In this document: positions 1 to 64,000 of the stretch, piece after piece
Position numbering within the stretch: the stretch's first letter is position 1
Layout of the letters: every line of letters begins with the position of its first letter
Source: a bacterium
GTDB taxonomy: Bacteria > Spirochaetota > Leptospiria > Leptospirales > Leptonemataceae
Direction of reading: 5' to 3'
Assembly: GCA_024742665.1 (NCBI GenBank)
Contig: JANSYA010000003.1
Span: forward strand, 372,001 to 436,000
DNA length: 64,000 bases
Program-made: the position numbers and the translations under genes
Notes under the pieces: model-generated
The model's input: the letters and a program-made list of their open reading frames with translations, nothing else
What the model was told of the DNA's origin: nothing
The model's database searches: none

Positions 1-948
1 TCCGATCAATTCTCCGACGAGTCCGTCCCGGACGGCCGGCTTGATCACGCCGACGCGCTCCAGTCGATACTGATCGGGATGGCGAAAGCTGCCGAAGACC
101 ACATCCCAGACGCTCAAAATATTTCCGAAGTTGCTGTTCCCGAGATCCATGCGCGTCGAGTGATGCAGATGATGCACCCCCGCCGTATTTAATATATAGT
201 GCACGAAGCCTGGCATCCGGTAGCGAAAATTCGCATGAGTTAATGTACCGAAAATATTCGTCGCCGCTGCGTAAGCAATAAACAGAGCCGGCGGAGCGCC
301 GAGAGCGACCGGCAGAGCGAATTTCAACATCGTGCCGACGATGCCGCTGAACCAGTGCACCCGCCCGGCCTTGAGAACGTGCATGCGCGTCGGGTTGTGG
401 TGGATATAATGAAAGCGCCAGAGCACGGGCACGATGTGCATCAGGCGATGCCACCAATAGCTGGCGCATTCCATGTATAATAGAAAGACCAAAAACTGCG
501 CGGCGATATGCCAGCCCCCGAGCCACGACGCAGCCCACAGACTGGCGGACTGCCTGCCCGAGACTTCGGCCGCGGCCAGGGCGAGCAGCACGGACAGCAG
601 CATCCGGCCGACGTTGCCCGCCAGCACCGAACCGGCAATGCTGTGAATCAAATCGCCCACGACGGAGCGGTCCGTATGCAGGGCCCACTCGCGACGTTCC
701 GGCCGCAGCGCTTCCAACAAAGCGATCACCAGGATATTCAGGACCGACTGAGCGAAGAGCACGACTCCCGCGGAATAGCCGGCTCGCAGGGCCATAAAGA
801 CCCCGCCCAGAGACAGGCCGAGCAGCGCCGGCCAGATCAAATAATCGAGGCTCGTTTGCGCGAGACGAGCCCCGGAGCGATTCGCCGCCGGGCTCGCGCG
901 CGGCGGCGAAACCGGATGCGTTTTATTTTCGTAGGTTCGATCTATCAT
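1..948 (-). CDS. Fatty acid hydroxylase / sterol desaturase family protein (3' end cut by window)
   Basis: Membrane-bound di-iron hydroxylase or desaturase of the FA_hydroxylase/sterol desaturase superfamily; the exact lipid substrate cannot be read. 316 codons are visible from the ATG at 948 and the frame is still open at base 1, so the C-terminus lies outside. Several hydrophobic segments precede the three histidine boxes that bind the iron pair: HRLMH (near residue 165), HYIHH (near 178) and HHLHH (near 257). The stretch after the last box (STRMDLGNSNFGNILSVWD) is typical of the family. The gene is divergent from the AraC-type regulator starting at 1212, which could control it. Family call is firm; substrate is unknown. 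Confidence 0.88.
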   Translation of the reverse strand, partial: MIDRTYENKTHPVSPPRASPAANRSGARLAQTSLDYLIWPALLGLSLGGVFMALRAGYSAGVVLFAQSVLNILVIALLEALRPERREWALHTDRSVVGDLIHSIAGSVLAGNVGRMLLSVLLALAAAEVSGRQSASLWAASWLGGWHIAAQFLVFLLYMECASYWWHRLMHIVPVLWRFHYIHHNPTRMHVLKAGRVHWFSGIVGTMLKFALPVALGAPPALFIAYAAATNIFGTLTHANFRYRMPGFVHYILNTAGVHHLHHSTRMDLGNSNFGNILSVWDVVFGSFRHPDQYRLERVGVIKPAVRDGLVGELIG

Positions 949-1088
949 AGCTTCGCATGATACCTCAAAAGGCGGCGGCCGTGGTCCGGCGCGATCCAGG
1001 CGGACCGCGCTTCGCAGTCCGTATCGATCGATTCGAACTTTTCCGCCGGGCAGTCGATCCCGATTGTGCTTGCGATCGACTCCGGAGG

Positions 1089-1138
1089 TTTTCGCATGGG
1101 GTTTTTCGCATGGGGTTTTTCGCATGGAGTTTTTCGCA
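1089..1138. repeat. 14-bp tandem repeat in divergent promoter region
   Basis: The unit TTTTCGCATGGGGT occurs at 1089-1102 and 1103-1116, then with one change at 1117-1130, with a partial fourth copy to 1138. It sits between the hydroxylase gene (leftward) and the AraC-type regulator gene (rightward). The rest of the 263-bp intergenic stretch shows nothing else recognisable. Confidence 0.9.
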
Positions 1139-1211
1139 GATCTCCGCCTGAAGATGTCCGGGTGCGAATGCGACCGACCGAAAACGGGAACGCGCGCCGA
1201 TCGATAGAGCT

Positions 1212-2324
1212 ATGACGACCGCACAGATATTGATCGCCGGCCTGGTGACCCTGGGCGCCGGCCTGAGTTTTCTGAACGCCCTGGGCGCGTGGCTGACTCC
1301 CCGGCGGCGCTATCCGGACGTGTGGCTCGTAAGCTGCTTGTTCGTATGCCTGGCCCTGTTTCTTATGCGCGGCGTCCTGGAGCTGACCGGGCAGCTCACT
1401 CGATATTCCGAATTCGGCGCGCTGCAGTTCACCTGGTCGTATCTGATCGGGCCGCTGATGTATCTCTGGTTTCGCGCGACGGTTACCGGCGGCTTTCAGC
1501 TGAGCAGACGCCACTGGCTACTGCTGGCCATAGTTCTGCCCTTTCTCTTGCTTGATGTCTCGGCGGCCATGCAGCCCGAAACCCACGCGGAGTATTTCGA
1601 TACCTGCCTGTTGGCGCGGCTGACCGGCGATTCTTCGGTGAATTATATGCGTCTGAGCGCAATCGCAGCCATCGCCGTATACGCAAGCAACGGCGCGCTC
1701 TTTGTCGCGACTCTGCTGCAGCTGCGCGATCTCTGGCGCGTCTCCGAAATGCCCCCTCGCGTGCGCCTGCTCTGGATTTTTCTGGCGGGCGCTCTCGTCG
1801 CACAGCCGCTGCTGCTGATTTCGGATCTGCTGGTGTGGCCTCTGCTGGGTCATGCGGGACTTGCCGCGATTTCTTTGATGTTCGCGGCGCAGTATCTGGC
1901 ACGCATCCGCGATCCGGAGCTGGTGCAGGAACTGCGCGCCACGACCCAGCGCAAAAGCTACGAGCGCTCCGCCATTCAAGGCGTCGACGCGGCGGCGGCC
2001 CGCGATCAGCTCGACCGACTCATGCGCGACGAACGTCTCTATCTGGACGAAGAACTGAGCCTCGAAGGACTGGCCGCAGAGCTCGGCCTCAGCCGCCACC
2101 AGCTTTCAGGTCTGCTCAACGAAACGATCGGCAAAAATTTTCACACTTATCTGAACGAATTTCGCGTGGCCGCCGCGTGCGATATGCTCCGCCGGGAACG
2201 GCGGCGTTCCGTCCTGTCGATCGCCCACGCGGTCGGATTCAATTCGAAAAGCAGCTTTCATTCCGCCTTCCAAAAATTCACGGGCCATACGCCGCTGCAG
2301 TATCGCGCCGGCTTTTCTGACTAG
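1212..2324 (+). CDS. Membrane-anchored AraC-family transcriptional regulator
   Basis: 370-residue protein with an N-terminal half of six or seven hydrophobic helices (residues about 5-235) and a C-terminal AraC/XylS DNA-binding domain (about 265-368). The two helix-turn-helix units are readable: LEGLAAELGLSRHQLSGLLN and LSIAHAVGFNSKSSFHSAFQ, followed by the family ending TGHTPLQYR. The known family role is transcription control; the inference here is that the membrane part senses a signal and the tethered domain acts on DNA near the membrane. Divergent from the hydroxylase gene, with a 14-bp repeat array between them as a possible control site. The ribosome site before the ATG is weak. A second protein of similar plan lies at 48596-50422. 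Confidence 0.85.
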   Translation: MTTAQILIAGLVTLGAGLSFLNALGAWLTPRRRYPDVWLVSCLFVCLALFLMRGVLELTGQLTRYSEFGALQFTWSYLIGPLMYLWFRATVTGGFQLSRRHWLLLAIVLPFLLLDVSAAMQPETHAEYFDTCLLARLTGDSSVNYMRLSAIAAIAVYASNGALFVATLLQLRDLWRVSEMPPRVRLLWIFLAGALVAQPLLLISDLLVWPLLGHAGLAAISLMFAAQYLARIRDPELVQELRATTQRKSYERSAIQGVDAAAARDQLDRLMRDERLYLDEELSLEGLAAELGLSRHQLSGLLNETIGKNFHTYLNEFRVAAACDMLRRERRRSVLSIAHAVGFNSKSSFHSAFQKFTGHTPLQYRAGFSD

Positions 2325-2430
2325 CTCCGCTGCCGCTGCCGCCGCCATCCGCGCCGCTGTCGGCGGCGTCCTTGTAGCGCTCCCGGCGCCCTTGCAGCAC
2401 TGCCGGCGTCGCGGCCTTCGCGATCGCAAG

Positions 2431-2480
2431 AAAAACCCCGCGCAGCATAAGCAACGCGGGGCCTTCGTCTGATTTTTTAG
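2431..2480. terminator. Bidirectional rho-independent terminator
   Basis: A perfect 7-bp GC stem, CCCCGCG (2436-2442) and CGCGGGG (2455-2461), with a 12-base loop. It is flanked on the left by five A and on the right by TTTTTT (2473-2478), so each strand reads a stem followed by U residues. It separates the converging AraC gene and Lys/Ala-rich protein gene. Confidence 0.75.
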
Positions 2481-2524
2481 AGACACGCTCCTACGACAGA
2501 GACGCTCGTTCTCATCGACGGCAA

Positions 2525-3142
2525 TTAGTTGCTGCTCTGAACGCCGGCCAGTCCGGAACCGGAGGTCTGAGCCGCGGGCGCCGCCGGAGCGCTTGCAGCA
2601 GCTGCGGGAGCCGACGCGCCGCCCTTTTTATTGACCAGGCGATTTTCTTTTTTCGCCCGCTGCTTCGCTTCTTTCTTCGCGCGCTTCGCCGCTTTTTCGG
2701 CGGCCTGCTTGCCGGCTTTTTCCGCCTGCTTCGCCTGCTTTTTTGCTTCTTTCGCCTGGCGTCGCGCCGCCTTCTCAGCGGCTTTCTCGGCTTTCGCCGC
2801 GGCCTGCTTTTCTTTGCGCGCCTGCTTCGCCGCCGCTTTTTGAGCGCGGCGTTCCGCCAGAGGCATATCCCGTCGAGCCTGCTTTTTTAGCTGGCGGGAG
2901 TGGCGCAGCTTCAAGAGCGAAACTTCGACTTCGTTCAGGCTGCGCGAAATCGTGCCGTTCAGCTCCTGCAGACTCTTGAGCCCGGCGTCGACTTTTTCAA
3001 GCAGCTCCGTATCGCCTGCATCAGCGCGCAGCTGCTTGCCCTTGACCAGCTGCAGGGGCAGCTTTTTCAAACGCTTCGCGGTGCGCTCGAACTGTTGCTT
3101 CGACGTCTGCGCCCGATTTAATACTTCTTTTGTTTCCACCAT
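2525..3142 (-). CDS. Lysine/alanine-rich coiled-coil protein (histone H1-like tail)
   Basis: 205-residue protein read from the ATG at 3142, chosen because a good ribosome site (AGGTGA) lies 5-6 bases before it; an upstream in-frame ATG at 3172 lacks one. Residues 1-85 look helical and amphipathic (coiled coil). Residues about 90-170 are almost entirely Lys, Ala, Arg and Glu in AKKEAK-like repeats. The end is an Ala/Pro/Ser/Gly-rich tail. The Lys/Ala block resembles bacterial histone-H1-like and phasin-like proteins, so DNA compaction or polymer-granule association are both possible. No catalytic motif is visible. Followed by a strong terminator. Existence of the gene is well supported, function is not. 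Confidence 0.7.
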   Translation of the reverse strand: MVETKEVLNRAQTSKQQFERTAKRLKKLPLQLVKGKQLRADAGDTELLEKVDAGLKSLQELNGTISRSLNEVEVSLLKLRHSRQLKKQARRDMPLAERRAQKAAAKQARKEKQAAAKAEKAAEKAARRQAKEAKKQAKQAEKAGKQAAEKAAKRAKKEAKQRAKKENRLVNKKGGASAPAAAASAPAAPAAQTSGSGLAGVQSSN

Positions 3143-3477
3143 GGGATTCACCTCACCCGACAAATATCGCACTCTTGATCAAATCATTCAACATGTTTTC
3201 CATTCGATCGCAAGACAAGTCACCACCGCGCACTAATACTCTATAAACGGAACCTAATAGTCACTCACGGGAGACATCGCAAGTTAAGACAGCAGCGCGA
3301 GCGCCGGAAAATCCAGGCCGGAATCGCGCCAGGTCACTCTGCGGCGACAGACGGGCCCTCGCTGCCACCAAATTGTAACCAGCCGGATACATTATTTCAT
3401 TGCGCCCGCCGCGCTCCCGGACGAATGGTCGGCAGGCGAGCGCGGCACATTCTGCAGCGCGTAATAAGAACGACACA
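3143..3477. other. Divergent intergenic region
   Basis: 335 bp between the Lys/Ala-rich protein gene (leftward) and the TetR regulator gene (rightward). It is somewhat richer in A and T on the left and presumably holds both promoters. I see no convincing -35/-10 pair, repeat or small gene in it. Confidence 0.5.
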
Positions 3478-4296
3478 ATGATACGCAATCGAGCGGCAAC
3501 CCGCGAACGCCTGCTGGGCGCGGCGGAACAACTCCTGATCAAAAAAGGTTTCCAGGCGATGGGCGTGAACGCCGTGGCCGCCCGGGCCGGCATCGATAAG
3601 GTTTTAATCTATCGTTATTTCGGAGGCTTTGACGGATTGCTGGAAAGCATCGCCAACGAACGCGAAATCTGGCCGGAGCTCGCACTGCCCGAAATTCTCA
3701 CGGACGGCGCAAAGACCGAGAGGACGCGCAACAAGAGCGGCGAGGCTCGCAAAACAGGCGGCGAAAACGAATCAGATGAGCTGTCTTCTGAAGCGCTGCC
3801 GCTTTCACGCGTTGCGGCCAATCAAATCCTGTGGCAAATTCTACAGGCGAACGTGCAAACCCTGCGAAGTCACGCCCTGGCTCTCGAAATTCTGGTCTGG
3901 TCCTGCGCGGAGTCCAATGTTTTGACCCGGGCCCAGGCGAAATTGCGCCGACGACAGACCCGCAAACTAAAAGAACGGCTCGCGCAGTTGAATCCAGCGT
4001 CGACGGAGTCCACTTCGAAAGGCGATGCGGCGGCGGTCTACGCGCTGGTCTGGAAGTCGTACTGCTTCGCACTGATGGAAAACCATCGCAAAGAGATTTA
4101 TAAACCGAAAGACTGGCGGCTCTTCGAGCAGGCCGGACAGGCCTTGTTTGCCGCCCTGCCCGAAAGCCCGCGACCCAAAGCGAAGAAAAAGAAGTCCGAC
4201 AAGAGGAGAAGCGCTTCGGTCGGCGGCAAAGCCGAGGCGGGCCTGCGGGGAAAAAACAAAAGCAAAGCCGCTCTGCGTTCCAAAGCCGGCGCCTGA
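3478..4296 (+). CDS. TetR/AcrR-family transcriptional regulator
   Basis: 272-residue repressor-type regulator. The N-terminal helix-turn-helix is clear (residues about 6-52: RERLLGAAEQLLIKKGFQAM, then VAARAGIDKVLIYRYFGG). The rest is the helical ligand-binding/dimer domain, with a Lys/Glu/Arg-rich loop near residue 80. The last 45 residues form an unusual strongly basic tail (KAKKKKSDKRR and similar) that could add nonspecific DNA contact. The start at 3478 puts the helix-turn-helix at the usual distance; the frame stays open upstream to 3400 but that sequence is not family-like. No target is evident; the next gene is convergent. Confidence 0.85.
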   Translation: MIRNRAATRERLLGAAEQLLIKKGFQAMGVNAVAARAGIDKVLIYRYFGGFDGLLESIANEREIWPELALPEILTDGAKTERTRNKSGEARKTGGENESDELSSEALPLSRVAANQILWQILQANVQTLRSHALALEILVWSCAESNVLTRAQAKLRRRQTRKLKERLAQLNPASTESTSKGDAAAVYALVWKSYCFALMENHRKEIYKPKDWRLFEQAGQALFAALPESPRPKAKKKKSDKRRSASVGGKAEAGLRGKNKSKAALRSKAGA

Positions 4297-4363
4297 TCCT
4301 GGATTTACCCGGAGCGCGTTTCGCGCGTAGAATCGCCGGCGGCGGGTTCTGGCTTCAGTCCAG

Positions 4364-4489
4364 TCGTCAGTTATCGGTTATCGGTTATCGGTCATCGGTC
4401 ATCGGTCATCGGTCATCGGTCATCGGTTATCGGTCATCGGTCATCGGTCATCGGTCGTCGGTCATCGGTCATCGGTCGTCGGTCGTCAG
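4364..4489. repeat. Heptanucleotide tandem repeat (TCATCGG), 18 units
   Basis: Eighteen consecutive 7-bp units, mostly TCATCGG with TTATCGG and TCGTCGG variants, bounded on each side by TCGTCAG. The array runs through the stop codon (4434) of the leftward DUF2817 peptidase gene, so its last 18 or so residues are repeat-encoded (DDRRPMT periodicity). Because 7 is not a multiple of 3, gain or loss of units would change the reading frame at that end. Confidence 0.95.
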
Positions 4490-5636
4490 GGCGAAATAAA
4501 AACTCGACGGTGTCCGCGACCAGGCGTTCGCCCTTTTCCAGAATGCTGCGCTTCCACTCGATTTCAGACGGCGCGAAGATCTGCTTCATCTTTCTTTTGA
4601 TCGGATGAAATAGATCGCGGCCGTTGCCGAAGCGATCCAATCGATTTTCCGCGCTCAGAGTCGAGAGCACGCGAAAGCCGTTCACCGTGCCGAACTCCTG
4701 AGTGACGAAATCGACCTCGGCGTCGGAACCAAAGACCCGCGGCACGCCCGCGTCGATGCCGCCGCGCACCTGATAAACGATCGCCGGTTCGTCGCCGGTA
4801 TTGTCGAGCTCCTGAGGATAGCGGTCCGCTAAGTAGCGATGATAGTCGGCGCCGTGATTGCGTTCGAGTATGATCAACTGATCGCCGGAGCGTCCGAGGC
4901 CGCTGTGCACGTCGATGCCGCAAATCCGGCGCGCCGCCGCCAGATTCCGCTGCAACCACTGCAGATAGAGTTCGGGTCCCCGCTCCAGCTGGCGACCGCC
5001 GAAGAACAGGCCGTGGGGTTTCGCGTACTGGCCTTCGGCTCCGGCCTGTCGTAGACGACGGGCGCCGTGCACAAGCAGCTTCGCGATCAATCGCAGCGTA
5101 AAAAATCGCGGCCAGGAATGGTGCGGCGAATTTGGATTAAACAGCGGGTCCAGAATTTCATAGCCGTCGGGCTGGCCATCATAGCTTTCTTCGGGGCCGA
5201 GAAAATTCCGATTCAAGTCGACGTTGTTTTCGTTCACCCGCCGCAGAAAGGTCATGCCGTACGGATTGACAATGTGAACCAAAACGATCGCACAACCATC
5301 CGGAACTTCCGGGGGGCGTTCCAGCAGACGCAGTTGCACCGCGGAACCGGCGAAACCTTCCACGCCGTGAACCCCCGACGAATGCAGGAGCACCCGTTCG
5401 GCGACAATCGCTTCCGGCATCTCCGCGTCGCCGGACTCGACGACCGCCGGCGCATCGCCTTCGAGTTTCGCGGAGGCGGCGGTCAACACGGCAATGTCGA
5501 TGGTCAGACTCTCTCCGGACAAACCCTTCAGCCCCCAATCCAGAGAATGCAGATGCGCGCCGGCCCGGGAGGCTGCGGCCCGAAAGCGCCGGCGGGCGGT
5601 CATATAATCCGGTGAAAAGTACAGATCCGTGTTCAT
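4434..5636 (-). CDS. DUF2817 family M14-like zinc carboxypeptidase
   Basis: 400-residue protein from the ATG at 5636 (upstream ATGs give a non-family extension). It belongs to the DUF2817 branch of M14 zinc carboxypeptidase-like hydrolases. The metal ligands are readable: the H and E of SSGVHGVEGFAG and the H of GIDVHSGLG. DLNRNFL is the conserved substrate loop and the E of VTQEFGT is the likely general base. No signal peptide, so probably cytoplasmic. The last 18 residues are an artefact of the TCATCGG repeat array, so the true C-terminus ends near FRPDD and its length may vary between strains. Substrate is unknown; cleavage of an amide or peptide is expected from the fold. Confidence 0.85.
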   Translation of the reverse strand: MNTDLYFSPDYMTARRRFRAAASRAGAHLHSLDWGLKGLSGESLTIDIAVLTAASAKLEGDAPAVVESGDAEMPEAIVAERVLLHSSGVHGVEGFAGSAVQLRLLERPPEVPDGCAIVLVHIVNPYGMTFLRRVNENNVDLNRNFLGPEESYDGQPDGYEILDPLFNPNSPHHSWPRFFTLRLIAKLLVHGARRLRQAGAEGQYAKPHGLFFGGRQLERGPELYLQWLQRNLAAARRICGIDVHSGLGRSGDQLIILERNHGADYHRYLADRYPQELDNTGDEPAIVYQVRGGIDAGVPRVFGSDAEVDFVTQEFGTVNGFRVLSTLSAENRLDRFGNGRDLFHPIKRKMKQIFAPSEIEWKRSILEKGERLVADTVEFLFRPDDRRPMTDDRRPMTDDR

Positions 5637-5855
5637 GGTATCAGCGCCGCGCCCCCGAGATTCTCCGGCGCGATGCACGCGGCTTCGCGAAACCTCGCCT
5701 GGCTGTATATAGTATCGGATCGCTGCGACGCTGGCAAGAGCGCCCCGGAGCAAAGGACCGCCGACCGGAGCATTCAGGGCGCTCGTTTCGCCCGGGCTTT
5801 TTGTTTACGAATCAGGGGCGGCCTGGTTTCTTCTAAAATAAACAGGAGCACAGGC

Positions 5856-7928
5856 GTGGATCGCCTGCCTGTACTTTCCGAAATGCCGCCCGAAAATCCT
5901 TCAGAATACTCGCCGGAAACCAGCGCCGGATCCGGGCTTAATTTTGAGAATCGTCTGGCGGCCCTGCGCAAACAGGTCGGCCATGCGCCGACCGGTCCCG
6001 GCTGCTATCTCTGGAAAAACGAGCGCGGCGAAGTGCTGTACGTCGGCAAGGCCGTCAATCTCAGATCGCGGCTGCGCAACTACGTCAGCAACTCCTTCGA
6101 TCACAGCCGGACCTACTGGCTGATGCGCCTGGCGCGATCCTTCGAGACGATTTTAACCGACACTGAAAAAGAAGCCCTGATCCTCGAAGCGAATCTGGTA
6201 AAAAAGATCCAGCCGCGCTTTAATGTACGCCTCAAAGACGACAAACGTTATCCCTATATTTGCGTTTCGCTTTCGGAACCCTTTCCCCAGATCTTTATTA
6301 CCCGCACGATCCGCGACGACGGCAACGCGTACTTCGGCCCCTATACCGACGTGCGCGCTACCAGAAATATGATCGCGCTGATTCATAAGATCTTTCCGAT
6401 TCGCAAAGTGCGCCAGAAGCTTCCGCTAAAAAAGCCCGGCCGGCCCTGCATGAACTTTCACATCAAGCGCTGCCTGGGGCCCTGCCAGGGAACGGTGCCG
6501 GAAGCGGAGTACCGCAAAATCGTCGACGAGATCGTTTTATTCTTAGAAGGCAAACGCGAGATCTTAGAGAACATCGTCATCACTCGTATGCAGGAATACA
6601 GCGCAGCCGAAGAGTATGAAACCGCGGCGATCTATCGCGACATGCTCATGAATATTCGCTCGGCGACGGAAAGTCAAAACGTCGTGCAAAACGGACCGGC
6701 CGGCGCGACGATTGAAAACCAGGACATCCTGGCTCTGGCCCGTCGCGACGATCACGGGCAGATCGCCCTGCTGGAAATTCGCGGCGGACGTATGCTCGGG
6801 CGCAAGTCCTTTCCCCTCCAGGGATTGAGCGGCGCCCTTGCAGGTAAAAAAAAGAAAGCGCAGCCCGCCGGATCCGGCCCACCGGAAAGCCCGAATCCGA
6901 ATTTGGAAGCGAATTTGGACCCGAATACGGAAGCGCCGGATCTTGCCGCGGAAGATTCCGAGGTGATCGAAGCCTTTCTGCGCGATTATTATCTGGGCGC
7001 GAGTCAGCTGCCTTCGCAGATTGTGGTGCCGGTAAATTTCAAAGGGCGCAAACTATTCGAAGCGGCCCTGAGCGAACGCGCCGAACGCAAGATTCGTGTA
7101 GGGCCGAGCCGCGCGCCGCAGATCAAATCGCTTTCGCGGCTGGCGACGCGCAACGCCGAATTGTTATTAAGCGAACGCCTGCTGGCCACCCGCATGCGCG
7201 ACCGCGAAAAGGCGCTCGCGGATTTAGAAACGATGCTGAACTTAAACGCGCCGCCGGCCGTAATGGAATGCTACGATATCTCGCACTTTCAGGGCGCGCA
7301 GACCGTCGCTTCGGGCATCATGTTCGTCGACGGCGCGCCGCATAAGGCCGGCTATCGCCACTATCGCATTCGCAGCCTGGAAAAGGCCGGCGATATCAAC
7401 GACCCCGCCTCGATTCGCGAAGCCGTGGCGCGCCGGATTCAACGACTGCTCAACGAAGACCGCAGCCTGCCGGATTTGATCTTAATCGACGGCGGCGCGA
7501 CCCAGCTGCACGCCGCCTGCGAAGCCGCCGCGGCTCTGGGCGCGGAAGACCTGCCGATCGTCGGTCTCGCGAAAGAACGCGAAGAAATATATTTGCCCGG
7601 CGAAAGCATCCCGCGCTCTTTCGATCCGAATCGATCGGGGATGCGTTTGCTGCGCCAGATGCGAGACGAAGCCCACCGCTTCGCCATCACACACCATCGC
7701 AGCAGTCGCAACAAACAAACCCTGCGCCATATTCTGGACGGCGTGCCGGACATCGGACCGGCGCGCAAGCAGGCCCTGCTGAAACACTTCGCCGGCGATC
7801 AGCCCATCGCGGAGGCCAGCGTCGAAGATTTGAGCTCGGTGGCGGGCATCGGGCCGGAGCTTGCGAAAAAGATTCGCGCCTATCTGGATGAGCAGGCGGC
7901 GGTCCCCGCGCCGTCCGGCCGGGAATGA
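5856..7928 (+). CDS. uvrC: UvrABC excision nuclease subunit C
   Basis: Nucleotide excision repair nuclease that makes both incisions around a lesion marked by UvrA/UvrB. 690 residues, slightly longer than usual. Domains in order: GIY-YIG nuclease (GPGCYLWKNERGEVLYVGKA, near residues 45-70, for the 3' cut), UVR motif (AAEEYETAAIYRDML) that contacts UvrB, the RNase H-like 5' nuclease domain (CYDISHFQGAQTVASGIMF) and two C-terminal helix-hairpin-helix units (VPDIGPARKQAL and VAGIGPELAKK). GTG at 5856 was chosen because AGGAG lies 7 bases before it; an ATG at 5883 is an alternative. An acidic/Pro-rich insert lies near residues 335-365. It stands alone, with no other uvr gene nearby. Confidence 0.96.
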   Translation: MDRLPVLSEMPPENPSEYSPETSAGSGLNFENRLAALRKQVGHAPTGPGCYLWKNERGEVLYVGKAVNLRSRLRNYVSNSFDHSRTYWLMRLARSFETILTDTEKEALILEANLVKKIQPRFNVRLKDDKRYPYICVSLSEPFPQIFITRTIRDDGNAYFGPYTDVRATRNMIALIHKIFPIRKVRQKLPLKKPGRPCMNFHIKRCLGPCQGTVPEAEYRKIVDEIVLFLEGKREILENIVITRMQEYSAAEEYETAAIYRDMLMNIRSATESQNVVQNGPAGATIENQDILALARRDDHGQIALLEIRGGRMLGRKSFPLQGLSGALAGKKKKAQPAGSGPPESPNPNLEANLDPNTEAPDLAAEDSEVIEAFLRDYYLGASQLPSQIVVPVNFKGRKLFEAALSERAERKIRVGPSRAPQIKSLSRLATRNAELLLSERLLATRMRDREKALADLETMLNLNAPPAVMECYDISHFQGAQTVASGIMFVDGAPHKAGYRHYRIRSLEKAGDINDPASIREAVARRIQRLLNEDRSLPDLILIDGGATQLHAACEAAAALGAEDLPIVGLAKEREEIYLPGESIPRSFDPNRSGMRLLRQMRDEAHRFAITHHRSSRNKQTLRHILDGVPDIGPARKQALLKHFAGDQPIAEASVEDLSSVAGIGPELAKKIRAYLDEQAAVPAPSGRE

Positions 7929-8062
7929 ATCACGCGAAAATGACGGCGGGGCGCCCGTCTTGAGTGCGCCGTTGCGCTCGCCTTTCGAATCCATTACAAA
8001 GTCCTAACAGAGGGGCATGCAAACCGATTGACGGGCCCCGGGCGGCTTCGTACTCTGCATAG

Positions 8063-8662
8063 ATGAAGATTCGTGTGTTATGGACCGTGATCGCCTTCGC
8101 GATCGGACTGCAAACTCTGAGCGCGGACGACGCGCCCCAGTCGATTGAAATCGAGGCCCTGCCCGACGATCCGAAAAGCTTCGTCGAATTGCGCAACGAA
8201 TTGGCCGGCACTCCTGAAGGCGGCGCCGCGATCTTCATTCTCGCGATGATGAAATTCGTCGAAGATCCGGAAGTCGGCGAAAAATTCATGACCATCGCTC
8301 TGGACCGCGGCAATCTGAAAAAGAGTGCGAAAGGTTATAAGGGCTATCGGCCCGGCAATTCGCTTCAGTATCATCTGAACCGTTTGCGCAAGCTTACACA
8401 TCTACCCGCTTCCTACGTCGCCGGCACCTCTCCGCAAAACGGCTACGCGGCCGCAGCGCCCTATCGCTTCGAATTTTCGCGCAACAAATACAGTGAGATC
8501 AAACCGACGCGAATCAAAGTCTTCGTCGCCTGCAGCGGCGCCTCTTCGCCCCGGCCGGTGACTCTGAGACGCAACGATCGCGGCGTATGGAAAGTCGCCG
8601 AAGCCTCATCGCTCTTCGTCGGCGTGGCGGCCCCCGTAAGCGACGACGGCGACGACATCTAA
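8063..8662 (+). CDS. Secreted DUF6935-like protein
   Basis: 199-residue protein with an N-terminal signal peptide (basic start MKIR, hydrophobic core to about residue 20, then DDAPQS). The mature part contains blocks I associate with the DUF6935 family: SFVELRNELAGTPEGGAAIF near the start, YHLNRL in the middle, and a closing WKVAEASSLFVGVAAPVSDD. No catalytic residues are evident. The family is of unknown function and common in Leptospira-like genomes. The following kinase gene starts 20 bases after the stop, so they may share a transcript. Gene is certain; family name is from memory. Confidence 0.7.
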   Translation: MKIRVLWTVIAFAIGLQTLSADDAPQSIEIEALPDDPKSFVELRNELAGTPEGGAAIFILAMMKFVEDPEVGEKFMTIALDRGNLKKSAKGYKGYRPGNSLQYHLNRLRKLTHLPASYVAGTSPQNGYAAAAPYRFEFSRNKYSEIKPTRIKVFVACSGASSPRPVTLRRNDRGVWKVAEASSLFVGVAAPVSDDGDDI

Positions 8663-8682
8663 AAGGCGGAGCCAGACCACGA

Positions 8683-10992
8683 ATGCAGCGCGCGCGATTC
8701 CACTTCGGCACAGCGAATCGCTTCGCCCCGCTCACGGCCGGCCTGCTGGCGGTGACCGCCGCCGCAATCCTCGGCCTGAGCTATCTGGTCGCGTCGCTGC
8801 AAAACGGGCTCTCCGCGGACCAGTCTCGCGCGACAGTTGCGGCGCTGCTCGAACGCGAAAAGCGCGACCTGGCCCGCCAGGTTCTGGACTACGCCGTCTG
8901 GGACGCCGCCTACGAAAATCTGGCGCGGGCTTATAATCCGGCCTGGGCTTCCGAAAAGATCGGTCCTTATCTCCAGCAGGAGCTACAGGTCGACGCGTCC
9001 CTGGTACTCCAGGTGGATCCGGCGGCGACCGCGGCTTCCGACAATCGACTCCGCTTCGCGATGCTGGACGGACGCCTGCTGACTCCGGGCCCCGGCATGC
9101 GAAAGCTGGCGACGGACGCGGCGCTGATCGGCCTGGCGCGCGACGCCGCACAGGATCGCCGGGCCCTGCCCCAGCCCACTACGGGATTTGTTATGATTGC
9201 CGGTCGGCCCTTTCTCGCGGCGGCTTCGCCGGTCACCGACAAGGCGCGGCCCGAGCTCGCGCAATCTCCAGGACCGCGCACGACTCTGATTTTCGTGCGC
9301 GCCATGGACGCGGGCTGGTTTTCGGATTTCCAGCGCGGCTTCTTTCTGCAGGGGATTCACTTCACGGTGGCCCGGAAGCCATCGACTGCCGCCGAAAATC
9401 CAGCGGAGTCGCAGGCGAGCCCTGCAGCGCAACGAATCGCCGAACTGGAATCCGGCGGTCGCCTGGTGCATAGCATCGAAGATACCCAGGGCCAGCAGAT
9501 CGGCTTTATCCGCTGGCAACCGCCCCGACCGGGATCGCGCCTCCTGTGGGTGCTGATGCCGGCGGCCGCAGTGATTCTGATCGTTTGCGGAATACTAAAC
9601 TATCTTTTAGTTTCCCAGTGGCGCCGGCTCTACGATTCCCTGGTGGCCGGCGAAACGGAGATGCGCATGGCCCGGGAGCGAGCCGAGACGGCCAACCGGT
9701 TGAAGAGCCAGTTTCTTGCGAATATCAGTCACGAAATTCGCACCCCCATGACCGCGATCCTCGGCAATACCGAAATCATTCAAGAAGCGCCGGCAATCGC
9801 CGCGATCACCGACGCCGGCCGCATTCAATCTTCCCTCGAAGCGATCGAACGCAACGGCCGCCATCTGCTGGCCCTGATCAACGACATCCTGGATCTCTCG
9901 CATCTTGAATCGGGGCTGGAGCTGCACGAACCGCGCCGGGATACGCTGCAAACGGAAAGCTTCTTGATCGAAACGATGGGCCTGCTCGCGAACCGGGCGC
10001 GCGAAAAAGGATCGCATATCGATTTCGCCTGCCTTTGGTCTACGCCGATTCCCGCCCAAATTCAAAGCGACCCCCTGCGCCTGCGCCAGGTGCTGCTCAA
10101 TTTACTCGGCAATGCGCTGAAGTTCACTGAAAGCGGTTTCGTCAAATTGGAGCTGGAACAAATCGCAGGGCCGGAAGGCGCGCGTCTGAAATTCACCGTC
10201 GCCGACAGCGGCCGCGGCATCGATCTTCAGCGCGATAACAATCTGCTCAATGCCTTCGTCCAATCCACTTCAAATCGCGCGGGAGACGGCGGCACCGGAC
10301 TGGGTCTGGCCATCTCCAATCGGCTGGTCCAGGCTCTGGGCGATGCGCGCGGCATTCAGATCGAAAGCGAACCGGGTCGGGGCAGCCGCTTTTCGTTTTC
10401 CCTGCCGATCAGCTCTCCCCGGGAGCAGCTCCAGGCGCTCACGCCGCGCGAGCTGCGAAACTTTTCCAGCGCGGAGCCGGACGCTGCCGGCGCTGCCGAT
10501 ATTTGCGATCTTTCCAGGGCCTCGCAGGCGAACGGGGATAACAACGCCAATGCATCAAGAGCAAAGCGCCCGACCGCAGGCAAGCAGCCCCCGCCGCAGC
10601 TCGGGCATCTTAAGGTGTTGCTGGCCGATGACGGCGAAGACAATCGTATGCTCTTAACGCATATTCTCGAAGCCGCGGGCGTCACCCCCACGGTAGTCGA
10701 AAACGGCCGCGCCGCCGTGGACGCCGCGCGGGCGGCTCTTGCGGCGGGCGAAGCCTTCGACGCGGTGCTGATGGATATGCAGATGCCCGAGATGGACGGC
10801 TACGAAGCGACGCGCACTCTGCGCAAACTGGGTTATACCGGATTGATTTACGCGCTCACCGCCTACGCCATGCCGGAAGATCGAGAACGTTGCCTCGCGA
10901 ACGGCTGTGACGAATACCTGAGCAAACCGGTTTCGCGCCGGGCGCTCTACGCGCTGCTCGACGAAATTCAACCGGCGGCGAAGCCGCTATGA
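8683..10992 (+). CDS. Hybrid sensor histidine kinase with CHASE4 sensor and receiver domain
   Basis: 769-residue membrane kinase. Order: transmembrane helix (about 18-38), periplasmic CHASE4-type sensor (RQVLDYAVWDAAYENLARAY), second transmembrane helix (about 290-310), dimer/phosphoacceptor region with H-box ANISHEIRTPM (His near 350), ATPase domain with N-box LLNLLGNALKF, G1 ADSGRGID and G2 GGTGLGLAIS, then a receiver domain with the phospho-Asp in VLMDMQMPEMDG (near 699). All catalytic residues are present. Expected to autophosphorylate and pass phosphate to its own receiver, then onward to an unlinked partner. Start at the ATG 8683; upstream frame is not protein-like. The stop overlaps the start of the lipase gene. 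Confidence 0.93.
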   Translation: MQRARFHFGTANRFAPLTAGLLAVTAAAILGLSYLVASLQNGLSADQSRATVAALLEREKRDLARQVLDYAVWDAAYENLARAYNPAWASEKIGPYLQQELQVDASLVLQVDPAATAASDNRLRFAMLDGRLLTPGPGMRKLATDAALIGLARDAAQDRRALPQPTTGFVMIAGRPFLAAASPVTDKARPELAQSPGPRTTLIFVRAMDAGWFSDFQRGFFLQGIHFTVARKPSTAAENPAESQASPAAQRIAELESGGRLVHSIEDTQGQQIGFIRWQPPRPGSRLLWVLMPAAAVILIVCGILNYLLVSQWRRLYDSLVAGETEMRMARERAETANRLKSQFLANISHEIRTPMTAILGNTEIIQEAPAIAAITDAGRIQSSLEAIERNGRHLLALINDILDLSHLESGLELHEPRRDTLQTESFLIETMGLLANRAREKGSHIDFACLWSTPIPAQIQSDPLRLRQVLLNLLGNALKFTESGFVKLELEQIAGPEGARLKFTVADSGRGIDLQRDNNLLNAFVQSTSNRAGDGGTGLGLAISNRLVQALGDARGIQIESEPGRGSRFSFSLPISSPREQLQALTPRELRNFSSAEPDAAGAADICDLSRASQANGDNNANASRAKRPTAGKQPPPQLGHLKVLLADDGEDNRMLLTHILEAAGVTPTVVENGRAAVDAARAALAAGEAFDAVLMDMQMPEMDGYEATRTLRKLGYTGLIYALTAYAMPEDRERCLANGCDEYLSKPVSRRALYALLDEIQPAAKPL

Positions 10993-12041
10993 CGCACAGC
11001 GAATGGTGGCGCGGACCGCTTGCTGCAATCCGCTCGCGACTCTTTCCGGCGCCGGCTCCGAATCGCGAGCTGCTGGCGGCCGACGGGGGACTGAACTACG
11101 ACTTCGCGGTGGAACTCCTGCGCCTGATCGGCCACGCCTACGTCGAGTACTTCGCCACGCGCTACGGCCTCCGTCCTGAAATCTGGAAGCCGGCATCGGC
11201 CCGTTTCAACTACGGCCGTTATCTACCCGCCGAAACGCCGGCCGGCTTTCAAGCGGTCTGCACGATCAATCTGGTCGGGGGCGAAAGTCGCTGGCCCATC
11301 GGTCGCATTCTAAGGCGCGGCGCGCGCGAATTCTATATCGTATTTCGCGGCACGGTTTCCGAAGAAGAGTGGATCAAAGATATCCTGGTCATGCAAACTG
11401 ACAACACCGTGCCCTTTGCCGGAGACCTGCCTTCAGGACGCGCGCACCTTGGATTTTCGCGTATGTTTCGCCGACTGGATCCCCCGCCTGAACAGTGGTC
11501 GGAGTACTTTGCATCGGCGACCGGCGCTGCAGATGACGCGTCCGCAAACGACAGCGCCAGAGCAAACGATCTTGCGCCGATCAAACTCTTTATCACGGGA
11601 CACAGCCTGGGCGGCGCTCTGGGCACTCTGGCCGCGCTCCAGTATCATGCATACAATCCTACGCTCTTGACTTTCGGCGCGCCCCGCCCGGGGGATCCCG
11701 CCTTCGCGGCGACTTTTAATACGCTCGTGCCCGATACTTTGCGCATCGCCAATCACTGGGACCCTGTGACCGATCTACCCGACGCCGACGTGGATCTTTT
11801 GTTTCGCAGATACAGCTACGCCCACGTCGGCCGGCATTTTCCGGTCTTCGCGCTCTCGCAAATCGACGGCCCGGCGGTCGTGAAGATCATCGACGCCAAC
11901 GAAAACTGGCGCGATTGGAAAGACTACGTGCTGGAAACCCTGCTGAACCCCGAGTCGGGGCATCGCATCGATCCCTTATTCGCGCACCAGCTGCGCGCGT
12001 ACGAGTACGCCCTCGACCGCGATCGCCGAATGAGTCGCTGA
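10989..12041 (+). CDS. Class 3 lipase family protein
   Basis: 350-residue alpha/beta hydrolase of the fungal lipase-like (class 3) family. The nucleophile elbow GHSLGGALGTLAAL holds the catalytic Ser; HWDPVTDLP carries the acid and SYAHVG the likely His. The segment FYIVFRGTVSEEEWIKD is the usual family block containing the oxyanion side. No signal peptide is seen, so intracellular or peripheral. Its ATG overlaps the TGA of the hybrid kinase by four bases (ATGA), which implies translational coupling. Substrate is probably an acylglycerol or phospholipid. Confidence 0.88.
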   Translation: MTHSEWWRGPLAAIRSRLFPAPAPNRELLAADGGLNYDFAVELLRLIGHAYVEYFATRYGLRPEIWKPASARFNYGRYLPAETPAGFQAVCTINLVGGESRWPIGRILRRGAREFYIVFRGTVSEEEWIKDILVMQTDNTVPFAGDLPSGRAHLGFSRMFRRLDPPPEQWSEYFASATGAADDASANDSARANDLAPIKLFITGHSLGGALGTLAALQYHAYNPTLLTFGAPRPGDPAFAATFNTLVPDTLRIANHWDPVTDLPDADVDLLFRRYSYAHVGRHFPVFALSQIDGPAVVKIIDANENWRDWKDYVLETLLNPESGHRIDPLFAHQLRAYEYALDRDRRMSR

Positions 12042-12098
12042 GAACAGGCGAATCAGTCGACCGGGCACAGACGCCCGCACACACCCGCGAAGCGCAAA

Positions 12099-12941
12099 TC
12101 AATAGCGGCGGTGCGGCGGAATGTCTTCGAGGTTTATGCCGCCGGAGTCGCCGGAGTCTTGCCCGTGGCCCGGCTCGCTCGATTCAACGGCGGCGTCTTC
12201 CGCGCCGGCTCCGTCTTTCGCCCGCTCCAAATTCGTTAGACGTTCGCTGCCGTAGTTTTCGAAGAAACCCGTATCGTCGCCGGCGGCGACCAGGCGACCC
12301 GACCTGGAATCCAGGCGATAGCAGGCGGTGGGCGTATCCCGGCGTAGAATTTCATAAGACGCGGCGCTTACATCGAAACAAATGCGCCCGTCGTCAATGC
12401 GGTACTCGCCCGACGCGGGGCCGCACAGACAGGCGGTCACGTCGCAGCCGCCGAATAGATTCGCTTCGAATGTTCCGTCAGCGCGAATCTCGATACGGCT
12501 GCGCCGGCCTTCGCACAGATTTTCGCCGAGCCACACGCCTTCGAATACGCGATCGCGTTCGGTGACGGCGTCGCCGCCCTGGCTTTCGGAACCAAGATAG
12601 CCGCCGAAGACCCAGCCCTCGAAGGCTTTGTGGCGCACGCGAATCCAGGGCGCGGTGATTCCGTCGACGGCGAGGGTCACATCCGAACGCTCCAGAACTT
12701 CAACCCGGGCGGCCGGCGGAATCAGCGCGATTTTTTCGCCGCTCGTAGAGGGTTCGGCCCGCAGGCGCAGTCCGGACTTCGCCGTCACAAACATCCACTC
12801 CGACTGCGTTTCGCCGGCAGCTCTGTCTTCGCCCCCGCAGGCGAATATCGCCGGCAAGGCGCACAGCGCGAGCGCCAGCGCGATCTTGCGGAGCGGAACC
12901 CGGGGCCGTGCGAAATTTAAGAACATCATCTTCAGCATCAT
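12099..12941 (-). CDS. SH3-domain lipoprotein
   Basis: 280-residue probable lipoprotein. A basic N-terminus and hydrophobic core end in ALPAIFAC, a spirochaete-type lipobox with Cys near residue 35. Residues about 50-115 are a bacterial SH3 domain (SGLRLRAEPSTSGEKIALIP, then WIRVRHKAFEGWVFGGYL). The following part has a lipocalin-like or META-like pattern (GVWLGENLCEG, FEANLFGGCD) with several Cys that may form disulfides. The tail is acidic and Gly/Asp-rich. No enzymatic function is visible; cell-wall or protein binding is plausible. Convergent with the lipase gene and 56 bp after the glycosyltransferase gene on the same strand. Confidence 0.8.
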   Translation of the reverse strand: MMLKMMFLNFARPRVPLRKIALALALCALPAIFACGGEDRAAGETQSEWMFVTAKSGLRLRAEPSTSGEKIALIPPAARVEVLERSDVTLAVDGITAPWIRVRHKAFEGWVFGGYLGSESQGGDAVTERDRVFEGVWLGENLCEGRRSRIEIRADGTFEANLFGGCDVTACLCGPASGEYRIDDGRICFDVSAASYEILRRDTPTACYRLDSRSGRLVAAGDDTGFFENYGSERLTNLERAKDGAGAEDAAVESSEPGHGQDSGDSGGINLEDIPPHRRY

Positions 12942-12997
12942 AAGCGATCCTGTTATAAACGAATCATAAACGCATCTCGATCATAGTCGCATCTCTA

Positions 12998-14137
12998 TCA
13001 TAGTCGCATTTCTATGGCCGCGGCCGTGCGGGACATATCGAAATCGCGGCGGGCGATATCGCGCGCGTTTTTTCCGAAGCGCGTGCGCAAACGATCCGAC
13101 TCGACCAGCTGGCGAATGCGATCCGCCAGCTCGACGATATTGCCCGGCTCGGCGATAAATCCCGAAACGCCGTGGCGCACGATCTCTTCGACGCCGCCCA
13201 GTCGTCCGCCGATCACGGGCGTGCCGAAGTGCGCCGCTTCCATAAAGACCGCGCCCAGGCTTTCGACGTCGTCGTCGACTTCGCAGCCCGGTTGAATCAA
13301 TACGTCCGCGCGATGATAGAGACTGGCGAGCGCCGCGTCGTTCAAAAAGCCCGTCATCGAAACCATGTCGTGTAGATCATGAATGCGAATCAGTTCTTTT
13401 AGATACGCGAATTCCGGTCCCGATCCAGTCAGCACGAGATGCAGTCGCTGCTTCAAATCGCCAAGCGTTTGCAAGGCCTTCAAGGCGGCGTCGAAACCCT
13501 TGCGCGGTAGAAATGGCCCGAGGCCTAATAATAATACTTTATGGCGTACGCGCTCCTGCAGTTTTTCCGGCAGGGGATTGCGTTTGCGTCCGGTCCAGCG
13601 TGGCTCGAATCCCGGCGGCAGCACCGTAATGCGATCTTCGGGAATGCCGAAGCCGCGCGCGTCGCGCGCGAGAAAACGCGAGATGGCGAAGATATTGCGC
13701 GCGCCCAGAATCAGCCGGCGTTCCAGGATGCGGGTAAATCCTAACTTACGTTTCAGATCGCCGCCGGTCAGAAATACGGAATAAGGCACGCCCGCCAGAT
13801 AGGCGCGATTCGCGAGCGCGCGCGAAGTGCGGCTCACGTCGCTCAATAAAATATGAGCGGGGGCGAAGTTTTCCAGACGCTCGCGAAAGAGATGATCGAT
13901 GGTGCCGGGCTTGCGCAAAAAGCCGCTGCGCACTCCGTCCGAACGATGGAGAACGTAGCGTTCTTTCTCATCGAATTTTTTAATATCGGCGTCGGTACAG
14001 AAATAGTGTTTGCGATCCGCTGCGACGACCACTTCGATCGCGTCGGAATCCCAATTGCGGGCGATCCCGGTAAACAGGCCTTCTAATCCGCCGGGTTCGG
14101 GGCGGAAGAACTCTGTCAGCAGGAGCACTCGCTTCAT
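12998..14137 (-). CDS. Family 4 glycosyltransferase
   Basis: 379-residue GT-B fold glycosyltransferase. The N-terminal domain starts with the family pattern RVLLLTEFFRPEPGGLEGLF. The C-terminal domain carries the donor-binding EX7E-type motif in FMEAAHFGTPVIGGRLGGVE, followed by GVSGFIAEPGNIVELADRI. It should move a sugar from a nucleotide-sugar donor to a lipid or saccharide acceptor at the inner face of the membrane. No other polysaccharide genes sit nearby, so the acceptor cannot be inferred. Divergent from the large exported protein gene starting at 14233. Confidence 0.9.
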   Translation of the reverse strand: MKRVLLLTEFFRPEPGGLEGLFTGIARNWDSDAIEVVVAADRKHYFCTDADIKKFDEKERYVLHRSDGVRSGFLRKPGTIDHLFRERLENFAPAHILLSDVSRTSRALANRAYLAGVPYSVFLTGGDLKRKLGFTRILERRLILGARNIFAISRFLARDARGFGIPEDRITVLPPGFEPRWTGRKRNPLPEKLQERVRHKVLLLGLGPFLPRKGFDAALKALQTLGDLKQRLHLVLTGSGPEFAYLKELIRIHDLHDMVSMTGFLNDAALASLYHRADVLIQPGCEVDDDVESLGAVFMEAAHFGTPVIGGRLGGVEEIVRHGVSGFIAEPGNIVELADRIRQLVESDRLRTRFGKNARDIARRDFDMSRTAAAIEMRL

Positions 14138-14232
14138 AAGTTAGTTCGATTCTCAGTTCCGGTTCGATTCCAATCGATTCAATCCGCTTTAAAAAAACGG
14201 AACGCCCGGCGCGCCGGACACCCTCTCGGGGT

Positions 14233-17200
14233 GTGAACGCAATTCGACCACTCTTCGTCCATTTACGTACCGCCTGGACCCGGTGCAAGCCCAAAACAGG
14301 CCCTTTTCCGAAATCGTTGCCGGCGAAAGAAATCGCATGCATGCTGTGCGTCGCGATCGCCCCGGCAGCGGCCTGCGCGGCCCCCTCCGCCTTTTTCGAA
14401 GCGAAGGACTCGTTCTATTTCGCCGGCGCACAGCCTCTGCGCCCCGGTTGGACCGCGCACTTCGGGGGCTTCCAGAATATCGGTTCAGAATTCGCGACGC
14501 GTCTGGCCGCTCGCGATCCCGCCGTCGCCTCGCCGGTAACGCTGCCGGATCCCGCGGCCTTCGTCGAACACTTCGAAGGACCGCTGCCGGCCGACGCGTT
14601 CCAAAACGCCGGTCCCGAATTTATATTTCCCGACGCGCCCAATCGTGAGCTGTTATGCCTTCGCAATCTAAATGCAATCCTGTTCACGCTTGAAGCGGGA
14701 TTGCGCCTGACCTACTGTACACACGCAACGCGCGACGAAACGCAGGCCGTACGGCGAACCATCGCGCAAATTCAAGGCGGCGCCGGAACTCGTGGGGCTT
14801 ATCCGCGCTACTCCGGCGAAAGCATCGCGATCCAGGTCATCACTCCGGCCGAACTGCGTCGCCGTCTGGGAAACGATATTCGGGTATCAATCGACGGCGG
14901 ACGCACGGCGCGTCTGGCGGACTGGCGGCTCGCATCTCCGACCGCGCACTTCGCTTACGATATTGAGGCCACGCGGGATGGCGGCCGCGAAGCCTGGCCG
15001 CCGCCGTCACCGTCTATAGCAAATTCCAGCAACGCGGCAAGTTCTGATAACGCGGCACACCCGCTGCCCCGACGATTTCCCGGCGGCGAATTCTATTGTC
15101 TGCTCACAGGCGAAGCGCTGCATCTACTGTATGAGATCGAAAGCGATCCCGGCCAATTGCTTGTGGTCAGCATTCACGACGATCACGCCGTGCGCGAAGC
15201 CGCCGCGTCTTTCGCCCTGCTGCCGGAATTGCTCGCCAGACACATTCGCGATAGCCGCTCTCGCGAAGTCGTCCTGAGCGAGATCTATTTTCGCAATCAG
15301 AGCAGCGGCAGCGGCGCAATCGTCGATGAATTCTTCGAGATCGCTTCCGGATCCGCTGATGTTACGGCGCGGATCGCCTGGCAGGGCGACGACGCGTTCG
15401 AGTCCGCCCCGGACGGCACAACTGAAAGCGCCTGGATCGAACGGAACGTCTTTTTGTTCGCGCACTCAACCCGCATCGTGGAACGTTCGCTCGCCTTTCG
15501 CTTTCAGCGTAAACTGCGCTTTCGCCCCGGCGAAGCAACAGACGCCGTCACGATTGACCTCGACCGCCTGCCCCGGCCTGAATTTTCGCATCGCTCCTGG
15601 TCGCATACATTCAGGCCAGGCCCTGATTCAGCCGGCGCTCTGGAAGGTCCCGGATCCATGCAGCCCGCGCCGGGCCTGACAGCCAGCACGCTCTGCCGGG
15701 GCGATCTCGCACGCTATCGACGGCTGTGCGCCAATCCCGGCATCGCGCCGGCGCTCGCCCGATCCCTGGCCTTGCAACGCGCCCGATTCCAGGCGAATCA
15801 GATGCCGCACGCTCTGCCCCCCTGTCGGCTCCAGGACTTTGCTCTCAGCGAATTCAATCCGACCGGAATCTATGTGCCGCCACCCGGCGTCGGCGGTCAG
15901 GGCAGCGTGGCCGCCGACGGTAAATTCGTCGAGCTCCGTGTCGCGCGCGCCTGCCGTACGGCCGGCCTCTACTTTCGCATCGGCGAAAAGATCGCCGACC
16001 CCGGCAGCACGGCGCTCTCGGTTCATCGACCTCTGCTTTTGATCGCGACCCGCGATCCCGCGCGCTACCTGGACCTGGTTCCGGCGGCGCAGGCAGGCGA
16101 AGCGGTCGCGGCGGGCGCGGCGAAGTCAACGGGTCCTGATATTTTCAGCGTGCCCGCTCTGCGTTTCGCAACGGCTGCAGACGAAATCGCGGTGCATGCT
16201 CTGCCTCTGCTCCTGCCTGTGCTTGAAGAGCCTTCCGACGCGCCCGATCCTGGCGGGACCAGCCGCGTGCTGCGCGCCACCCCTGAAAACGAACGCTTAT
16301 ACTGGAGCGGCCCGGGCGCGGCGGTCGAATCCATCGGCGGCGCTCCGTCGATCTTTCGCGCGGTGCATTCGCTGCAATACGCCGGCGCCGGAACGCAAGC
16401 GCGCGAAGCCTTCGCCAGGGGCGCCGGACGCGGCCTGCGCCCGGATCTACGCGAATGGAACGCGATGAGTCCCGGACAACTCTCCGGATTAGCTGATGCG
16501 AACGCTACAGAACAAAGGGCGATCGCCCCGAAGCCGCTGTATCCGGAAGTTCGGATTTCAGAAATTCTCCCGGCCGGCGGCTACGATGCGAATGGAACAT
16601 CGCTGCCCGCTGAAGAGTTCATAGAAATTCATGCTTACAGTTCGCCGGAGCATGGGAGCGCTCACGACGCCAGCCTGGAAGTACGCATAACGAAAGCCAG
16701 CACACTCAATACGATTCATCAGGCGATCCGCCTGCCCCTCCCTGAACGCGACGGGTATTTCGTTTTTCAACGCGGCACGTCGCGGTGCTTCGCCCACAAC
16801 ACCGGCGGCCGCGTCGCGCGATTGTCGGAGCTGTCCCTGCCGAACGGACCGGCGAACTATGCACTGCATCGCATTGACGCGACGCACTCGCCCGCGCTCG
16901 CCCCATTGATCGACGCATCGATCATCGACGCCTTCACCATCGACTCCTTCGCCTACGCGGATTTGAACCCGCCGCGCCTGCGACGAAGCGTCAGTCGATT
17001 TGCCGGCGAAACGGCTTTTCCGGAATTCGCGCGACCGACCGACGGAGCGGCAGCCGTCAGCCCATATTGCGGCGCGGCAACCAGCGCGACTCCGGGAGCG
17101 CCGCCCTCTTTCGCGGCCTTTGTGCTCCGCGATCCCGCCGACTCGCATCGCCTGCGACTGTACAACGAAAGCACTCCGCTCCCACTCAGCCTGGCATACT

Positions 17201-18003
17201 CCGACGGAAATCTTTCGTCGGCCTGGTCAGTGCAGACGCCTCTTTATAAGTCCCACGGCGATGCAATCGATCTGCCGGTGCCGCCGCTGCCGGAAACCGG
17301 ACCCGGACCGCGATTGATCTACACCGTGCATGCAAACGATCGACTGCTCGGGGCCGGCGAAAGCTTCGCGCGAGAGATACCGCTTCAAATTCACAGCGTC
17401 GCGCCGACGCCGGCGGCCGGCCACGTCGAATGGCTGCGTCTCTGCTCTCCCGATGGATTCTCGCCGACGGCCTATTCTCAGCCTGGATCCCGGAGCAGCG
17501 CTTCTGCCGGAGCTTCGACGAACGAAAGCCTGCAGCTCTTCGTCGCAGACTCCCGAAGCGCGGATCGCATCGTTCCCCACGCGGAACGTTTTGAGACCGG
17601 GCCGCGCGCGTTCGCTACGCCGCAAGCGAATCCATTACCGGGAACTCCGTTCGCATTTCGCACAATCGACTCCCTGGAACTCGCGCCAGGCGAATGCGCG
17701 ATTCTGGTCGATCCGGACTACGCCGGCCAGACCCTGCCTCTGATTCCTGCGGATCGCGCCCTCTGGACCATCGCGGACTCCAGTGCGATCGGCAACGGAC
17801 TATCTTCGGGGGAAGGGCTGCGGGTCTACCTGGCCACCGCAAATCAAGCGCCTGCGATTCCGCTCTGCAGCTATGGTCGTCCCGATCTACCCGACCCCTT
17901 CGCGATCCATACCGACTCCGGCCGCTACGTGTCGCGGACTTTCGATCTGGCCGCGTCGTCGCCCTTCGATGAACGGCAATTCTTTCAAGTGATCGCTCCC
18001 TGA
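14233..18003 (+). CDS. Large exported lamin-tail-domain protein
   Basis: 1256-residue protein from a GTG start (14233); an internal ATG at 14341 is an alternative. A basic N-terminus followed by MLCVAIAPAAACAA looks like a signal peptide. Lamin-tail-type segments recur, each starting with a short strand of the form xISEI or LSEF and ending FIEI/FVEL: near residues 347 (VLSEIYFRNQS), 536 (FALSEFNP) and 773 (VRISEILPAGG). A fuller lamin-tail ending occurs near 1150 (LAPGECAILVDPDYAG). Lamin-tail domains in bacteria are usually extracellular and next to nucleases or phospholipases, which matches the PLD-like lipoprotein two genes on. Role is unknown, perhaps surface attachment. First gene of a rightward set of three. 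Confidence 0.75.
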   Translation: MNAIRPLFVHLRTAWTRCKPKTGPFPKSLPAKEIACMLCVAIAPAAACAAPSAFFEAKDSFYFAGAQPLRPGWTAHFGGFQNIGSEFATRLAARDPAVASPVTLPDPAAFVEHFEGPLPADAFQNAGPEFIFPDAPNRELLCLRNLNAILFTLEAGLRLTYCTHATRDETQAVRRTIAQIQGGAGTRGAYPRYSGESIAIQVITPAELRRRLGNDIRVSIDGGRTARLADWRLASPTAHFAYDIEATRDGGREAWPPPSPSIANSSNAASSDNAAHPLPRRFPGGEFYCLLTGEALHLLYEIESDPGQLLVVSIHDDHAVREAAASFALLPELLARHIRDSRSREVVLSEIYFRNQSSGSGAIVDEFFEIASGSADVTARIAWQGDDAFESAPDGTTESAWIERNVFLFAHSTRIVERSLAFRFQRKLRFRPGEATDAVTIDLDRLPRPEFSHRSWSHTFRPGPDSAGALEGPGSMQPAPGLTASTLCRGDLARYRRLCANPGIAPALARSLALQRARFQANQMPHALPPCRLQDFALSEFNPTGIYVPPPGVGGQGSVAADGKFVELRVARACRTAGLYFRIGEKIADPGSTALSVHRPLLLIATRDPARYLDLVPAAQAGEAVAAGAAKSTGPDIFSVPALRFATAADEIAVHALPLLLPVLEEPSDAPDPGGTSRVLRATPENERLYWSGPGAAVESIGGAPSIFRAVHSLQYAGAGTQAREAFARGAGRGLRPDLREWNAMSPGQLSGLADANATEQRAIAPKPLYPEVRISEILPAGGYDANGTSLPAEEFIEIHAYSSPEHGSAHDASLEVRITKASTLNTIHQAIRLPLPERDGYFVFQRGTSRCFAHNTGGRVARLSELSLPNGPANYALHRIDATHSPALAPLIDASIIDAFTIDSFAYADLNPPRLRRSVSRFAGETAFPEFARPTDGAAAVSPYCGAATSATPGAPPSFAAFVLRDPADSHRLRLYNESTPLPLSLAYSDGNLSSAWSVQTPLYKSHGDAIDLPVPPLPETGPGPRLIYTVHANDRLLGAGESFAREIPLQIHSVAPTPAAGHVEWLRLCSPDGFSPTAYSQPGSRSSASAGASTNESLQLFVADSRSADRIVPHAERFETGPRAFATPQANPLPGTPFAFRTIDSLELAPGECAILVDPDYAGQTLPLIPADRALWTIADSSAIGNGLSSGEGLRVYLATANQAPAIPLCSYGRPDLPDPFAIHTDSGRYVSRTFDLAASSPFDERQFFQVIAP

Positions 18004-18080
18004 ATGCAGCGCGAAGGCGAGCACGACGACGCACCATATTCCGCCCGATTTTGAATCTTGACCTGGAGCAACAACCGGTT

Positions 18081-19883
18081 ATGAATAATATCTTTGATCG
18101 AAGCCAGGGGACACGGCTGCGGCCCCGGCATTGCATCCAGAACCTGGCCGGCACCGGCGCACTTGTATTTTACGCACTTCTATGCGGTCCGTCTTCCGCG
18201 CTGATCGCAAACGACGAAATTCAGACTCCACCGCCCGAACGCGATCCTGAGAGTAAACGCGAAGCCAGCGTCGCCCTGCTCGCCTGGATCGGCGGCGCGC
18301 GCTACAAACCCGCATCGCCGATGCAGCGCGCGAAGATTCGTCGTTCGATCACGAATGACTCCGCGCCTGAATTCGACGGAGCGCTGTGGGACTCCCGCGA
18401 ACCGATCTCACGCACGGATCAGTTCCAGGCGCTGGGATTTCTGTACGACGCGCGCGGCGGAGACAGAATTTTCTACGATATGACTGTCGGTCTGGCGCTG
18501 CAGCAGGGCACGTTTCGTTTTGCCCGCGAAACCGATTCGGCGTCCGGGGCGCGATCGATCGCCGGAGAACACGACGAACGCGGAGCGGATGCGCTCGTCT
18601 TTTTACCCGGGAAGCGGTCGCGCCTGGGCCTGCGATTTTGCGCCGAGCTGTGCGAACTCAGCCTGGGTCGCCACGCTCCGGATGACGCTTTCGCAAACGA
18701 ACTCACCGGCGGACACGGTTCTTTAACCGGCGTGCATCTGAACTTTGTGCACGCCGAGTACGGCGCGGTGCATTTCGCGCCGCTGTATCGACCGGAGCTC
18801 AGCGGTTCTTATTTACAAAGCGGCGACGAAGACGCGCAGGCCTTCCCGACGGGCGCCTCGGAATATTTACGCGATGATTTTCACCTCGTCGCAAAGCAAA
18901 GTCGATCCTACGGCCACCGCCTGGCGTACACGGGTCGCTTCGCGGGATTCTGGCTCGGCCTGGACTACGCCGTGCACCGCCAGAACGATACGGCAAACCC
19001 CGCGGCGGCGGCTCCGGCATTCGCGGACTCCGCTCAGAGCTTTCGTCGTTCGGTGGACCACATTCAGTATAGCGGCGTCGGGCTCGGTTATCGCGGAGAA
19101 CTCCTGGCCATCTCGACTCATATTCAGCGGGCCGTCGGATCGTACCGCACTCTGGTGGCCAGCCCCGCACTATCTTCAATGCCTTCAATGCCCTCGATGG
19201 TTTCAACGGTTTCGGCGCCCGCAGCGCCAACAACGCCCGGCGAAGAACCGGCCGTCGTAGAACGTCAGGGGCGAATCGCGGGCAGCGCCTTGCGCAGTCG
19301 CGCCGCAATCCGCCACGCGAACTGGGTTTTCGAACTGAACTTCTTTTTACCGGAACCGGCCGGGCGACGCGAAGCCGGCGCGGCCGCCGGATCTACCGAT
19401 AGCGGCTACGTTGGATTCGGCGACACCCCGCTGGCATCTCCGATCCTGCGGGGCGTCCTGAACTTTCGCCCGACTCCCGAACTCTGCCATAACCGGGGGC
19501 TGTGCGAAGGCCTGGCCGTGAGAAATTTCGCTGCGGACCGCGCCGCGGCACCGGGCGATGCACTGGAGATCAGCTTTCGCGATCATGCGGCCGTGCTCCG
19601 CGCGCGCTTCGCATATAGATTCGAGCGCTTTCGTCCCGAGCTGATCCTGACAATTTTCGCTCCCCTGGCGCCCCGCGGCGCGGGCGGGCGCACCCCTTTT
19701 GAACGCCTCAAGAAAGATCGGCGTTCCTTTGAATATCGTGAAATCGAAATCGGCGGGCTCTGGGAATTTCCCGGCGCCGGGCAAATACAGCTGCGATATT
19801 CCCGGCTGTATCGCCGACACCCGGCGACATCCTCGCTGCTGGCCGGCGAGCACTTACGATTCCTGATTCTCTATCGCTTCTGA
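18081..19883 (+). CDS. Probable outer-membrane beta-barrel protein
   Basis: 600-residue protein from ATG 18081; a TTG at 18051 is in frame. A hydrophobic segment near residues 25-45 (GTGALVFYALLCGPSSALIA) looks like a signal peptide. The body shows alternating polar/hydrophobic strands with aromatic ends (GLRFCAELCELSLG, ARFAYRFERFRPELILTIF) and the last residues are LRFLILYRF, the terminal Phe typical of outer-membrane barrels. A Met/Pro/Ser-rich loop (residues about 365-385) is probably surface-exposed. No named family is recognised. It lies 77 bp after the lamin-tail protein and 55 bp before the PLD-like lipoprotein, so it may be the outer-membrane component of that set. Confidence 0.65.
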   Translation: MNNIFDRSQGTRLRPRHCIQNLAGTGALVFYALLCGPSSALIANDEIQTPPPERDPESKREASVALLAWIGGARYKPASPMQRAKIRRSITNDSAPEFDGALWDSREPISRTDQFQALGFLYDARGGDRIFYDMTVGLALQQGTFRFARETDSASGARSIAGEHDERGADALVFLPGKRSRLGLRFCAELCELSLGRHAPDDAFANELTGGHGSLTGVHLNFVHAEYGAVHFAPLYRPELSGSYLQSGDEDAQAFPTGASEYLRDDFHLVAKQSRSYGHRLAYTGRFAGFWLGLDYAVHRQNDTANPAAAAPAFADSAQSFRRSVDHIQYSGVGLGYRGELLAISTHIQRAVGSYRTLVASPALSSMPSMPSMVSTVSAPAAPTTPGEEPAVVERQGRIAGSALRSRAAIRHANWVFELNFFLPEPAGRREAGAAAGSTDSGYVGFGDTPLASPILRGVLNFRPTPELCHNRGLCEGLAVRNFAADRAAAPGDALEISFRDHAAVLRARFAYRFERFRPELILTIFAPLAPRGAGGRTPFERLKKDRRSFEYREIEIGGLWEFPGAGQIQLRYSRLYRRHPATSSLLAGEHLRFLILYRF

Positions 19884-19938
19884 GACGGCTCAGCCGCAAC
19901 GAATCACCCGCGATCCATTTCGACCCGGAGACGATCCC

Positions 19939-21855
19939 ATGCAAATCCATCAGCGCGCATCAACCCACAATCCAATCAAGAAAACGAGGACGATTCGAAC
20001 ACCCCTCATTTGCCTGCGGGATGGACTTCCGCTTTTTATTAACACGTTATTCATAATAGTCTTTTCATCGACCTGCACGAATTCGAATGAACCATCGCCT
20101 TTCGCTGCGCTGCAGTTCGCAAATCCGGACGCGAATCCGATTCAGACTTATTTCAGCGATCCCCGTCCGGAAGCGACGCCTGGCGATCGCGTCGCGGCCC
20201 GCGACCGAATGATCGCATTGATCCGGGCGTCGAGACGCGAAATTCGCATGTGGGCCTACGGATTCGACGAACCGGAGGTCATAGACGCCCTGGTCGCCGC
20301 GGGGCAGCGCGGAGTCAGCGTTTCCGTTACCGGCTCCCCCGACCGAAACTACGAACTCCTGGAGCAGGCCTTCCGACGACAGGGCGTTTTCCTGAGACTG
20401 GCCATCCGCCGCCGAAGCGGACTCCAGCATATCAAGCTGGCAGTATTCGATCAGGCAATCGCTTTCACCGGCACCGGCAATTTCACCAGGAGCGGATTCT
20501 TTTATAATCACAACGCCTTCCTGGAAATTCGCATCACGGGGGCGCATCGCGACTCCTTCGCGGCTCTGCTCGCACGCCTCGAAAGCGATGAAAATGCGGC
20601 GAAGAATCGCTTTTTGGAGCCAGGGACTCCGATCGCGGAACGCACGCCGGTCTTTCGCATCGCGCCGGGCGTGCGAGCAATACTGTCCCCCGGGGACGGG
20701 CGCTTGATCCAGTCCCGACTGGTCCAGGCGATTCGCGATGCAAATCACAAACTGCGCTTTTTAATCTTCAGCTTCACGGATCCCGTCATCGCGGCGGCCC
20801 TCGGGGAACGGGCGCGAGACGGCATCCCGCTCCAGGGCATCGTCGACGATCCGGGCAACCGCGGAGAGCTCGATCTACAGAGCGCGACCGGTCGATTGAA
20901 TCAGAACCTGGGATTCGCGCCGGCTGAAATTTATCTGGAAGGCAACCGGCGCGTCTTCGCCGAGGGTCCCGTCTTTCACGGAGGTCACCTGCATCATAAG
21001 ACGCTGCTCGTCGACGACGCGACGATTCTGACCGGCAGCTACAACTGGTCGCTTTCGGCCCGGGATCGCAATCTGGAGATCTTGCTCATAATCGATGATC
21101 TGGCAGTCGCCGCCGACTTTCGCCGGGAATTCGAACGCGTGCTTCGCGACGCGGTGCTCCAGGGCCGGCCGCCCTTCGCGCCGGGCCCCGAAGCGGCGAG
21201 CCTGGCGAAATTCGACGCAGCAGAGCGAAGCGTCTGTCTTCCGGGCGGAGCGCTCCGACACGATCTGACAGTCTTTTCCGGGGTCGGTCCGTACTTTCGC
21301 GCCTACCACTTCGCCGCTTCGTCTCTGGCACGCGCAAAAAACACCGCAGACGGACAGGCCTGTCTGAACTTCGAAGACATCAGCCCAACGTCCACTGGAA
21401 TCAACACCGGCAGCCGGTATCTTCTGCCGCCGGTATCTTCCGCCGAAGCGATGCGACCCTGCGCGTCGGCCGGAGAGTGCGTCCCGATAGATGTGTATCG
21501 CGTCGACCTGGACGAAGGCTGGCTGTGGATCCGGCACGATTCCAGACACGCGGGGCCGACGGCGGGCTTCTCAGAAATGCGGGTCTGGAATCGCAGTGGA
21601 TTTCAGCCGGAAAATTCGCTGCAGCCCGGCATTGCCCTTCGTCAAACGGAGACGCCGGGCTTCTATCGTTTTACGCCGCCGACTGACCCCGGCAGCGACG
21701 CGCTCTTATTCTTAAGCGCGCCGAACGCGCCGAACGCGCCGACGGCCGTCGCCTGCGCGCGCTACGGTTCGCGCTTCGAACCGGCACTGCGAGAATTTCT
21801 GGCGGCCTTCGCCTGGGAACAGGGCGCGGCTCCGGCCTGCGCCCGCGGCGAATAA
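19939..21855 (+). CDS. Phospholipase D-like lipoprotein
   Basis: 638 residues, with a good ribosome site (GGAGA, 7 bases before the ATG). A hydrophobic stretch ends in FSSTC, a loose lipobox (Cys near 52). Two HKD catalytic motifs of the PLD superfamily are present: HIKLAVFDQAIAFTGTGNF (near 164) and HHKTLLVDDATILTGSYNWS (near 352), so the active site should be complete. Residues about 425-638 are an unrecognised Cys-containing domain, possibly a second lamin-tail-like or binding module. Enzymes of this superfamily cleave phosphodiester bonds in phospholipids or nucleic acid; which one applies here is open. Last gene of the rightward set 14233-21855. Confidence 0.85.
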   Translation: MQIHQRASTHNPIKKTRTIRTPLICLRDGLPLFINTLFIIVFSSTCTNSNEPSPFAALQFANPDANPIQTYFSDPRPEATPGDRVAARDRMIALIRASRREIRMWAYGFDEPEVIDALVAAGQRGVSVSVTGSPDRNYELLEQAFRRQGVFLRLAIRRRSGLQHIKLAVFDQAIAFTGTGNFTRSGFFYNHNAFLEIRITGAHRDSFAALLARLESDENAAKNRFLEPGTPIAERTPVFRIAPGVRAILSPGDGRLIQSRLVQAIRDANHKLRFLIFSFTDPVIAAALGERARDGIPLQGIVDDPGNRGELDLQSATGRLNQNLGFAPAEIYLEGNRRVFAEGPVFHGGHLHHKTLLVDDATILTGSYNWSLSARDRNLEILLIIDDLAVAADFRREFERVLRDAVLQGRPPFAPGPEAASLAKFDAAERSVCLPGGALRHDLTVFSGVGPYFRAYHFAASSLARAKNTADGQACLNFEDISPTSTGINTGSRYLLPPVSSAEAMRPCASAGECVPIDVYRVDLDEGWLWIRHDSRHAGPTAGFSEMRVWNRSGFQPENSLQPGIALRQTETPGFYRFTPPTDPGSDALLFLSAPNAPNAPTAVACARYGSRFEPALREFLAAFAWEQGAAPACARGE

Positions 21856-21885
21856 AAAAACAGCCGCGCTATCCAGGCCGAAGGC

Positions 21886-22842
21886 TCAGCAATCCGCGAA
21901 GCCGCAGTCGTCGTCTTCGCGTTCGACTTCGATTGTCGCGTGGCTGATGCCGGCGTTTTGCTTCAATAAAGCGCGCACGCGACATTTCGTCTCGTGAACA
22001 TCCTGCAGCGTTGAAGCCTGCCGCACGACGATGTGCGTCGTTAAAACATTATAGGCGCCGTCCAGGGACCACATATGCGTATCGTGGACGGACACAACGC
22101 CGGCGTCTTTTTGAATTTCGGTTTCGATCCCCTCTACTGATAGCGATCCGGGCACGCTTTGCAAAAAGACTTTCACCGTATCCCAGAGGATCCGGCTGAC
22201 GTTAAATAAAATAAACAGATTAATCCCGATCGATAAAATCGGATCCAGGATCGGCAGATCCCAGAACAACATCACAATCGACGCGATTAAAACGGCGACC
22301 CAGCCCAGCACGTCTTCCAGCAAGTGCCAGCGCACCATCTTTTCGTTCAGGCTTTCGCCGCCGTGCAATTTCCAGGCCGCCAGTCCGTTAAACAAAATCC
22401 CGGCCACGGCAAAACCCAGCATACCCGGCACGTAGACCGGCTCCGGATTCAGCAAACGCGGAATCGCCTCCGAAAAGATATAGATCGAACCGACAACCAA
22501 TACCAGGCTGTTGATCAAAGCCGCCAGCAGCGAAAAGCGTCGATAGCCATACGAAAACGTTTCGTCGCGCCCGCGCTGCGAAAGCCGGTGCATGACCAGG
22601 GCCAGAGCCAGCGAAAGACTATCGCCAAGATCGTGCAGCGCGTCCGCGAGAATCGCGACCGAATTCGTCCAGAGTCCGCCGATGATTTCTGCGATCGTAA
22701 ATAAAAAATTCAGAGCGAAGGCGATGCTCAGATTACGCACGCTTTGATCGCCGCCGTGGTGGTGATGGCCGTGATGATGGTGCCCGTGACTATGAGCGTG
22801 GCCGTGATTGTGGCCGTGACTGTTTTCGTGCGACTCGCTCAT
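21886..22842 (-). CDS. Cation diffusion facilitator, probable zinc exporter
   Basis: 318-residue CDF transporter of the ZitB/CzcD type. The N-terminus is a metal-binding His-rich tail (about 15 His in residues 4-31). Six transmembrane helices follow; the transport site residues are in ADALHDLGDSLSLALAL (helix 2) and HLLEDVLGWVAVL (helix 5). The C-terminal cytoplasmic domain (about 220-318) includes VVSVHDTHMWSLDGAYNVLT. It exports Zn2+ or a similar divalent ion by proton antiport. Its ATG overlaps the stop of a short upstream frame (ATGA at 22839-22842), so translation may be coupled to it. Confidence 0.94.
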   Translation of the reverse strand: MSESHENSHGHNHGHAHSHGHHHHGHHHHGGDQSVRNLSIAFALNFLFTIAEIIGGLWTNSVAILADALHDLGDSLSLALALVMHRLSQRGRDETFSYGYRRFSLLAALINSLVLVVGSIYIFSEAIPRLLNPEPVYVPGMLGFAVAGILFNGLAAWKLHGGESLNEKMVRWHLLEDVLGWVAVLIASIVMLFWDLPILDPILSIGINLFILFNVSRILWDTVKVFLQSVPGSLSVEGIETEIQKDAGVVSVHDTHMWSLDGAYNVLTTHIVVRQASTLQDVHETKCRVRALLKQNAGISHATIEVEREDDDCGFADC

Positions 22843-23090
22843 AACCGCTCCGCTCCATCGCGGGCTGCGGCGCCGCCGAATTCAGCATCCGCCGGCTGTG
22901 GAGCCAACTCTTCGTAGCGGGCGAAGGCAGCGGGCAGCTCCGCCGCCGGACGGCCGGCAGCGATGAAAGGCGTCGAATCTTTCAAATGTCTTGAATCCAT
23001 AAGGGGCTCCACCGGCGTCGGCAAATCGCAGAGTTTTAGATGCGGAACCCGCCGGGCCAGATCCGGATACCGTTCCAGCAGAGGTCGCAC
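22839..23090 (-). pseudogene. N-terminal remnant of an ACC deaminase / D-cysteine desulfhydrase-like PLP enzyme
   Basis: Short frame of 83 codons from a GTG at 23090 (an ATG at 23204 is also in frame). The first 30 residues, RPLLERYPDLARRVP followed by LPTPVEPL, match the start of PLP-dependent 1-aminocyclopropane-1-carboxylate deaminase/D-cysteine desulfhydrase-like enzymes. The catalytic lysine region that should follow is absent and the rest is unrecognised. It ends by overlapping the ATG of the CDF gene. It is either a decayed gene or a leader frame kept for coupling. The remaining bases up to 23225 hold the promoter region of the next gene and nothing else recognisable. Confidence 0.45.
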
Positions 23091-23225
23091 GCCTGCAACG
23101 ATTCCTGGAAGCCCCACAGGGCGGCCACTCCGATTTGTTTTGCGCTGGATGAACGCAAATCCCGGCCGATACTGAAAGAGAGCCGGTACTGCCGGGCCCG
23201 CCATTCGCGGATACTGTCTGATAAT

Positions 23226-24377
23226 ATGAAGAAACATCGCACCGAATCTGCTCAAACCAATCCGGGAAGAAAGATCGGCCTGGTCCTGGCGGGGCTTGCG
23301 CTGCCGGGAATTCTGATGATCATGGCGGCGCTGCTGGTGCCCGCCCCCGAAATGCAGGCGCACTCGCTGCACGGCAGTCGAAACACAACGCCGCCGGAAG
23401 ATTTTATCCTGACCCTCTACGCCATCGGCGCGTGGAACGGGAACTTTGACGTGGACGCTCAGGGTCGCGGCGGGCTGGCGGCCCTCCACACGATGGTCGA
23501 ACGCAAACGCCGCGAAGCGGCGGCCGGCAATCGCGGAGGCGTTCTGCTGGTTCAGTCGGGAAATTTTACCGGGTCTGCGGGCCCGGGTGCTTTGCAAAAA
23601 AAGATCGAGCACGCGAGCCTGAACCTGCCGCACTATCTGCGGCTGGACGCCCTCGGCCCGGCCGCCGCCGAGACCCTGGCCTACGCCGGCTTGAAGGCGA
23701 GTCGGCAAGCGGGTTTTATGAACACGCCCGCGGTCAGCTTCAATCTGCGAGCGTCGGCCGGCGGCGCGTCGGCGAACAGCGCCGGCAGAGTGGAGCCCTT
23801 TCGCCTGGTCCGGCGCGACAATTATACGGCCATGATTACTTCGGTGACCAGCGGTGCGGAACCCAACTTCAGCGTCGAACCGATCGAATTACTCGCCCGG
23901 GAATTTCGCCGACAGAGCGGCGTGGATCTGTACGTGCTGATGCTTGATCGCAAGGCGAACGAGGCGGCCGCACCCGTCATCGATTCGCATAACCTGCACG
24001 ACGCCCCGGCTCCGAAAACACAGGCGGCCTATCTGAACGCGATCGAACTGCTGGAGCGCCGCGAATTCTGGGAAAGCTTTTTTCCGATCGCGCCCGGCGC
24101 AACGCCCGATCCGTACGCCCTGCCCGATCACCCCTTCGCGCTGCAGTGGTTGATCGTGGAAAGCTCGGCGAAACGAAATCATTTTCGCCGGCTGCACGAA
24201 GGGCCCTATCTGTGCAGTATTGCTGATAACGCCGTATGCGAAATCACCGTGGAATTTCGCCGGCGTCGGGTGCGGGGCGTGCGCGCTCGCTTCATCGATC
24301 TGAACGGCCCGCAGAGCCCCGGTGGATGGATCACTCCCGATCCGATCTTACTCGAAACTCTAAAAAAACCGAAATGA
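23226..24377 (+). CDS. Degenerate 5'-nucleotidase-like exported protein
   Basis: 383-residue protein from ATG 23226. A basic N-terminus and one hydrophobic helix (residues about 16-40) act as signal or anchor. The following part has the layout of the UshA-type 5'-nucleotidase metallophosphatase domain: a strand (ILTLYAIGAWNGNF), GGLAALHTMVERKR and VLLVQSGNFTGS. However the metal-binding Asp and His of the normal TNDxHG and DxGDxxQG motifs are replaced (AIGAWNG, QSGNFTG). It therefore probably cannot bind the di-metal centre and may be a binding protein. The next gene (CheB) starts 35 bp downstream on the same strand. Confidence 0.6.
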   Translation: MKKHRTESAQTNPGRKIGLVLAGLALPGILMIMAALLVPAPEMQAHSLHGSRNTTPPEDFILTLYAIGAWNGNFDVDAQGRGGLAALHTMVERKRREAAAGNRGGVLLVQSGNFTGSAGPGALQKKIEHASLNLPHYLRLDALGPAAAETLAYAGLKASRQAGFMNTPAVSFNLRASAGGASANSAGRVEPFRLVRRDNYTAMITSVTSGAEPNFSVEPIELLAREFRRQSGVDLYVLMLDRKANEAAAPVIDSHNLHDAPAPKTQAAYLNAIELLERREFWESFFPIAPGATPDPYALPDHPFALQWLIVESSAKRNHFRRLHEGPYLCSIADNAVCEITVEFRRRRVRGVRARFIDLNGPQSPGGWITPDPILLETLKKPK

Positions 24378-24412
24378 CTTTTCCGAGCCCGAGTCGATCC
24401 TCGTAAATCGGG

Positions 24413-25540
24413 ATGGCTGAGGCGTTCGAACCAATACCAATTTTCGTAAGCGGAGATTCGGCTTTCGCGAAACAGCTGCGGGCCGGCGCCCGGAGCAATC
24501 CGCGTTTCGAACTGGTCGGACTGGAATCCGTGGGCGCCGTACGTCCGCAGGCCGGCGGCGATCGGAAACCGCGCATCGCCCTGATCGAATTCGACATCGC
24601 AAATGACGCCGCCATGGGCGAGCTGCCGCGCGACTTTCCCGAAGCCGGCCTGATTCTATTTGGCAGCCTGCGAGACCCCGTTCAAATTTCGCGGGCCCTC
24701 GCCTGGGGCGGCACGCATGCGCTGGAATATATGCCGATACCGCCTGCGATGGAAACGACCCTGGAAGTGGACGATTATATCAACGGCTATATGTTGCCGC
24801 GCGCCCGCCGTCTCGCCAGGGCGCTGCCCGAAAGGCCGCCGAAGCTACCGGTCAAAGCCCCTGGAGCCTCCGATCCGGAATGGCCCCGGGCGGCGAACCG
24901 GGATCGCTCGCAGCTGTCCGGCCGCTTCGATCTCTGCGCGATTGGCGTTTCCGCAGGCGGTCCGCGCGCTCTGGAGCGACTGCTCGGCAGCCTCCCTCCG
25001 CGATTGAACGGCGCCATCGTCATCGCCCAGCATATGCCGGAAGGCTTCACGGCCCAGCTGGCTCAGAGCCTGAATCTGCATTCGCCGCTGAAGGTCGTCG
25101 AGGCGCAGGACGGCCTGAACGTGGAACGCGGCGCTGTCTATCTCGCGCCCGGCGGTTATCATACGACCGTGCGTCGGCGCGGCGATCGAATGTATTTAAA
25201 CGTGGCGGCCGGGCCGGCCCACAACCACTGCCAGCCTTCGATCGATCTGTTGTTTGAGTCCCTGGCGGAGGTTATCCCCACGCGCACCCTGGCGATCCTG
25301 ATGACCGGCATGGGCTCCGACGGCTGCGAAGGCCTGCGAAAATTGAAGGCGGCGCGGGCCTACGGCCTGGCGCAAAACGAAGCCAGCTGCACAATATTCG
25401 GAATTCCGGCCAGGGCCATTGAAGCGGGATTGGTCGACGAAGTTCTGGCGATCGAAGGCCTGGCGGAACGCATCGCCAGCTGCCTGGGGCTGTACAATCC
25501 CCGCGATCCGGCCGCTGCCCCCGGCGACGCGCCGTCTTGA
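24413..25540 (+). CDS. cheB: CheB-type protein-glutamate methylesterase with atypical receiver
   Basis: 375 residues. The C-terminal methylesterase domain (about 170-360) has its full triad: Ser in GVSAGGPRALE (near 179), His in AQHMPEGFT (near 206) and Asp in TGMGSDGCEG (near 303). It removes methyl groups from (or deamidates) chemoreceptor glutamates. The N-terminal domain (about 8-125) aligns with a receiver, but the acidic pair is missing and the position of the phospho-Asp appears to be Glu (ALIEFD). Activation by CheA is therefore doubtful. No other chemotaxis gene is in the window, so it may serve a separate system. Confidence 0.85.
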   Translation: MAEAFEPIPIFVSGDSAFAKQLRAGARSNPRFELVGLESVGAVRPQAGGDRKPRIALIEFDIANDAAMGELPRDFPEAGLILFGSLRDPVQISRALAWGGTHALEYMPIPPAMETTLEVDDYINGYMLPRARRLARALPERPPKLPVKAPGASDPEWPRAANRDRSQLSGRFDLCAIGVSAGGPRALERLLGSLPPRLNGAIVIAQHMPEGFTAQLAQSLNLHSPLKVVEAQDGLNVERGAVYLAPGGYHTTVRRRGDRMYLNVAAGPAHNHCQPSIDLLFESLAEVIPTRTLAILMTGMGSDGCEGLRKLKAARAYGLAQNEASCTIFGIPARAIEAGLVDEVLAIEGLAERIASCLGLYNPRDPAAAPGDAPS

Positions 25541-25586
25541 AAGTCCGAAAAGTCCTGAAGCGAATTCCAGGTCCTGATCTACGTAT

Positions 25587-26813
25587 CTATAAATCTTCGC
25601 TCTGAATCGTCGTTCCACCGGCGATCAGACGGTCCACCAGCACATCGCCGAAAGCGGTGGCCGGCGTCAAAAATCCAACTCGCTCCGCTCCCCCGGGAAG
25701 AATCGCCAGGTCCCCGGCCAGGGCGAAGGCGGCTTCGCATACGAACTGGACGGTCGCGCGATTGCCAGGATCGCGCTCATCGGCGATCGTCGTCCGGACC
25801 CGGGTTCCGTTTTCGCCGGCGGCCACGACTTCAATCTGATAGAATCCGTTTTCGATGGCGCTGTCGGAGGGGCCGGCTCCCGGAGCGGGACCGAGCATTT
25901 TAAGCACGTTGCGCACGGCGCCGATCGTTCCCAGCGCTTCGAAGGCCTGCATACCCGACGCCATGGCGACCGCCGGCACCGGATTCCACCGCCCGCCCAT
26001 CTTCAGCGATTCGCCGTAGCCGAAAGCCGCGCCATAGGGCGCCGCGAAGGCCGCCGCCAGCGCGGCGCTGCGATGCACGACCCGCGTATTGATCCGCCCC
26101 ATAACGAACGGAGCGACCCAGCTATCGACGTCCGCTTCGTAGCGCGCCGATTCGTTGTCGGCGGGCGGCGCGACACCCCGCGCCGCTTCGGGCAGCAAGA
26201 GCCCCACGTCGCGCATGCGCTCATGGGCTCCGGTTTCAAACATGGTCAGGCCGGAAAAGAAAGTGCCGCCGTTAAAGCCGCCGCCAATCGAATAGTAGCC
26301 GCGCGCGCTGACCGTCCCGGTTTGGTGCTGATCCCGGAGTCTTTTTTGCGCGAGATAGGCTCCCAGATCCGCGGGCACCGAATCGAAACCGCACAGGGGC
26401 ACGAGCTTCGCCGCGGATTTTTCCGCCGCCTTCGCGTAGCGATCGATCATATCTCGAATAAAGGCGGTTTCGCCGGTGATGTCGACGTAGTGCACGCCCT
26501 GCTCCGCGCAGGCCCGCACGAGATGTTCTCCGTACAATGTATACGGACCGGCGGTCGTTAACAGAACGCGTGTGCGCGCGACCATCGCGTCGATCGCCTG
26601 CGCATCAGCGCTGTCCGCCGCGATGACGCCCACCGACTCCGGCAGGCCCAGCTCTTTATGCAGAGCTTCCAGCTTATTTTGATTGCGACCGGCGATGGCG
26701 AAACGCAGACCCGCAGGCGCATGCTGCTGAAAGTACTCCGCCGTCTGGCGGCCGGTAAAACCCGTGGCACCGTACAGGACCACGTCGAATTTTTGATCGT
26801 TGTTGGATTGCAT
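25587..26813 (-). CDS. Saccharopine dehydrogenase-like NAD(P)-binding protein (trans-acting enoyl reductase type)
   Basis: 408 residues. The N-terminal Rossmann domain is clear (FDVVLYGATGFTGRQTAEYF, then IAGRNQNKLEAL), with the family blocks VLLTTAGPYTLYGEHLVRAC, HYVDITGET and LVPLCGFDSVPADLG. Members of this saccharopine-dehydrogenase-like family include the trans-acting enoyl reductases of mycobacterial lipid synthesis; many act on lipids rather than on lysine metabolism. No signal peptide. A leftward SDR gene lies 90 bp upstream and the two could be co-transcribed and act on the same lipid. Exact substrate unknown. Confidence 0.88.
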   Translation of the reverse strand: MQSNNDQKFDVVLYGATGFTGRQTAEYFQQHAPAGLRFAIAGRNQNKLEALHKELGLPESVGVIAADSADAQAIDAMVARTRVLLTTAGPYTLYGEHLVRACAEQGVHYVDITGETAFIRDMIDRYAKAAEKSAAKLVPLCGFDSVPADLGAYLAQKRLRDQHQTGTVSARGYYSIGGGFNGGTFFSGLTMFETGAHERMRDVGLLLPEAARGVAPPADNESARYEADVDSWVAPFVMGRINTRVVHRSAALAAAFAAPYGAAFGYGESLKMGGRWNPVPAVAMASGMQAFEALGTIGAVRNVLKMLGPAPGAGPSDSAIENGFYQIEVVAAGENGTRVRTTIADERDPGNRATVQFVCEAAFALAGDLAILPGGAERVGFLTPATAFGDVLVDRLIAGGTTIQSEDL

Positions 26814-26903
26814 AAAATTTCGCCCGGGCTCGTCGGACTCCGACGACCATTTATTTTAAAGCGCTTGCTAATTCGAGACGCCCGTAAGCCAGGCGGATTT
26901 CGA

Positions 26904-27743
26904 TCAGGCGCTCAGGCCCCGCTCTTTTTTCAGCCGCGCCTTGATCCGGGCGCCTTTTTTACGCAGCGTCGGCAGGAGCGCGCGCCGCACCCCCGGAAAA
27001 ATGTACGCGAAGGTCGCCAGGAATCCGGACGAAGCCCGGATCTTCGATTCGCGCGCGCCGTCTACCGAGCGCTCGACGATCAACGCGGCGACTTCTTCGG
27101 GCGTACACATCGGCTGGGAAAAAACGAGGTCCGGCACCTCGTCGATGCTGTTCATGATGAAATCCGTATCGATCGGGCCGGGCGAAACCACGGAGACCCG
27201 CACGCCCTCGGCCGCGACCTCTTCGTGCAGGGCCATGCTGAACCAGCGCAGGGCCGCCTTCGTCGCGGAATAGGTGGCCTCTTCCGGAACCGGAACGCAA
27301 CCCGCGATCGAGGCCACGTTTACGATCGCGCCGCCGGTCTTTTGTAAATGCGGCAATGCCAGCTTCGCCATGGCGATCGGCGCGCGCAAATTCACATCGA
27401 GAATATGCAGCACGTCTTTGAGGGCGACTTCTTCCAGATCGCCCCGGGCATTATAGCCGGCGTTGTTCACCAGCACGTCGATGCGGCCGAATTTCTTAAT
27501 CGTCTCTTTGATCAGTCGCTCGGCGTCTTTCAGATTCGCCATATCGGCTTTGACGACCAGGGCATCTTCCGGTCGCGGCAGCGATTGTCGCGCGGCTTTC
27601 AAGGGCCCTGGACTCCGCGCCGAGAGAACCACGTGGGCGCCTTCCGCCGCGAAGCCGCGCGCGGCCATCAGTCCCACGCCTTTCGATGCGCCGGTGACGA
27701 TTACGACCTTTCCCTGAAAACGATGCGAATCTGCGGCTGACAT
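26904..27743 (-). CDS. Short-chain dehydrogenase/reductase
   Basis: 279 residues from ATG 27743 (a longer frame to 27782 is not family-like). Classical SDR: cofactor motif VTGASKGVGLMAARGFAAEG, DVLVNNAGYNA, catalytic Ser region VNVASIAG and the YSATK active site (Tyr and Lys). SVVSPGPIDTDF is the typical loop after the active site. The basic C-terminal tail with a hydrophobic segment (FAYIFPGVRRALLPTL) suggests membrane association, as in lipid-acting SDRs. Uses NAD(P)H; substrate is unknown. Same strand as the saccharopine-dehydrogenase-like gene downstream. Confidence 0.93.
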   Translation of the reverse strand: MSAADSHRFQGKVVIVTGASKGVGLMAARGFAAEGAHVVLSARSPGPLKAARQSLPRPEDALVVKADMANLKDAERLIKETIKKFGRIDVLVNNAGYNARGDLEEVALKDVLHILDVNLRAPIAMAKLALPHLQKTGGAIVNVASIAGCVPVPEEATYSATKAALRWFSMALHEEVAAEGVRVSVVSPGPIDTDFIMNSIDEVPDLVFSQPMCTPEEVAALIVERSVDGARESKIRASSGFLATFAYIFPGVRRALLPTLRKKGARIKARLKKERGLSA

Positions 27744-27878
27744 GCCCCAGATCACACGCTCTGCACGACCCGGGTCAAGCACTTTCGCTTCGCCTTCGCG
27801 CGCTCTTCGCGCTGCGCCGACCCGCGGCGAAACGAAAAATTTCTTGTAACATTCAGCGGCAGCCCGAAAGAATTGCGC

Positions 27879-29027
27879 ATGTACGCCGCCGCAGCTCAGA
27901 TCATCTTCCTGATCGGATTTCCGTTGATCGCGATCTTTCTGGCGGGGCGTTCGAAAATCTTTAACGTGATCGGGCCGGTCGTGCTGTGCTACGTGGGCGG
28001 CGTGCTGCTGGCCCTGACTCCGGGCGTCGCGCTCGATATTAAATTATCTGAAACCCTCTCGGAAGCCGTGGTGCCCCTGGCCATTCCGCTGCTGCTCTTT
28101 TCGATGGACTTCATGTCCTGGCTGCGCTTCGCCCGGGGCGCCGTGATCTCTTTCGCCCTGGCTCTCGTGAGCGTCTTGATCATGTCGATCCTGGGGTATT
28201 ACGTCCTCGGGCACACGGTCGAAAACGCCCCGCAAATCTCGGGCATGCTGATCGGCGTATACACGGGCGGCACTCCGAACATGGCGGCCCTGGGCAATAT
28301 GCTCGACGTTCCGAACGATACTTATCTGCTCATGCAAACTTCCGACGTGCTGCTCGGTGGAATCTATCTCCTGTTTTTACTTTCGATCGCGCGACGTTTC
28401 GTTCTGCTTTTTCTGAAACCCTTTCAACATCCCGACGGGGACGACGCCGACCACGTTCTGGACAGCGCGGACTTAGTAGGCCTCAGCCGCTCCGATGCGC
28501 CGCCGATTCTCAAAGGTTTCGGTCTTTCAGCTCTGATCGTGGTTCTGAGCGCCGGGGTTGCCATCGGCTTCGGCGCCCTGACCGGAGCGAAGGGTTCGTT
28601 TGTGCCCCTGGTCATGCTGGGCCTGACCGGCTTCGCGATTCTGGCTTCGCTGAATCCCGGCGTGCGCGCCCTGCGCGGCACTTACGAAAGCGGCGAATAT
28701 TTGATTCTGATTTTCTGCGTGGCCATGGGCAGTATGGTCGATCCCACGAGTCTGTTCACGACCGGCACTCAGTTTCTGGTGTACTGCGGCTTCGTGATGC
28801 TCGGGGCAATCGCGCTGCACATGTTCTTCGGCTGGATCTTCCGGGTCGACGCCGACACCCTGCTCGTGACCTCGACGGCGGCCATCTACGGCCCGCCTTT
28901 CGTGCCCGCCATCTGCGATTCCCTCAAGAACCGGCATCTGCTGATTTCCGGCCTGACCACGGGATTGGTGGGCTACGCCGTCGGCACTCCCCTGGGCTGG
29001 GCGGTCGCTCAGTTTCTCGGCGGCTAG
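27879..29027 (+). CDS. DUF819 family integral membrane protein
   Basis: 382 residues from ATG 27879; a TTG at 27873 is in frame. About ten transmembrane helices. Family-typical blocks include LFSMDFMSWLRFARGA, GMLIGVYTGGTPNMAALG and, in the second half, ATSTAAIYGPPFVPAI-like sequence (TSTAAIYGPPFVPAICDSLK). The two halves repeat the same helix-plus-Gly/Pro-loop plan as known secondary transporters. The substrate of DUF819 proteins is not established. Divergent from the SDR gene. Confidence 0.9.
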   Translation: MYAAAAQIIFLIGFPLIAIFLAGRSKIFNVIGPVVLCYVGGVLLALTPGVALDIKLSETLSEAVVPLAIPLLLFSMDFMSWLRFARGAVISFALALVSVLIMSILGYYVLGHTVENAPQISGMLIGVYTGGTPNMAALGNMLDVPNDTYLLMQTSDVLLGGIYLLFLLSIARRFVLLFLKPFQHPDGDDADHVLDSADLVGLSRSDAPPILKGFGLSALIVVLSAGVAIGFGALTGAKGSFVPLVMLGLTGFAILASLNPGVRALRGTYESGEYLILIFCVAMGSMVDPTSLFTTGTQFLVYCGFVMLGAIALHMFFGWIFRVDADTLLVTSTAAIYGPPFVPAICDSLKNRHLLISGLTTGLVGYAVGTPLGWAVAQFLGG

Positions 29028-29209
29028 CGCCTGAGCTCCACAGACGCCAGCGGGAGTCTCTGGCCCCCCCGGCGGATTTCGAACAGGCCGGCGGCCGATT
29101 TCCCTGTTGGTTTTTTCGGTGGATTTTATTTGATTATGCTCAGAACCTCGACGATAATTCGTCGTAGGAGCCCTGCAAAGGTCGACTTACGCCGACATCC
29201 CTCCCGATC

Positions 29210-31393
29210 ATGACTACTGCACAGACCATCGAAATCACCCAACCTTATACCCGGCTCCCGAGGGGCGGATACCTCGTCGAAACCTCCGTCGGCTATATGC
29301 AGGTCGGATCCCCGCCCGAGACCATCAAGGATACGATGAGCCTCCCCCGGGGAACGCCGCAGATTTTCATTCTGCCGCACGAATTCTTTCATATTCGCAA
29401 GGGCATTACGGTCGCCGAAGTCGAATTCCCGATTTACTACAACTTCTTCTTTCGCAAAAAGAAAACCTACATCGTTTGCACGCGCGAACAGCGGACTCGT
29501 TTTCGCAAGGTGCTACAGGAAAGCCTCTTCGGCCCTGAAGTCGTCGACCTGAAATCGGAGTACGTCGACGGCGAGAACGCCTTCGGTTATCCCGACATGG
29601 CCGCCGAGATCGATTATTTTCGCGGCGGTCGTACGATGGAGGATCACCTCCAGTTCGTGGTCTTTAACAAAGACGGCAAGGTCTTCATCAACGACGTCGA
29701 AATCGAACGCGGCGAAGACAACTTCAAACTGATCGACCGCGGCTGGGATCGCGAAACCGATCTGCCGGCGGAAGTCGATTTCAATATCATCTACGACGTG
29801 GGCGCGGCTCTGCCCGAGCCCTATACGCCGCCGGTGCTGGGCATCACCTGCCTGGGGCCGAGTCACGGCTTCGATCCCGAAGAAAATACCAGCGGTTTTA
29901 TTCTGTGGGTAAACCACCAGGGAATCATGGTCGACCCGCCGGTGAATTCCACCGAGTGGTTGGGGCAATCGAACGTCAACCCGAAGAATATCAACAGCAT
30001 CCTGTTAACACACTGCCACGCGGATCATGACGCCGGCACCTTCCAGAAGATTCTCGAAGAAGGCAAGATCACCATCTATACGACGGAGACGGTGATCCAC
30101 TCTTTTATTCGCAAGTACACCGCCCTGACGAATATCCCGGCGAAAGAACTCTTCGCGCTCTTCGATTTCGTTCCGGTGATGATGGGGCGCTCGTACTATA
30201 TCAACGGCGCTGAATTTCGTTTCAGCTACGCACTGCATTCGATTCCCAGCCTGAGCTTTGAATTCACTTTCGAAGACCAGAGCTTCATCTACTCTTCGGA
30301 TCATCTCAACGATCCGGATCGTTTCAAAGAGCTGCTCGATTTGGGCGTGCTCACCGAATCTCGCTATCGCGATATGCTGGATTTCCCCTGGCACAACCAG
30401 ATCATCTATCACGAAGCGGGCCCGCCGCCGCTGCATACGCGTATCGATTATTTGAATACGCTGCCGGAAGAGATCCAGAAGAAGATTCACGTCTATCACA
30501 TCGCCAAAAATAATATGCCCGAGGAGACGCACCTGACCCTGTGTCGCTTCGGCATCGAAAACACGGTCTATCCGGAAGTGACTCCGCCGAAAATGGAAGA
30601 GGTCTATCGATTGCTCGACGCCCTTTCCAACGTGGACATCTTTCGCGGCTTTCCTGTTTCGAAAGCGAAAGAGTTCATCGAAATCGTCGAAACCGAAAAC
30701 TTCAAGCGCGGCGAAAAGATCATCGAGAAGGACACTCCCGGCGATCGCTTTTTTATTATCATGTCCGGCAACGTAAAAGTAGTCGGTATGGAACAGGGCG
30801 AAGTCAGCGAAGAAGCCAAACAAAAACGTTTCGGTAACTACGAATACTTCGGCGAAGCTTCGCTGATTAACAACCAGCCCCGCAGCGCCGACGTCGTCGC
30901 GGAAACCGACGTCGTGGCTTTGACCATCGGCAAATCTCGCTTTTTGAACTTCATCAAGGGCAGCGATCTCCAGAAGAACCTGGCGATGCTGCATGACGTG
31001 CGCAAGACGGGCACCTGGGACGTTCTGACGGTCTCGCGTTTTTTCAAAGACGGCACTTCCGCTCAGAAAACCCAGCTCGAACTCCTGATGGAAATCACGG
31101 AGGTCAAAGGCGGCACGGATCTCGTTTCGCAGGAACAGCACTACGAGTACGCTTATATTATTAAGAGCGGTATGGTCGAAGCGGTCCGGGACGGCCAGGT
31201 GGTCGAACACCTCAGTCGCGGCGATTTCTGCGGCGAAATCTATCAGCTGCAGAAAAACGCTCCCAGCACGATTCAGTTTCGGGCGGCGACCGACGTTGAG
31301 GCCTATCGCCTGGAACGCAAAGAGTTCATGCACTATATCGCGAACAACCCGGGCGTTTACATGCGCCTGAACTATATCTACGGGAACCAGTAA
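29210..31393 (+). CDS. Metallo-beta-lactamase fold protein with two cyclic-nucleotide-binding domains
   Basis: 727 residues. Residues about 215-450 are a metallo-beta-lactamase domain with the metal motif LLTHCHADHDAGTF and later ligands in YALHSIPS, IYSSDHLND and IYHEAGPPPLHT. Two cNMP-binding domains follow. The first (about 485-590) has an intact phosphate-binding cassette (FGEASLINNQPRSADVV, with the Arg). The second (about 600-715) is degenerate at that Arg (CGEIYQLQKNAPSTIQFRA). A unique N-terminal domain of about 200 residues precedes them. Likely a hydrolase switched by cAMP or cGMP; a role as a phosphodiesterase is conceivable since class II phosphodiesterases share the fold. No membrane segments. 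Confidence 0.85.
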   Translation: MTTAQTIEITQPYTRLPRGGYLVETSVGYMQVGSPPETIKDTMSLPRGTPQIFILPHEFFHIRKGITVAEVEFPIYYNFFFRKKKTYIVCTREQRTRFRKVLQESLFGPEVVDLKSEYVDGENAFGYPDMAAEIDYFRGGRTMEDHLQFVVFNKDGKVFINDVEIERGEDNFKLIDRGWDRETDLPAEVDFNIIYDVGAALPEPYTPPVLGITCLGPSHGFDPEENTSGFILWVNHQGIMVDPPVNSTEWLGQSNVNPKNINSILLTHCHADHDAGTFQKILEEGKITIYTTETVIHSFIRKYTALTNIPAKELFALFDFVPVMMGRSYYINGAEFRFSYALHSIPSLSFEFTFEDQSFIYSSDHLNDPDRFKELLDLGVLTESRYRDMLDFPWHNQIIYHEAGPPPLHTRIDYLNTLPEEIQKKIHVYHIAKNNMPEETHLTLCRFGIENTVYPEVTPPKMEEVYRLLDALSNVDIFRGFPVSKAKEFIEIVETENFKRGEKIIEKDTPGDRFFIIMSGNVKVVGMEQGEVSEEAKQKRFGNYEYFGEASLINNQPRSADVVAETDVVALTIGKSRFLNFIKGSDLQKNLAMLHDVRKTGTWDVLTVSRFFKDGTSAQKTQLELLMEITEVKGGTDLVSQEQHYEYAYIIKSGMVEAVRDGQVVEHLSRGDFCGEIYQLQKNAPSTIQFRAATDVEAYRLERKEFMHYIANNPGVYMRLNYIYGNQ

Positions 31394-31495
31394 ACACGTC
31401 GCCGCTGTCTTTCGTTGTTTCAGGCGATTCTGATTCGACGAGGAGCGGCGGTCGGCGATCCGCATGTCTCCCAAACACGTCGCCGCTGTCTTTCG
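31392..31495. repeat. 23-bp direct repeat flanking a gene junction
   Basis: A 23-bp perfect direct repeat beginning AAACACGTCGCCGCTGTC occurs at 31392-31414, overlapping the stop codon of the metallo-beta-lactamase/cNMP gene. It recurs at 31473-31495, starting 9 bases into the HEAT-repeat gene (start 31464). Spacing is 81 bp. The second copy is coding, the first is 3' untranslated or leader. Confidence 0.9.
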
Positions 31496-32930
31496 CACGC
31501 TGAAATCCTCCGATCCGGAGCAGCGGCGCGAAGGGCTGCTGACACTGGCGGCCCTGGCGAATCGACCCTTAGACTTCGCGCGGCTCCGCGTCGGCCCTTC
31601 CGGTGGATTCCGAATCGCGTCCGCAAAGAGCGGCGGTCGGCACGCCTACCGGCAAAAGCACAGACCGCCCGACGAAATCTTCGATCGAGTCATAAAGATC
31701 CTCGCAGAGGATTCGCATACTCGCGTCCGCTGGGCCGCCGCGATCGCCCTGGCCGCCTGGGGGACCCGCGGCCATCACCTGCCCGGCGCGACCGGGGCAG
31801 TCCTCGAAAACCTCGGGCGAATTCGCGACCGGCATCGCCAACCCGAATCCGCTTTCGTCTATCTGCGAACGCTGATCGCTCTGCGGGCGCGTTCGGAAGA
31901 GGCGGCCCGCGAAATACTCCGATTTCTGTTTGATCCCGAAGAGGCTGTGCGCCTGGCGGCGGGGGCGGCTCTGGGCTTCAGCGGCGTATCGACACCGGAA
32001 ACGCACGACGCCCTGCGCGAATCGATTCAACTGGATTTTCGCGTACGGGATCGCACCCTGGACCTGGACCTGGGCGCGCGTCAGTCCATGATCGCTCTCG
32101 GACGCTTGAGCCGCTCTGACGACCGGGCCGGCGAGGCCCTCGATTTTTTATGCGATCATATTTGCAGTCTACACCGGAATCACAGGGGTGTGCTTCGCCA
32201 GCACTCCCAGTATCTTTCCATCTTCGCCTGGATTTTAAGTACGAGCAACGCTCAAGACCCGGTTCGCGAAACATATATTGAGCGCTTCGAGCGGGAGTTC
32301 ATTCCCCATCGCGAACTTTTACGAAGGCCGGCGATATTTCGCAGCCCGCCTGAGAGTATAGCGCCAGAGACGCAGATCATAAGCGGTTCGCGCGGCCTCA
32401 ATCGCCTGCAGCTGCTCGCGGCCATGAGCGGCATCGCGCGGGAATTATTGCTCCCGGCCTGGGAAAGCCGGTATTCTGAGGACTGGCTGCCCCTTGAGAC
32501 GCTGGATGCAATCGATGCCTTCGCACGAGATTCCGATCATAGTACGCCTGGAGCGCCAGTCGACGTGGCGGCGAATCAGCTCATCGGCGCCTGCAAGCCG
32601 AATCAGTGGTGCACACCGGCGACCTTTGCAGCCTGCTGGGGCGTGGAGAGCGTCGCCGCCTTCGCACGGAACCTGATGGCGGCGACACCCGAAGCCAGAC
32701 AGCGACCGGTGGATCTCACTTCGTCCTCCGACGACGCCGCAGCGAGTCTGCGGACCTTTCTGGAATTCGTAGATCGCGCGGTATTGAGTTCCGGCGCGGG
32801 CCCGGTCGCCGTTGCCTCGTCCGGGCGGACACTCCAGGTCCCCGCCTTCGGCGGTGCGGATTTGAGTCTCCATAGCCGGTACGAAGCGCTGCACACGATC
32901 GTCGTTCGCCTGGCGAAGCCCTGCATCTAA
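31464..32930 (+). CDS. HEAT-repeat protein of unknown function
   Basis: 488 residues. Helical repeats of HEAT type are visible in the first half: EQRREGLLTLAALANR, HTRVRWAAAIALAAWG, EEAAREILRFLFDPEEAVRL, and AAGAALGFSGVSTPETHDAL. These form a solenoid likely to bind protein. The second half is less regular. No signal peptide or enzyme motif. The start codon lies between the two copies of a 23-bp direct repeat, so the N-terminal end may have been altered by duplication. Follows the metallo-beta-lactamase/cNMP gene by 70 bp on the same strand. Confidence 0.7.
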   Translation: MSPKHVAAVFRTLKSSDPEQRREGLLTLAALANRPLDFARLRVGPSGGFRIASAKSGGRHAYRQKHRPPDEIFDRVIKILAEDSHTRVRWAAAIALAAWGTRGHHLPGATGAVLENLGRIRDRHRQPESAFVYLRTLIALRARSEEAAREILRFLFDPEEAVRLAAGAALGFSGVSTPETHDALRESIQLDFRVRDRTLDLDLGARQSMIALGRLSRSDDRAGEALDFLCDHICSLHRNHRGVLRQHSQYLSIFAWILSTSNAQDPVRETYIERFEREFIPHRELLRRPAIFRSPPESIAPETQIISGSRGLNRLQLLAAMSGIARELLLPAWESRYSEDWLPLETLDAIDAFARDSDHSTPGAPVDVAANQLIGACKPNQWCTPATFAACWGVESVAAFARNLMAATPEARQRPVDLTSSSDDAAASLRTFLEFVDRAVLSSGAGPVAVASSGRTLQVPAFGGADLSLHSRYEALHTIVVRLAKPCI

Positions 32931-32982
32931 CGCGCGGCGTACAGAATAGCCGGCACAGACCGCTCTAAGATCGGTCGCTGAT

Positions 32983-33441
32983 TTATTTCGTTTCGCGCAG
33001 TGCGAAAAAGCCGACCCAGACTGGCGGTCCGGCCAGGCCGGTATCGTCGGGATGAGGATCGTGCAGGATCGTAAAGTCGGTGCCGATCGCGGTCGGGTCG
33101 TCTTTATCGGACCCGGGCTGCACCCGGCCGACGACAGCGTGCTTGAAATCGCCCCGCGGGCTCGGGCCGGCCAGCACGCATACAGCGGGGCCGGCCGGAA
33201 ACTCCAGACTTCCGGCGACACGCCCCTGCTCCGCAGCTTTCGGCAGACCGATTTTAAGAAAGACCAGCCCGCGCTCTGCGAGCCAGTCGTCGACGATCTC
33301 CAGATAATTCACGCCGGCCTGCTCGGCCGCTTCGAGAAAATTCGGCACATCCGCAAGTCCCAGATCGAAGATCGACGCGAAACAGGCCTGGAGCGCGTTG
33401 CCCCGGGCCGCGGAAAAATCGGTCTGATGAATGCGACGCAT
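32983..33441 (-). CDS. C39-like cysteine-protease-fold hypothetical protein
   Basis: 152 residues from ATG 33441 (a longer frame to 33519 is not protein-like). It resembles a group of small papain/C39-like hypothetical proteins that begin with IHQT followed by GNCxQACxASLxxLxLxxVPNF. Here the corresponding stretch is RGNALQACFASIFDLGLADV, with the first Cys changed to Ala and the second kept. HAVVGRV and LHDPHPDDTGL supply the His and Asp region. Enzyme activity is uncertain given the change. Divergent from the DUF4336 gene, with 83 bp between starts. Confidence 0.55.
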   Translation of the reverse strand: MRRIHQTDFSAARGNALQACFASIFDLGLADVPNFLEAAEQAGVNYLEIVDDWLAERGLVFLKIGLPKAAEQGRVAGSLEFPAGPAVCVLAGPSPRGDFKHAVVGRVQPGSDKDDPTAIGTDFTILHDPHPDDTGLAGPPVWVGFFALRETK

Positions 33442-33524
33442 GCGCCGAGTATTTTCGCCGCTTCGGCGCGCTGTCAAGCCGGGATTGAGTTTACAGAATG
33501 TCCGACGCGACGGACGCATGACGC

Positions 33525-34232
33525 ATGGCCGTTGGAGAACTGATCAAAGTCGACGAAGATCTATATTGTCTGGAGCATGCGCAGAATATGCCGGGGGGCG
33601 TTTATTTTCCGACGCGCATGAGCGTCATCCGACTGAAAGGCGGCGGTCTCTGGCTGCACTCCCCCGTTCCGATCGACGACTCGATGGCCGCGCAAATCGA
33701 ACAGCTGGGGCCGGTCCTGCACGTCGTAGCCCCCAATCACTTTCACCATATGTACGTCGCGGCGGTCCTGGACCGCTGGCCTGACGCGCGCTTCTGGTTC
33801 GCGCCCGGTCTGGATACCAAAGTGCCGGAATTCGCGGAGCGCGGCGAACCCCTGCATGACGATTCCGCAAGCGCCGCCGCGATCGAGTGGCGCGGCGAAA
33901 TCGACTGCGTGCAAATTCAGGGCGCGCCAAATATGAACGAAGTCGTATTCTTTCATCAGGCGACCGGCAGTCTGGTGCTCGCCGATCTCGTGTTTCACTG
34001 GGGGGCGCCCTGCGGTCCCCGCCAGTGGCTCTTGTTTACGATCATGGACGTGGCGAACGGCCTGCGCCAGAGTCGCATGTGGCGCCTGATTACGAAAGAC
34101 CGCAAAGCCGCCGCGAACAGCTGCGAAAAAATCTACGCCTGGCCGATCCAGCGCATCGTGCCCTGCCACGGCGAAGTGTACGAAAACGCGACGCCGCAGA
34201 TTTTACGCGCCGCCGTGCTGCGATTCCAGTAA
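33525..34232 (+). CDS. DUF4336 family metallo-hydrolase-like protein
   Basis: 235 residues. Matches the DUF4336 family, which has a metallo-beta-lactamase-like fold: MSVIRLKGGGLWLHSPVPID at the start, then VLHVVAPNHFHHMYVA, LVLADLVFHW in the middle and RIVPCHGEVYENA near the end. The canonical HxHxDH motif is replaced by HFHHMY, so metal binding, if any, differs from true beta-lactamase-fold hydrolases. Soluble, no signal peptide. Function not established. Confidence 0.82.
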   Translation: MAVGELIKVDEDLYCLEHAQNMPGGVYFPTRMSVIRLKGGGLWLHSPVPIDDSMAAQIEQLGPVLHVVAPNHFHHMYVAAVLDRWPDARFWFAPGLDTKVPEFAERGEPLHDDSASAAAIEWRGEIDCVQIQGAPNMNEVVFFHQATGSLVLADLVFHWGAPCGPRQWLLFTIMDVANGLRQSRMWRLITKDRKAAANSCEKIYAWPIQRIVPCHGEVYENATPQILRAAVLRFQ

Positions 34233-34269
34233 AGCCATCTGACCTCAAGTTAGAGCGCGCTGAATCACT

Positions 34270-35325
34270 TCACTTGCTGAGCCGTTCCATGAAATATCCC
34301 AAACAGTCCTGGCGCACAATCTTCGGATTGACTGTGAGCATGGACGGCATGACTGATTTTTTCAGCCGGACCTCGTATTCAAAATCCCGGGGCGTCCCTG
34401 AAGCCGCTCGGTATTCGAAATAGTCCGCGCCGACCTCGCGTCCGTTTTCGTCCCAGGCCGTCAGGCGCGCCGGGTGTCGTGTGCGCGCGAAGAGCGCCCC
34501 GTCGCCGATTTCCTGAAAATTCATTCGATCGAGATCCGCACTGAAATGAAGGTCCGTTTCTCGACCCTTCGGATCTTCGAAGCTGAAGCTCGCCTCTTCC
34601 GGAACTTTGATCGTCGCCACGGTGTGAAATAGATCGTACTCCCGCGCGGCCGGAGTCCGCTCGTCGAGGCGCTCCAGATGCAGTACTGTTTCGACGAAAT
34701 CCATAGCGTGGGCGATTCCGGCCTGATCGTCGGATTTCCCGCATTCGACCGTGACCGCCGGACAGAACTGCGCGAAGGCCATCGACTGCACGCCCAGGGG
34801 ACGCAGGAAATAGATGATCGTGCGACTGAACAAACGCGCCAGGTGCAGGTAAGGTCCTTCGAGGCGATTGACGCAACCGTAATGCGGATTGCTGCCCGTA
34901 TTATTATGAATGTCGATGCTGGCGAAACAATCGCGCGTTCGCATTTCCGCGACAACCGCTGACATGATCTTCGCCTCCCGCCCCGCCGGCGCATCGCTTT
35001 CGTTTGCTTCGTCGGAGGGCCAAACGCGGTTGAAATCCGGTTGACGGTCCAGACGCCGCACACCCTGGCGCGCCGCCATGATATTACCGAGAAACAGACT
35101 CAAGGCGCGCGGCAAGGTCCGGCCCTCGTATTTTTTGAGAAGACCGCGCATCGCTTCCCAGCCCGTGGTTTCATTGCCGTGCAGGAGTACGGAAACGAAG
35201 AGCGGAGTTGGATCGCGACCGGACAGATGAATCAAAGTCGGTCCGTCGAGGACCTGATGAAGGTCGGGGGCCGCGCGTTCCAGCAGCGTCTCCGGCAAAT
35301 GATTGAGCACCGTCAATTCGTTCAT
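34270..35325 (-). CDS. Succinylglutamate desuccinylase / aspartoacylase family hydrolase
   Basis: 351 residues. Zinc-dependent M14-like amidohydrolase of the AstE/AspA family. Zinc ligands: His and Glu of LLHGNETTGWEAM, His of SIDIHNNTGSNPHYG; catalytic Glu in VTVECGKSDD. The C-terminal part (about 240-351) is the small beta domain of the family. It should cleave an N-acyl group from an amino acid or small peptide. Its ATG overlaps the stop of the upstream GCS2-like ligase gene (35322-35325), so the two are translationally coupled and probably share a pathway. Confidence 0.88.
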   Translation of the reverse strand: MNELTVLNHLPETLLERAAPDLHQVLDGPTLIHLSGRDPTPLFVSVLLHGNETTGWEAMRGLLKKYEGRTLPRALSLFLGNIMAARQGVRRLDRQPDFNRVWPSDEANESDAPAGREAKIMSAVVAEMRTRDCFASIDIHNNTGSNPHYGCVNRLEGPYLHLARLFSRTIIYFLRPLGVQSMAFAQFCPAVTVECGKSDDQAGIAHAMDFVETVLHLERLDERTPAAREYDLFHTVATIKVPEEASFSFEDPKGRETDLHFSADLDRMNFQEIGDGALFARTRHPARLTAWDENGREVGADYFEYRAASGTPRDFEYEVRLKKSVMPSMLTVNPKIVRQDCLGYFMERLSK

Positions 35326-36794
35326 AAATCCCAGCTATGGACCGGCGCTCCAGCGTCCTGGCGCTCCAGATACGCGCCGGTCAGGGCCTGCATATCGCGG
35401 CCGTATTTTTCAACGAAGCGTCTTTGCCATCCGGCTCCGGTCTGTTGCTTCGTCGCGCGCTGTTCGATCACGCCCAGATACAGACGCGCGTCTTCCGCGT
35501 CGATGCCCAGACTCGCGAGCCCCCGGGCCGCCCGGGGCAACAGAGTATTCAAAATCAAACGCCGGGCTCCAATTTGTTCGCCGTCGTACCACTTAAAATG
35601 GGCCTTCAGGCCATGTCGCGCCGCTCCATAAAAATTATCCCGGGCACAGGCGAATTCGATTCGTTCCGAGCAGGCGCGCTCTTCGCCGACCATGTCCTGG
35701 ACAAGTCCGAAATAAAACGCCATATTCGCGACCTCGTCCAGGATCGTGGGCCCGGCCGGCAGGACCCGTTGTTCCACGCGAATATGCGGCCGCCCCTGCT
35801 GATCGAAACCGATCAGCGGTCGATTCCAGCGCCAGATGGTTCCGTTATGAAACCGCAGATGATGGAGTTTGCCCGCTTCGTCGTCAAGGCGAACCGGCAG
35901 GAGAATCGGAAAATGTTCTAAGTTCTCTTGAAACACTTCTAACAGAGATTCGCGGGCGAAACCGCTGCCGAAGCTCACCCGGCGCAAGGGGCCCGCCGCG
36001 GCTCCTGCGAATCCTCCGGCTTCCACCGCTTCTTCAAAAACGGGAATCCGGGTTTCTTCCCACAGATCGCGCCCGAATAGATACGGCGAATTGGCGGCCA
36101 GGGCGATCAGCGGCGCCGACGCGACGATCGAAGCGTTGTACAAACGCAGCCCCTGAGCCGCGGGCGCCTGCATATGAATTTGAAAAGACGTAGCGGCGGC
36201 TTCCAGCATCACGTCGGCGTGAAAAACTTCCAGACGTTCGAGGCCGACGATATTTAAATGCAGCGGTTGGCCGTCACGCGCGCGTAAAATTTGTTCGTTC
36301 AAGGCGGCATAGCGAGCCGAACGAGAGATATTCGCCAGACAGAGATCCGATTCTTGCAGCACCGGCAAAATGCCGATGCGCAGCAATCGAGCGCCGATTT
36401 CCCCGGCGACCGTGCGAGCGCGGCGCCACTGGGCTTCCAGGCTTCCCGCGAAATCACGCAGTGCGCCGCCGCGCAACTCGGCCGGCGGAGTATTGAATTC
36501 TACGTTAAAGAGCGCGAGTTCCGGCGAAAGCCACTCGTTCCCATCGGGCCCCATACGTTCATAGAAGAGATCGTAGCACGGCTTCGGGCGCAGTCCGGGA
36601 TCATCGTGTACGAGCCAGGCTTCCAGCTCCAGCCCGCCCACGGGATGACCGTCAGCCAGCCGATTCTGCTTCTGCCAGTCTTCCAGCTCAAGGGTTTCCC
36701 GCGCCAGGCATGCCCGAAAGCGTTCGTAATCGCCCGCCTCAAATGTACTCTGTTCGATTTCCTGTCCCAGGGATCCCCACGCCTCTGAATCCAC
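35322..36794 (-). CDS. Glutamate-cysteine ligase-like (GCS2 family) enzyme
   Basis: 490 residues. The pattern GGLELEAWLVHDDPGLRP, LSPELALFNVEFNTPP and AAATSFQIHMQAPA is that of the GCS2/YbdK-type carboxylate-amine ligase superfamily, which joins the gamma- or alpha-carboxyl of glutamate to an amine using ATP. Glu residues in the first two blocks are the magnesium/ATP ligands. Cytoplasmic. Overlaps by four bases the aspartoacylase-like hydrolase gene downstream. It may make a glutamyl amide that the neighbour trims or recycles; glutathione synthesis itself is not shown because no gshB is nearby. Confidence 0.85.
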   Translation of the reverse strand: MDSEAWGSLGQEIEQSTFEAGDYERFRACLARETLELEDWQKQNRLADGHPVGGLELEAWLVHDDPGLRPKPCYDLFYERMGPDGNEWLSPELALFNVEFNTPPAELRGGALRDFAGSLEAQWRRARTVAGEIGARLLRIGILPVLQESDLCLANISRSARYAALNEQILRARDGQPLHLNIVGLERLEVFHADVMLEAAATSFQIHMQAPAAQGLRLYNASIVASAPLIALAANSPYLFGRDLWEETRIPVFEEAVEAGGFAGAAAGPLRRVSFGSGFARESLLEVFQENLEHFPILLPVRLDDEAGKLHHLRFHNGTIWRWNRPLIGFDQQGRPHIRVEQRVLPAGPTILDEVANMAFYFGLVQDMVGEERACSERIEFACARDNFYGAARHGLKAHFKWYDGEQIGARRLILNTLLPRAARGLASLGIDAEDARLYLGVIEQRATKQQTGAGWQRRFVEKYGRDMQALTGAYLERQDAGAPVHSWDL

Positions 36795-36924
36795 GACATG
36801 GGCGGCAACAGGGGACGCCAGACATTCGCAAATCCCGGCGGATGATTTTCCTCACATTGTGAACATTCGGATTGCTCACAACCGGGACGCCGCGTTGCGA
36901 TTCCAAAAACGGCCCTCTTCTAAA

Positions 36925-37365
36925 CTAGAGCGCTCTGAATCGTTTCTGCATTTCGGCCGGGCTCACAATTTCCAACCGCTGCTGCAATACCCAGGCGTGT
37001 CCAAAAGGATCCGAAAGCCAGGCCGTGCGGCAGCCGTAAAACTGATCCGCCGCGGGGCGATCGACTTTCGCGCCCGCGGCGACGGCTCTTTCGACAGCCT
37101 GATCCACGTCCGGAACGTACACCGTCAGGCTAACCGGCGTGCCGCCCAGGCTGGCCGGCCCCAGGCAGCCATAGTCGGGATATTCGTCCGCCAGCATAAA
37201 TTTGTGTCCGGCCAGTTCCAGCTCCGCGTGACCGACGCGTCCATCGGCGTCCGTAAGCCGATAGATTTCCGTCGCGCCGAAGGCTTCGACATAAAAGGCC
37301 GCGGCCCGGGCGGCGTCGCGAACCGTAAGATAAGGCAGGATTCCCGCCGGTGGTGCTTCTGACAT
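36925..37365 (-). CDS. VOC-family (glyoxalase-like) protein
   Basis: 146 residues from ATG 37365, chosen for the perfect ribosome site AGGAGG five bases upstream. Single-chain vicinal-oxygen-chelate fold of the PhnB/YdcR-like type: GILPYLTVRDAARAAAFYV, GATEIYRLTDADGRVGHAEL, FMLADEYPDYG and the closing GCRTAWLSDPFGHAWVLQQ. Members bind a metal through His/Glu (H of GHAEL, E near the end) and act on varied small substrates or as resistance and epimerase proteins. Substrate is not predictable from sequence. Confidence 0.88.
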   Translation of the reverse strand: MSEAPPAGILPYLTVRDAARAAAFYVEAFGATEIYRLTDADGRVGHAELELAGHKFMLADEYPDYGCLGPASLGGTPVSLTVYVPDVDQAVERAVAAGAKVDRPAADQFYGCRTAWLSDPFGHAWVLQQRLEIVSPAEMQKRFRAL

Positions 37366-37614
37366 TGATTCCTCCTGAGCGTCCCGGGCGCGCTGCTGGC
37401 TGTGCTCCGCTTGCCGGCCCGGTCGCTTTTCGATATTCAGCATAGTCGAAACGCTCGGCGCAGGATTGGATAAAAGTTACCTGATCGCAGAACCCGAGGC
37501 GTTCTTTGATTCGGCGGCCGTCTGGTGTCGAAAGTCGCCGCGAGCCGAATCTTCCGAATCGGGCGCAGGCCGGGGCAATCGCTTTATGGCCTGGATGATA
37601 TTCGCCGCCCGGGC

Positions 37615-38571
37615 TCAGCCCTCCTCTGCAAAACGGTCCGTCGCGTTCAGCAGCGCCGTGCGCGTGCCCGGCTCCATCGCCGAATGGCCGGCGTCGGGTA
37701 TAATCTGCAGGTCGGCTTCGGGCCAGCGCGCGCACAAATCGTACGCGTTCCCCAGGGGACAGACGACGTCGTAGCGACCGTGCACGATCACCGCCGGAAT
37801 TTTACGCACGCGGTCCACGTTCTGGATCAGCTGATCGTCGCTCTCCATGAAACCGCCGTTGATAAAATAGTGGCACTCGATGCGCGCGAAGGCCAGGGCG
37901 AAGTGTTCGCTGCCGAAACCGGCCGCGAAGGCCGCGTCGGGATAGAGCTTGCTCGTGCTGCCTTCCCAAATGCTCCAGGCCCGGGCCGCGGCCAGCCGGG
38001 TTTCCGCGTCCTCGGAGGTCAGGCGTTTGTGATAGGCCCGCACCAGATCGCCGTGTTCTTCAGGCGGAATGGCCTCCAGATAGTGGCGCCAGGCGTCGGG
38101 AAAGATGCGACTCGCCCCGTCCTGGTAGAACCAATCGATTTCGCGCCGCCGCAGCATGAAGATGCCGCGCAGTGTCAGCGAACGCACTCGTTCGGGATGC
38201 GTCTCGGCGTAGGCCAGCGCCAGGGTGCTACCCCAGCTGCCGCCGAAGACCGCCCAGCTTTCGATGTCGAGATGCGTGCGAATGGCTTCGATGTCGGAGA
38301 CCAGATGCCAGGTCGTATTCTCTTCCAGTGTAGCGAAGGGTTTGCTCCGACCGCAGCCGCGCTGGTCGAATAAAATAATGCGCCACTTTCGGGGATCAAA
38401 AAATCTGCGATAGTTCGGCGTGACGCCGCCGCCGGGACCGCCGTGTAAAAAGACGACCGGCCGCCCCTGCGGATTGCCGCACTCTTCGACGTAGATGTTG
38501 TGCAGGTCCGAGACCGGCAGCATGAAGTGCCTGTACGGTTCGATTTTCGGATAGAGCTCGCGGACGTTCAT
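37615..38571 (-). CDS. pip: Proline iminopeptidase
   Basis: 318 residues, serine peptidase family S33, releases N-terminal proline from peptides. Oxyanion region VVFLHGGPGGG, conserved DQRGCGRS, nucleophile elbow GGSWGSTLALAYAE, catalytic Asp in VHGRYDVVCP and His in DAGHSAMEPG. The length and the block WHLVSDIEAIRTHLDIESW fit bacterial Pip closely. Cytoplasmic. No clear operon partner; the next leftward gene ends 45 bp upstream. Confidence 0.95.
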   Translation of the reverse strand: MNVRELYPKIEPYRHFMLPVSDLHNIYVEECGNPQGRPVVFLHGGPGGGVTPNYRRFFDPRKWRIILFDQRGCGRSKPFATLEENTTWHLVSDIEAIRTHLDIESWAVFGGSWGSTLALAYAETHPERVRSLTLRGIFMLRRREIDWFYQDGASRIFPDAWRHYLEAIPPEEHGDLVRAYHKRLTSEDAETRLAAARAWSIWEGSTSKLYPDAAFAAGFGSEHFALAFARIECHYFINGGFMESDDQLIQNVDRVRKIPAVIVHGRYDVVCPLGNAYDLCARWPEADLQIIPDAGHSAMEPGTRTALLNATDRFAEEG

Positions 38572-38616
38572 TCGCGTCCCATGAAAGACGCTGCGCCGCG
38601 GGCCGCGCGCGTTTTT

Positions 38617-40080
38617 TTATTTTTTCGCGGCGTCCGTAAATTTATCCAGCAAATCTTTGACGACGTCTTGAAGATCGCCGCGGTTCGGCAGCTTGCCCAT
38701 CATGCCGTACATGGCCGCCGAACGCTTCGGCAATCCGCTGCCGCCCATCTTTGAAAACATACGCGTAATGCCGCTGGCCATCGATTCGGGTAGAACGCCC
38801 AGAGCGCTGCCGGCGAGCACGCCCATCTGCGAATTGAGTTTGCTCAAACTGAAGCGGCGGGCCTTCGCGATCGCTTCGCGGAGATCCGAGAGAAATTGTT
38901 CCACGCTCTGGGAGTGGGCCCAGTTGATCGTCAGGTGCAGGCTCGCCGGGTACTGCTGGCGGTCCAGATGCCAGCCGCGCACGCTCATCTCGTCGCCGAC
39001 TTCGTAAATGTCGAGCGAAGGATCGTCCGCCGCCAGACACATGACGCTCATATGCGGTTCGCCGAGAATTTTTACGCCGTCCATTTCGCGCACGCCTTCC
39101 GCGACGGTCCGCACGGTTTCCATTACGGTGCGCGTGATTCCGAGATACCCCTCTTCGCCGAGATAGTTCATGATCGCCCAGGCCGCGGCGATCGCTCCGC
39201 CGGGCCGGGTGCCGGCCACGGTCGGGCTCGCGTAAATTCCGCCGGGCCATTCGGTGTATACGAAGTATTGGTGGCGACGCAGATCTTTGTCTCGGTACAG
39301 TACGCATGATGCGCCCTTCGCCGCGTAGCCGTACTTGTGTAAGTCCACCGACATAGAAGTTACGCCCGGAAGCTTAAAGTCGAAGTCGGGCACGTCGAAA
39401 CCCAGCTTGCGTACGAAGGGCAGCATCATGCCGCCCACGCAGGCGTCGACGTGCATGAGAATGCCACGCGCGGCGGCGAGTTCCGCCAGCTCCGCGATGG
39501 GATCCACGACGCCCTGGGGATACTGGGGCGCCGAACCCACGATCATGATCGTGCGTTCCGTAATCGCATCCCGCATAGCATTCACATCCGCGCGATAATC
39601 CTGGGCGACCGGCATGTGGCGGATCTTTACGTCGAAATAGTGGCCGGCCTTATCGAAGGCGGGGTGCGCCGTAACCGGCACCAGAATTTCAGGTTCGGTG
39701 ATGTCGGGTCGCTCGGCTCTGAATTTCTGGCGCGCGGTTTTGACCGCCATGAGAATGCTTTCGGTGCCGCCCGAAGTCATATTGCCGGCTGTATTCGAAT
39801 CGCCGCCCAGCAGCCCCGCGGTCATCGAAAGCACTTCGCTTTCGAATTTTTTCAGACTCGGGAAGGCCCCGGGGTTCAAGCCGTTCTCCGAGAAGAACAT
39901 CGTATAGGCCTCTTTTAATACGGAGAGCATCTCCTCCCCCGCGTAAAACACCAGACTGAAGGTACGACCATCGCGCCAGCGCGTGTCTTTATCGCGGACG
40001 GCGGCCATGCGGCGAAAGACTTCGTCGCGATCGAGGCCGGCGTCGGGCAGTGAAACGGGGGTAGAATAAGATTTACTCAT
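38617..40080 (-). CDS. Sphingosine-1-phosphate lyase-like PLP-dependent decarboxylase-family enzyme
   Basis: 487 residues from ATG 40080. Group II PLP decarboxylase superfamily, closest in pattern to sphingosine-1-phosphate lyases: NMTSGGTESILMAVKTAR (phosphate site), VPVTAHPAFDKAGHYF, ILMHVDACVGGMMLPFV, the PLP lysine in SVDLHKYGYAAKGAS and the block YVYTEWPGGIYASPTVAGTR (seen here as FVYTEWPGGIYASPTVAGTR). Glutamate decarboxylase-like activity is the alternative, but WPGGxYxSPTxxGTRPGG is typical of the lyase branch. It would split a phosphorylated long-chain base into aldehyde and phosphoethanolamine. No transmembrane anchor, unlike eukaryotic forms. Confidence 0.82.
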   Translation of the reverse strand: MSKSYSTPVSLPDAGLDRDEVFRRMAAVRDKDTRWRDGRTFSLVFYAGEEMLSVLKEAYTMFFSENGLNPGAFPSLKKFESEVLSMTAGLLGGDSNTAGNMTSGGTESILMAVKTARQKFRAERPDITEPEILVPVTAHPAFDKAGHYFDVKIRHMPVAQDYRADVNAMRDAITERTIMIVGSAPQYPQGVVDPIAELAELAAARGILMHVDACVGGMMLPFVRKLGFDVPDFDFKLPGVTSMSVDLHKYGYAAKGASCVLYRDKDLRRHQYFVYTEWPGGIYASPTVAGTRPGGAIAAAWAIMNYLGEEGYLGITRTVMETVRTVAEGVREMDGVKILGEPHMSVMCLAADDPSLDIYEVGDEMSVRGWHLDRQQYPASLHLTINWAHSQSVEQFLSDLREAIAKARRFSLSKLNSQMGVLAGSALGVLPESMASGITRMFSKMGGSGLPKRSAAMYGMMGKLPNRGDLQDVVKDLLDKFTDAAKK

Positions 40081-40197
40081 TTCGGAAAAATGAATGTTTA
40101 TTCCGCATTCGTCAATCTTTTCCACGCTCAAAACACGGATTATTTTTCAGTCTATGGATAGCACGGATGGCAGGACAGCGCGGATGGCGCGAGGGGA

Positions 40198-40587
40198 TCA
40201 GAGCTTTCGCCGCACTCGTTCCAGGGCGTTTTGCAGAGCTTTCGATTCCGGACGCAGCTCAGTTGCGCGTTCTAGAAATCCCGCCGCGTCCGAGTAGCGC
40301 TTGAGGCCGTAGGCGGCGGAACCCGCCAGGCTCAGCAGACTGGCGTTGCGGGGATGCTTGCGCAAAAGCGTTTCGCACTGACGCAATACGTAGTCAAATC
40401 GCTTCGCCTGGAGCGCCGCTTTGAGAACCGTCAGGGCGTTTTGTTTTTGAGCGCCGGCGCCAGCGGCCGGGGCCGCAGCAATCGATGCGCTCGTCGCCGA
40501 ATCAGCGGGTGCTGCGCCGCGGCCGGCCGTGGCCGGGCCGGCGGACGCGCGGGAATCAAACGCGGGCTTTCCGGACGGCCTTATTTC
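40198..40587 (-). CDS. TPR domain encoded in the -1 frame of the preceding SPFH gene
   Basis: 129 codons open in the -1 frame directly after the slippery site at 40587-40593. The first 47 or so residues are an Ala/Pro/Gly-rich linker. The last 80 are two tetratricopeptide repeats (ALTVLKAALQAKRFDYVLRQ, then LLSLAGSAAYGLKRYSDAAG). The frame has no ATG or GTG; a stop lies eleven codons upstream of the slip point inside the SPFH gene. The only TTG (40386) would cut into the first TPR and leave 62 residues. Expression by -1 frameshifting would add it to the SPFH protein (about 435 residues). Alternatives are a recent frameshift mutation or a sequencing error in the A6 run. Confidence 0.6.
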   Translation of the reverse strand, partial: EIRPSGKPAFDSRASAGPATAGRGAAPADSATSASIAAAPAAGAGAQKQNALTVLKAALQAKRFDYVLRQCETLLRKHPRNASLLSLAGSAAYGLKRYSDAAGFLERATELRPESKALQNALERVRRKL

Positions 40588-41504
40588 TTTTTTGGCGCGA
40601 TCTGGCTTTGAATCCCGGCGAGCACGCTTTCAAGATTGCTCAGATCGATGGGCAGAATCACTTCGTTTTCGGGATTCGCCAGGCCTTTGAGTTTGGTCAG
40701 GAACTCTTCCGACAACGAAAGCTGCATGGCTTCCATACCGCCAGGAGCGCTCAGAGAACCCGCGATTTTTGCAATCCCCGCTGCGGTGGCTTCGGCCAGA
40801 GCGCGAATTTCGCTGGCTTCACCCGTGGCTTCGTTGATCACCTGGGTTTTATAACCTTCGGACTTGTTGATCAACTCCTGCTTGAGACCTTCCGAGCGGT
40901 TGATTACGGAAGTCATTTCGCCTTCGGAGTTGGCGATGGTCGCGCGCTTTTCGCGTTCGGCCGTCATCTGCTGCTCCATCGAAAGTAGAATTTCTTTCGA
41001 CGGGGTAATATTCTGGATCTCGTAACGCTTGATATCGACGCCCCAGAACTCCGCGGCTTCATCGACAACGGACACGATGCGCTGATTCAATGTAGCGCGT
41101 TCTTCGAATGTTTTGTCCAGATCCAGATCGCCGAAGGCGGCGCGCATAGTCGTTTGCGCCAGCTGAATCACGGCGTACTGGTAATCGTTTACGTTATAGA
41201 CCGCTTTGTACGAATCCATGACTTTCATGTAGACGATGCCGTCGACTTTGACCTGCACGTTGTCTTTGGTGATACAGAGCTGGGCCGGCACGTCGATCGA
41301 CTCTTCTTTCAGGGTCACGATATAGGCCACGCGATCGAAGAAGGGGATCAGCGCGTGAAAGCCCGCGCCGAGGGTCTTGTGATATTTACCCAGGCGTTCG
41401 ACGATGAACTCCTCCTGGGCGGGAACGATGCGAATGGCCCGCACAAATTTGTAGGCCACGTAGATAAAGAACAGGACGTAGATCAGTATGCCAATGGTTT
41501 CCAT
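40581..41504 (-). CDS. SPFH/Band 7 (paraslipin-type) membrane protein
   Basis: 307 residues. N-terminal hydrophobic anchor (residues about 3-20), then an SPFH/prohibitin-homology domain of stomatin/paraslipin type: RIVPAQEEFIVERLGKYHKT, LIPFFDRVAYIVTLKEESID, and LAQTTMRAAFGDLDLDKTFE. A coiled-coil segment follows (AEREKRATIANSEGEM). Such proteins oligomerise in membrane microdomains and often accompany NfeD proteins, as here (NfeD, SPFH, SPFH on one strand). The last codons, CCA AAA AAG AAA TAA, contain an in-frame A AAA AAG heptamer leading into a -1 frame TPR domain. Confidence 0.92.
   Translation of the reverse strand: METIGILIYVLFFIYVAYKFVRAIRIVPAQEEFIVERLGKYHKTLGAGFHALIPFFDRVAYIVTLKEESIDVPAQLCITKDNVQVKVDGIVYMKVMDSYKAVYNVNDYQYAVIQLAQTTMRAAFGDLDLDKTFEERATLNQRIVSVVDEAAEFWGVDIKRYEIQNITPSKEILLSMEQQMTAEREKRATIANSEGEMTSVINRSEGLKQELINKSEGYKTQVINEATGEASEIRALAEATAAGIAKIAGSLSAPGGMEAMQLSLSEEFLTKLKGLANPENEVILPIDLSNLESVLAGIQSQIAPKKK
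40587..40593 (-). promoter_or_regulatory. Candidate -1 programmed frameshift heptamer A AAA AAG
   Basis: On the leftward strand the SPFH codons end CCA AAA AAG AAA TAA. The heptamer A AAA AAG is in the correct phase for tandem -1 slippage, as in the well-known dnaX signal. A shift enters GAA ATA AGG and reads 129 codons into a TPR domain. I do not see a strong upstream Shine-Dalgarno-like stimulator. The nearest strong downstream stem is CCGGCC/GGCCGG, about 45 bases away, further than usual. Confidence 0.5.
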
Positions 41505-41610
41505 AGTAGTCAGTACTCTCGATGATTCAGTGATTTAGTAGTTTAGCAGTATTGGATGCGAATCGCCCGTAGACCGGGGCGATCATGCGAAAATTCGCGC
41601 CGGCGGCGTA

Positions 41611-42543
41611 TCAGGAAGCGGACGAGCCGCCGCCTCCCATCGTGTCGGTGACTTTGGCCACGCCTTCGAAGACGCCTTTGATATTCGCCAGACTCAGAGG
41701 CACCACCTGGGTCTGAGACTTCGAGACCACGTCGCCGAACTGCTTGATATATTGCTGCGCGATCCGCAACTGCACTGCGTCGCGACCGCCATCGCTGTTG
41801 ACCGCGTCCGCGACTACTTTCAAGGCTTCGGCGGTAGCGTCCGCGATCAGTTCGATTTGCTTCGCATTACCTTCGGCTTCGTTGATGCGCTTCATCTTCT
41901 CGCCTTCCGAGACGTTGATCGCCTCGCGTTTTTCGCCTTCCGAACGGTTGATGACGGAAGCCCGCTCGCCTTCGGAGTGCAGAATCTCGGCGCGTTTGGT
42001 GCGCTCGGCCTTCATCTGCTGTTCCATGGCGTCGAGCACCGAGTTCGGCGGCAGAATATTTTTAATTTCGTAGCGGAGCACCTTAATGCCCCAGGGATCG
42101 CTGGCCTGATCCACGTTCGAAACGACCGCGTCGTTGATCTTTTCGCGCTCTTTGAAGGTCATATCCAGATCGAGCTTACCGATCTGCGAACGCATACTGG
42201 TTTGAGCCAGCTGAATCGAGGCGAAGTGATAGTCGTCAATGCCGTAGCTGGCGAGCTTGGGATCGAGCACTCGCAGATAGAGAATGCCGTCGACTTCGAC
42301 CTGCACGTTATCTTTGGTGATACAACCCTGCGGAGGAACGTCGATGACTTCTTCTTTCAGCCAGGTCCGGTAGGCTACACGATCAATGAAAGGAATCAGA
42401 AAGTGGAAACCCGCTTCGAGGATTCCGTTGAACTTCCCCAGGCGTTCCTTGATATAGGCGGCCTGGTTCGGCACGACCACGAAGGTCCGCGTGATAAAAA
42501 AGATGATAAACAACAGAAATGCGGCCGAGCCGAATATAAACAT
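41611..42543 (-). CDS. SPFH/Band 7 (paraslipin-type) membrane protein
   Basis: 310 residues, paralogue of the next gene. N-terminal anchor (FIFGSAAFLLFIIFFITRTF), then the SPFH domain: VVVPNQAAYIKERLGKFNGI, LIPFIDRVAYRTWLKEEVID, and LAQTSMRSQIGKLDLDMTFK. A coiled-coil region follows (AERTKRAEILHSEGERASV). The end is Gly/Ser-rich (MGGGGSSAS). The two paralogues probably form hetero-oligomers at the membrane with the NfeD protein encoded upstream. Spacing to the next SPFH gene is 106 bp without a visible terminator. Confidence 0.93.
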   Translation of the reverse strand: MFIFGSAAFLLFIIFFITRTFVVVPNQAAYIKERLGKFNGILEAGFHFLIPFIDRVAYRTWLKEEVIDVPPQGCITKDNVQVEVDGILYLRVLDPKLASYGIDDYHFASIQLAQTSMRSQIGKLDLDMTFKEREKINDAVVSNVDQASDPWGIKVLRYEIKNILPPNSVLDAMEQQMKAERTKRAEILHSEGERASVINRSEGEKREAINVSEGEKMKRINEAEGNAKQIELIADATAEALKVVADAVNSDGGRDAVQLRIAQQYIKQFGDVVSKSQTQVVPLSLANIKGVFEGVAKVTDTMGGGGSSAS

Positions 42544-42653
42544 GAGCTTTCCCCGGGGAGTATTTATTTAGAAGAAACTGCGAAACTTTACAGCGACGAG
42601 CGCTGGACCGGCATTCGCAGGCGGCGACGATGCGACTTTTGGTAATCCCGGCG

Positions 42654-43193
42654 CTAGGCGTACGGGCTTGCGTCCGAATCAGACCGCGGCGCGCCGTCCG
42701 CTGCATCCGCAGCGCCGGAATCGGACTCTCCATCCACCGGCTCCACGATCAATAACAAATTTTTACGACCGACGATTTTTGCGCTCTGACCGGAATAGAT
42801 CGGGCTGCCCATGGTCGCCGCCTGCCAGTTGGCGCCCTGAAATCGAACCAGGCCGTCGGTTCTGTCGGGCAGAATGTCTTCGGTGACCTCGACCCGGCGA
42901 CCCAGAATCTCCTGCGGCTCCGGCCGCGGATCGTAGCGCTCCAGCGCCGGAAACCAATTTGCGATCTTCCGCCGAAAGAGCAGCACCATCACCAGCGAAG
43001 ACAGCACCCAGGTCAAAAGCTGGGCCTGAAATCCCGGCAAAGCTTCCGCCATGGTCAAAAGCCCGGTCAAAACCGCGCCCGCGCCGAAAAAGATGATCAC
43101 CGCGCCGGGCACGGCCAGTTCCAATCCGATCAGCACCAGTCCGAAAATAATCCAGGAAGGGCCGCTCAAAAAGAGATTCGCAAGGTCTGTCAT
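42654..43193 (-). CDS. NfeD family membrane protein
   Basis: 179 residues from ATG 43193. Two or three transmembrane helices at the start (WIIFGLVLIGLELAVPGAVI, then LLTWVLSSLVMVLLF). A soluble OB-fold domain of the NfeD C-terminal type follows (LGRRVEVTEDILPDRTDGLV, then AKIVGRKNLLLIVEP). This is the short NfeD form, without a ClpP-like protease domain. NfeD proteins pair with SPFH/paraslipins, and two such genes follow on the same strand. The last 25 residues are an acidic, Ala/Asp-rich tail. Confidence 0.9.
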   Translation of the reverse strand: MTDLANLFLSGPSWIIFGLVLIGLELAVPGAVIIFFGAGAVLTGLLTMAEALPGFQAQLLTWVLSSLVMVLLFRRKIANWFPALERYDPRPEPQEILGRRVEVTEDILPDRTDGLVRFQGANWQAATMGSPIYSGQSAKIVGRKNLLLIVEPVDGESDSGAADAADGAPRSDSDASPYA

Positions 43194-43332
43194 ACTGCGT
43201 GCACTGCAGGGCCGCGTAAGAGCGCTGTAAATCAGAAATCGCTCCGAAATCACAATCCGAGCGTCACCCGGGAATCGACCGGCTCAATTTTCCCGCGTCG
43301 TCGCAACTCGCCCCGGGGCTTATACTGGACTT

Positions 43333-44271
43333 ATGACTCTGACCCAGCTTCGATACATCGTAGCCGTGGATCGTTACGGCGGTTTCGCGCCGGCGGCCAG
43401 ACATTGCCTGGTCACGCAGCCGACGCTCAGTCTGCAGATTCAGAAAATCGAACAGGAAATCGGAGCCGAGATTTTCGACCGCCGGAAGAATCCCGTGACG
43501 GCCACCCACCACGGCCGCCGGGTGATCGAGCAGGCGAAAAATGTTTTACGCGAAGCCGATAAGATCGAAGAACTCTTTCGCGAAGAAGAAGACGAACCCT
43601 CCGGCGAAATCAGCCTGGGGATTATACCGACCGTAGCACCCGTGCTGATGCCCGCGCTGTACTCCATTCTGGGAAAAAAGTACGAACGCCTGCGCTTCCG
43701 CATCTTCGAGCTGCCGACGACCCAGATCATCGAAAAGATGCGGGCCGACGAAATCGAGCTGGGGATTCTCGCCACGCCTCTGGGCTACAAAGACATCGTC
43801 GAGATTCCGCTCTATTACGAATCATTCGTCGCGTACTTTCCCAAAGACTACGACGGCCCGCAGAAGGGCCTCGATCCTCAGGCGGAACGCCCCGGCGGCT
43901 ACGAGATGATCCTGCTCGGGGAAGACCACTGCTTTCGGGATCAATCGCTGCGAGTCTGCGGCAATCGCAACGAGAGTCGCATCGAATGCGGCAGCCTGGA
44001 AACCCTGATGAAGATGGTCGATCGGGGCGCCGGCATGACGCTGCTGCCTCAATTGGCGATTGGCGGCACCGGCGCCGCGAAAAAAAGCAACAAACGCGTG
44101 GCCCGCTTTCGCGATCCGCAGCCGTCCAGGGAAATCAGCCTGGTTCACCACCGGGACTTTTATAAAAAGCGAATCTTCGACGCGATCCGCGACATCGTTC
44201 TGATGCAAATCCCGGACGAATTGCACTCGAAAGACGGGCGCCAGCTCTTCGGAGTCAATGCGGAGGCCTGA
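43333..44271 (+). CDS. oxyR: Hydrogen-peroxide-sensing LysR-type regulator OxyR
   Basis: 312 residues. N-terminal LysR helix-turn-helix (LTQLRYIVAVDRYGGFAPAA, then CLVTQPTLSLQIQKIEQEIG). The regulatory domain contains two cysteines, Cys200 and Cys209, in GEDHCFRDQSLRVCG. Spacing and context match the peroxide-reactive Cys199/Cys208 of E. coli OxyR, so it should form a disulfide on oxidation and activate transcription. It lies directly upstream of ahpC and ahpF, and a good OxyR-type site precedes ahpC. Confidence 0.95.
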   Translation: MTLTQLRYIVAVDRYGGFAPAARHCLVTQPTLSLQIQKIEQEIGAEIFDRRKNPVTATHHGRRVIEQAKNVLREADKIEELFREEEDEPSGEISLGIIPTVAPVLMPALYSILGKKYERLRFRIFELPTTQIIEKMRADEIELGILATPLGYKDIVEIPLYYESFVAYFPKDYDGPQKGLDPQAERPGGYEMILLGEDHCFRDQSLRVCGNRNESRIECGSLETLMKMVDRGAGMTLLPQLAIGGTGAAKKSNKRVARFRDPQPSREISLVHHRDFYKKRIFDAIRDIVLMQIPDELHSKDGRQLFGVNAEA

Positions 44272-44308
44272 ACCCCGGGGTCACCCGGGGCCGACCCGAC
44301 ACGCACCT

Positions 44309-44344
44309 ATAGTTTTTGACTATACCGCTATTGCTCCTATTTAT
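44309..44344 (+). promoter_or_regulatory. Probable OxyR binding site upstream of ahpC
   Basis: Two imperfect dyads of the OxyR type lie in tandem. Site 1 is ATAGTTTTTGACTAT (44309-44323), close to the E. coli consensus ATAGnTnnnAnCTAT. Site 2 is ATTGCTCCTATTTAT (44330-44344), weaker. Their centres are 21 bp apart and the pair ends immediately before the -35 box, the arrangement used for activation by OxyR. Confidence 0.7.
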
Positions 44345-44373
44345 TTGACCTATTGCTCCTGATCGCCTATACT
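44345..44373 (+). promoter_or_regulatory. Sigma-70-type promoter of ahpC
   Basis: TTGACC (44345-44350) and TATACT (44368-44373) with exactly 17 bp between them. Transcription should begin near 44380, leaving a leader of about 38 bases. The box directly abuts the putative OxyR site. Confidence 0.75.
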
Positions 44374-44415
44374 CTGTGTAGATCTGAAAGAGATCACACC
44401 ACATCAGGAGCAATA
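44351..44415 (+). repeat. 13-bp inverted repeat spanning the ahpC promoter and ribosome site
   Basis: TATTGCTCCTGAT (44351-44363) is the exact reverse complement of ATCAGGAGCAATA (44403-44415), which includes the ahpC Shine-Dalgarno AGGAG two bases before the spacing to the ATG at 44418. A further direct copy of TATTGCTCCT is at 44329-44338. A transcript starting at the predicted promoter would not contain the left arm; only readthrough RNA from oxyR could fold and hide the ribosome site. Confidence 0.85.
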
Positions 44416-44417
44416 AC

Positions 44418-44981
44418 ATGTCTAAAATTAACGAACGCATTCCCAACTTCAAAGTTGAAGCCTATCACAACGGCGAATTCAAAACCATCACCGACACCGA
44501 CGTAATCGGTAAATGGTCTGTATTCTTCTTTTACCCGGCCGACTTTACTTTCGTCTGCCCGACCGAACTGGGCGATCTGGCCGATCAGTACGAAAAACTG
44601 AAAGCGGCGGGCGTGGAAGTTTACTCGGTATCCACCGACACGCACTTCACCCACAAAGCGTGGCACGACACGAGCGATACGATCAAAAAAATCACCTACC
44701 CGATGCTCGGCGACCCGGCAGGCGTTCTGACCCGCGGCTTCGGCGTAATGATCGAAGAAGACGGCCTGGCCCTGCGCGGAACCTTCGTGGCAGACCCGTC
44801 CGGCACGATTAAAATCGAAGAAGTTCACGACCTGGGCATCGGCCGCTCGGCCGAGGAACTGGTGCGCAAAGTTCAAGCGGCCCAGTACATCGCCGCGAAT
44901 CCGGGCGAAGTTTGCCCGGCAAAATGGCAACCCGGCGAAGCCACTCTGAAACCGGGTCTGGATCTGGTCGGCAAAATCTAA
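44418..44981 (+). CDS. ahpC: Alkyl hydroperoxide reductase subunit C (peroxiredoxin)
   Basis: 187 residues, the standard length. Typical 2-Cys peroxiredoxin of the AhpC group: peroxidatic Cys47 in DFTFVCPTELGDLAD and resolving Cys166 in GEVCPAKWQPGEATL. It reduces H2O2, organic peroxides and peroxynitrite, and is re-reduced by AhpF encoded next. Strong ribosome site AGGAG. Preceded by an OxyR-type site and a sigma-70 promoter. Codon choice here (many GGC, AAA, GTA) suggests high expression. Confidence 0.97.
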   Translation: MSKINERIPNFKVEAYHNGEFKTITDTDVIGKWSVFFFYPADFTFVCPTELGDLADQYEKLKAAGVEVYSVSTDTHFTHKAWHDTSDTIKKITYPMLGDPAGVLTRGFGVMIEEDGLALRGTFVADPSGTIKIEEVHDLGIGRSAEELVRKVQAAQYIAANPGEVCPAKWQPGEATLKPGLDLVGKI

Positions 44982-44995
44982 GCCGCCGCGAAACC

Positions 44996-45027
44996 GGGCG
45001 AGTTCGAATACCTGTTTGAACTCGCCC
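44996..45027 (+). promoter_or_regulatory. Intercistronic hairpin between ahpC and ahpF
   Basis: GGGCGAGTTC (44996-45005) and GAACTCGCCC (45018-45027) form a perfect 10-bp stem with a 12-base loop, 15 bases after the ahpC stop. No U-run follows, so it is more likely a processing or stability element, allowing more AhpC than AhpF, than a terminator. Confidence 0.7.
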
Positions 45028-45106
45028 AATACCAATCCGAAAGATCGGAGCTCGCGGCGACCACGCGTCGCTGTCGGCTCCGACGCTTTCGCCCGGAGGG
45101 AATATT

Positions 45107-46816
45107 ATGTTAGATACAGCATTACAAAATCAACTACGCGATTATTTTAAGAAACTTGAGCAACCGGTCGTCTTGCGCGCTTATCCGGGCGAGCATGAAA
45201 AGAAGGCCGAGCTGCACGCGATGTTAAACGACATCGCCGCCCTGAGCGATTCGATTTCGATCGAGACGGCCGATGAAAGCGCGGCCGCGACCGAAGACAA
45301 TGCTCAGAGTACGCTGCAAGGCCCCCTGCGCTTCGACGTCCTGGGCCAGAACCGCGAAACCGGCATTCGCTTCAGCGGCATTCCCGGCGGTCACGAATTC
45401 AGCTCGTTGATCCTGGCGATATTACAGACCGGTGGTTCGCCGCTCAAACTCGACGGCGGCATTCAGAAATTCGCCCGCGGCATTGGCGTGGAATTGCGCT
45501 TTCAAACGGTGGTTTCGCTTTCGTGCCATAACTGCCCCGACGTCGTGCAGACTCTGAACTCGCTGAGTTTACTCAACGATAATATTTCGCACGAGATGGT
45601 CGAAGGCGGCGTCTTTCCGGAGTTCGTCGAGAAGCACCAGGTGCAGGGAGTGCCCGCCGTGTTCTTAAACGGCGAGCCCTTCGCCAACGGCAAACTCGAC
45701 GCCGGCCAGATTATCGATAAGCTGATTCAGCACTTGCCGAAAGACGCGACGAACGCGCAGGCGAACGGCGCAAGCGACGCATCCGCAGCCGGTGCGGACG
45801 CCGACGACGCTGCGCTCGACGAAGCCGCTGAATTCGACGTGGTCGTCGTTGGCGGCGGCCCTGCCGGCGTGGCTTCGGCGATCTACAGCGCCCGCAAAGG
45901 TCTGAAAGTAGCGGTCGTCGCTGATCGTCTGGGCGGCCAGGTCAAAGATACGATGGGCATTGAGAATTTGATCGCGCTGGCGAAAACAACCGGCCCCGAA
46001 TTGACCCAGTCCCTGGCGGAGCTGCTCGGTTCGCATGACATCTCGGTCAAAGAACACCTGCGCGTCGAATCCATTCAGACCGGCGAAAGTACGACTGATC
46101 GCAAGACCGTCGTACTCAATACCGGCGAACGCCTGGCGACGCACACGGTTATTCTGGCCACAGGCGCGAAGTGGCGCGAGCTGAACGTGCCCGGCGAAAA
46201 AGAATTTCTCGGCAAAGGCGTGGCCTATTGCCCGCACTGCGACGGCCCTTTCTTTAAAGGCAAGGACGTGGCGGTGGTCGGCGGCGGCAACTCCGGCGTC
46301 GAAGCGGCTCTGGATCTGGCCGGCATTGTCAAGTCGGTGACGGTCGTGGAATTCAGCGACAGCCTGAAAGCCGATCAGATTTTATTAGAGCGCCTGGAAC
46401 GCACGGAGAATATCTCGGCGATTGTAAACGCGGCGACCAGCGAAGTCTTAAACGACGGCCAGAAAGTTACCGGGCTGAAGTACAAAGACCGGGCGGGACA
46501 GGACGAAAGCCGGGAAACGGAAGTGGAAGTCGACGGCATCTTCGTGCAGATCGGTTTGTTGCCGAACACGGGTTTCGTGAAAGATCTCGTCGAATGCAAT
46601 CGCTTCGGCGAAATCGAAATCGACGCCGCCTGCCGTACGAACGTGCCGGGGATCTTCGCCTGCGGCGACGCGACGACGACGCCGTACAAGCAGATCGTAG
46701 TCGCGCTCGGCGAAGGCGCGAAGGCTTCGCTGTCGGCTTTTGAATATTTGCTGAAGCTGCCGCAGCCTGCGGAAGCGGCGGAGAAGTCCGCAGGCGAAGC
46801 AGTAGCTGTAGCCTGA
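45107..46816 (+). CDS. ahpF: Alkyl hydroperoxide reductase subunit F
   Basis: 569 residues, somewhat longer than usual because of an Ala/Asp-rich linker near residues 215-245. Flavoprotein that passes electrons from NAD(P)H to AhpC. The N-terminal double thioredoxin-like domain carries the Cys140/Cys143 pair ([10 protein letters not shown]). The thioredoxin-reductase-like part has the FAD motif [20 protein letters not shown], the redox pair Cys375/Cys378 ([10 protein letters not shown]), the NAD(P)H site [17 protein letters not shown] and the FAD-end block [15 protein letters not shown]. Good ribosome site GGAGGG before the ATG. Co-transcribed with ahpC. Confidence 0.97.
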
Positions 46817-46873
46817 GTGGCTCTATCCTGAGCGGGGCGGTTCGCATCACACGCCCTACCCGTTCGAATCAGC

Positions 46874-46908
46874 GACGCGTCCCTCACCCGGTGGGGGGCG
46901 CGTTTTTT
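46874..46908 (+). terminator. Rho-independent terminator after ahpF
   Basis: GACGCGTCCCTCACC pairs imperfectly with GGTGGGGGGCGCG around a tight loop, followed by TTTTTT (46903-46908). It closes the ahpC-ahpF transcript 58 bp after the stop. The rest of the 284-bp gap up to 47100 shows nothing recognisable. Confidence 0.75.
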
Positions 46909-47100
46909 ACTTGCAATTATCGTTGAGTTCATCAGATTAAAGACGGCCCGCAAAGGCCGCTCTATGCTCAATTAATCTCCAGCCGAATCATGCAAGGGGC
47001 GCCCGGCGTCCCGCAGCCCGCGCGAAAACCGCCGACGCCTTAAACAGGGCGTTCGGGATTTCGCCGGAGGCTCGCATCGCACTGCGATCGCGACGCATCA

Positions 47101-48654
47101 ATGGAGATTATCGTTTTGCATTCCCTGATTGTACTGCGCGAGGTCGGACTGACCTTCGCCGACCACATCTGTTTCGAAAATTTTTCGGCGGAGCTGCACG
47201 CGGGCGATCGCGTCGGGCTGATCGGCCCGAACGGCAGCGGCAAGACTTCGCTGCTGAAGCTGCTCGCAGGCGAAGCGGCAGCCGGCGATTCCGATAACGC
47301 CGCTCATATCGACGGCGCAATCCAGCGGCCGCCGAATCTGCGGGTCGCGCGCAGCAAACAATTTCCGCCGCGCGAGATCGCCGGGCAAAGCGGCGGCGAA
47401 ATATTCCAGAGCGAATTTGCGCGCGCGCTACGCGAAGATCCGGACGTGCTGCTCCTGGACGAACCCGACAATCATCTCGACGAAGGCCACCGAGCCCGTT
47501 TGATTCGCAGACTGCGCGACTTTCCAGGCAGCCTGGTCGTCGCCTCGCACAAACCCGAATTGTTACGAACTCTGTGCACGAAACTCTGGGTTTTCGAAGA
47601 GCGGCCGGCATCCTCCGCGCGAGCGAGCGCCCGCTACCGCCTGCGCATCTTTCACGGCGATTATGACGCGTACAGACAAGAACGGGAGATCGAGGAGCGC
47701 GCCCACTCCGCTGAATTCCTGGAGCTACGCTCGCGGGAACGCTCGATAAAAAGCGAACAGGAGCGCGAACTTCGCAGGGCCGCAAGCAGCCGGCGCGCGA
47801 ATCGCGGCGAAAACGATCGCAATCTACGACGCGGGATGCAGGAGCGCGCTTCGCGTACGAAAGGCAAGCACGGCCGACGCACCGCCGCGGCTCGAACGCG
47901 ACTCCAGCAAGATATCGTCGAACATCGCGAATGCGCTTCGCACCGCCGCGTCCCCCGCTTTCGATTCAACTTTATCCCGGAAGATTCCAGGCGCCGGAAC
48001 GGGAACAGCGCGATCGCAACGGTGCGCAGCGGGTCGGCGGGCTTTCAGGCGGATGAGAGAACGATTTTCGCGCCCCTGAGTTTTACGCTGCGCGCCGGCG
48101 AAAGTCTGGGGATTCGCGGAAACAACGGCGCGGGCAAGAGCACCCTGCTTGCGGCTCTGCGTTCGGCTCCAGGAATTTATCGGCAAGGAGAATGGCACGT
48201 GCCGCAGGCTTCGCAAGACGGCTTCGCGCGCATCGCCTGGATCGATCAGTTTTTCGCGCAGCTACAGCCGGAACGCACGGTGCTCGAAGAGATCATGAGC
48301 GTGCAGCCGGGATGGACGCACTCCCGGGCCCGCGAACATCTAAACGACGCCCTGTTCTCGACCAACGCCGAGATCGCGCGGCGAGTGGCCGATCTATCCG
48401 GGGGCGAGCGAGCGCGCCTGAGCTTCGCCCGCATCGCCGCCCGGCCGCCCCGGCTTTTGTTGCTCGACGAAATCAACAATCACCTGGATTTGGAAAGCCG
48501 CTCAACTGTGATCGAAGCGCTGCAAAATTTTGCCCGGGCCGGCGGCGCCTTCGTGATCGCGTCCCATGACGTCGATTTTCTGAGAGCGCTCGGTCTTACG
48601 AGCGAGCTGCGCGTGTTTCGACGGCGACCGCCTCGCGATAGCGACGCGGACTGA
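47101..48654 (+). CDS. ABC-F family ATPase
   Basis: 517 residues with two ABC ATPase domains and no membrane part, the ABC-F plan. Domain 1: Walker A GPNGSGKTSLLKLL (near 42), a divergent signature GQSGGE, Walker B VLLLDEPDNHLD. A basic linker follows (about 195-280, Arg/Glu-rich). Domain 2: Walker A GNNGAGKSTLLAAL (near 340), signature LSGGERARLSFARI, Walker B LLLLDEINNHLD. ABC-F proteins act on the ribosome in translation control or antibiotic protection. The divergent first signature and Ile in place of Pro in DEIN are notable. Its 3' end overlaps by 59 bp the convergent receptor-regulator gene. Confidence 0.9.
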   Translation: MEIIVLHSLIVLREVGLTFADHICFENFSAELHAGDRVGLIGPNGSGKTSLLKLLAGEAAAGDSDNAAHIDGAIQRPPNLRVARSKQFPPREIAGQSGGEIFQSEFARALREDPDVLLLDEPDNHLDEGHRARLIRRLRDFPGSLVVASHKPELLRTLCTKLWVFEERPASSARASARYRLRIFHGDYDAYRQEREIEERAHSAEFLELRSRERSIKSEQERELRRAASSRRANRGENDRNLRRGMQERASRTKGKHGRRTAAARTRLQQDIVEHRECASHRRVPRFRFNFIPEDSRRRNGNSAIATVRSGSAGFQADERTIFAPLSFTLRAGESLGIRGNNGAGKSTLLAALRSAPGIYRQGEWHVPQASQDGFARIAWIDQFFAQLQPERTVLEEIMSVQPGWTHSRAREHLNDALFSTNAEIARRVADLSGGERARLSFARIAARPPRLLLLDEINNHLDLESRSTVIEALQNFARAGGAFVIASHDVDFLRALGLTSELRVFRRRPPRDSDAD

Positions 48655-50422
48655 GGCCCTGAGATTTCTGGAAGGCGTTGTGAAAGGTCGACAGGGAATT
48701 GAATCCAACGGCGAAGGCGATCTCGACGACTTTGCGCGCCGGCTCTTCGCGCAGCAGCCCGCAGGCTTCGCGCACGCGAAAGCCGTTCACATAGTCATGG
48801 AAACTCTGGCCCAGGACTTCGTTTAGAAATTCCGAAAGCTCCTTCTCCGAAATCGAAAGGCAGCCGGCGAGATCGCGCAGCGTAAGCTTTTCGCGATAGA
48901 TGGCCTGGACTTCCATCGCCTGGTGCAAGCCGGCCTCGACTCGCTTCAGATCCAGGTGCGCGATGCGCGAAATCGCTCGCTGCTGCCTGGCATTCGAGTC
49001 GAGTTCGCTTTTCGCTTCCACTGCTGGCTCGCTCGCTTCGGGCAGGGCTTCACGCGCGGAAGCGGTCGCGGAAGATGCAGCCCGGGCGTGAGCCTCAAGC
49101 GCATGCGTATTCTGAATCGCGACAGCGGACGCGCCAGGCCCGGCGACCAGTCGCAGACGGAGTCGGTCCGCGATGGCGAAAGGAAAGAGCACCATCTCGA
49201 AGGTCGTGCCGAGGGCCAGGCCTTCCAGCATCTCCACGCCCAGCAGATAGTTCGGCAGCATTCCATAGATCTGCAAAATCAAAACGATCAGCGTCACCGA
49301 ATAGCCGCCCCAGGCCAGGACATAAAAGCGCGCCGGCCGATAGCCCTGCAACAGGATGCGAATTCCGGCGTATTGACTGGCGATGATGGAGGCCGGGATC
49401 AAAAACAATCCGTTGATTCGGTCGATTAGATGCGCCGGAACGAACAGGAGCGCGAGCGAAACGCAGAACGCGAAGCCCATGCAGAACAAAATAAAGCGGT
49501 CGAAGACGGGCAGCCGCGCGGGCGTATCCAGAAATTTCCGCGCGAATAAAAGCGCGAAGATGACCGTATAACAGGAGGTCAAAGTCGTAAATCCAGCGGC
49601 CGTGGCCGGCGCCCTGGGCCAGATGTATTGAAAGGCGTAGCCCTGTAGAGAAAACTGATAGGCGAAATTCAAGGCCAGGTAGGCCATATAAAGCAAAAAG
49701 ATATTGTCGCGAAAATGTAAGAACAAGGCGAACGACGCCGTTATAAGCAGCAGGAAGAAACCGGCGTAGGCTCCCATCCGCAGCTGTTCCATACTCCAGT
49801 ACTCGGCGTAGCGCGCATCGGACATAATCGAAATGGGAATGCTCATCGGATTGCGAGATCGCGCGGCGATATACAGTTCATAACTTGCACCGCCGGAAAG
49901 CCGCAGGGGAAAGGCGTACTTGCGGCGGGGAATATCGCGCCCGTAAAAATCGAAATCCCGTCCGGCGGTTTTCTGAAAGTGAATCTGCGCCGCGGCGTCT
50001 GTGGGCTGCGCATCCAGGTCGGGGGCGCCCGCGGAATGCAAAAAGGCGAAAAGGTCGATACGATCGAGGTACTCGTTATCAATCACGACCAGCGCGGACG
50101 TATCTTTCGCCGTGGGGTTCTCGACACGAAAGCGCAACCAGTAGATCGCGTCGCTGAATCCGAAGGCCGTAGCGCCGGAACCCAGGGGCGTCCATTGCCC
50201 CGCGGCGAAACGGGCCCTGTTGAGCTCCAGGTCGCCCTCATGATCGACGTGGTATTCCAGCCCGCTTCCCCGCAGATGCGAAAGCTCACCAAACAGGTCG
50301 AGCAGCGCCGGTCCGCCGTGCGTCGCTCCGCTGTCCGCAGCGCCGCAGGAAGAACCGGTACAAAGCGAAACGCCAAGCAGGCAGAATAGCAGCGTCTTTG
50401 ATTTCCATCGAGCGGAATTCAT
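48596..50422 (-). CDS. 7TMR-DISM receptor fused to AraC-type DNA-binding domain
   Basis: 608 residues. A signal peptide ending near SSCG may be a lipobox. Residues about 35-200 are the extracellular 7TMR-DISM beta domain (AIYWLRFRVENPTAKDTSAL, then RRKYAFPLRLSGGASYELYI). Seven transmembrane helices follow (about 205-410: GAYAGFFLLLITASFALFLH and others), then a linker. An AraC helix-turn-helix domain ends the protein (about 500-600: LTLRDLAGCLSISEKELSEF, then VVEIAFAVGFNSLSTFHNAF). It should link an external ligand directly to gene control. Convergent with, and overlapping, the ABC-F gene. Confidence 0.9.
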   Translation of the reverse strand: MNSARWKSKTLLFCLLGVSLCTGSSCGAADSGATHGGPALLDLFGELSHLRGSGLEYHVDHEGDLELNRARFAAGQWTPLGSGATAFGFSDAIYWLRFRVENPTAKDTSALVVIDNEYLDRIDLFAFLHSAGAPDLDAQPTDAAAQIHFQKTAGRDFDFYGRDIPRRKYAFPLRLSGGASYELYIAARSRNPMSIPISIMSDARYAEYWSMEQLRMGAYAGFFLLLITASFALFLHFRDNIFLLYMAYLALNFAYQFSLQGYAFQYIWPRAPATAAGFTTLTSCYTVIFALLFARKFLDTPARLPVFDRFILFCMGFAFCVSLALLFVPAHLIDRINGLFLIPASIIASQYAGIRILLQGYRPARFYVLAWGGYSVTLIVLILQIYGMLPNYLLGVEMLEGLALGTTFEMVLFPFAIADRLRLRLVAGPGASAVAIQNTHALEAHARAASSATASAREALPEASEPAVEAKSELDSNARQQRAISRIAHLDLKRVEAGLHQAMEVQAIYREKLTLRDLAGCLSISEKELSEFLNEVLGQSFHDYVNGFRVREACGLLREEPARKVVEIAFAVGFNSLSTFHNAFQKSQGLSPRRYREAVAVETRAARS

Positions 50423-50447
50423 CTCTACGCTAACCCTGTATATTACT

Positions 50448-50483
50448 AAGAGCTTTTTGGCGAGTACTTACCAAAAAGTTCTT
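50448..50483. repeat. 13-bp inverted repeat upstream of the receptor-regulator gene
   Basis: AAGAGCTTTTTGG (50448-50460) and CCAAAAAGTTCTT (50471-50483) pair with one G-T mismatch around a 10-base loop. It lies 26 bp upstream of the leftward receptor-regulator start in a notably AT-rich stretch, so an operator or leader hairpin is possible. The rest of the gap to 50618 shows nothing clear. Confidence 0.75.
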
Positions 50484-50618
50484 TCAATTTCACCTTAGCA
50501 AAAATATAAATTACCTGAATCATCCTGATTCGCCGATTCCGGAAAGCGACGCGCGAATACCACAATAAACAATATCATCGATTGACCTGAAGCAATCGGC
50601 GAAACACTGAATCTTTTT

Positions 50619-51209
50619 ATGAAATACTCCATATTGATCACAGCGGCCGTCGCGGCCGTACTTTCTCTTTTAATCTTCGCGGTCGCCTGGGCCGGCCAAT
50701 CCGAATTCCTGGGTTACGGCCAGACTTATATAGAAGCGAAAGGCGTTGAGATACCAGGCGAAGAAGCTTTGCGCGGACGGGTGCCGCTGTCGGAGCTGCT
50801 TTTCTTTCTAAAATGGAGCGCTATTATTCTTTTTTTAGCATTCGTTCGGAATATTACGCTCACCGTCTTTGGCATCGCGGAACGGCCGTTCCTGAAATGC
50901 TTGAGCCTGGCGGCGCGCAGCGCCCTGCCGATGGTCATCATCGGCGGAATCCTGGCGATTGCAGGCCATCTATGGCCGCTTGTGCCGGCGAGCTCGGCGG
51001 CTGAAGTCGCCGACGGTCAGCTGGTGCGCGTCATAATAACTGCGGTGCTCGTATTTCTGGGCTGGCTGGCGGAAGGTTTCGCGACGGTGCGCGATTATCG
51101 CGCCGAGTTCACTCTGGAAACCGGCAACGCGATCGTAGTTTTTCTGGCGCCCTGGCTGGTGTTTGTGCTGATTCCACTGTTCTTCTGGTTTTATCGCCCG
51201 GCTGTCTGA
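50619..51209 (+). CDS. Four-helix integral membrane protein, unknown function
   Basis: 196 residues. Hydrophobic segments near 5-25, 63-85, 100-120, 135-152 and 165-190 suggest four or five transmembrane helices. A soluble loop near 27-60 (YGQTYIEAKGVEIPGEEALR) lies between the first two. No family is recognised. It stands alone between two divergent or parallel units; an 11-bp inverted repeat (CGAAGCTTTCG, 51234-51244, with 51279-51289) lies just downstream. Confidence 0.65.
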   Translation: MKYSILITAAVAAVLSLLIFAVAWAGQSEFLGYGQTYIEAKGVEIPGEEALRGRVPLSELLFFLKWSAIILFLAFVRNITLTVFGIAERPFLKCLSLAARSALPMVIIGGILAIAGHLWPLVPASSAAEVADGQLVRVIITAVLVFLGWLAEGFATVRDYRAEFTLETGNAIVVFLAPWLVFVLIPLFFWFYRPAV

Positions 51210-51334
51210 TCGCTGATTTCGCATAAGCCTTTCGAAGCTTTCGCGTGATTCATACATACGTACCCGAACATAATCCCCGAAAGCTTCGCCTGAACCGCCG
51301 GCTTCAAGTCCGGTCCGTTTAAAAAAGCTTCCAT

Positions 51335-51353
51335 TTGGATCCAACCGGTAGAA
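51335..51353 (+). promoter_or_regulatory. 19-bp element shared with the second giant gene (copy 1)
   Basis: TTGGATCCAACCGGTAGAA, 113 bp before the giant gene start at 51466. The same sequence with one change (TTGGATCCATCCGGTAGAA) occurs at 62034-62052, 117 bp before the paralogous start at 62169. Shared position and sequence suggest a common control site, or conserved leader from the duplication. Confidence 0.7.
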
Positions 51354-51465
51354 TCGAACTCCGTTTTCAGGCAAGATGCGCATGCTGAGATCTTAGCGTT
51401 GCGGCTCTACCGCCGCCGATCCAGCTGAACTCAACCGAATCGCAACTCCCGCAACGAGCACGACC

Positions 51466-54400
51466 ATGAACACAGACCTTCAGCCAATCTCGACCACCAC
51501 ACCGAAATCCGCCGGCGGACTGCGTAGAATTCTGCCGGGACTGATCGCAGTGCTGCTGCTCGCCCTGCCCCCCGCCGTTCATTTGAACGCGCAGCCGGTG
51601 CCGGTGCCGGCTCTGGGAACGCCGGGCTACCAGCCCACGGACTTCGATCCGTTTTTTAACACAGCCCAGGGCAGTGCGACCCAGGCAAGCTGGGAGACTC
51701 TGATCGATCAGGCGCGCGTCGTCCTCGGCGCCCAGTGGGAAGCGCAGGTCGATGCGACGATCGGCGCCCACGTCGCCGCGGTCGGCCAGAACGATTATTT
51801 TCATACGCCGCAGGAGTACCGCGATTATCTCACCAAAGAGCTGCACTTACAAAAGCAAACCGCCTTCGCCGCCTGGGAAGCCCAGGCCGACGTGCAAATT
51901 GAAATTCAGCGCGAGACCTTTCTAGCGGCACTGAGCGAAAGAAAGAAACGCGAAGCACTCGAAGAATCAGAGCAAACCACCGAGCAGGCCGATACGACTC
52001 AGGTCGACCTGGGCGATCAACAGGACGCCTGGGAAAATGAATTCGGCGAAGCCGTCGAAAACGGTTTTCAGCAGTTTCAGTCGGCCCTGGGCGACGTCTA
52101 CAGTCAGTATACATCGTTCTTACAAACCCTGGCGGATAAAGAACAGGAGTTCGAACAAAACCGCCTGCAAATTGAAGCGTACGAACAAACCGTGCGCGAC
52201 GGCATTCAAAACACGGTCTACGCTCTCGACAGCTATCTACAGAGCAACGGCCTCTTCCGCGAAGAGAACTGCACGACGACCGGCGCCGCCGGGACGCAAA
52301 GCACGAGCTGCACGACCGACATGGCCACGTACAATACGGCCGGCACGCGTCTGCAAACCCTGATCACGAATTTACAGGACGGTCTCGATAACGACACACC
52401 GCTTTCGACTCTCGCCACCTTGATGAACGACTATCTCGACCAGGAGCACACCGACGCGATTACCCGGCGCGACTACTGGGGCGGCCTGATTCGCAATGCG
52501 TACACTTATTCCAAAGCGGAGTACGTGACTCACGGCAATCCTTATCCTATCCCTGACGTAGCGAGCGTCTTCGAGGCGCGCAACAGCGGATACGCAACCT
52601 TCACGGGCCTGACGGCGATGATCGCGGCGAAAGGCGATCCGCGCGTCGTCGAAGGCATCAACTGGGCCGACTTGCGCGGCTATTCCCACAATTATATCGC
52701 CGGGCCTGATCAGGTCGGCCACAGTAATTTCCAGAACGAATGGTACAGCACCCACGGCGACAACGCCTTTCGTTTTAACTGGGAGCGCCGCCATACGTAC
52801 TGGTACAATTGCGGCGGTTTTCCGTGCCAGGGCAGCTATACCAGTCACCACACCGCGAACGAATCGCATCTCGAAATCCAGGCCAGCTACAACTGGTACG
52901 ATCCAAACGCCGATCACAACAACCAGGTCTGGGGCGGCTACGTAAACGATATGGCGCCGGTGCTCGCCAACTGGCGCGATAATATCGTGCCCGCGATTCA
53001 GAACTGGGAGGCCCAGGTCGCGACTTATACCGCCAACCACCAGGCCTATCTTGCAGACGCCCAGACCAAACGCGACGCGGCGACCACGCAATTTAATACC
53101 AGCATGGATACTCTGACCGAAAGCCGCAACAAGTGGCTTTCGCAGATGCAAGAAGAGTTTCGCAAAGGCCGCAACGAGTGGGTCTCGATGGGACGCACCG
53201 CTCGTTCGGCGAACGCGACGCCGGCCGTCGTGGCGACGGCGGTGAGCGAAGCCGCGAGCTTCGAAAATCAAATCGCGCTCTTACAAAAACAGGCCGAAGC
53301 CAGCGCCGCCAGCGCGCCCGTCCCGGACGCCACCGCCCTGGACGGTCTGCAGAGCGCCTTTCAGAAAGCGAGCAAAGGTATTATCAATTTATCTCTGGCT
53401 GCTACGCTAAACGACCAGGTCGTCGAGCAGCGCACGGCGATTACGGAAAGCATCGCCGCGCAAATCGGCGCGAACGGGCTGGACGGTATCTCCGAAGAGA
53501 AGCTGCGCGAAATGGCGCAAAAGCAGGCCGACCAGACCGGACGGCCCGTAGAAGAGATCATCGAAGCGATGCGCAAAGACGCGAACGATCGCCAGTACGA
53601 TGTGCGCATCGACGAGAACGGTCGCATTATCGCGACGCGTCAGATCAAAAGCGGCAATGTCGGCGGCTCCACCGGCGACGGCACCGGCTACAACGACTAC
53701 ACCGCCGAGATGATGGAACAGGAGCTGGTCATCGCGCCGCCTCCCGCCATTCAATTGGTCAAAACCGGCGGCGCCTTCGACGACTGGGATTTGAATTCGT
53801 ACGTCAACGACCACTACGAAAATCAACAGGCGCAAACCGAGATTCTCGAAAACTACAATAAGTACGTCGCCGGCGAACAGGAAATAGCCGACGAACTGCG
53901 CGAAGTCCAGGATATCATCTACAACGCCAACGTCGAAGCCAGCATGACCGCGGCGCAAAACCGCAAGGCCGCCAAAGAACAGTTCAGCAGCCTGCTGAAC
54001 TCCGTCGCCAGCGCCATGATGGGCGGCGCGTCCTTCAGCGACGCCTTTGGTGCGGCGAGCAACGAGCAGCTTTCGAACGAGATCGCGCGCATTACGGGCA
54101 TTCCCTCGAATTTCTTTAACGGCGTCTTAAACGGCGAAAGCTGGCAGAGCGCCCTGACCGACGCGACCGAATTCCTGATGACCGACTACGTGACGAAAGC
54201 CGTGGTCGAAGCGACCGGATTGCCGGCCGGATTCATTTCGGGCATCGCGGGACCCGGCGGTCTCGACATGAGCGGCGAAGGCATGAAGGCTTCGTTTCAG
54301 AATTACAGCGAGCAGTTGTTTGCCGAAACACTCGAAAAGCAAACCGGCATTCCCGGTCTGGGCGCGCTGGCGCTTTCTAAACACAAAGAACACCAGGCGG

Positions 54401-57400
54401 AACGCGAGCGCGTCGACTCCGAGCGCAAAGCGCTGGTCGGTTTTGCGACGGGCCATCCCGCGGGTTGGGCCTACGCCGCCACCCACGTCATGAAACACAC
54501 GCCGGTCGGGCGCGAAGTGACGAATCAGGCTCTGGGTATCTTAAACGGCAGTACCATGAGCAACGCTACGGGTACGCCCTCGGCGCTCTGGAGTCCGCTC
54601 GGCGGAATTCTGCCCGCAAACGTCGACGAATTGGATGAACTAGCCGGAGACGTCTTTAATATCGTAGAGGGCAATATGGACGGCCGCGAGCTCGGCGAAA
54701 AGTTCCAGGACCGCTTCGACGGCTGGGTCGATAGCAATATCGCATCAGTCGAAGATCTGGGCCAGCTACAGCTCGCAGACCTACCAGGACGCATCGGCCA
54801 GGGCATCACCGGTTACCTTTCGGCCGGCATGGGCATGATCATGAAACCGCTCACGGCCCTGACGAATCCGCCGGATGAGTTCAGCCCCGAAGAGCTGGTC
54901 GTGCGCGAAAGCCTGGCGATGCAGGTGTCGGAAGCCACCGGCCAGAACCATGCGTACTTGATGGCCGTCGCTCGCGGCGAAAGCTATGAAGACGCGGCCT
55001 ACGCACAGGCGTACGACGACGCGGCGACTTCGATCTATGGCGACAATATCCCGCCGCAGTTTCGCGACCAGGTCGTGGGCACGGTGCGCGATTATACCGA
55101 ACATACTTTAGAACGTTTAGAATTTCAGCGGCAACGGGAACGCGCCAGGAACGATCCGCTGAATATCTGGCGGAACGCCGAGTACGGCAGCCGCGACCAA
55201 CAGCTCGCGTTGCAGGCCGCGGAAATCGGCGCGGGCGTCGCGGCGAGTGTGGCGACGGCCGGCTGGGCCGCGCCGGCCTTCATCGGCTATATGGCCGCGA
55301 AGGGCGCCTACACCGGTTCCGGCGACGGCGGCGGCGGCATCGGCGCGCTGGCCGGTGCGGCATCGGCCGTGGTCAGTCAGGTCACGCCGGTCAATCTTGA
55401 CTTAAAGTACAGCGAAGAAGACGGCTTCAGCGGTTCGGTCGGTTTCGGCGTTCCGATCGGCGAACAGGAGCTCGTCAACGTCGGCGGCGGCATCACCTTC
55501 TCCCAGAACGAAGGCATCACCGGCGCGAATATAAATCTTGGAGTCAAAGCCGGCAAAGAGAGCAAACTAAAGGGCGCGTCCGCCGGTCTGGACTTAAATT
55601 TCGCCGCCGACGGGACCTTCACCGGCGGATCGGCCAGCGCGAGCTTTACGCGCACGAACAAGAAAGGCACGAAAGGCGGCAAAGTAGCCCTCGGCATCGA
55701 CTTCGATCATTCGCTTTCGTATACGTCGGCGAGTATCGACGTATCGGCCACGCTTACGAATAAGGACATCGACGGCGGCTACTTCGATAACTGGCAGAGC
55801 GACTATACGGCGGGCCTCGGCCTGACCATGAATCGCGACGGCAGCTACGCGACCCGCGTGAAACAAAGCGTAAGTTTATACAATGATCGGCGCCGCAGCT
55901 TTGGCGGTTCGGTCGACTCGACACTGACCCAGAACTATTCGAATATGGGTGACTTCGAGACCAGCACGATCTCGATGAAGCACGGCGTGTCGATTACCAG
56001 CGAAGACGAGGCGCAGCAGGGTCGCTTAAAGTACCTCAAAGAGAAGCTGGAAGAGATGGGCGAATTCGAGATCGGTTCGCCGGAGTGGGACGCCCTGTAC
56101 GAACAGTACGATGAGATCGCCGACGAACACTGGAACAACGACGTCGAGCGCGCGAAAGAAAAGCACGAGGCGGAGATCAAAGCCGGACTGATGGCCGCAG
56201 GGATGAGCGAAGCGGAAGCGATCGGTTATATGCAGCACGCAGACCGGCATACTGACGGCTGGAACAAAATGCTGAAGGCGATGGGGCTCAAAAGCGATAC
56301 CTCCGACGGCACCGGCCCGCTGGATAAAGCGTGGGCCTGGATGAAAGACGAGACGATGCAATTGCTGGGATTCCGCAGTCGCAAAGACGGTTACGTCGAT
56401 CCGGAGACGGGCATCTATCACGAGAAGACCTGCTTCGTGGCGGGCACCCCCGTGCGCGTCCATCCGGACACGCGTGGCGCTTATGAATCAAATGGTAGCT
56501 GGTATAAGGATATCGAAGAAGTAGAAGCGGGCGACATCGTGATGAGCTGGAACGAAGACAGCGGTGAAGTTGGGTACAATCCCGTGGCGCAAACATTCGT
56601 ACGCGATACCGATTTAATCTACGAGGTCACCTACGCCGACGGCACGCAGGTTGAGACCACCTGGAATCACCCCTTCTATATCGACGGGCGCGGGTGGACG
56701 CAGGTGAAGGATCTGCGAGTGGACGATGTATCGGTTGCGGCAACGCAGACCGCCGACGGACGCATGCTGGCGACGACGATCTCTCAGGCGCGGACGGCGA
56801 GTGCAGGAATTTCCAGCGCCGCAAGCCCGCATCGGATTGCGCGTATCGTGAAGAGCGCTCGCGACGAAGTGGTGTACAACTTCGAGGTCGGGCAGGATCA
56901 TACGTACTTTGTGACCGATGCGGATGTGTTGGTGCATAACCAGGGAGGACCTTATCCGAGTGTTGGAATTGGGCCCTATTTGAACTGCTACATGGCCAGC
57001 GGTAATGCGGAGCATTGCCGGAAATTGGCTGAGATGGACCAACGGGCAGCGGTTCTTTCCGGTGCGGCGACCGCCGTGATAGCGGGTGCAACAGCCTGCG
57101 CCGCCGGCGGCTGCCAGGCTCTGGCGGCTGGATCGGGCGGTCTGATTCCTTACACATTCAGCTGGCTCCAGGTCAATGCGCCCTGGTTGGCTTCAGCTAC
57201 TGGAGTTTCTGCATCGCTGTCACGCACAAGCGTTCGGGATAAGCTGGCCAGGTATTTGCTGAATCCGTCCCATCCCGTTGGCGGGCCAAAAGCCAGATGG
57301 TTTGAAAGTGCGCTCGGTTTTACATCTAAAAATGGTTCAGCGTTGGCCCGACAAATCGTTTTCGACCCCAAGAGCGCTGTTAAAACGGCCGTAACCGAGC

Positions 57401-57531
57401 ACGGCACCAAGTATAACCAGGTTATATCGATTCTAGGAGCAAACGGGCGCAAAATCGATGTCACATTTGCATGGATAAAAAATAATGACGGCGTTGTCCG
57501 ACTCGTAACATCTATTCCGGCGAAAAAATGA
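51466..57531 (+). CDS. Giant secreted protein with C-terminal Hint domain and DUF6883-like toxin tip
   Basis: 2021 residues. Signal peptide in residues about 20-45 (LPGLIAVLLLALPPAVHLNA). The body resembles the very long Leptospira surface-protein family (TIGR04388, 'Lepto_longest', from memory): helical, Gln/Ala/Glu-rich to about residue 1300, then Gly/Ser-rich strands (about 1305-1480). Residues 1656-1825 are a pretoxin-type Hint domain: N-terminal nucleophile in TCFVAGTPV, TTWNHPFYI, and the end FEVGQDHTYFVTD...VLVHN with terminal Asn. The tip (about 1922-2021: LLNPSHPVGGPKARWFE, then HGTKYNQVISILGANG) matches DUF6883. The stop overlaps a DUF4926-like gene. Read as a polymorphic toxin whose tip may be released by Hint cleavage. 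Confidence 0.85.
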   Translation: MNTDLQPISTTTPKSAGGLRRILPGLIAVLLLALPPAVHLNAQPVPVPALGTPGYQPTDFDPFFNTAQGSATQASWETLIDQARVVLGAQWEAQVDATIGAHVAAVGQNDYFHTPQEYRDYLTKELHLQKQTAFAAWEAQADVQIEIQRETFLAALSERKKREALEESEQTTEQADTTQVDLGDQQDAWENEFGEAVENGFQQFQSALGDVYSQYTSFLQTLADKEQEFEQNRLQIEAYEQTVRDGIQNTVYALDSYLQSNGLFREENCTTTGAAGTQSTSCTTDMATYNTAGTRLQTLITNLQDGLDNDTPLSTLATLMNDYLDQEHTDAITRRDYWGGLIRNAYTYSKAEYVTHGNPYPIPDVASVFEARNSGYATFTGLTAMIAAKGDPRVVEGINWADLRGYSHNYIAGPDQVGHSNFQNEWYSTHGDNAFRFNWERRHTYWYNCGGFPCQGSYTSHHTANESHLEIQASYNWYDPNADHNNQVWGGYVNDMAPVLANWRDNIVPAIQNWEAQVATYTANHQAYLADAQTKRDAATTQFNTSMDTLTESRNKWLSQMQEEFRKGRNEWVSMGRTARSANATPAVVATAVSEAASFENQIALLQKQAEASAASAPVPDATALDGLQSAFQKASKGIINLSLAATLNDQVVEQRTAITESIAAQIGANGLDGISEEKLREMAQKQADQTGRPVEEIIEAMRKDANDRQYDVRIDENGRIIATRQIKSGNVGGSTGDGTGYNDYTAEMMEQELVIAPPPAIQLVKTGGAFDDWDLNSYVNDHYENQQAQTEILENYNKYVAGEQEIADELREVQDIIYNANVEASMTAAQNRKAAKEQFSSLLNSVASAMMGGASFSDAFGAASNEQLSNEIARITGIPSNFFNGVLNGESWQSALTDATEFLMTDYVTKAVVEATGLPAGFISGIAGPGGLDMSGEGMKASFQNYSEQLFAETLEKQTGIPGLGALALSKHKEHQAERERVDSERKALVGFATGHPAGWAYAATHVMKHTPVGREVTNQALGILNGSTMSNATGTPSALWSPLGGILPANVDELDELAGDVFNIVEGNMDGRELGEKFQDRFDGWVDSNIASVEDLGQLQLADLPGRIGQGITGYLSAGMGMIMKPLTALTNPPDEFSPEELVVRESLAMQVSEATGQNHAYLMAVARGESYEDAAYAQAYDDAATSIYGDNIPPQFRDQVVGTVRDYTEHTLERLEFQRQRERARNDPLNIWRNAEYGSRDQQLALQAAEIGAGVAASVATAGWAAPAFIGYMAAKGAYTGSGDGGGGIGALAGAASAVVSQVTPVNLDLKYSEEDGFSGSVGFGVPIGEQELVNVGGGITFSQNEGITGANINLGVKAGKESKLKGASAGLDLNFAADGTFTGGSASASFTRTNKKGTKGGKVALGIDFDHSLSYTSASIDVSATLTNKDIDGGYFDNWQSDYTAGLGLTMNRDGSYATRVKQSVSLYNDRRRSFGGSVDSTLTQNYSNMGDFETSTISMKHGVSITSEDEAQQGRLKYLKEKLEEMGEFEIGSPEWDALYEQYDEIADEHWNNDVERAKEKHEAEIKAGLMAAGMSEAEAIGYMQHADRHTDGWNKMLKAMGLKSDTSDGTGPLDKAWAWMKDETMQLLGFRSRKDGYVDPETGIYHEKTCFVAGTPVRVHPDTRGAYESNGSWYKDIEEVEAGDIVMSWNEDSGEVGYNPVAQTFVRDTDLIYEVTYADGTQVETTWNHPFYIDGRGWTQVKDLRVDDVSVAATQTADGRMLATTISQARTASAGISSAASPHRIARIVKSARDEVVYNFEVGQDHTYFVTDADVLVHNQGGPYPSVGIGPYLNCYMASGNAEHCRKLAEMDQRAAVLSGAATAVIAGATACAAGGCQALAAGSGGLIPYTFSWLQVNAPWLASATGVSASLSRTSVRDKLARYLLNPSHPVGGPKARWFESALGFTSKNGSALARQIVFDPKSAVKTAVTEHGTKYNQVISILGANGRKIDVTFAWIKNNDGVVRLVTSIPAKK

Positions 57532-57725
57532 ATTTAAAAGAATATGACACCGTAAGACTAACTCGAGAAATTCCAGAGCACTCGCTTCCTCGTGGGGCTG
57601 TAGGTGCAATAGTTATGGTTTACAATAGTAAACCACCACAATACGAGATCGATTTTTGTAACGATGAGGGGATGACAATTGCGCTTTTGACACTCGACGA
57701 GAGCGATCTCGAATTTATACAATAA
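57528..57725 (+). CDS. DUF4926-like putative immunity protein
   Basis: 65 residues. The pattern YDTVRLTREIPEHSLPRGAV, YEIDFCNDEGMTIALLTLD matches the small DUF4926 family, members of which sit directly after toxin tips of the DUF6883 and related types. Its ATG overlaps the giant gene's stop by four bases, so it is made with the toxin. Base composition is clearly poorer in G and C than the surroundings, as is the toxin tip, consistent with acquisition as a pair. Inferred role: binding and neutralising the tip in the producing cell. Confidence 0.75.
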   Translation: MNLKEYDTVRLTREIPEHSLPRGAVGAIVMVYNSKPPQYEIDFCNDEGMTIALLTLDESDLEFIQ

Positions 57726-57750
57726 CTGGAATCTACAATATTTGCCTACT

Positions 57751-58605
57751 ATGTCTAGAGTCCCCGCCCTCCTCCTCGCCCTGACCATCGCCTGCGCCCC
57801 CACGCCTTCCCAGGAAGACGCGGCGCAGGCGAAGCGTGATAACGCAAACGGCCTCGAACACTTTCAGCGCGGACGCTTCGAACCCGCCCTGAAAAAATTC
57901 GACGCCGCGATCGACGCCGATCCGACGGTCGCCGAGTATTCGAACAACGCCGGTATCGCACGATTGCGGCTGGGCGATCCGAACAAGGCCTACTACGATT
58001 TTCGCCGCGCGGAAAGACTGCAGCCGAAGACCGCGTTGTATACCCACAACAAAGGCCTCGCGTTACGCCAGGCGGGACGCCCCGACGAAGCCCGCGATGC
58101 CTTCGAACAGGCGATCGCGATCGACGAGTCCTTCTTCGATTCGTACGATGCCCTCGCGAATCTATACTTCGACGCGAAGCGCTACGACGCCGCGCGCGAG
58201 ACCTGGGAACGCGCCGCGAATATCGCGGAAACGCCGCCTGTGCTCACGAACCTCGCCCGGGTCAATCTAACCCAGCGCCGGGATTTTGGCGCGGTCCAGG
58301 CCTATATCAAAGACGCGCTGAGAATCGATCCGGGATACGCGCCCGCATATTATGTGCGGGGCATGTTGAATGAACTCGAAGCGAACTGGCCCGCCGCGGA
58401 AAAAGATTTTCGCGCGGCACGTAAGATCGACCCGGAATTTCTGGAAGCGTATTTCAAACACGCCATCGCCCTGGTGCAGCTTGAGCAGAGCGAACAGGCC
58501 ATCGCCACTCTCGAAGCATTTATCCAGCGCGCCCCGCCGAAAGAATACATGCAGCAGATCGTCGCGGCCCGCGTGCAGATCAACAAGCTGAAAGCGGCTC
58601 AGTAA
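57751..58605 (+). CDS. TPR-repeat lipoprotein
   Basis: 284 residues from ATG 57751 (TTG 57742 is in frame). Signal peptide with lipobox-like LALTIAC, Cys near 15. Seven or so tetratricopeptide repeats follow, for example NANGLEHFQRGRFEPALKKF, TALYTHNKGLALRQAGRPDE and YDALANLYFDAKRYDAARET. TPR lipoproteins scaffold protein assemblies at the membrane. Lies 25 bp after the DUF4926 gene and 83 bp before the receptor cyclase gene on the same strand. Confidence 0.88.
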   Translation: MSRVPALLLALTIACAPTPSQEDAAQAKRDNANGLEHFQRGRFEPALKKFDAAIDADPTVAEYSNNAGIARLRLGDPNKAYYDFRRAERLQPKTALYTHNKGLALRQAGRPDEARDAFEQAIAIDESFFDSYDALANLYFDAKRYDAARETWERAANIAETPPVLTNLARVNLTQRRDFGAVQAYIKDALRIDPGYAPAYYVRGMLNELEANWPAAEKDFRAARKIDPEFLEAYFKHAIALVQLEQSEQAIATLEAFIQRAPPKEYMQQIVAARVQINKLKAAQ

Positions 58606-58688
58606 ACGGCTCTGCGCAGGTTGGCATCCGCCAGCCGTAGCCAAAAATCTCTCGCACAAAACGCGCGAAACTATTTTACTGCCCGCCC

Positions 58689-61600
58689 ATGCGCATCGGT
58701 TTCGCGATTCTCATTTCCGTATTTCTGACAACCCTGATCGCCTGCAAGAATAGCGAGCGGGAAATTGAAGCGACCGTCGCAACGAACGCCGGCATGGAGG
58801 TCTCACCGCCCCGGGCGCGGGCCGGCGCTCTTGATCTCAGCAACTTCGACTTCGATCGCACGCCCGTTGTAAACCTCGACGGCGACTGGGAGTTCTACTG
58901 GTCGGCGCTCCTGGCTCCGAATGACTTCCAGACGCTCGCACGGTCCGCGGCGGGCGATGCGGATCGGGATCGCGCGACTGCAAATCCCGCCTATCGCGCG
59001 GTGCCCCTGGTCTGGGATCCAGTACCGGAAGATTCTACCAACGTGCAGCCCGACGGCGTCGCGACCTATCGCCTGAATATCCAGCTGCCGCCCGGCAAAC
59101 GCTTCGCGCTCAAGCTGCTGGATCAAAGCTCAGCCTTTCGCATATTCGCGAATGGCGAAGAGGTCTATGCGAGCGGCATAGTCGGCGCGACGGAAGATGC
59201 ATATACGCCGCTGCTGAAACCCGGCATAGCTCCGCTTGATCTGGAGCCGAATCAAACGGAACTCGAACTGATCTTACAGGTCGCGAATTTCGATCATCAG
59301 AGCGGCGGCACCTGGGAGCCGATCCGTCTGGGACTCCGCGAAGCGGTGATCGCCGAACGCGAACGTGCGCTGGCCTTCGCACTCTTTTTGTTCGGCAGCC
59401 TGTCGATCGTGGGCCTGTATCACCTGGGACTCTTCGCGCTGCGCTCGAAAGATCGCACGGCGCTCTATTTCGGCCTGGTGTGCTTGTTATTGGGAGCGCG
59501 GGTGCTGGTGACCGGCGAACGCTTCCTGATTCATCTATTTCCGGAAGCCGGCTATGACTTCTATTTGCGCCTGGAATATCTCGCGTACTTCGCATCAGTT
59601 CCCACTTTTGTTCAGTTCTGGCGATCGTTGTTTCCAAAAGAGATGCCGCGTCTGTTCGTGCAGGCCTCGGTCGCGGTCGCCGTGCTGTGTTCACTGCTGA
59701 CCATCGGACCGACGCGATATTTTTCCGAGCTGGCCCTGCCCTATAATATCTGGGCCGTGCTGCTTTCGGTCGGCGGTCTGGTGAGCGTGATTTTCTCGAT
59801 CGCTCGCGGTCGTTCCGGGGCGCGGATCTTTTTGCTGGGATTCGTCGTCCTGTTTGCGACATTGATCAACGACGTATTGTACAATTCGCAGATCATCTAT
59901 ACATTTCAACTCACGCCCTTCGGCGTTTTCGTATTTATCTTTTCGCAGGCTTATCTGTTATCGATGCGCTTTTCGAGCGCCTTTCACGAAGTGGAGGTGC
60001 TTTCGGACCGATTGGAATCGCGAGTTGAGGAGCGGACCCTGGAACTGCGCCAGGAGCAGGAGTTAACCGAAAAGGCCCGCGCGGCGATGGAATCCCTGAA
60101 TAGTTTTTCGCGATTGGTCAACGCGACCGTGGAACTTGACGAGGTGATCGACTACGGCGTCGCGTACTTGAGAGCCCGCCACGACATCGAATCGATCTGG
60201 CTGCAATTCGTGGATCGCGAAAAAAACGAATTGTATACGTACAATACTTTCGGCGAAGACCGGCCGGACGTCCAGCGCTTCTATCAGGAGCTCCGCATTC
60301 CCCTGGTGCCGGAAAGCGGCACGGTCTATCGCACATACATTCGCAAGCGTCCGTTTTATCTTTCGCGAGTCGGGAACGCCTTCCCCTCGGATTACGATCG
60401 TCGCATTGTAAACCAGGGCGGCGGCCTGCAGTCGCTGCTTCAGATCCCATTGGAAGTCCAGGATGAAGTCATCGCCATGTTGCATCTGACCTCTTTCGAG
60501 CGACCGCTGCATTTCTCGCGCAGCGATATTCAATCGATCGCGCACTTCGGCGCGCAGATGGCCACCGCGATTCACAACTCGACGCTTGTCGCGCGGGCCG
60601 CCACCGAACAACAGGCCGCCGAAGCGGCGCGCCAGGAACTCTCGAATTTGCATGAGTTTTCGCTCAGCATCAACGCCACCGCGGAATTAGAAAGCGTGCT
60701 AAAGGATATTCTCGCTTATGCTACGGGCGAATTTCAAATCGAAGGTCTGCTTTTGATGCTGATGGATTCAGAAAAAGAGAGCCTGAACTATTACTGGACC
60801 AACGAGATGGGTTTTCATACCGATGAGATCCGCGAGCACGTTCATAATATGACGATCCCCATGGCGCCGGAAGGCGGCTGGGCCTACCAGGTCGCGCGCC
60901 GCAAACGTTATTCCTATATGCCGAAGATTCAAATCGGCCGGGTCAGGGAAGAAGATCCCGTGCAAAAGATGGCGAAGATCGCGGGGATTCGTTCGGCCTT
61001 GATCTATCCGCTGATCGCGGAAGGCGAAGTGATTGGACTGTTCTTCTTTTCGAATTATCATAATCCGATGCTGCTTTCCCGCGCGAATATAGAGGCGATC
61101 GGTCGCATGTGCAACCAGGTCGCGGGCGCGGTGCGAACCAGCGCGTTGATGTCGGCCGTGCACGCCGAACGCGAAAAATCGGATCGCCTGCTGCGGAATA
61201 TTTTACCGGACACGATCGCGGCCGAGTTAAAAGACAAAGGCTACGTAAAGCCCAGCCTGTATGAGTCCGTTACGATTTTATTCACGGACTTCAAGGGCTT
61301 CACTCGCTTCGCAGCCGACATGGCGCCCCGGGAGCTGGTGGAAGAATTGGATCGCATCTTTTTACAATTCGATCGCATCGTCGAACGGCACGGCATCGAA
61401 AAACTAAAAACGATCGGCGACGCCTATATGTGCGTGGGGGGACTTCCGGAACGCAACGAAAGCCACGCCCTTGATGTTTGCCTGGCCGCCCTTGAGATCT
61501 TGAATTTCATGAACGAAACCCGCCGGATTAAAAAAGAATTCGCGGGCGAAGAATTCTGGGAACTGCGCATCGGCATTCATTCCGGGCCCGTGGTCGCCGG

Positions 61601-61886
61601 CGTCATCGGTAAAAACAAATTCGCGTACGATATCTGGGGCGACGCGGTCAACACGGCCTCGCGTATGGAATCGTCCGGCGTAGCGGGCGCGATCAATATT
61701 TCGGCGGAGACGCGATCGATCGTCGAGCCCTACTTCGAATGCGAGTATCGCGGCAAGATCGCGGCGAAAAATAAGGGCGAGCTTGAAATGTATTTTCTAA
61801 AACGCCTCAAACCGGAGTTCTCCCGGGACGCCGACGGCCTCCTGCCCAACGATGCGTTTTCAGCGCAGCGCCGATCGCCTGCATGA
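58689..61886 (+). CDS. 7TMR-DISM receptor adenylate cyclase with GAF domains (class III)
   Basis: 1065 residues. Signal/lipobox-like start (FLTTLIACKNS). Residues about 40-220: extracellular DISM beta domain (VNLDGDWEFYWSALL). Seven transmembrane helices (about 230-430), a coiled coil (about 435-470), two GAF domains (about 475-640 and 655-825), then a class III cyclase domain (about 840-1040). Its catalytic residues are readable: metal Asp in LFTDFKGFTRF, the adenine-specifying Lys in EKLKTIGDAYMCVGG and Asp in FAYDIWGDAVNTASRM. These favour ATP over GTP. It should make cAMP in response to an external ligand and GAF-bound signals. A cyclic-nucleotide-binding protein is encoded at 29210-31393. 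Confidence 0.93.
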   Translation: MRIGFAILISVFLTTLIACKNSEREIEATVATNAGMEVSPPRARAGALDLSNFDFDRTPVVNLDGDWEFYWSALLAPNDFQTLARSAAGDADRDRATANPAYRAVPLVWDPVPEDSTNVQPDGVATYRLNIQLPPGKRFALKLLDQSSAFRIFANGEEVYASGIVGATEDAYTPLLKPGIAPLDLEPNQTELELILQVANFDHQSGGTWEPIRLGLREAVIAERERALAFALFLFGSLSIVGLYHLGLFALRSKDRTALYFGLVCLLLGARVLVTGERFLIHLFPEAGYDFYLRLEYLAYFASVPTFVQFWRSLFPKEMPRLFVQASVAVAVLCSLLTIGPTRYFSELALPYNIWAVLLSVGGLVSVIFSIARGRSGARIFLLGFVVLFATLINDVLYNSQIIYTFQLTPFGVFVFIFSQAYLLSMRFSSAFHEVEVLSDRLESRVEERTLELRQEQELTEKARAAMESLNSFSRLVNATVELDEVIDYGVAYLRARHDIESIWLQFVDREKNELYTYNTFGEDRPDVQRFYQELRIPLVPESGTVYRTYIRKRPFYLSRVGNAFPSDYDRRIVNQGGGLQSLLQIPLEVQDEVIAMLHLTSFERPLHFSRSDIQSIAHFGAQMATAIHNSTLVARAATEQQAAEAARQELSNLHEFSLSINATAELESVLKDILAYATGEFQIEGLLLMLMDSEKESLNYYWTNEMGFHTDEIREHVHNMTIPMAPEGGWAYQVARRKRYSYMPKIQIGRVREEDPVQKMAKIAGIRSALIYPLIAEGEVIGLFFFSNYHNPMLLSRANIEAIGRMCNQVAGAVRTSALMSAVHAEREKSDRLLRNILPDTIAAELKDKGYVKPSLYESVTILFTDFKGFTRFAADMAPRELVEELDRIFLQFDRIVERHGIEKLKTIGDAYMCVGGLPERNESHALDVCLAALEILNFMNETRRIKKEFAGEEFWELRIGIHSGPVVAGVIGKNKFAYDIWGDAVNTASRMESSGVAGAINISAETRSIVEPYFECEYRGKIAAKNKGELEMYFLKRLKPEFSRDADGLLPNDAFSAQRRSPA

Positions 61887-62168
61887 CATAACAAAGCACG
61901 CGATTTATGCAGGCTGCGTACATGACATGCGGCGTTCAACAGGCGAGCGGACTGCTTGATATCAATGCACTTCCACAACGCAATCGACGCTCCACTTGAA
62001 ATTTCTACAAAACTTCGCTGAAAATTCTTCTCATTGGATCCATCCGGTAGAAGCCATGGAGTAACTTCTATATAGTAGTCGCTTCGCTCAGAAATCGGTT
62101 TGTCCTCATGGGCTTCCGCAGTTCCGTCTGCCGGCCGATCTCCGAACTGTTCAGCAGGAAGACAATTC
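61887..62168. other. Intergenic region before the second giant gene
   Basis: 282 bp holding the presumed promoter of the second giant gene, including the shared 19-bp element at 62034-62052. AT-richer near 62060-62080 (ACTTCTATATAGTAG). No small gene or terminator is recognised. Confidence 0.5.
62034..62052 (+). promoter_or_regulatory. 19-bp element shared with the first giant gene (copy 2)
   Basis: TTGGATCCATCCGGTAGAA, 117 bp before the ATG at 62169; one mismatch to copy 1 at 51335-51353. See that entry. Confidence 0.7.
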
Positions 62169-64000
62169 ATGAAGACGAAGCGCACATTTTTTGACTGGAT
62201 CCATCGAAGCGGCGGCATTAGCTCAAAGCGACGAAGCGCCCGCGCGAACCGCATCCCGTCCGGCGGGACCTGGCTCCGCATCATGAGCGGCATGGCGATG
62301 CTCGGCCTGTTGCTGACGTCTCCGGAATTCGGCCTGCGCGCCCAGCCCGTTCCTGTGCCGACGATCGGCACGCCTGGCTTTCAGGCGACGGACTTCGATC
62401 CCTATTTTAATAGCGCCCGCGGCAGCAAAACCCAGGCCGGCTGGGAAACTCTGATCGACCAGGCGCGCATCGTTCTGGGCGGTCAGTGGGAAGCACAGGT
62501 CGACGCGGCGATCGACGCGCAGGTTGCGGCGGTCGGGCACAGCGATTTTTATAATACGACCGCGGAGTACCGCGACTATTTGCGCGGCGAACTCGCGATT
62601 CAAAAACAAACCGCCTTCGCAGCCTGGGAAGCCGCCGCCGATGCGCAAATCGAAACGCAGCGCGTCGCGTTTTTAACCGAGCTCGGCGCGGCGAAAGAAC
62701 GCGAAACCAGCGAAGCATCCGCGAGCTCCGTCCAGCAGGGCGAAGCCGCGGCGCAGCTCGACAGCACGAGCGAAGCCGAAGTCCGCGCCGATCGCAGGGC
62801 GTGGGAACGCGAATTCGAAGCGTCATTCAGCGACGGCCTGTTCCAATTCCAGACCGCACTATCCGAACTCCAGCAGGAGTACGCCGCCCTGACCGGCGCC
62901 ATCGACTTAAAAGAACAGGAGTTCGCCGCGGTGCAGGCGCGCATCGACGCGTACGAAGCGAACGTTCGCACCGGCATCCAGGCCGCGACTTCTTCGATGC
63001 AAAGCTATCTGCGGAGCTCCGGCGTTTTTTACGACTGGAACTGCGACGGCGCCAATAACTGTAGCATCGATTATAATAGCCCGACCGCCGCCGCCGCGCA
63101 AATGCAAACGCTGATCGATCAGCTGAACGACGGCCTGCAAAACGATCAGCCCCTCTCCGTTCTCGCGAATACGATGTTCACCGCCGTCGAAACACAGCGC
63201 GACGCCGCCGAAGCGGAACGCCTGCGCTGGGTGAACCAGAGCACGGGCACGAATACTTATGATACGACTGTCGACATCCCGGACAATTCGGGAAGTCATG
63301 CAAAAAATCTATACGGGAGGGCTGGCATAGGGGACGCGGCCGCCGTCAGCGCATACATCAACTCACTCAAGGCGCGTGGCGACGTGGGGGCAGTGGTTGC
63401 CTATTATCAAAGCGGAAGCGCCGCTGGTTTGATAAATTTTGCCGACGGCCATCAGGCTTCGCGCGGCAATCCCCAGCATACGATAACCTCGATTACGGGC
63501 GTGAATTTAGTGGGAACGAATCCCTTGCCTTCGACCTTCGCCTTCGGTGTTGGGGGCGGAGGCGGCACAACGACGACGAACACAAGCTATCGCTTCAGCT
63601 TCAGCGTCGTCGGCAACCGCAATTACGCTCAGGTTGGCGATGAAGCATTCTTAACCCATGGCAATACTCAAACAACGCATACGATTTGTACGCGTAACCC
63701 GAGGGGTGGGCCGAGCACTTGCTCCAGTTCGACAACCCAGGCTAGCCTTGCTCACAAAGCGGACTTTCGAATTACGATCGACTACACCTGGGAAGACGCG
63801 AACGCCCGCCACAACGCCGACATCTGGCAGGGCTACGTCAACGATCTCGATCCGGTCGTGGCGAAGTGGCGCGACGATATCCTGCCGGCGATTCAAAACT
63901 GGGAGGCGCAGACCGCGACCTTCGAAGCCGATTATGCGGCCTGGCAGACGGAAGCCGCGCAGCAGCGCGCGAACGCGGCGACCGCTTACGAAAGCTCGGT
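62169..64000 (+). CDS. Second giant secreted protein, paralogue of the 51466 gene (3' end cut by window)
   Basis: 610 codons visible from ATG 62169, frame open at the window end. Ribosome site AGGA nine bases before the start. Long basic N-terminus, then signal peptide (MAMLGLLLTSPEFGLRAQ). The mature start, QPVPVPTIGTPGFQATDFDP, is nearly the same as the first giant's QPVPVPALGTPGYQPTDFDP, and similarity continues (WETLIDQARIVLGGQWEAQV) for about 340 residues. Residues about 370-535 differ, being Gly/Thr-rich and encoded by less GC-rich DNA. Similarity resumes at WQGYVNDLDPVVAKWRDDI. Whether it also ends in Hint and a toxin tip is not visible. Confidence 0.88.
   Translation, partial: MKTKRTFFDWIHRSGGISSKRRSARANRIPSGGTWLRIMSGMAMLGLLLTSPEFGLRAQPVPVPTIGTPGFQATDFDPYFNSARGSKTQAGWETLIDQARIVLGGQWEAQVDAAIDAQVAAVGHSDFYNTTAEYRDYLRGELAIQKQTAFAAWEAAADAQIETQRVAFLTELGAAKERETSEASASSVQQGEAAAQLDSTSEAEVRADRRAWEREFEASFSDGLFQFQTALSELQQEYAALTGAIDLKEQEFAAVQARIDAYEANVRTGIQAATSSMQSYLRSSGVFYDWNCDGANNCSIDYNSPTAAAAQMQTLIDQLNDGLQNDQPLSVLANTMFTAVETQRDAAEAERLRWVNQSTGTNTYDTTVDIPDNSGSHAKNLYGRAGIGDAAAVSAYINSLKARGDVGAVVAYYQSGSAAGLINFADGHQASRGNPQHTITSITGVNLVGTNPLPSTFAFGVGGGGGTTTTNTSYRFSFSVVGNRNYAQVGDEAFLTHGNTQTTHTICTRNPRGGPSTCSSSTTQASLAHKADFRITIDYTWEDANARHNADIWQGYVNDLDPVVAKWRDDILPAIQNWEAQTATFEADYAAWQTEAAQQRANAATAYESS

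Follow-up and report, generated by a model that had tools for sequence, protein, structure and literature searches.

Probable −1 frameshifting near the stop codon of an SPFH gene would append a TPR domain to a share of its product in six bacterial genomes

How is a TPR domain translated when its reading frame opens inside an SPFH gene and offers no start codon ahead of the domain? This arrangement occurs on the minus strand of the window, the 64,000-nt stretch of a Leptonemataceae contig (JANSYA010000003.1) analysed here, at the 3′ end of a stomatin/QmcA-type gene, SPFH2 (Table 1). A sequence-only reading of the locus had proposed a programmed −1 frameshift at a dnaX-type slippery heptamer. 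Base-by-base checking of the minus strand gave GCG CCA AAA AAG AAA TAA as the end of SPFH2, so that the in-phase A_AAA_AAG and the 307-aa length of the gene are exactly as that reading had stated, and the computed translation of a −1 shift on the heptamer yields a fused SPFH–linker–TPR protein of 435 aa, the size it had estimated for a 129-codon extension. This extension runs from GAA at 40587 to TGA at 40200–40198, within a −1 frame that is open from 46 nt upstream of the SPFH2 stop to 383 nt downstream of it. The proposed lack of an ATG or GTG also holds ahead of the TPR domain in the window and extends to TTG, the earliest of which lies 197 nt from the SPFH2 stop, within the TPR domain. The window contains 133 stop-to-stop frames of 150 or more codons, and a terminal in-phase A_AAA_AAR coupled to a −1 extension of 80 or more codons occurs only in SPFH2; this chance count covers the window and the retrieved SPFH2 loci. 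From the comparative sequence evidence below, we hold a programmed −1 shift close to the SPFH2 stop, rather than a sequencing error, to be the probable explanation.

Table 1. Positions in the window of the SPFH2 locus, its −1 extension and the neighbouring genes
Feature	Position	Strand	Remarks
SPFH2 (0 frame, 307 aa)	40581..41504	-	Band_7 and Band_7_C; QmcA is the closest solved relative
In-phase slippery heptamer A_AAA_AAG (A6G)	40587..40593	-	Ends one codon ahead of the stop codon; A_AAA_AAR counterpart in five relatives
0-frame stop TAA, end of the short product	40581..40583	-	0–1 codon past the run in 6/6 genomes
−1 frame extension, 129 codons and TGA	40198..40587	-	No start of its own ahead of the TPR domain
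Ala/Pro/Ser-rich linker, about 41 aa	40465..40587	-	Predicted disordered (pLDDT about 46–57); length highly variable among relatives
TPR domain, five predicted helices (two TPR units and cap)	40201..40464	-	pLDDT above 90; best structural matches are TPR domains
SPFH1 paralogue, 310 aa	41611..42543	-	Band_7 and Band_7_C; directly upstream of SPFH2; SPFH1 neighbour also in relatives
NfeD-like protein	42654..43253	-	NfeD E = 3.1e-10; listed with a GTG start, which may not be the true one

Both halves of the putative fusion resemble known domains. SPFH2 matches Band_7 (E = 2e-36) and Band_7_C (2e-9), its best solved relative is Escherichia coli QmcA (8z5g, E = 2e-53, residues 7–301) and its N terminus is hydrophobic as judged from the sequence. 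The tail was described in the sequence-only reading as an Ala/Pro linker followed by two TPR units, and profile searches and modelling bear this out. In the window, the tail weakly matches TPR_9 (E = 1.7e-4) and TPR_19 (1.3e-3) in Pfam and TPR_hemY_coli (1.8e-6) in NCBIfam; TPR models of Pfam match the tails of all six genomes that carry one, with single matches mostly under the Pfam cut-offs. An AlphaFold2 model built on a six-row alignment of the tails predicts a disordered linker and five helices with pLDDT above 90; in structural comparison it matches TPR domains best, including several that bind Hsp90 peptides, at E values of 1e-3 and above and a probability of 1.0. For this predicted structure, such matches indicate the fold, not the ligand. 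The six tails can be aligned, with 29–37% identity to that of the window; the linker ranges from a few residues to about 41, and the TPR part is retained throughout.

To place the arrangement in its lineage, we searched for SPFH2 in the family (22 genomes), the class (48) and the phylum (393), read the downstream DNA in all frames and searched it with a profile made from the first five TPR extensions. Seventy-five SPFH2 loci from the window's own class and the phylum sample had at least 250 nt downstream and were used for counting heptamers. A TPR module lies behind SPFH2 in exactly six of these loci, in the window genome (G000) and in G007, G004, G005, G039 and G042, whose SPFH2 proteins are 52–79% identical to that of the window, and in all six it is in the −1 frame relative to SPFH2. 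An in-phase A_AAA_AAR heptamer 2–4 codons ahead of the SPFH2 stop is present in 6/6 loci with the TPR module versus 1/69 without it (Fisher p = 3.5e-8, a value that ignores shared ancestry and is therefore optimistic). Both features that the sequence-only reading had proposed to look for in relatives, the heptamer and the −1 frame, thus recur in five genomes besides the window.

The ends of the six genes differ in sequence and agree in layout: CCA AAA AAG AAA TAA in the window, CCA AAA AAA AAC TGA in G007, TCA AAA AAA AAC TGA in G004, TTA AAA AAA AAG TAA in G005, ACA AAA AAA AAG AGC TGA in G039 and GGG AAA AAA AAA CCG TAG in G042. The run is exactly A9 in the five relatives and A6G in the window, and every site follows the X_XXY_YYZ pattern of slippery heptamers, as A_AAA_AAG in the window and as A_AAA_AAA, AAG or AAC in the relatives. 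The 0-frame stop comes 0 or 1 codons after the A run in each case. In an unselected frame, a stop would fall within two codons with a chance of about 0.09, and six such placements would have a chance of about 5e-7 by our own arithmetic, which takes the six as independent. Because this placement is kept in all six genomes, the short product appears meant to end there, and the locus does not look like a miscounted continuous gene.

The six loci belong to two families and occupy about five branches of the class-wide SPFH2 tree. About five state changes are needed to account for them, and the association of heptamer and TPR module has therefore been met several times, through old inheritance with losses or through transfer. 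The tail is patchy and missing from most relatives, which likewise points to repeated loss or transfer; sister genomes retain SPFH2 without it, and the long form is therefore dispensable. In another family of the class, argB lies behind SPFH2 in G039, G035 and G030 (loci L134, L115 and L125). The TPR frame of G039 ends TAA ACC, with argB beginning at the next ATG; in G030 and G035 argB lies directly behind SPFH2, whose end is the shorter AAG AAA AAG, an arrangement whose sequence suggests clean loss of the TPR module.

Could the two frames be one gene, split by a sequencing or assembly error that dropped an A? Homopolymers are error-prone and a single extra A would join the frames in 6/6 genomes, yet we regard an error as highly improbable: the identical frame relation recurs in six separate assemblies, a continuous gene would not retain a stop 0–1 codon past the run in every one of them, the run in the window has merely six A, and the other long genes of the window are intact (for example, ORFs of 2021, 1256 and 1065 aa). 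Nor did the survey recover the uninterrupted form. The loci read in the class and the phylum sample include no in-frame SPFH–TPR fusion; the five TPR-bearing relatives all have the tail in −1 behind A9. Long open frames of 648 aa in G103 and G270 were considered as SPFH–TPR fusions and rejected; these frames extend upstream, and the SPFH stop comes 10 codons past the match. The missing fusion also weighs against a decaying remnant, in which an ancestral in-frame fusion was broken by indels and its TPR part became a pseudogene. Absence of the TPR module from most relatives would fit such decay, as would argB standing directly behind SPFH2 in two genomes as if the TPR part had been lost, but the idea is scarcely credible when each of the six TPR frames runs uninterrupted to a stop of its own and matches TPR profiles, and when independent decay would not repeat the same frame and motif. 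In the −1 frame, dN/dS was 0.25 for the window and G007, 0.40 for the window and G004, 0.33 for G004 and G005 and 0.41 for G004 and G042, that is, 0.25–0.41 in four of the five unsaturated pairs and 0.8 in the fifth (window and G039); these are rough values, with window–G007 near saturation and the remaining pairs saturated. On this sequence evidence, the −1 frame is open and protein-like in six genomes. That the TPR frame is instead a separate small gene, reached by coupling or internal initiation at the SPFH2 end, is very unlikely. The nearby SPFH stop would permit re-initiation, and candidate starts occur close to the beginning of TPR helix 1 in two genomes (ATG and GTG in G005, TTG in G042). 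None of these candidates has an SD-like element, however; upstream of helix 1, ATG, GTG and TTG are all absent in the window, G007, G004 and G039; and a free gene would not retain the −1 register and an in-phase heptamer in 6/6 loci. The credible independent start that would have spoken against the sequence-only reading is thus missing, and no stand-alone orthologue of the TPR module was found in the 48 class genomes; other matches of the TPR search in the class were ordinary TPR proteins of large size, none stronger than E = 2e-10, together with a 284-aa frame in G034 (6.6e-9).

The remaining alternative keeps the two products and changes the machine, with RNA polymerase rather than the ribosome slipping on the A run, so that mRNAs of mixed length arise and one inserted A yields the −1 frame. 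In five of the six loci the run is exactly nine A long. Transcriptional slippage operates at this length in Thermus thermophilus dnaX, and selection against slippage begins to show in many genomes at the same length (PMC1088944). The window, with only A6 followed by G, falls under that length; moreover, the run can change only in steps of three if the arrangement is to be kept, so that ‘exactly nine’ is partly forced, and nine-A runs also serve as a frameshift cassette in E. coli, in an assay that does not separate the two routes (PMC3711429). As a general account of the six loci, polymerase slippage is therefore a minority possibility that we hold to be rather unlikely. Taken site by site, the window's A6G favours ribosomal slippage, whereas at the A9 sites of the relatives transcriptional and ribosomal slippage are equally possible from sequence.

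In the recoding that we favour, most translation would stop at TAA and release the 307-aa SPFH2. In a fraction of passages, two Lys-tRNAs would slip one base back on A_AAA_AAG, and the ribosome would continue through the disordered linker into the TPR domain, giving the 435-aa form; in the A9 relatives, polymerase slippage may add to this route or replace it. A downstream structure or an upstream SD-like stimulator is common, not obligatory, in bacterial −1 frameshifting. As the sequence-only reading had noted, no strong stimulator lies close to the heptamer. An SD-like element at stimulatory spacing upstream of the run was found in none of the six TPR-bearing loci, and folding of 60 and 100 nt downstream in all six revealed no shared RNA structure: over 60 nt the window folds no better than shuffled sequences (z = −0.8), G004 has a strong hairpin (z = −4.5) and the hairpin of G005 is weaker than that of G004. 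Because an SD-like stimulator and a strong hairpin are both missing in the window, the efficiency at its A6G may be low. A_AAA_AAG is one of the three most efficient heptamers in E. coli, given a stimulator (PMC4066793), and magnesium-chelatase (chlD-type) cassettes shift to −1 in E. coli at 10% with 7 A, 40% with 9 A and 63% with 11 A (PMC3711429).

What a second, longer form could do is suggested by the relatives of SPFH2. The gene stands last in a cluster of order NfeD–SPFH1–SPFH2, so that an NfeD gene accompanies it as in SPFH–NfeD operons. (On the minus strand, the TPR frame is directly followed, at 38617–40131, by a PLP-dependent decarboxylase whose best NCBIfam match, tyrosine decarboxylase MfnA, is under its cut-off.) QmcA forms a 26-mer cage (PMC12624060), the 8z5g structure containing 26 chains, and its C terminus is predicted to be cytoplasmic (PMC10434171). 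Because the oligomerising SPFH/coiled-coil part is common to both forms, the short and long products should co-assemble, and would do so in one NfeD-associated membrane cage. A set minority of subunits would then carry a TPR clamp for recruiting a partner from the cytoplasm; by homology to the QmcA 26-mer, the slip rate would set the ratio of short to long subunits, as in dnaX tau/gamma, and the TPR arms would sit at the C-terminal cap, which would face the cytoplasm if SPFH2 shares the topology of QmcA. We lean slightly towards such a mosaic SPFH cage, in which the slip rate would fix the number of TPR arms per approximately 26-mer by a mechanism old in the class, ribosomal at A6G and ribosomal or polymerase-driven at A9.

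SPFH cages have defined subunit numbers and poorly known partners. Stomatin, prohibitin, Erlin and HflKC form large cages of this kind, and the C-terminal regions of Erlin1/2 converge at the narrow end. Known SPFH complexes are all homo-oligomers or assemblies of two-paralogue heterodimers (PMC12624060), unlike the present case, in which one gene would yield two subunit lengths. The E. coli QmcA–YbbJ pair is a close counterpart, with QmcA matched by SPFH2 along its length and an NfeD gene clustered with SPFH2; it differs in that two SPFH paralogues stand in tandem here and some copies of one would bear a recoded TPR tail, a feature that we did not find described for QmcA in the literature searched.

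As a recoding event, the nearest parallel is dnaX, in which the same class of slippery sequence is used (ribosomal −1 at A_AAA_AAG in E. coli, transcriptional at A9 in Thermus), a single gene supplies an oligomer with short and long subunits, and ribosomal and polymerase slippage serve as interchangeable solutions, as proposed for SPFH2. Unlike in dnaX, the longer SPFH2 product would be the shifted one, with a new domain added; the SPFH2 sites lack an SD-like element and a conserved hairpin, and the protein is unrelated; dnaX itself was located in the same genome as the window's SPFH2. To our knowledge, few ordinary (non-mobile) bacterial genes have a conserved programmed frameshift, dnaX and chlD being among the best known, and SPFH2 would add a case from a membrane-scaffold family. 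The chlD/magnesium-chelatase genes (a GeneTack cluster from six genera, PMC3711429) share with SPFH2 the −1 direction, the A runs (A7–A11) and the addition of a C-terminal part, and differ in having in-frame fusions and in protein and purpose. A phrase search gave no earlier description of SPFH recoding, and neither did the main text of the GeneTack paper nor the consulted part of a recoding review. A-run −1 recoding is a known class, of which this would be a new member, and an SPFH–TPR architecture produced by it appears to be undescribed in the literature searched.

The frameshift reading of the SPFH–TPR arrangement is supported by comparative evidence. If true, a mosaic from a single gene would be new for SPFH proteins and would give the cell a way to build cages in which partner-binding subunits make up a small, fixed share. 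The A6G and A9 sites would form a natural set for comparing ribosomal with transcriptional slippage, and gene calling in these genomes would cut SPFH2 short and overlook the TPR domain.

Elsewhere in the window, the 1256-codon ORF at 14233–18003 (+) has no Pfam matches at E of 1e-5 or better. Two 7TMR-DISM sensor proteins lie near each other at 48596–50422 (−) and 58689–61886 (+), one with an AraC-type HTH output and the other with GAF domains and an adenylate/guanylate cyclase. The 2021-aa protein at 51466–57531 (+) carries a C-terminal pretoxin HINT domain followed by DUF6883 and, from its sequence, resembles proteins of the polymorphic-toxin type, with a HINT step that would be self-cleaving.
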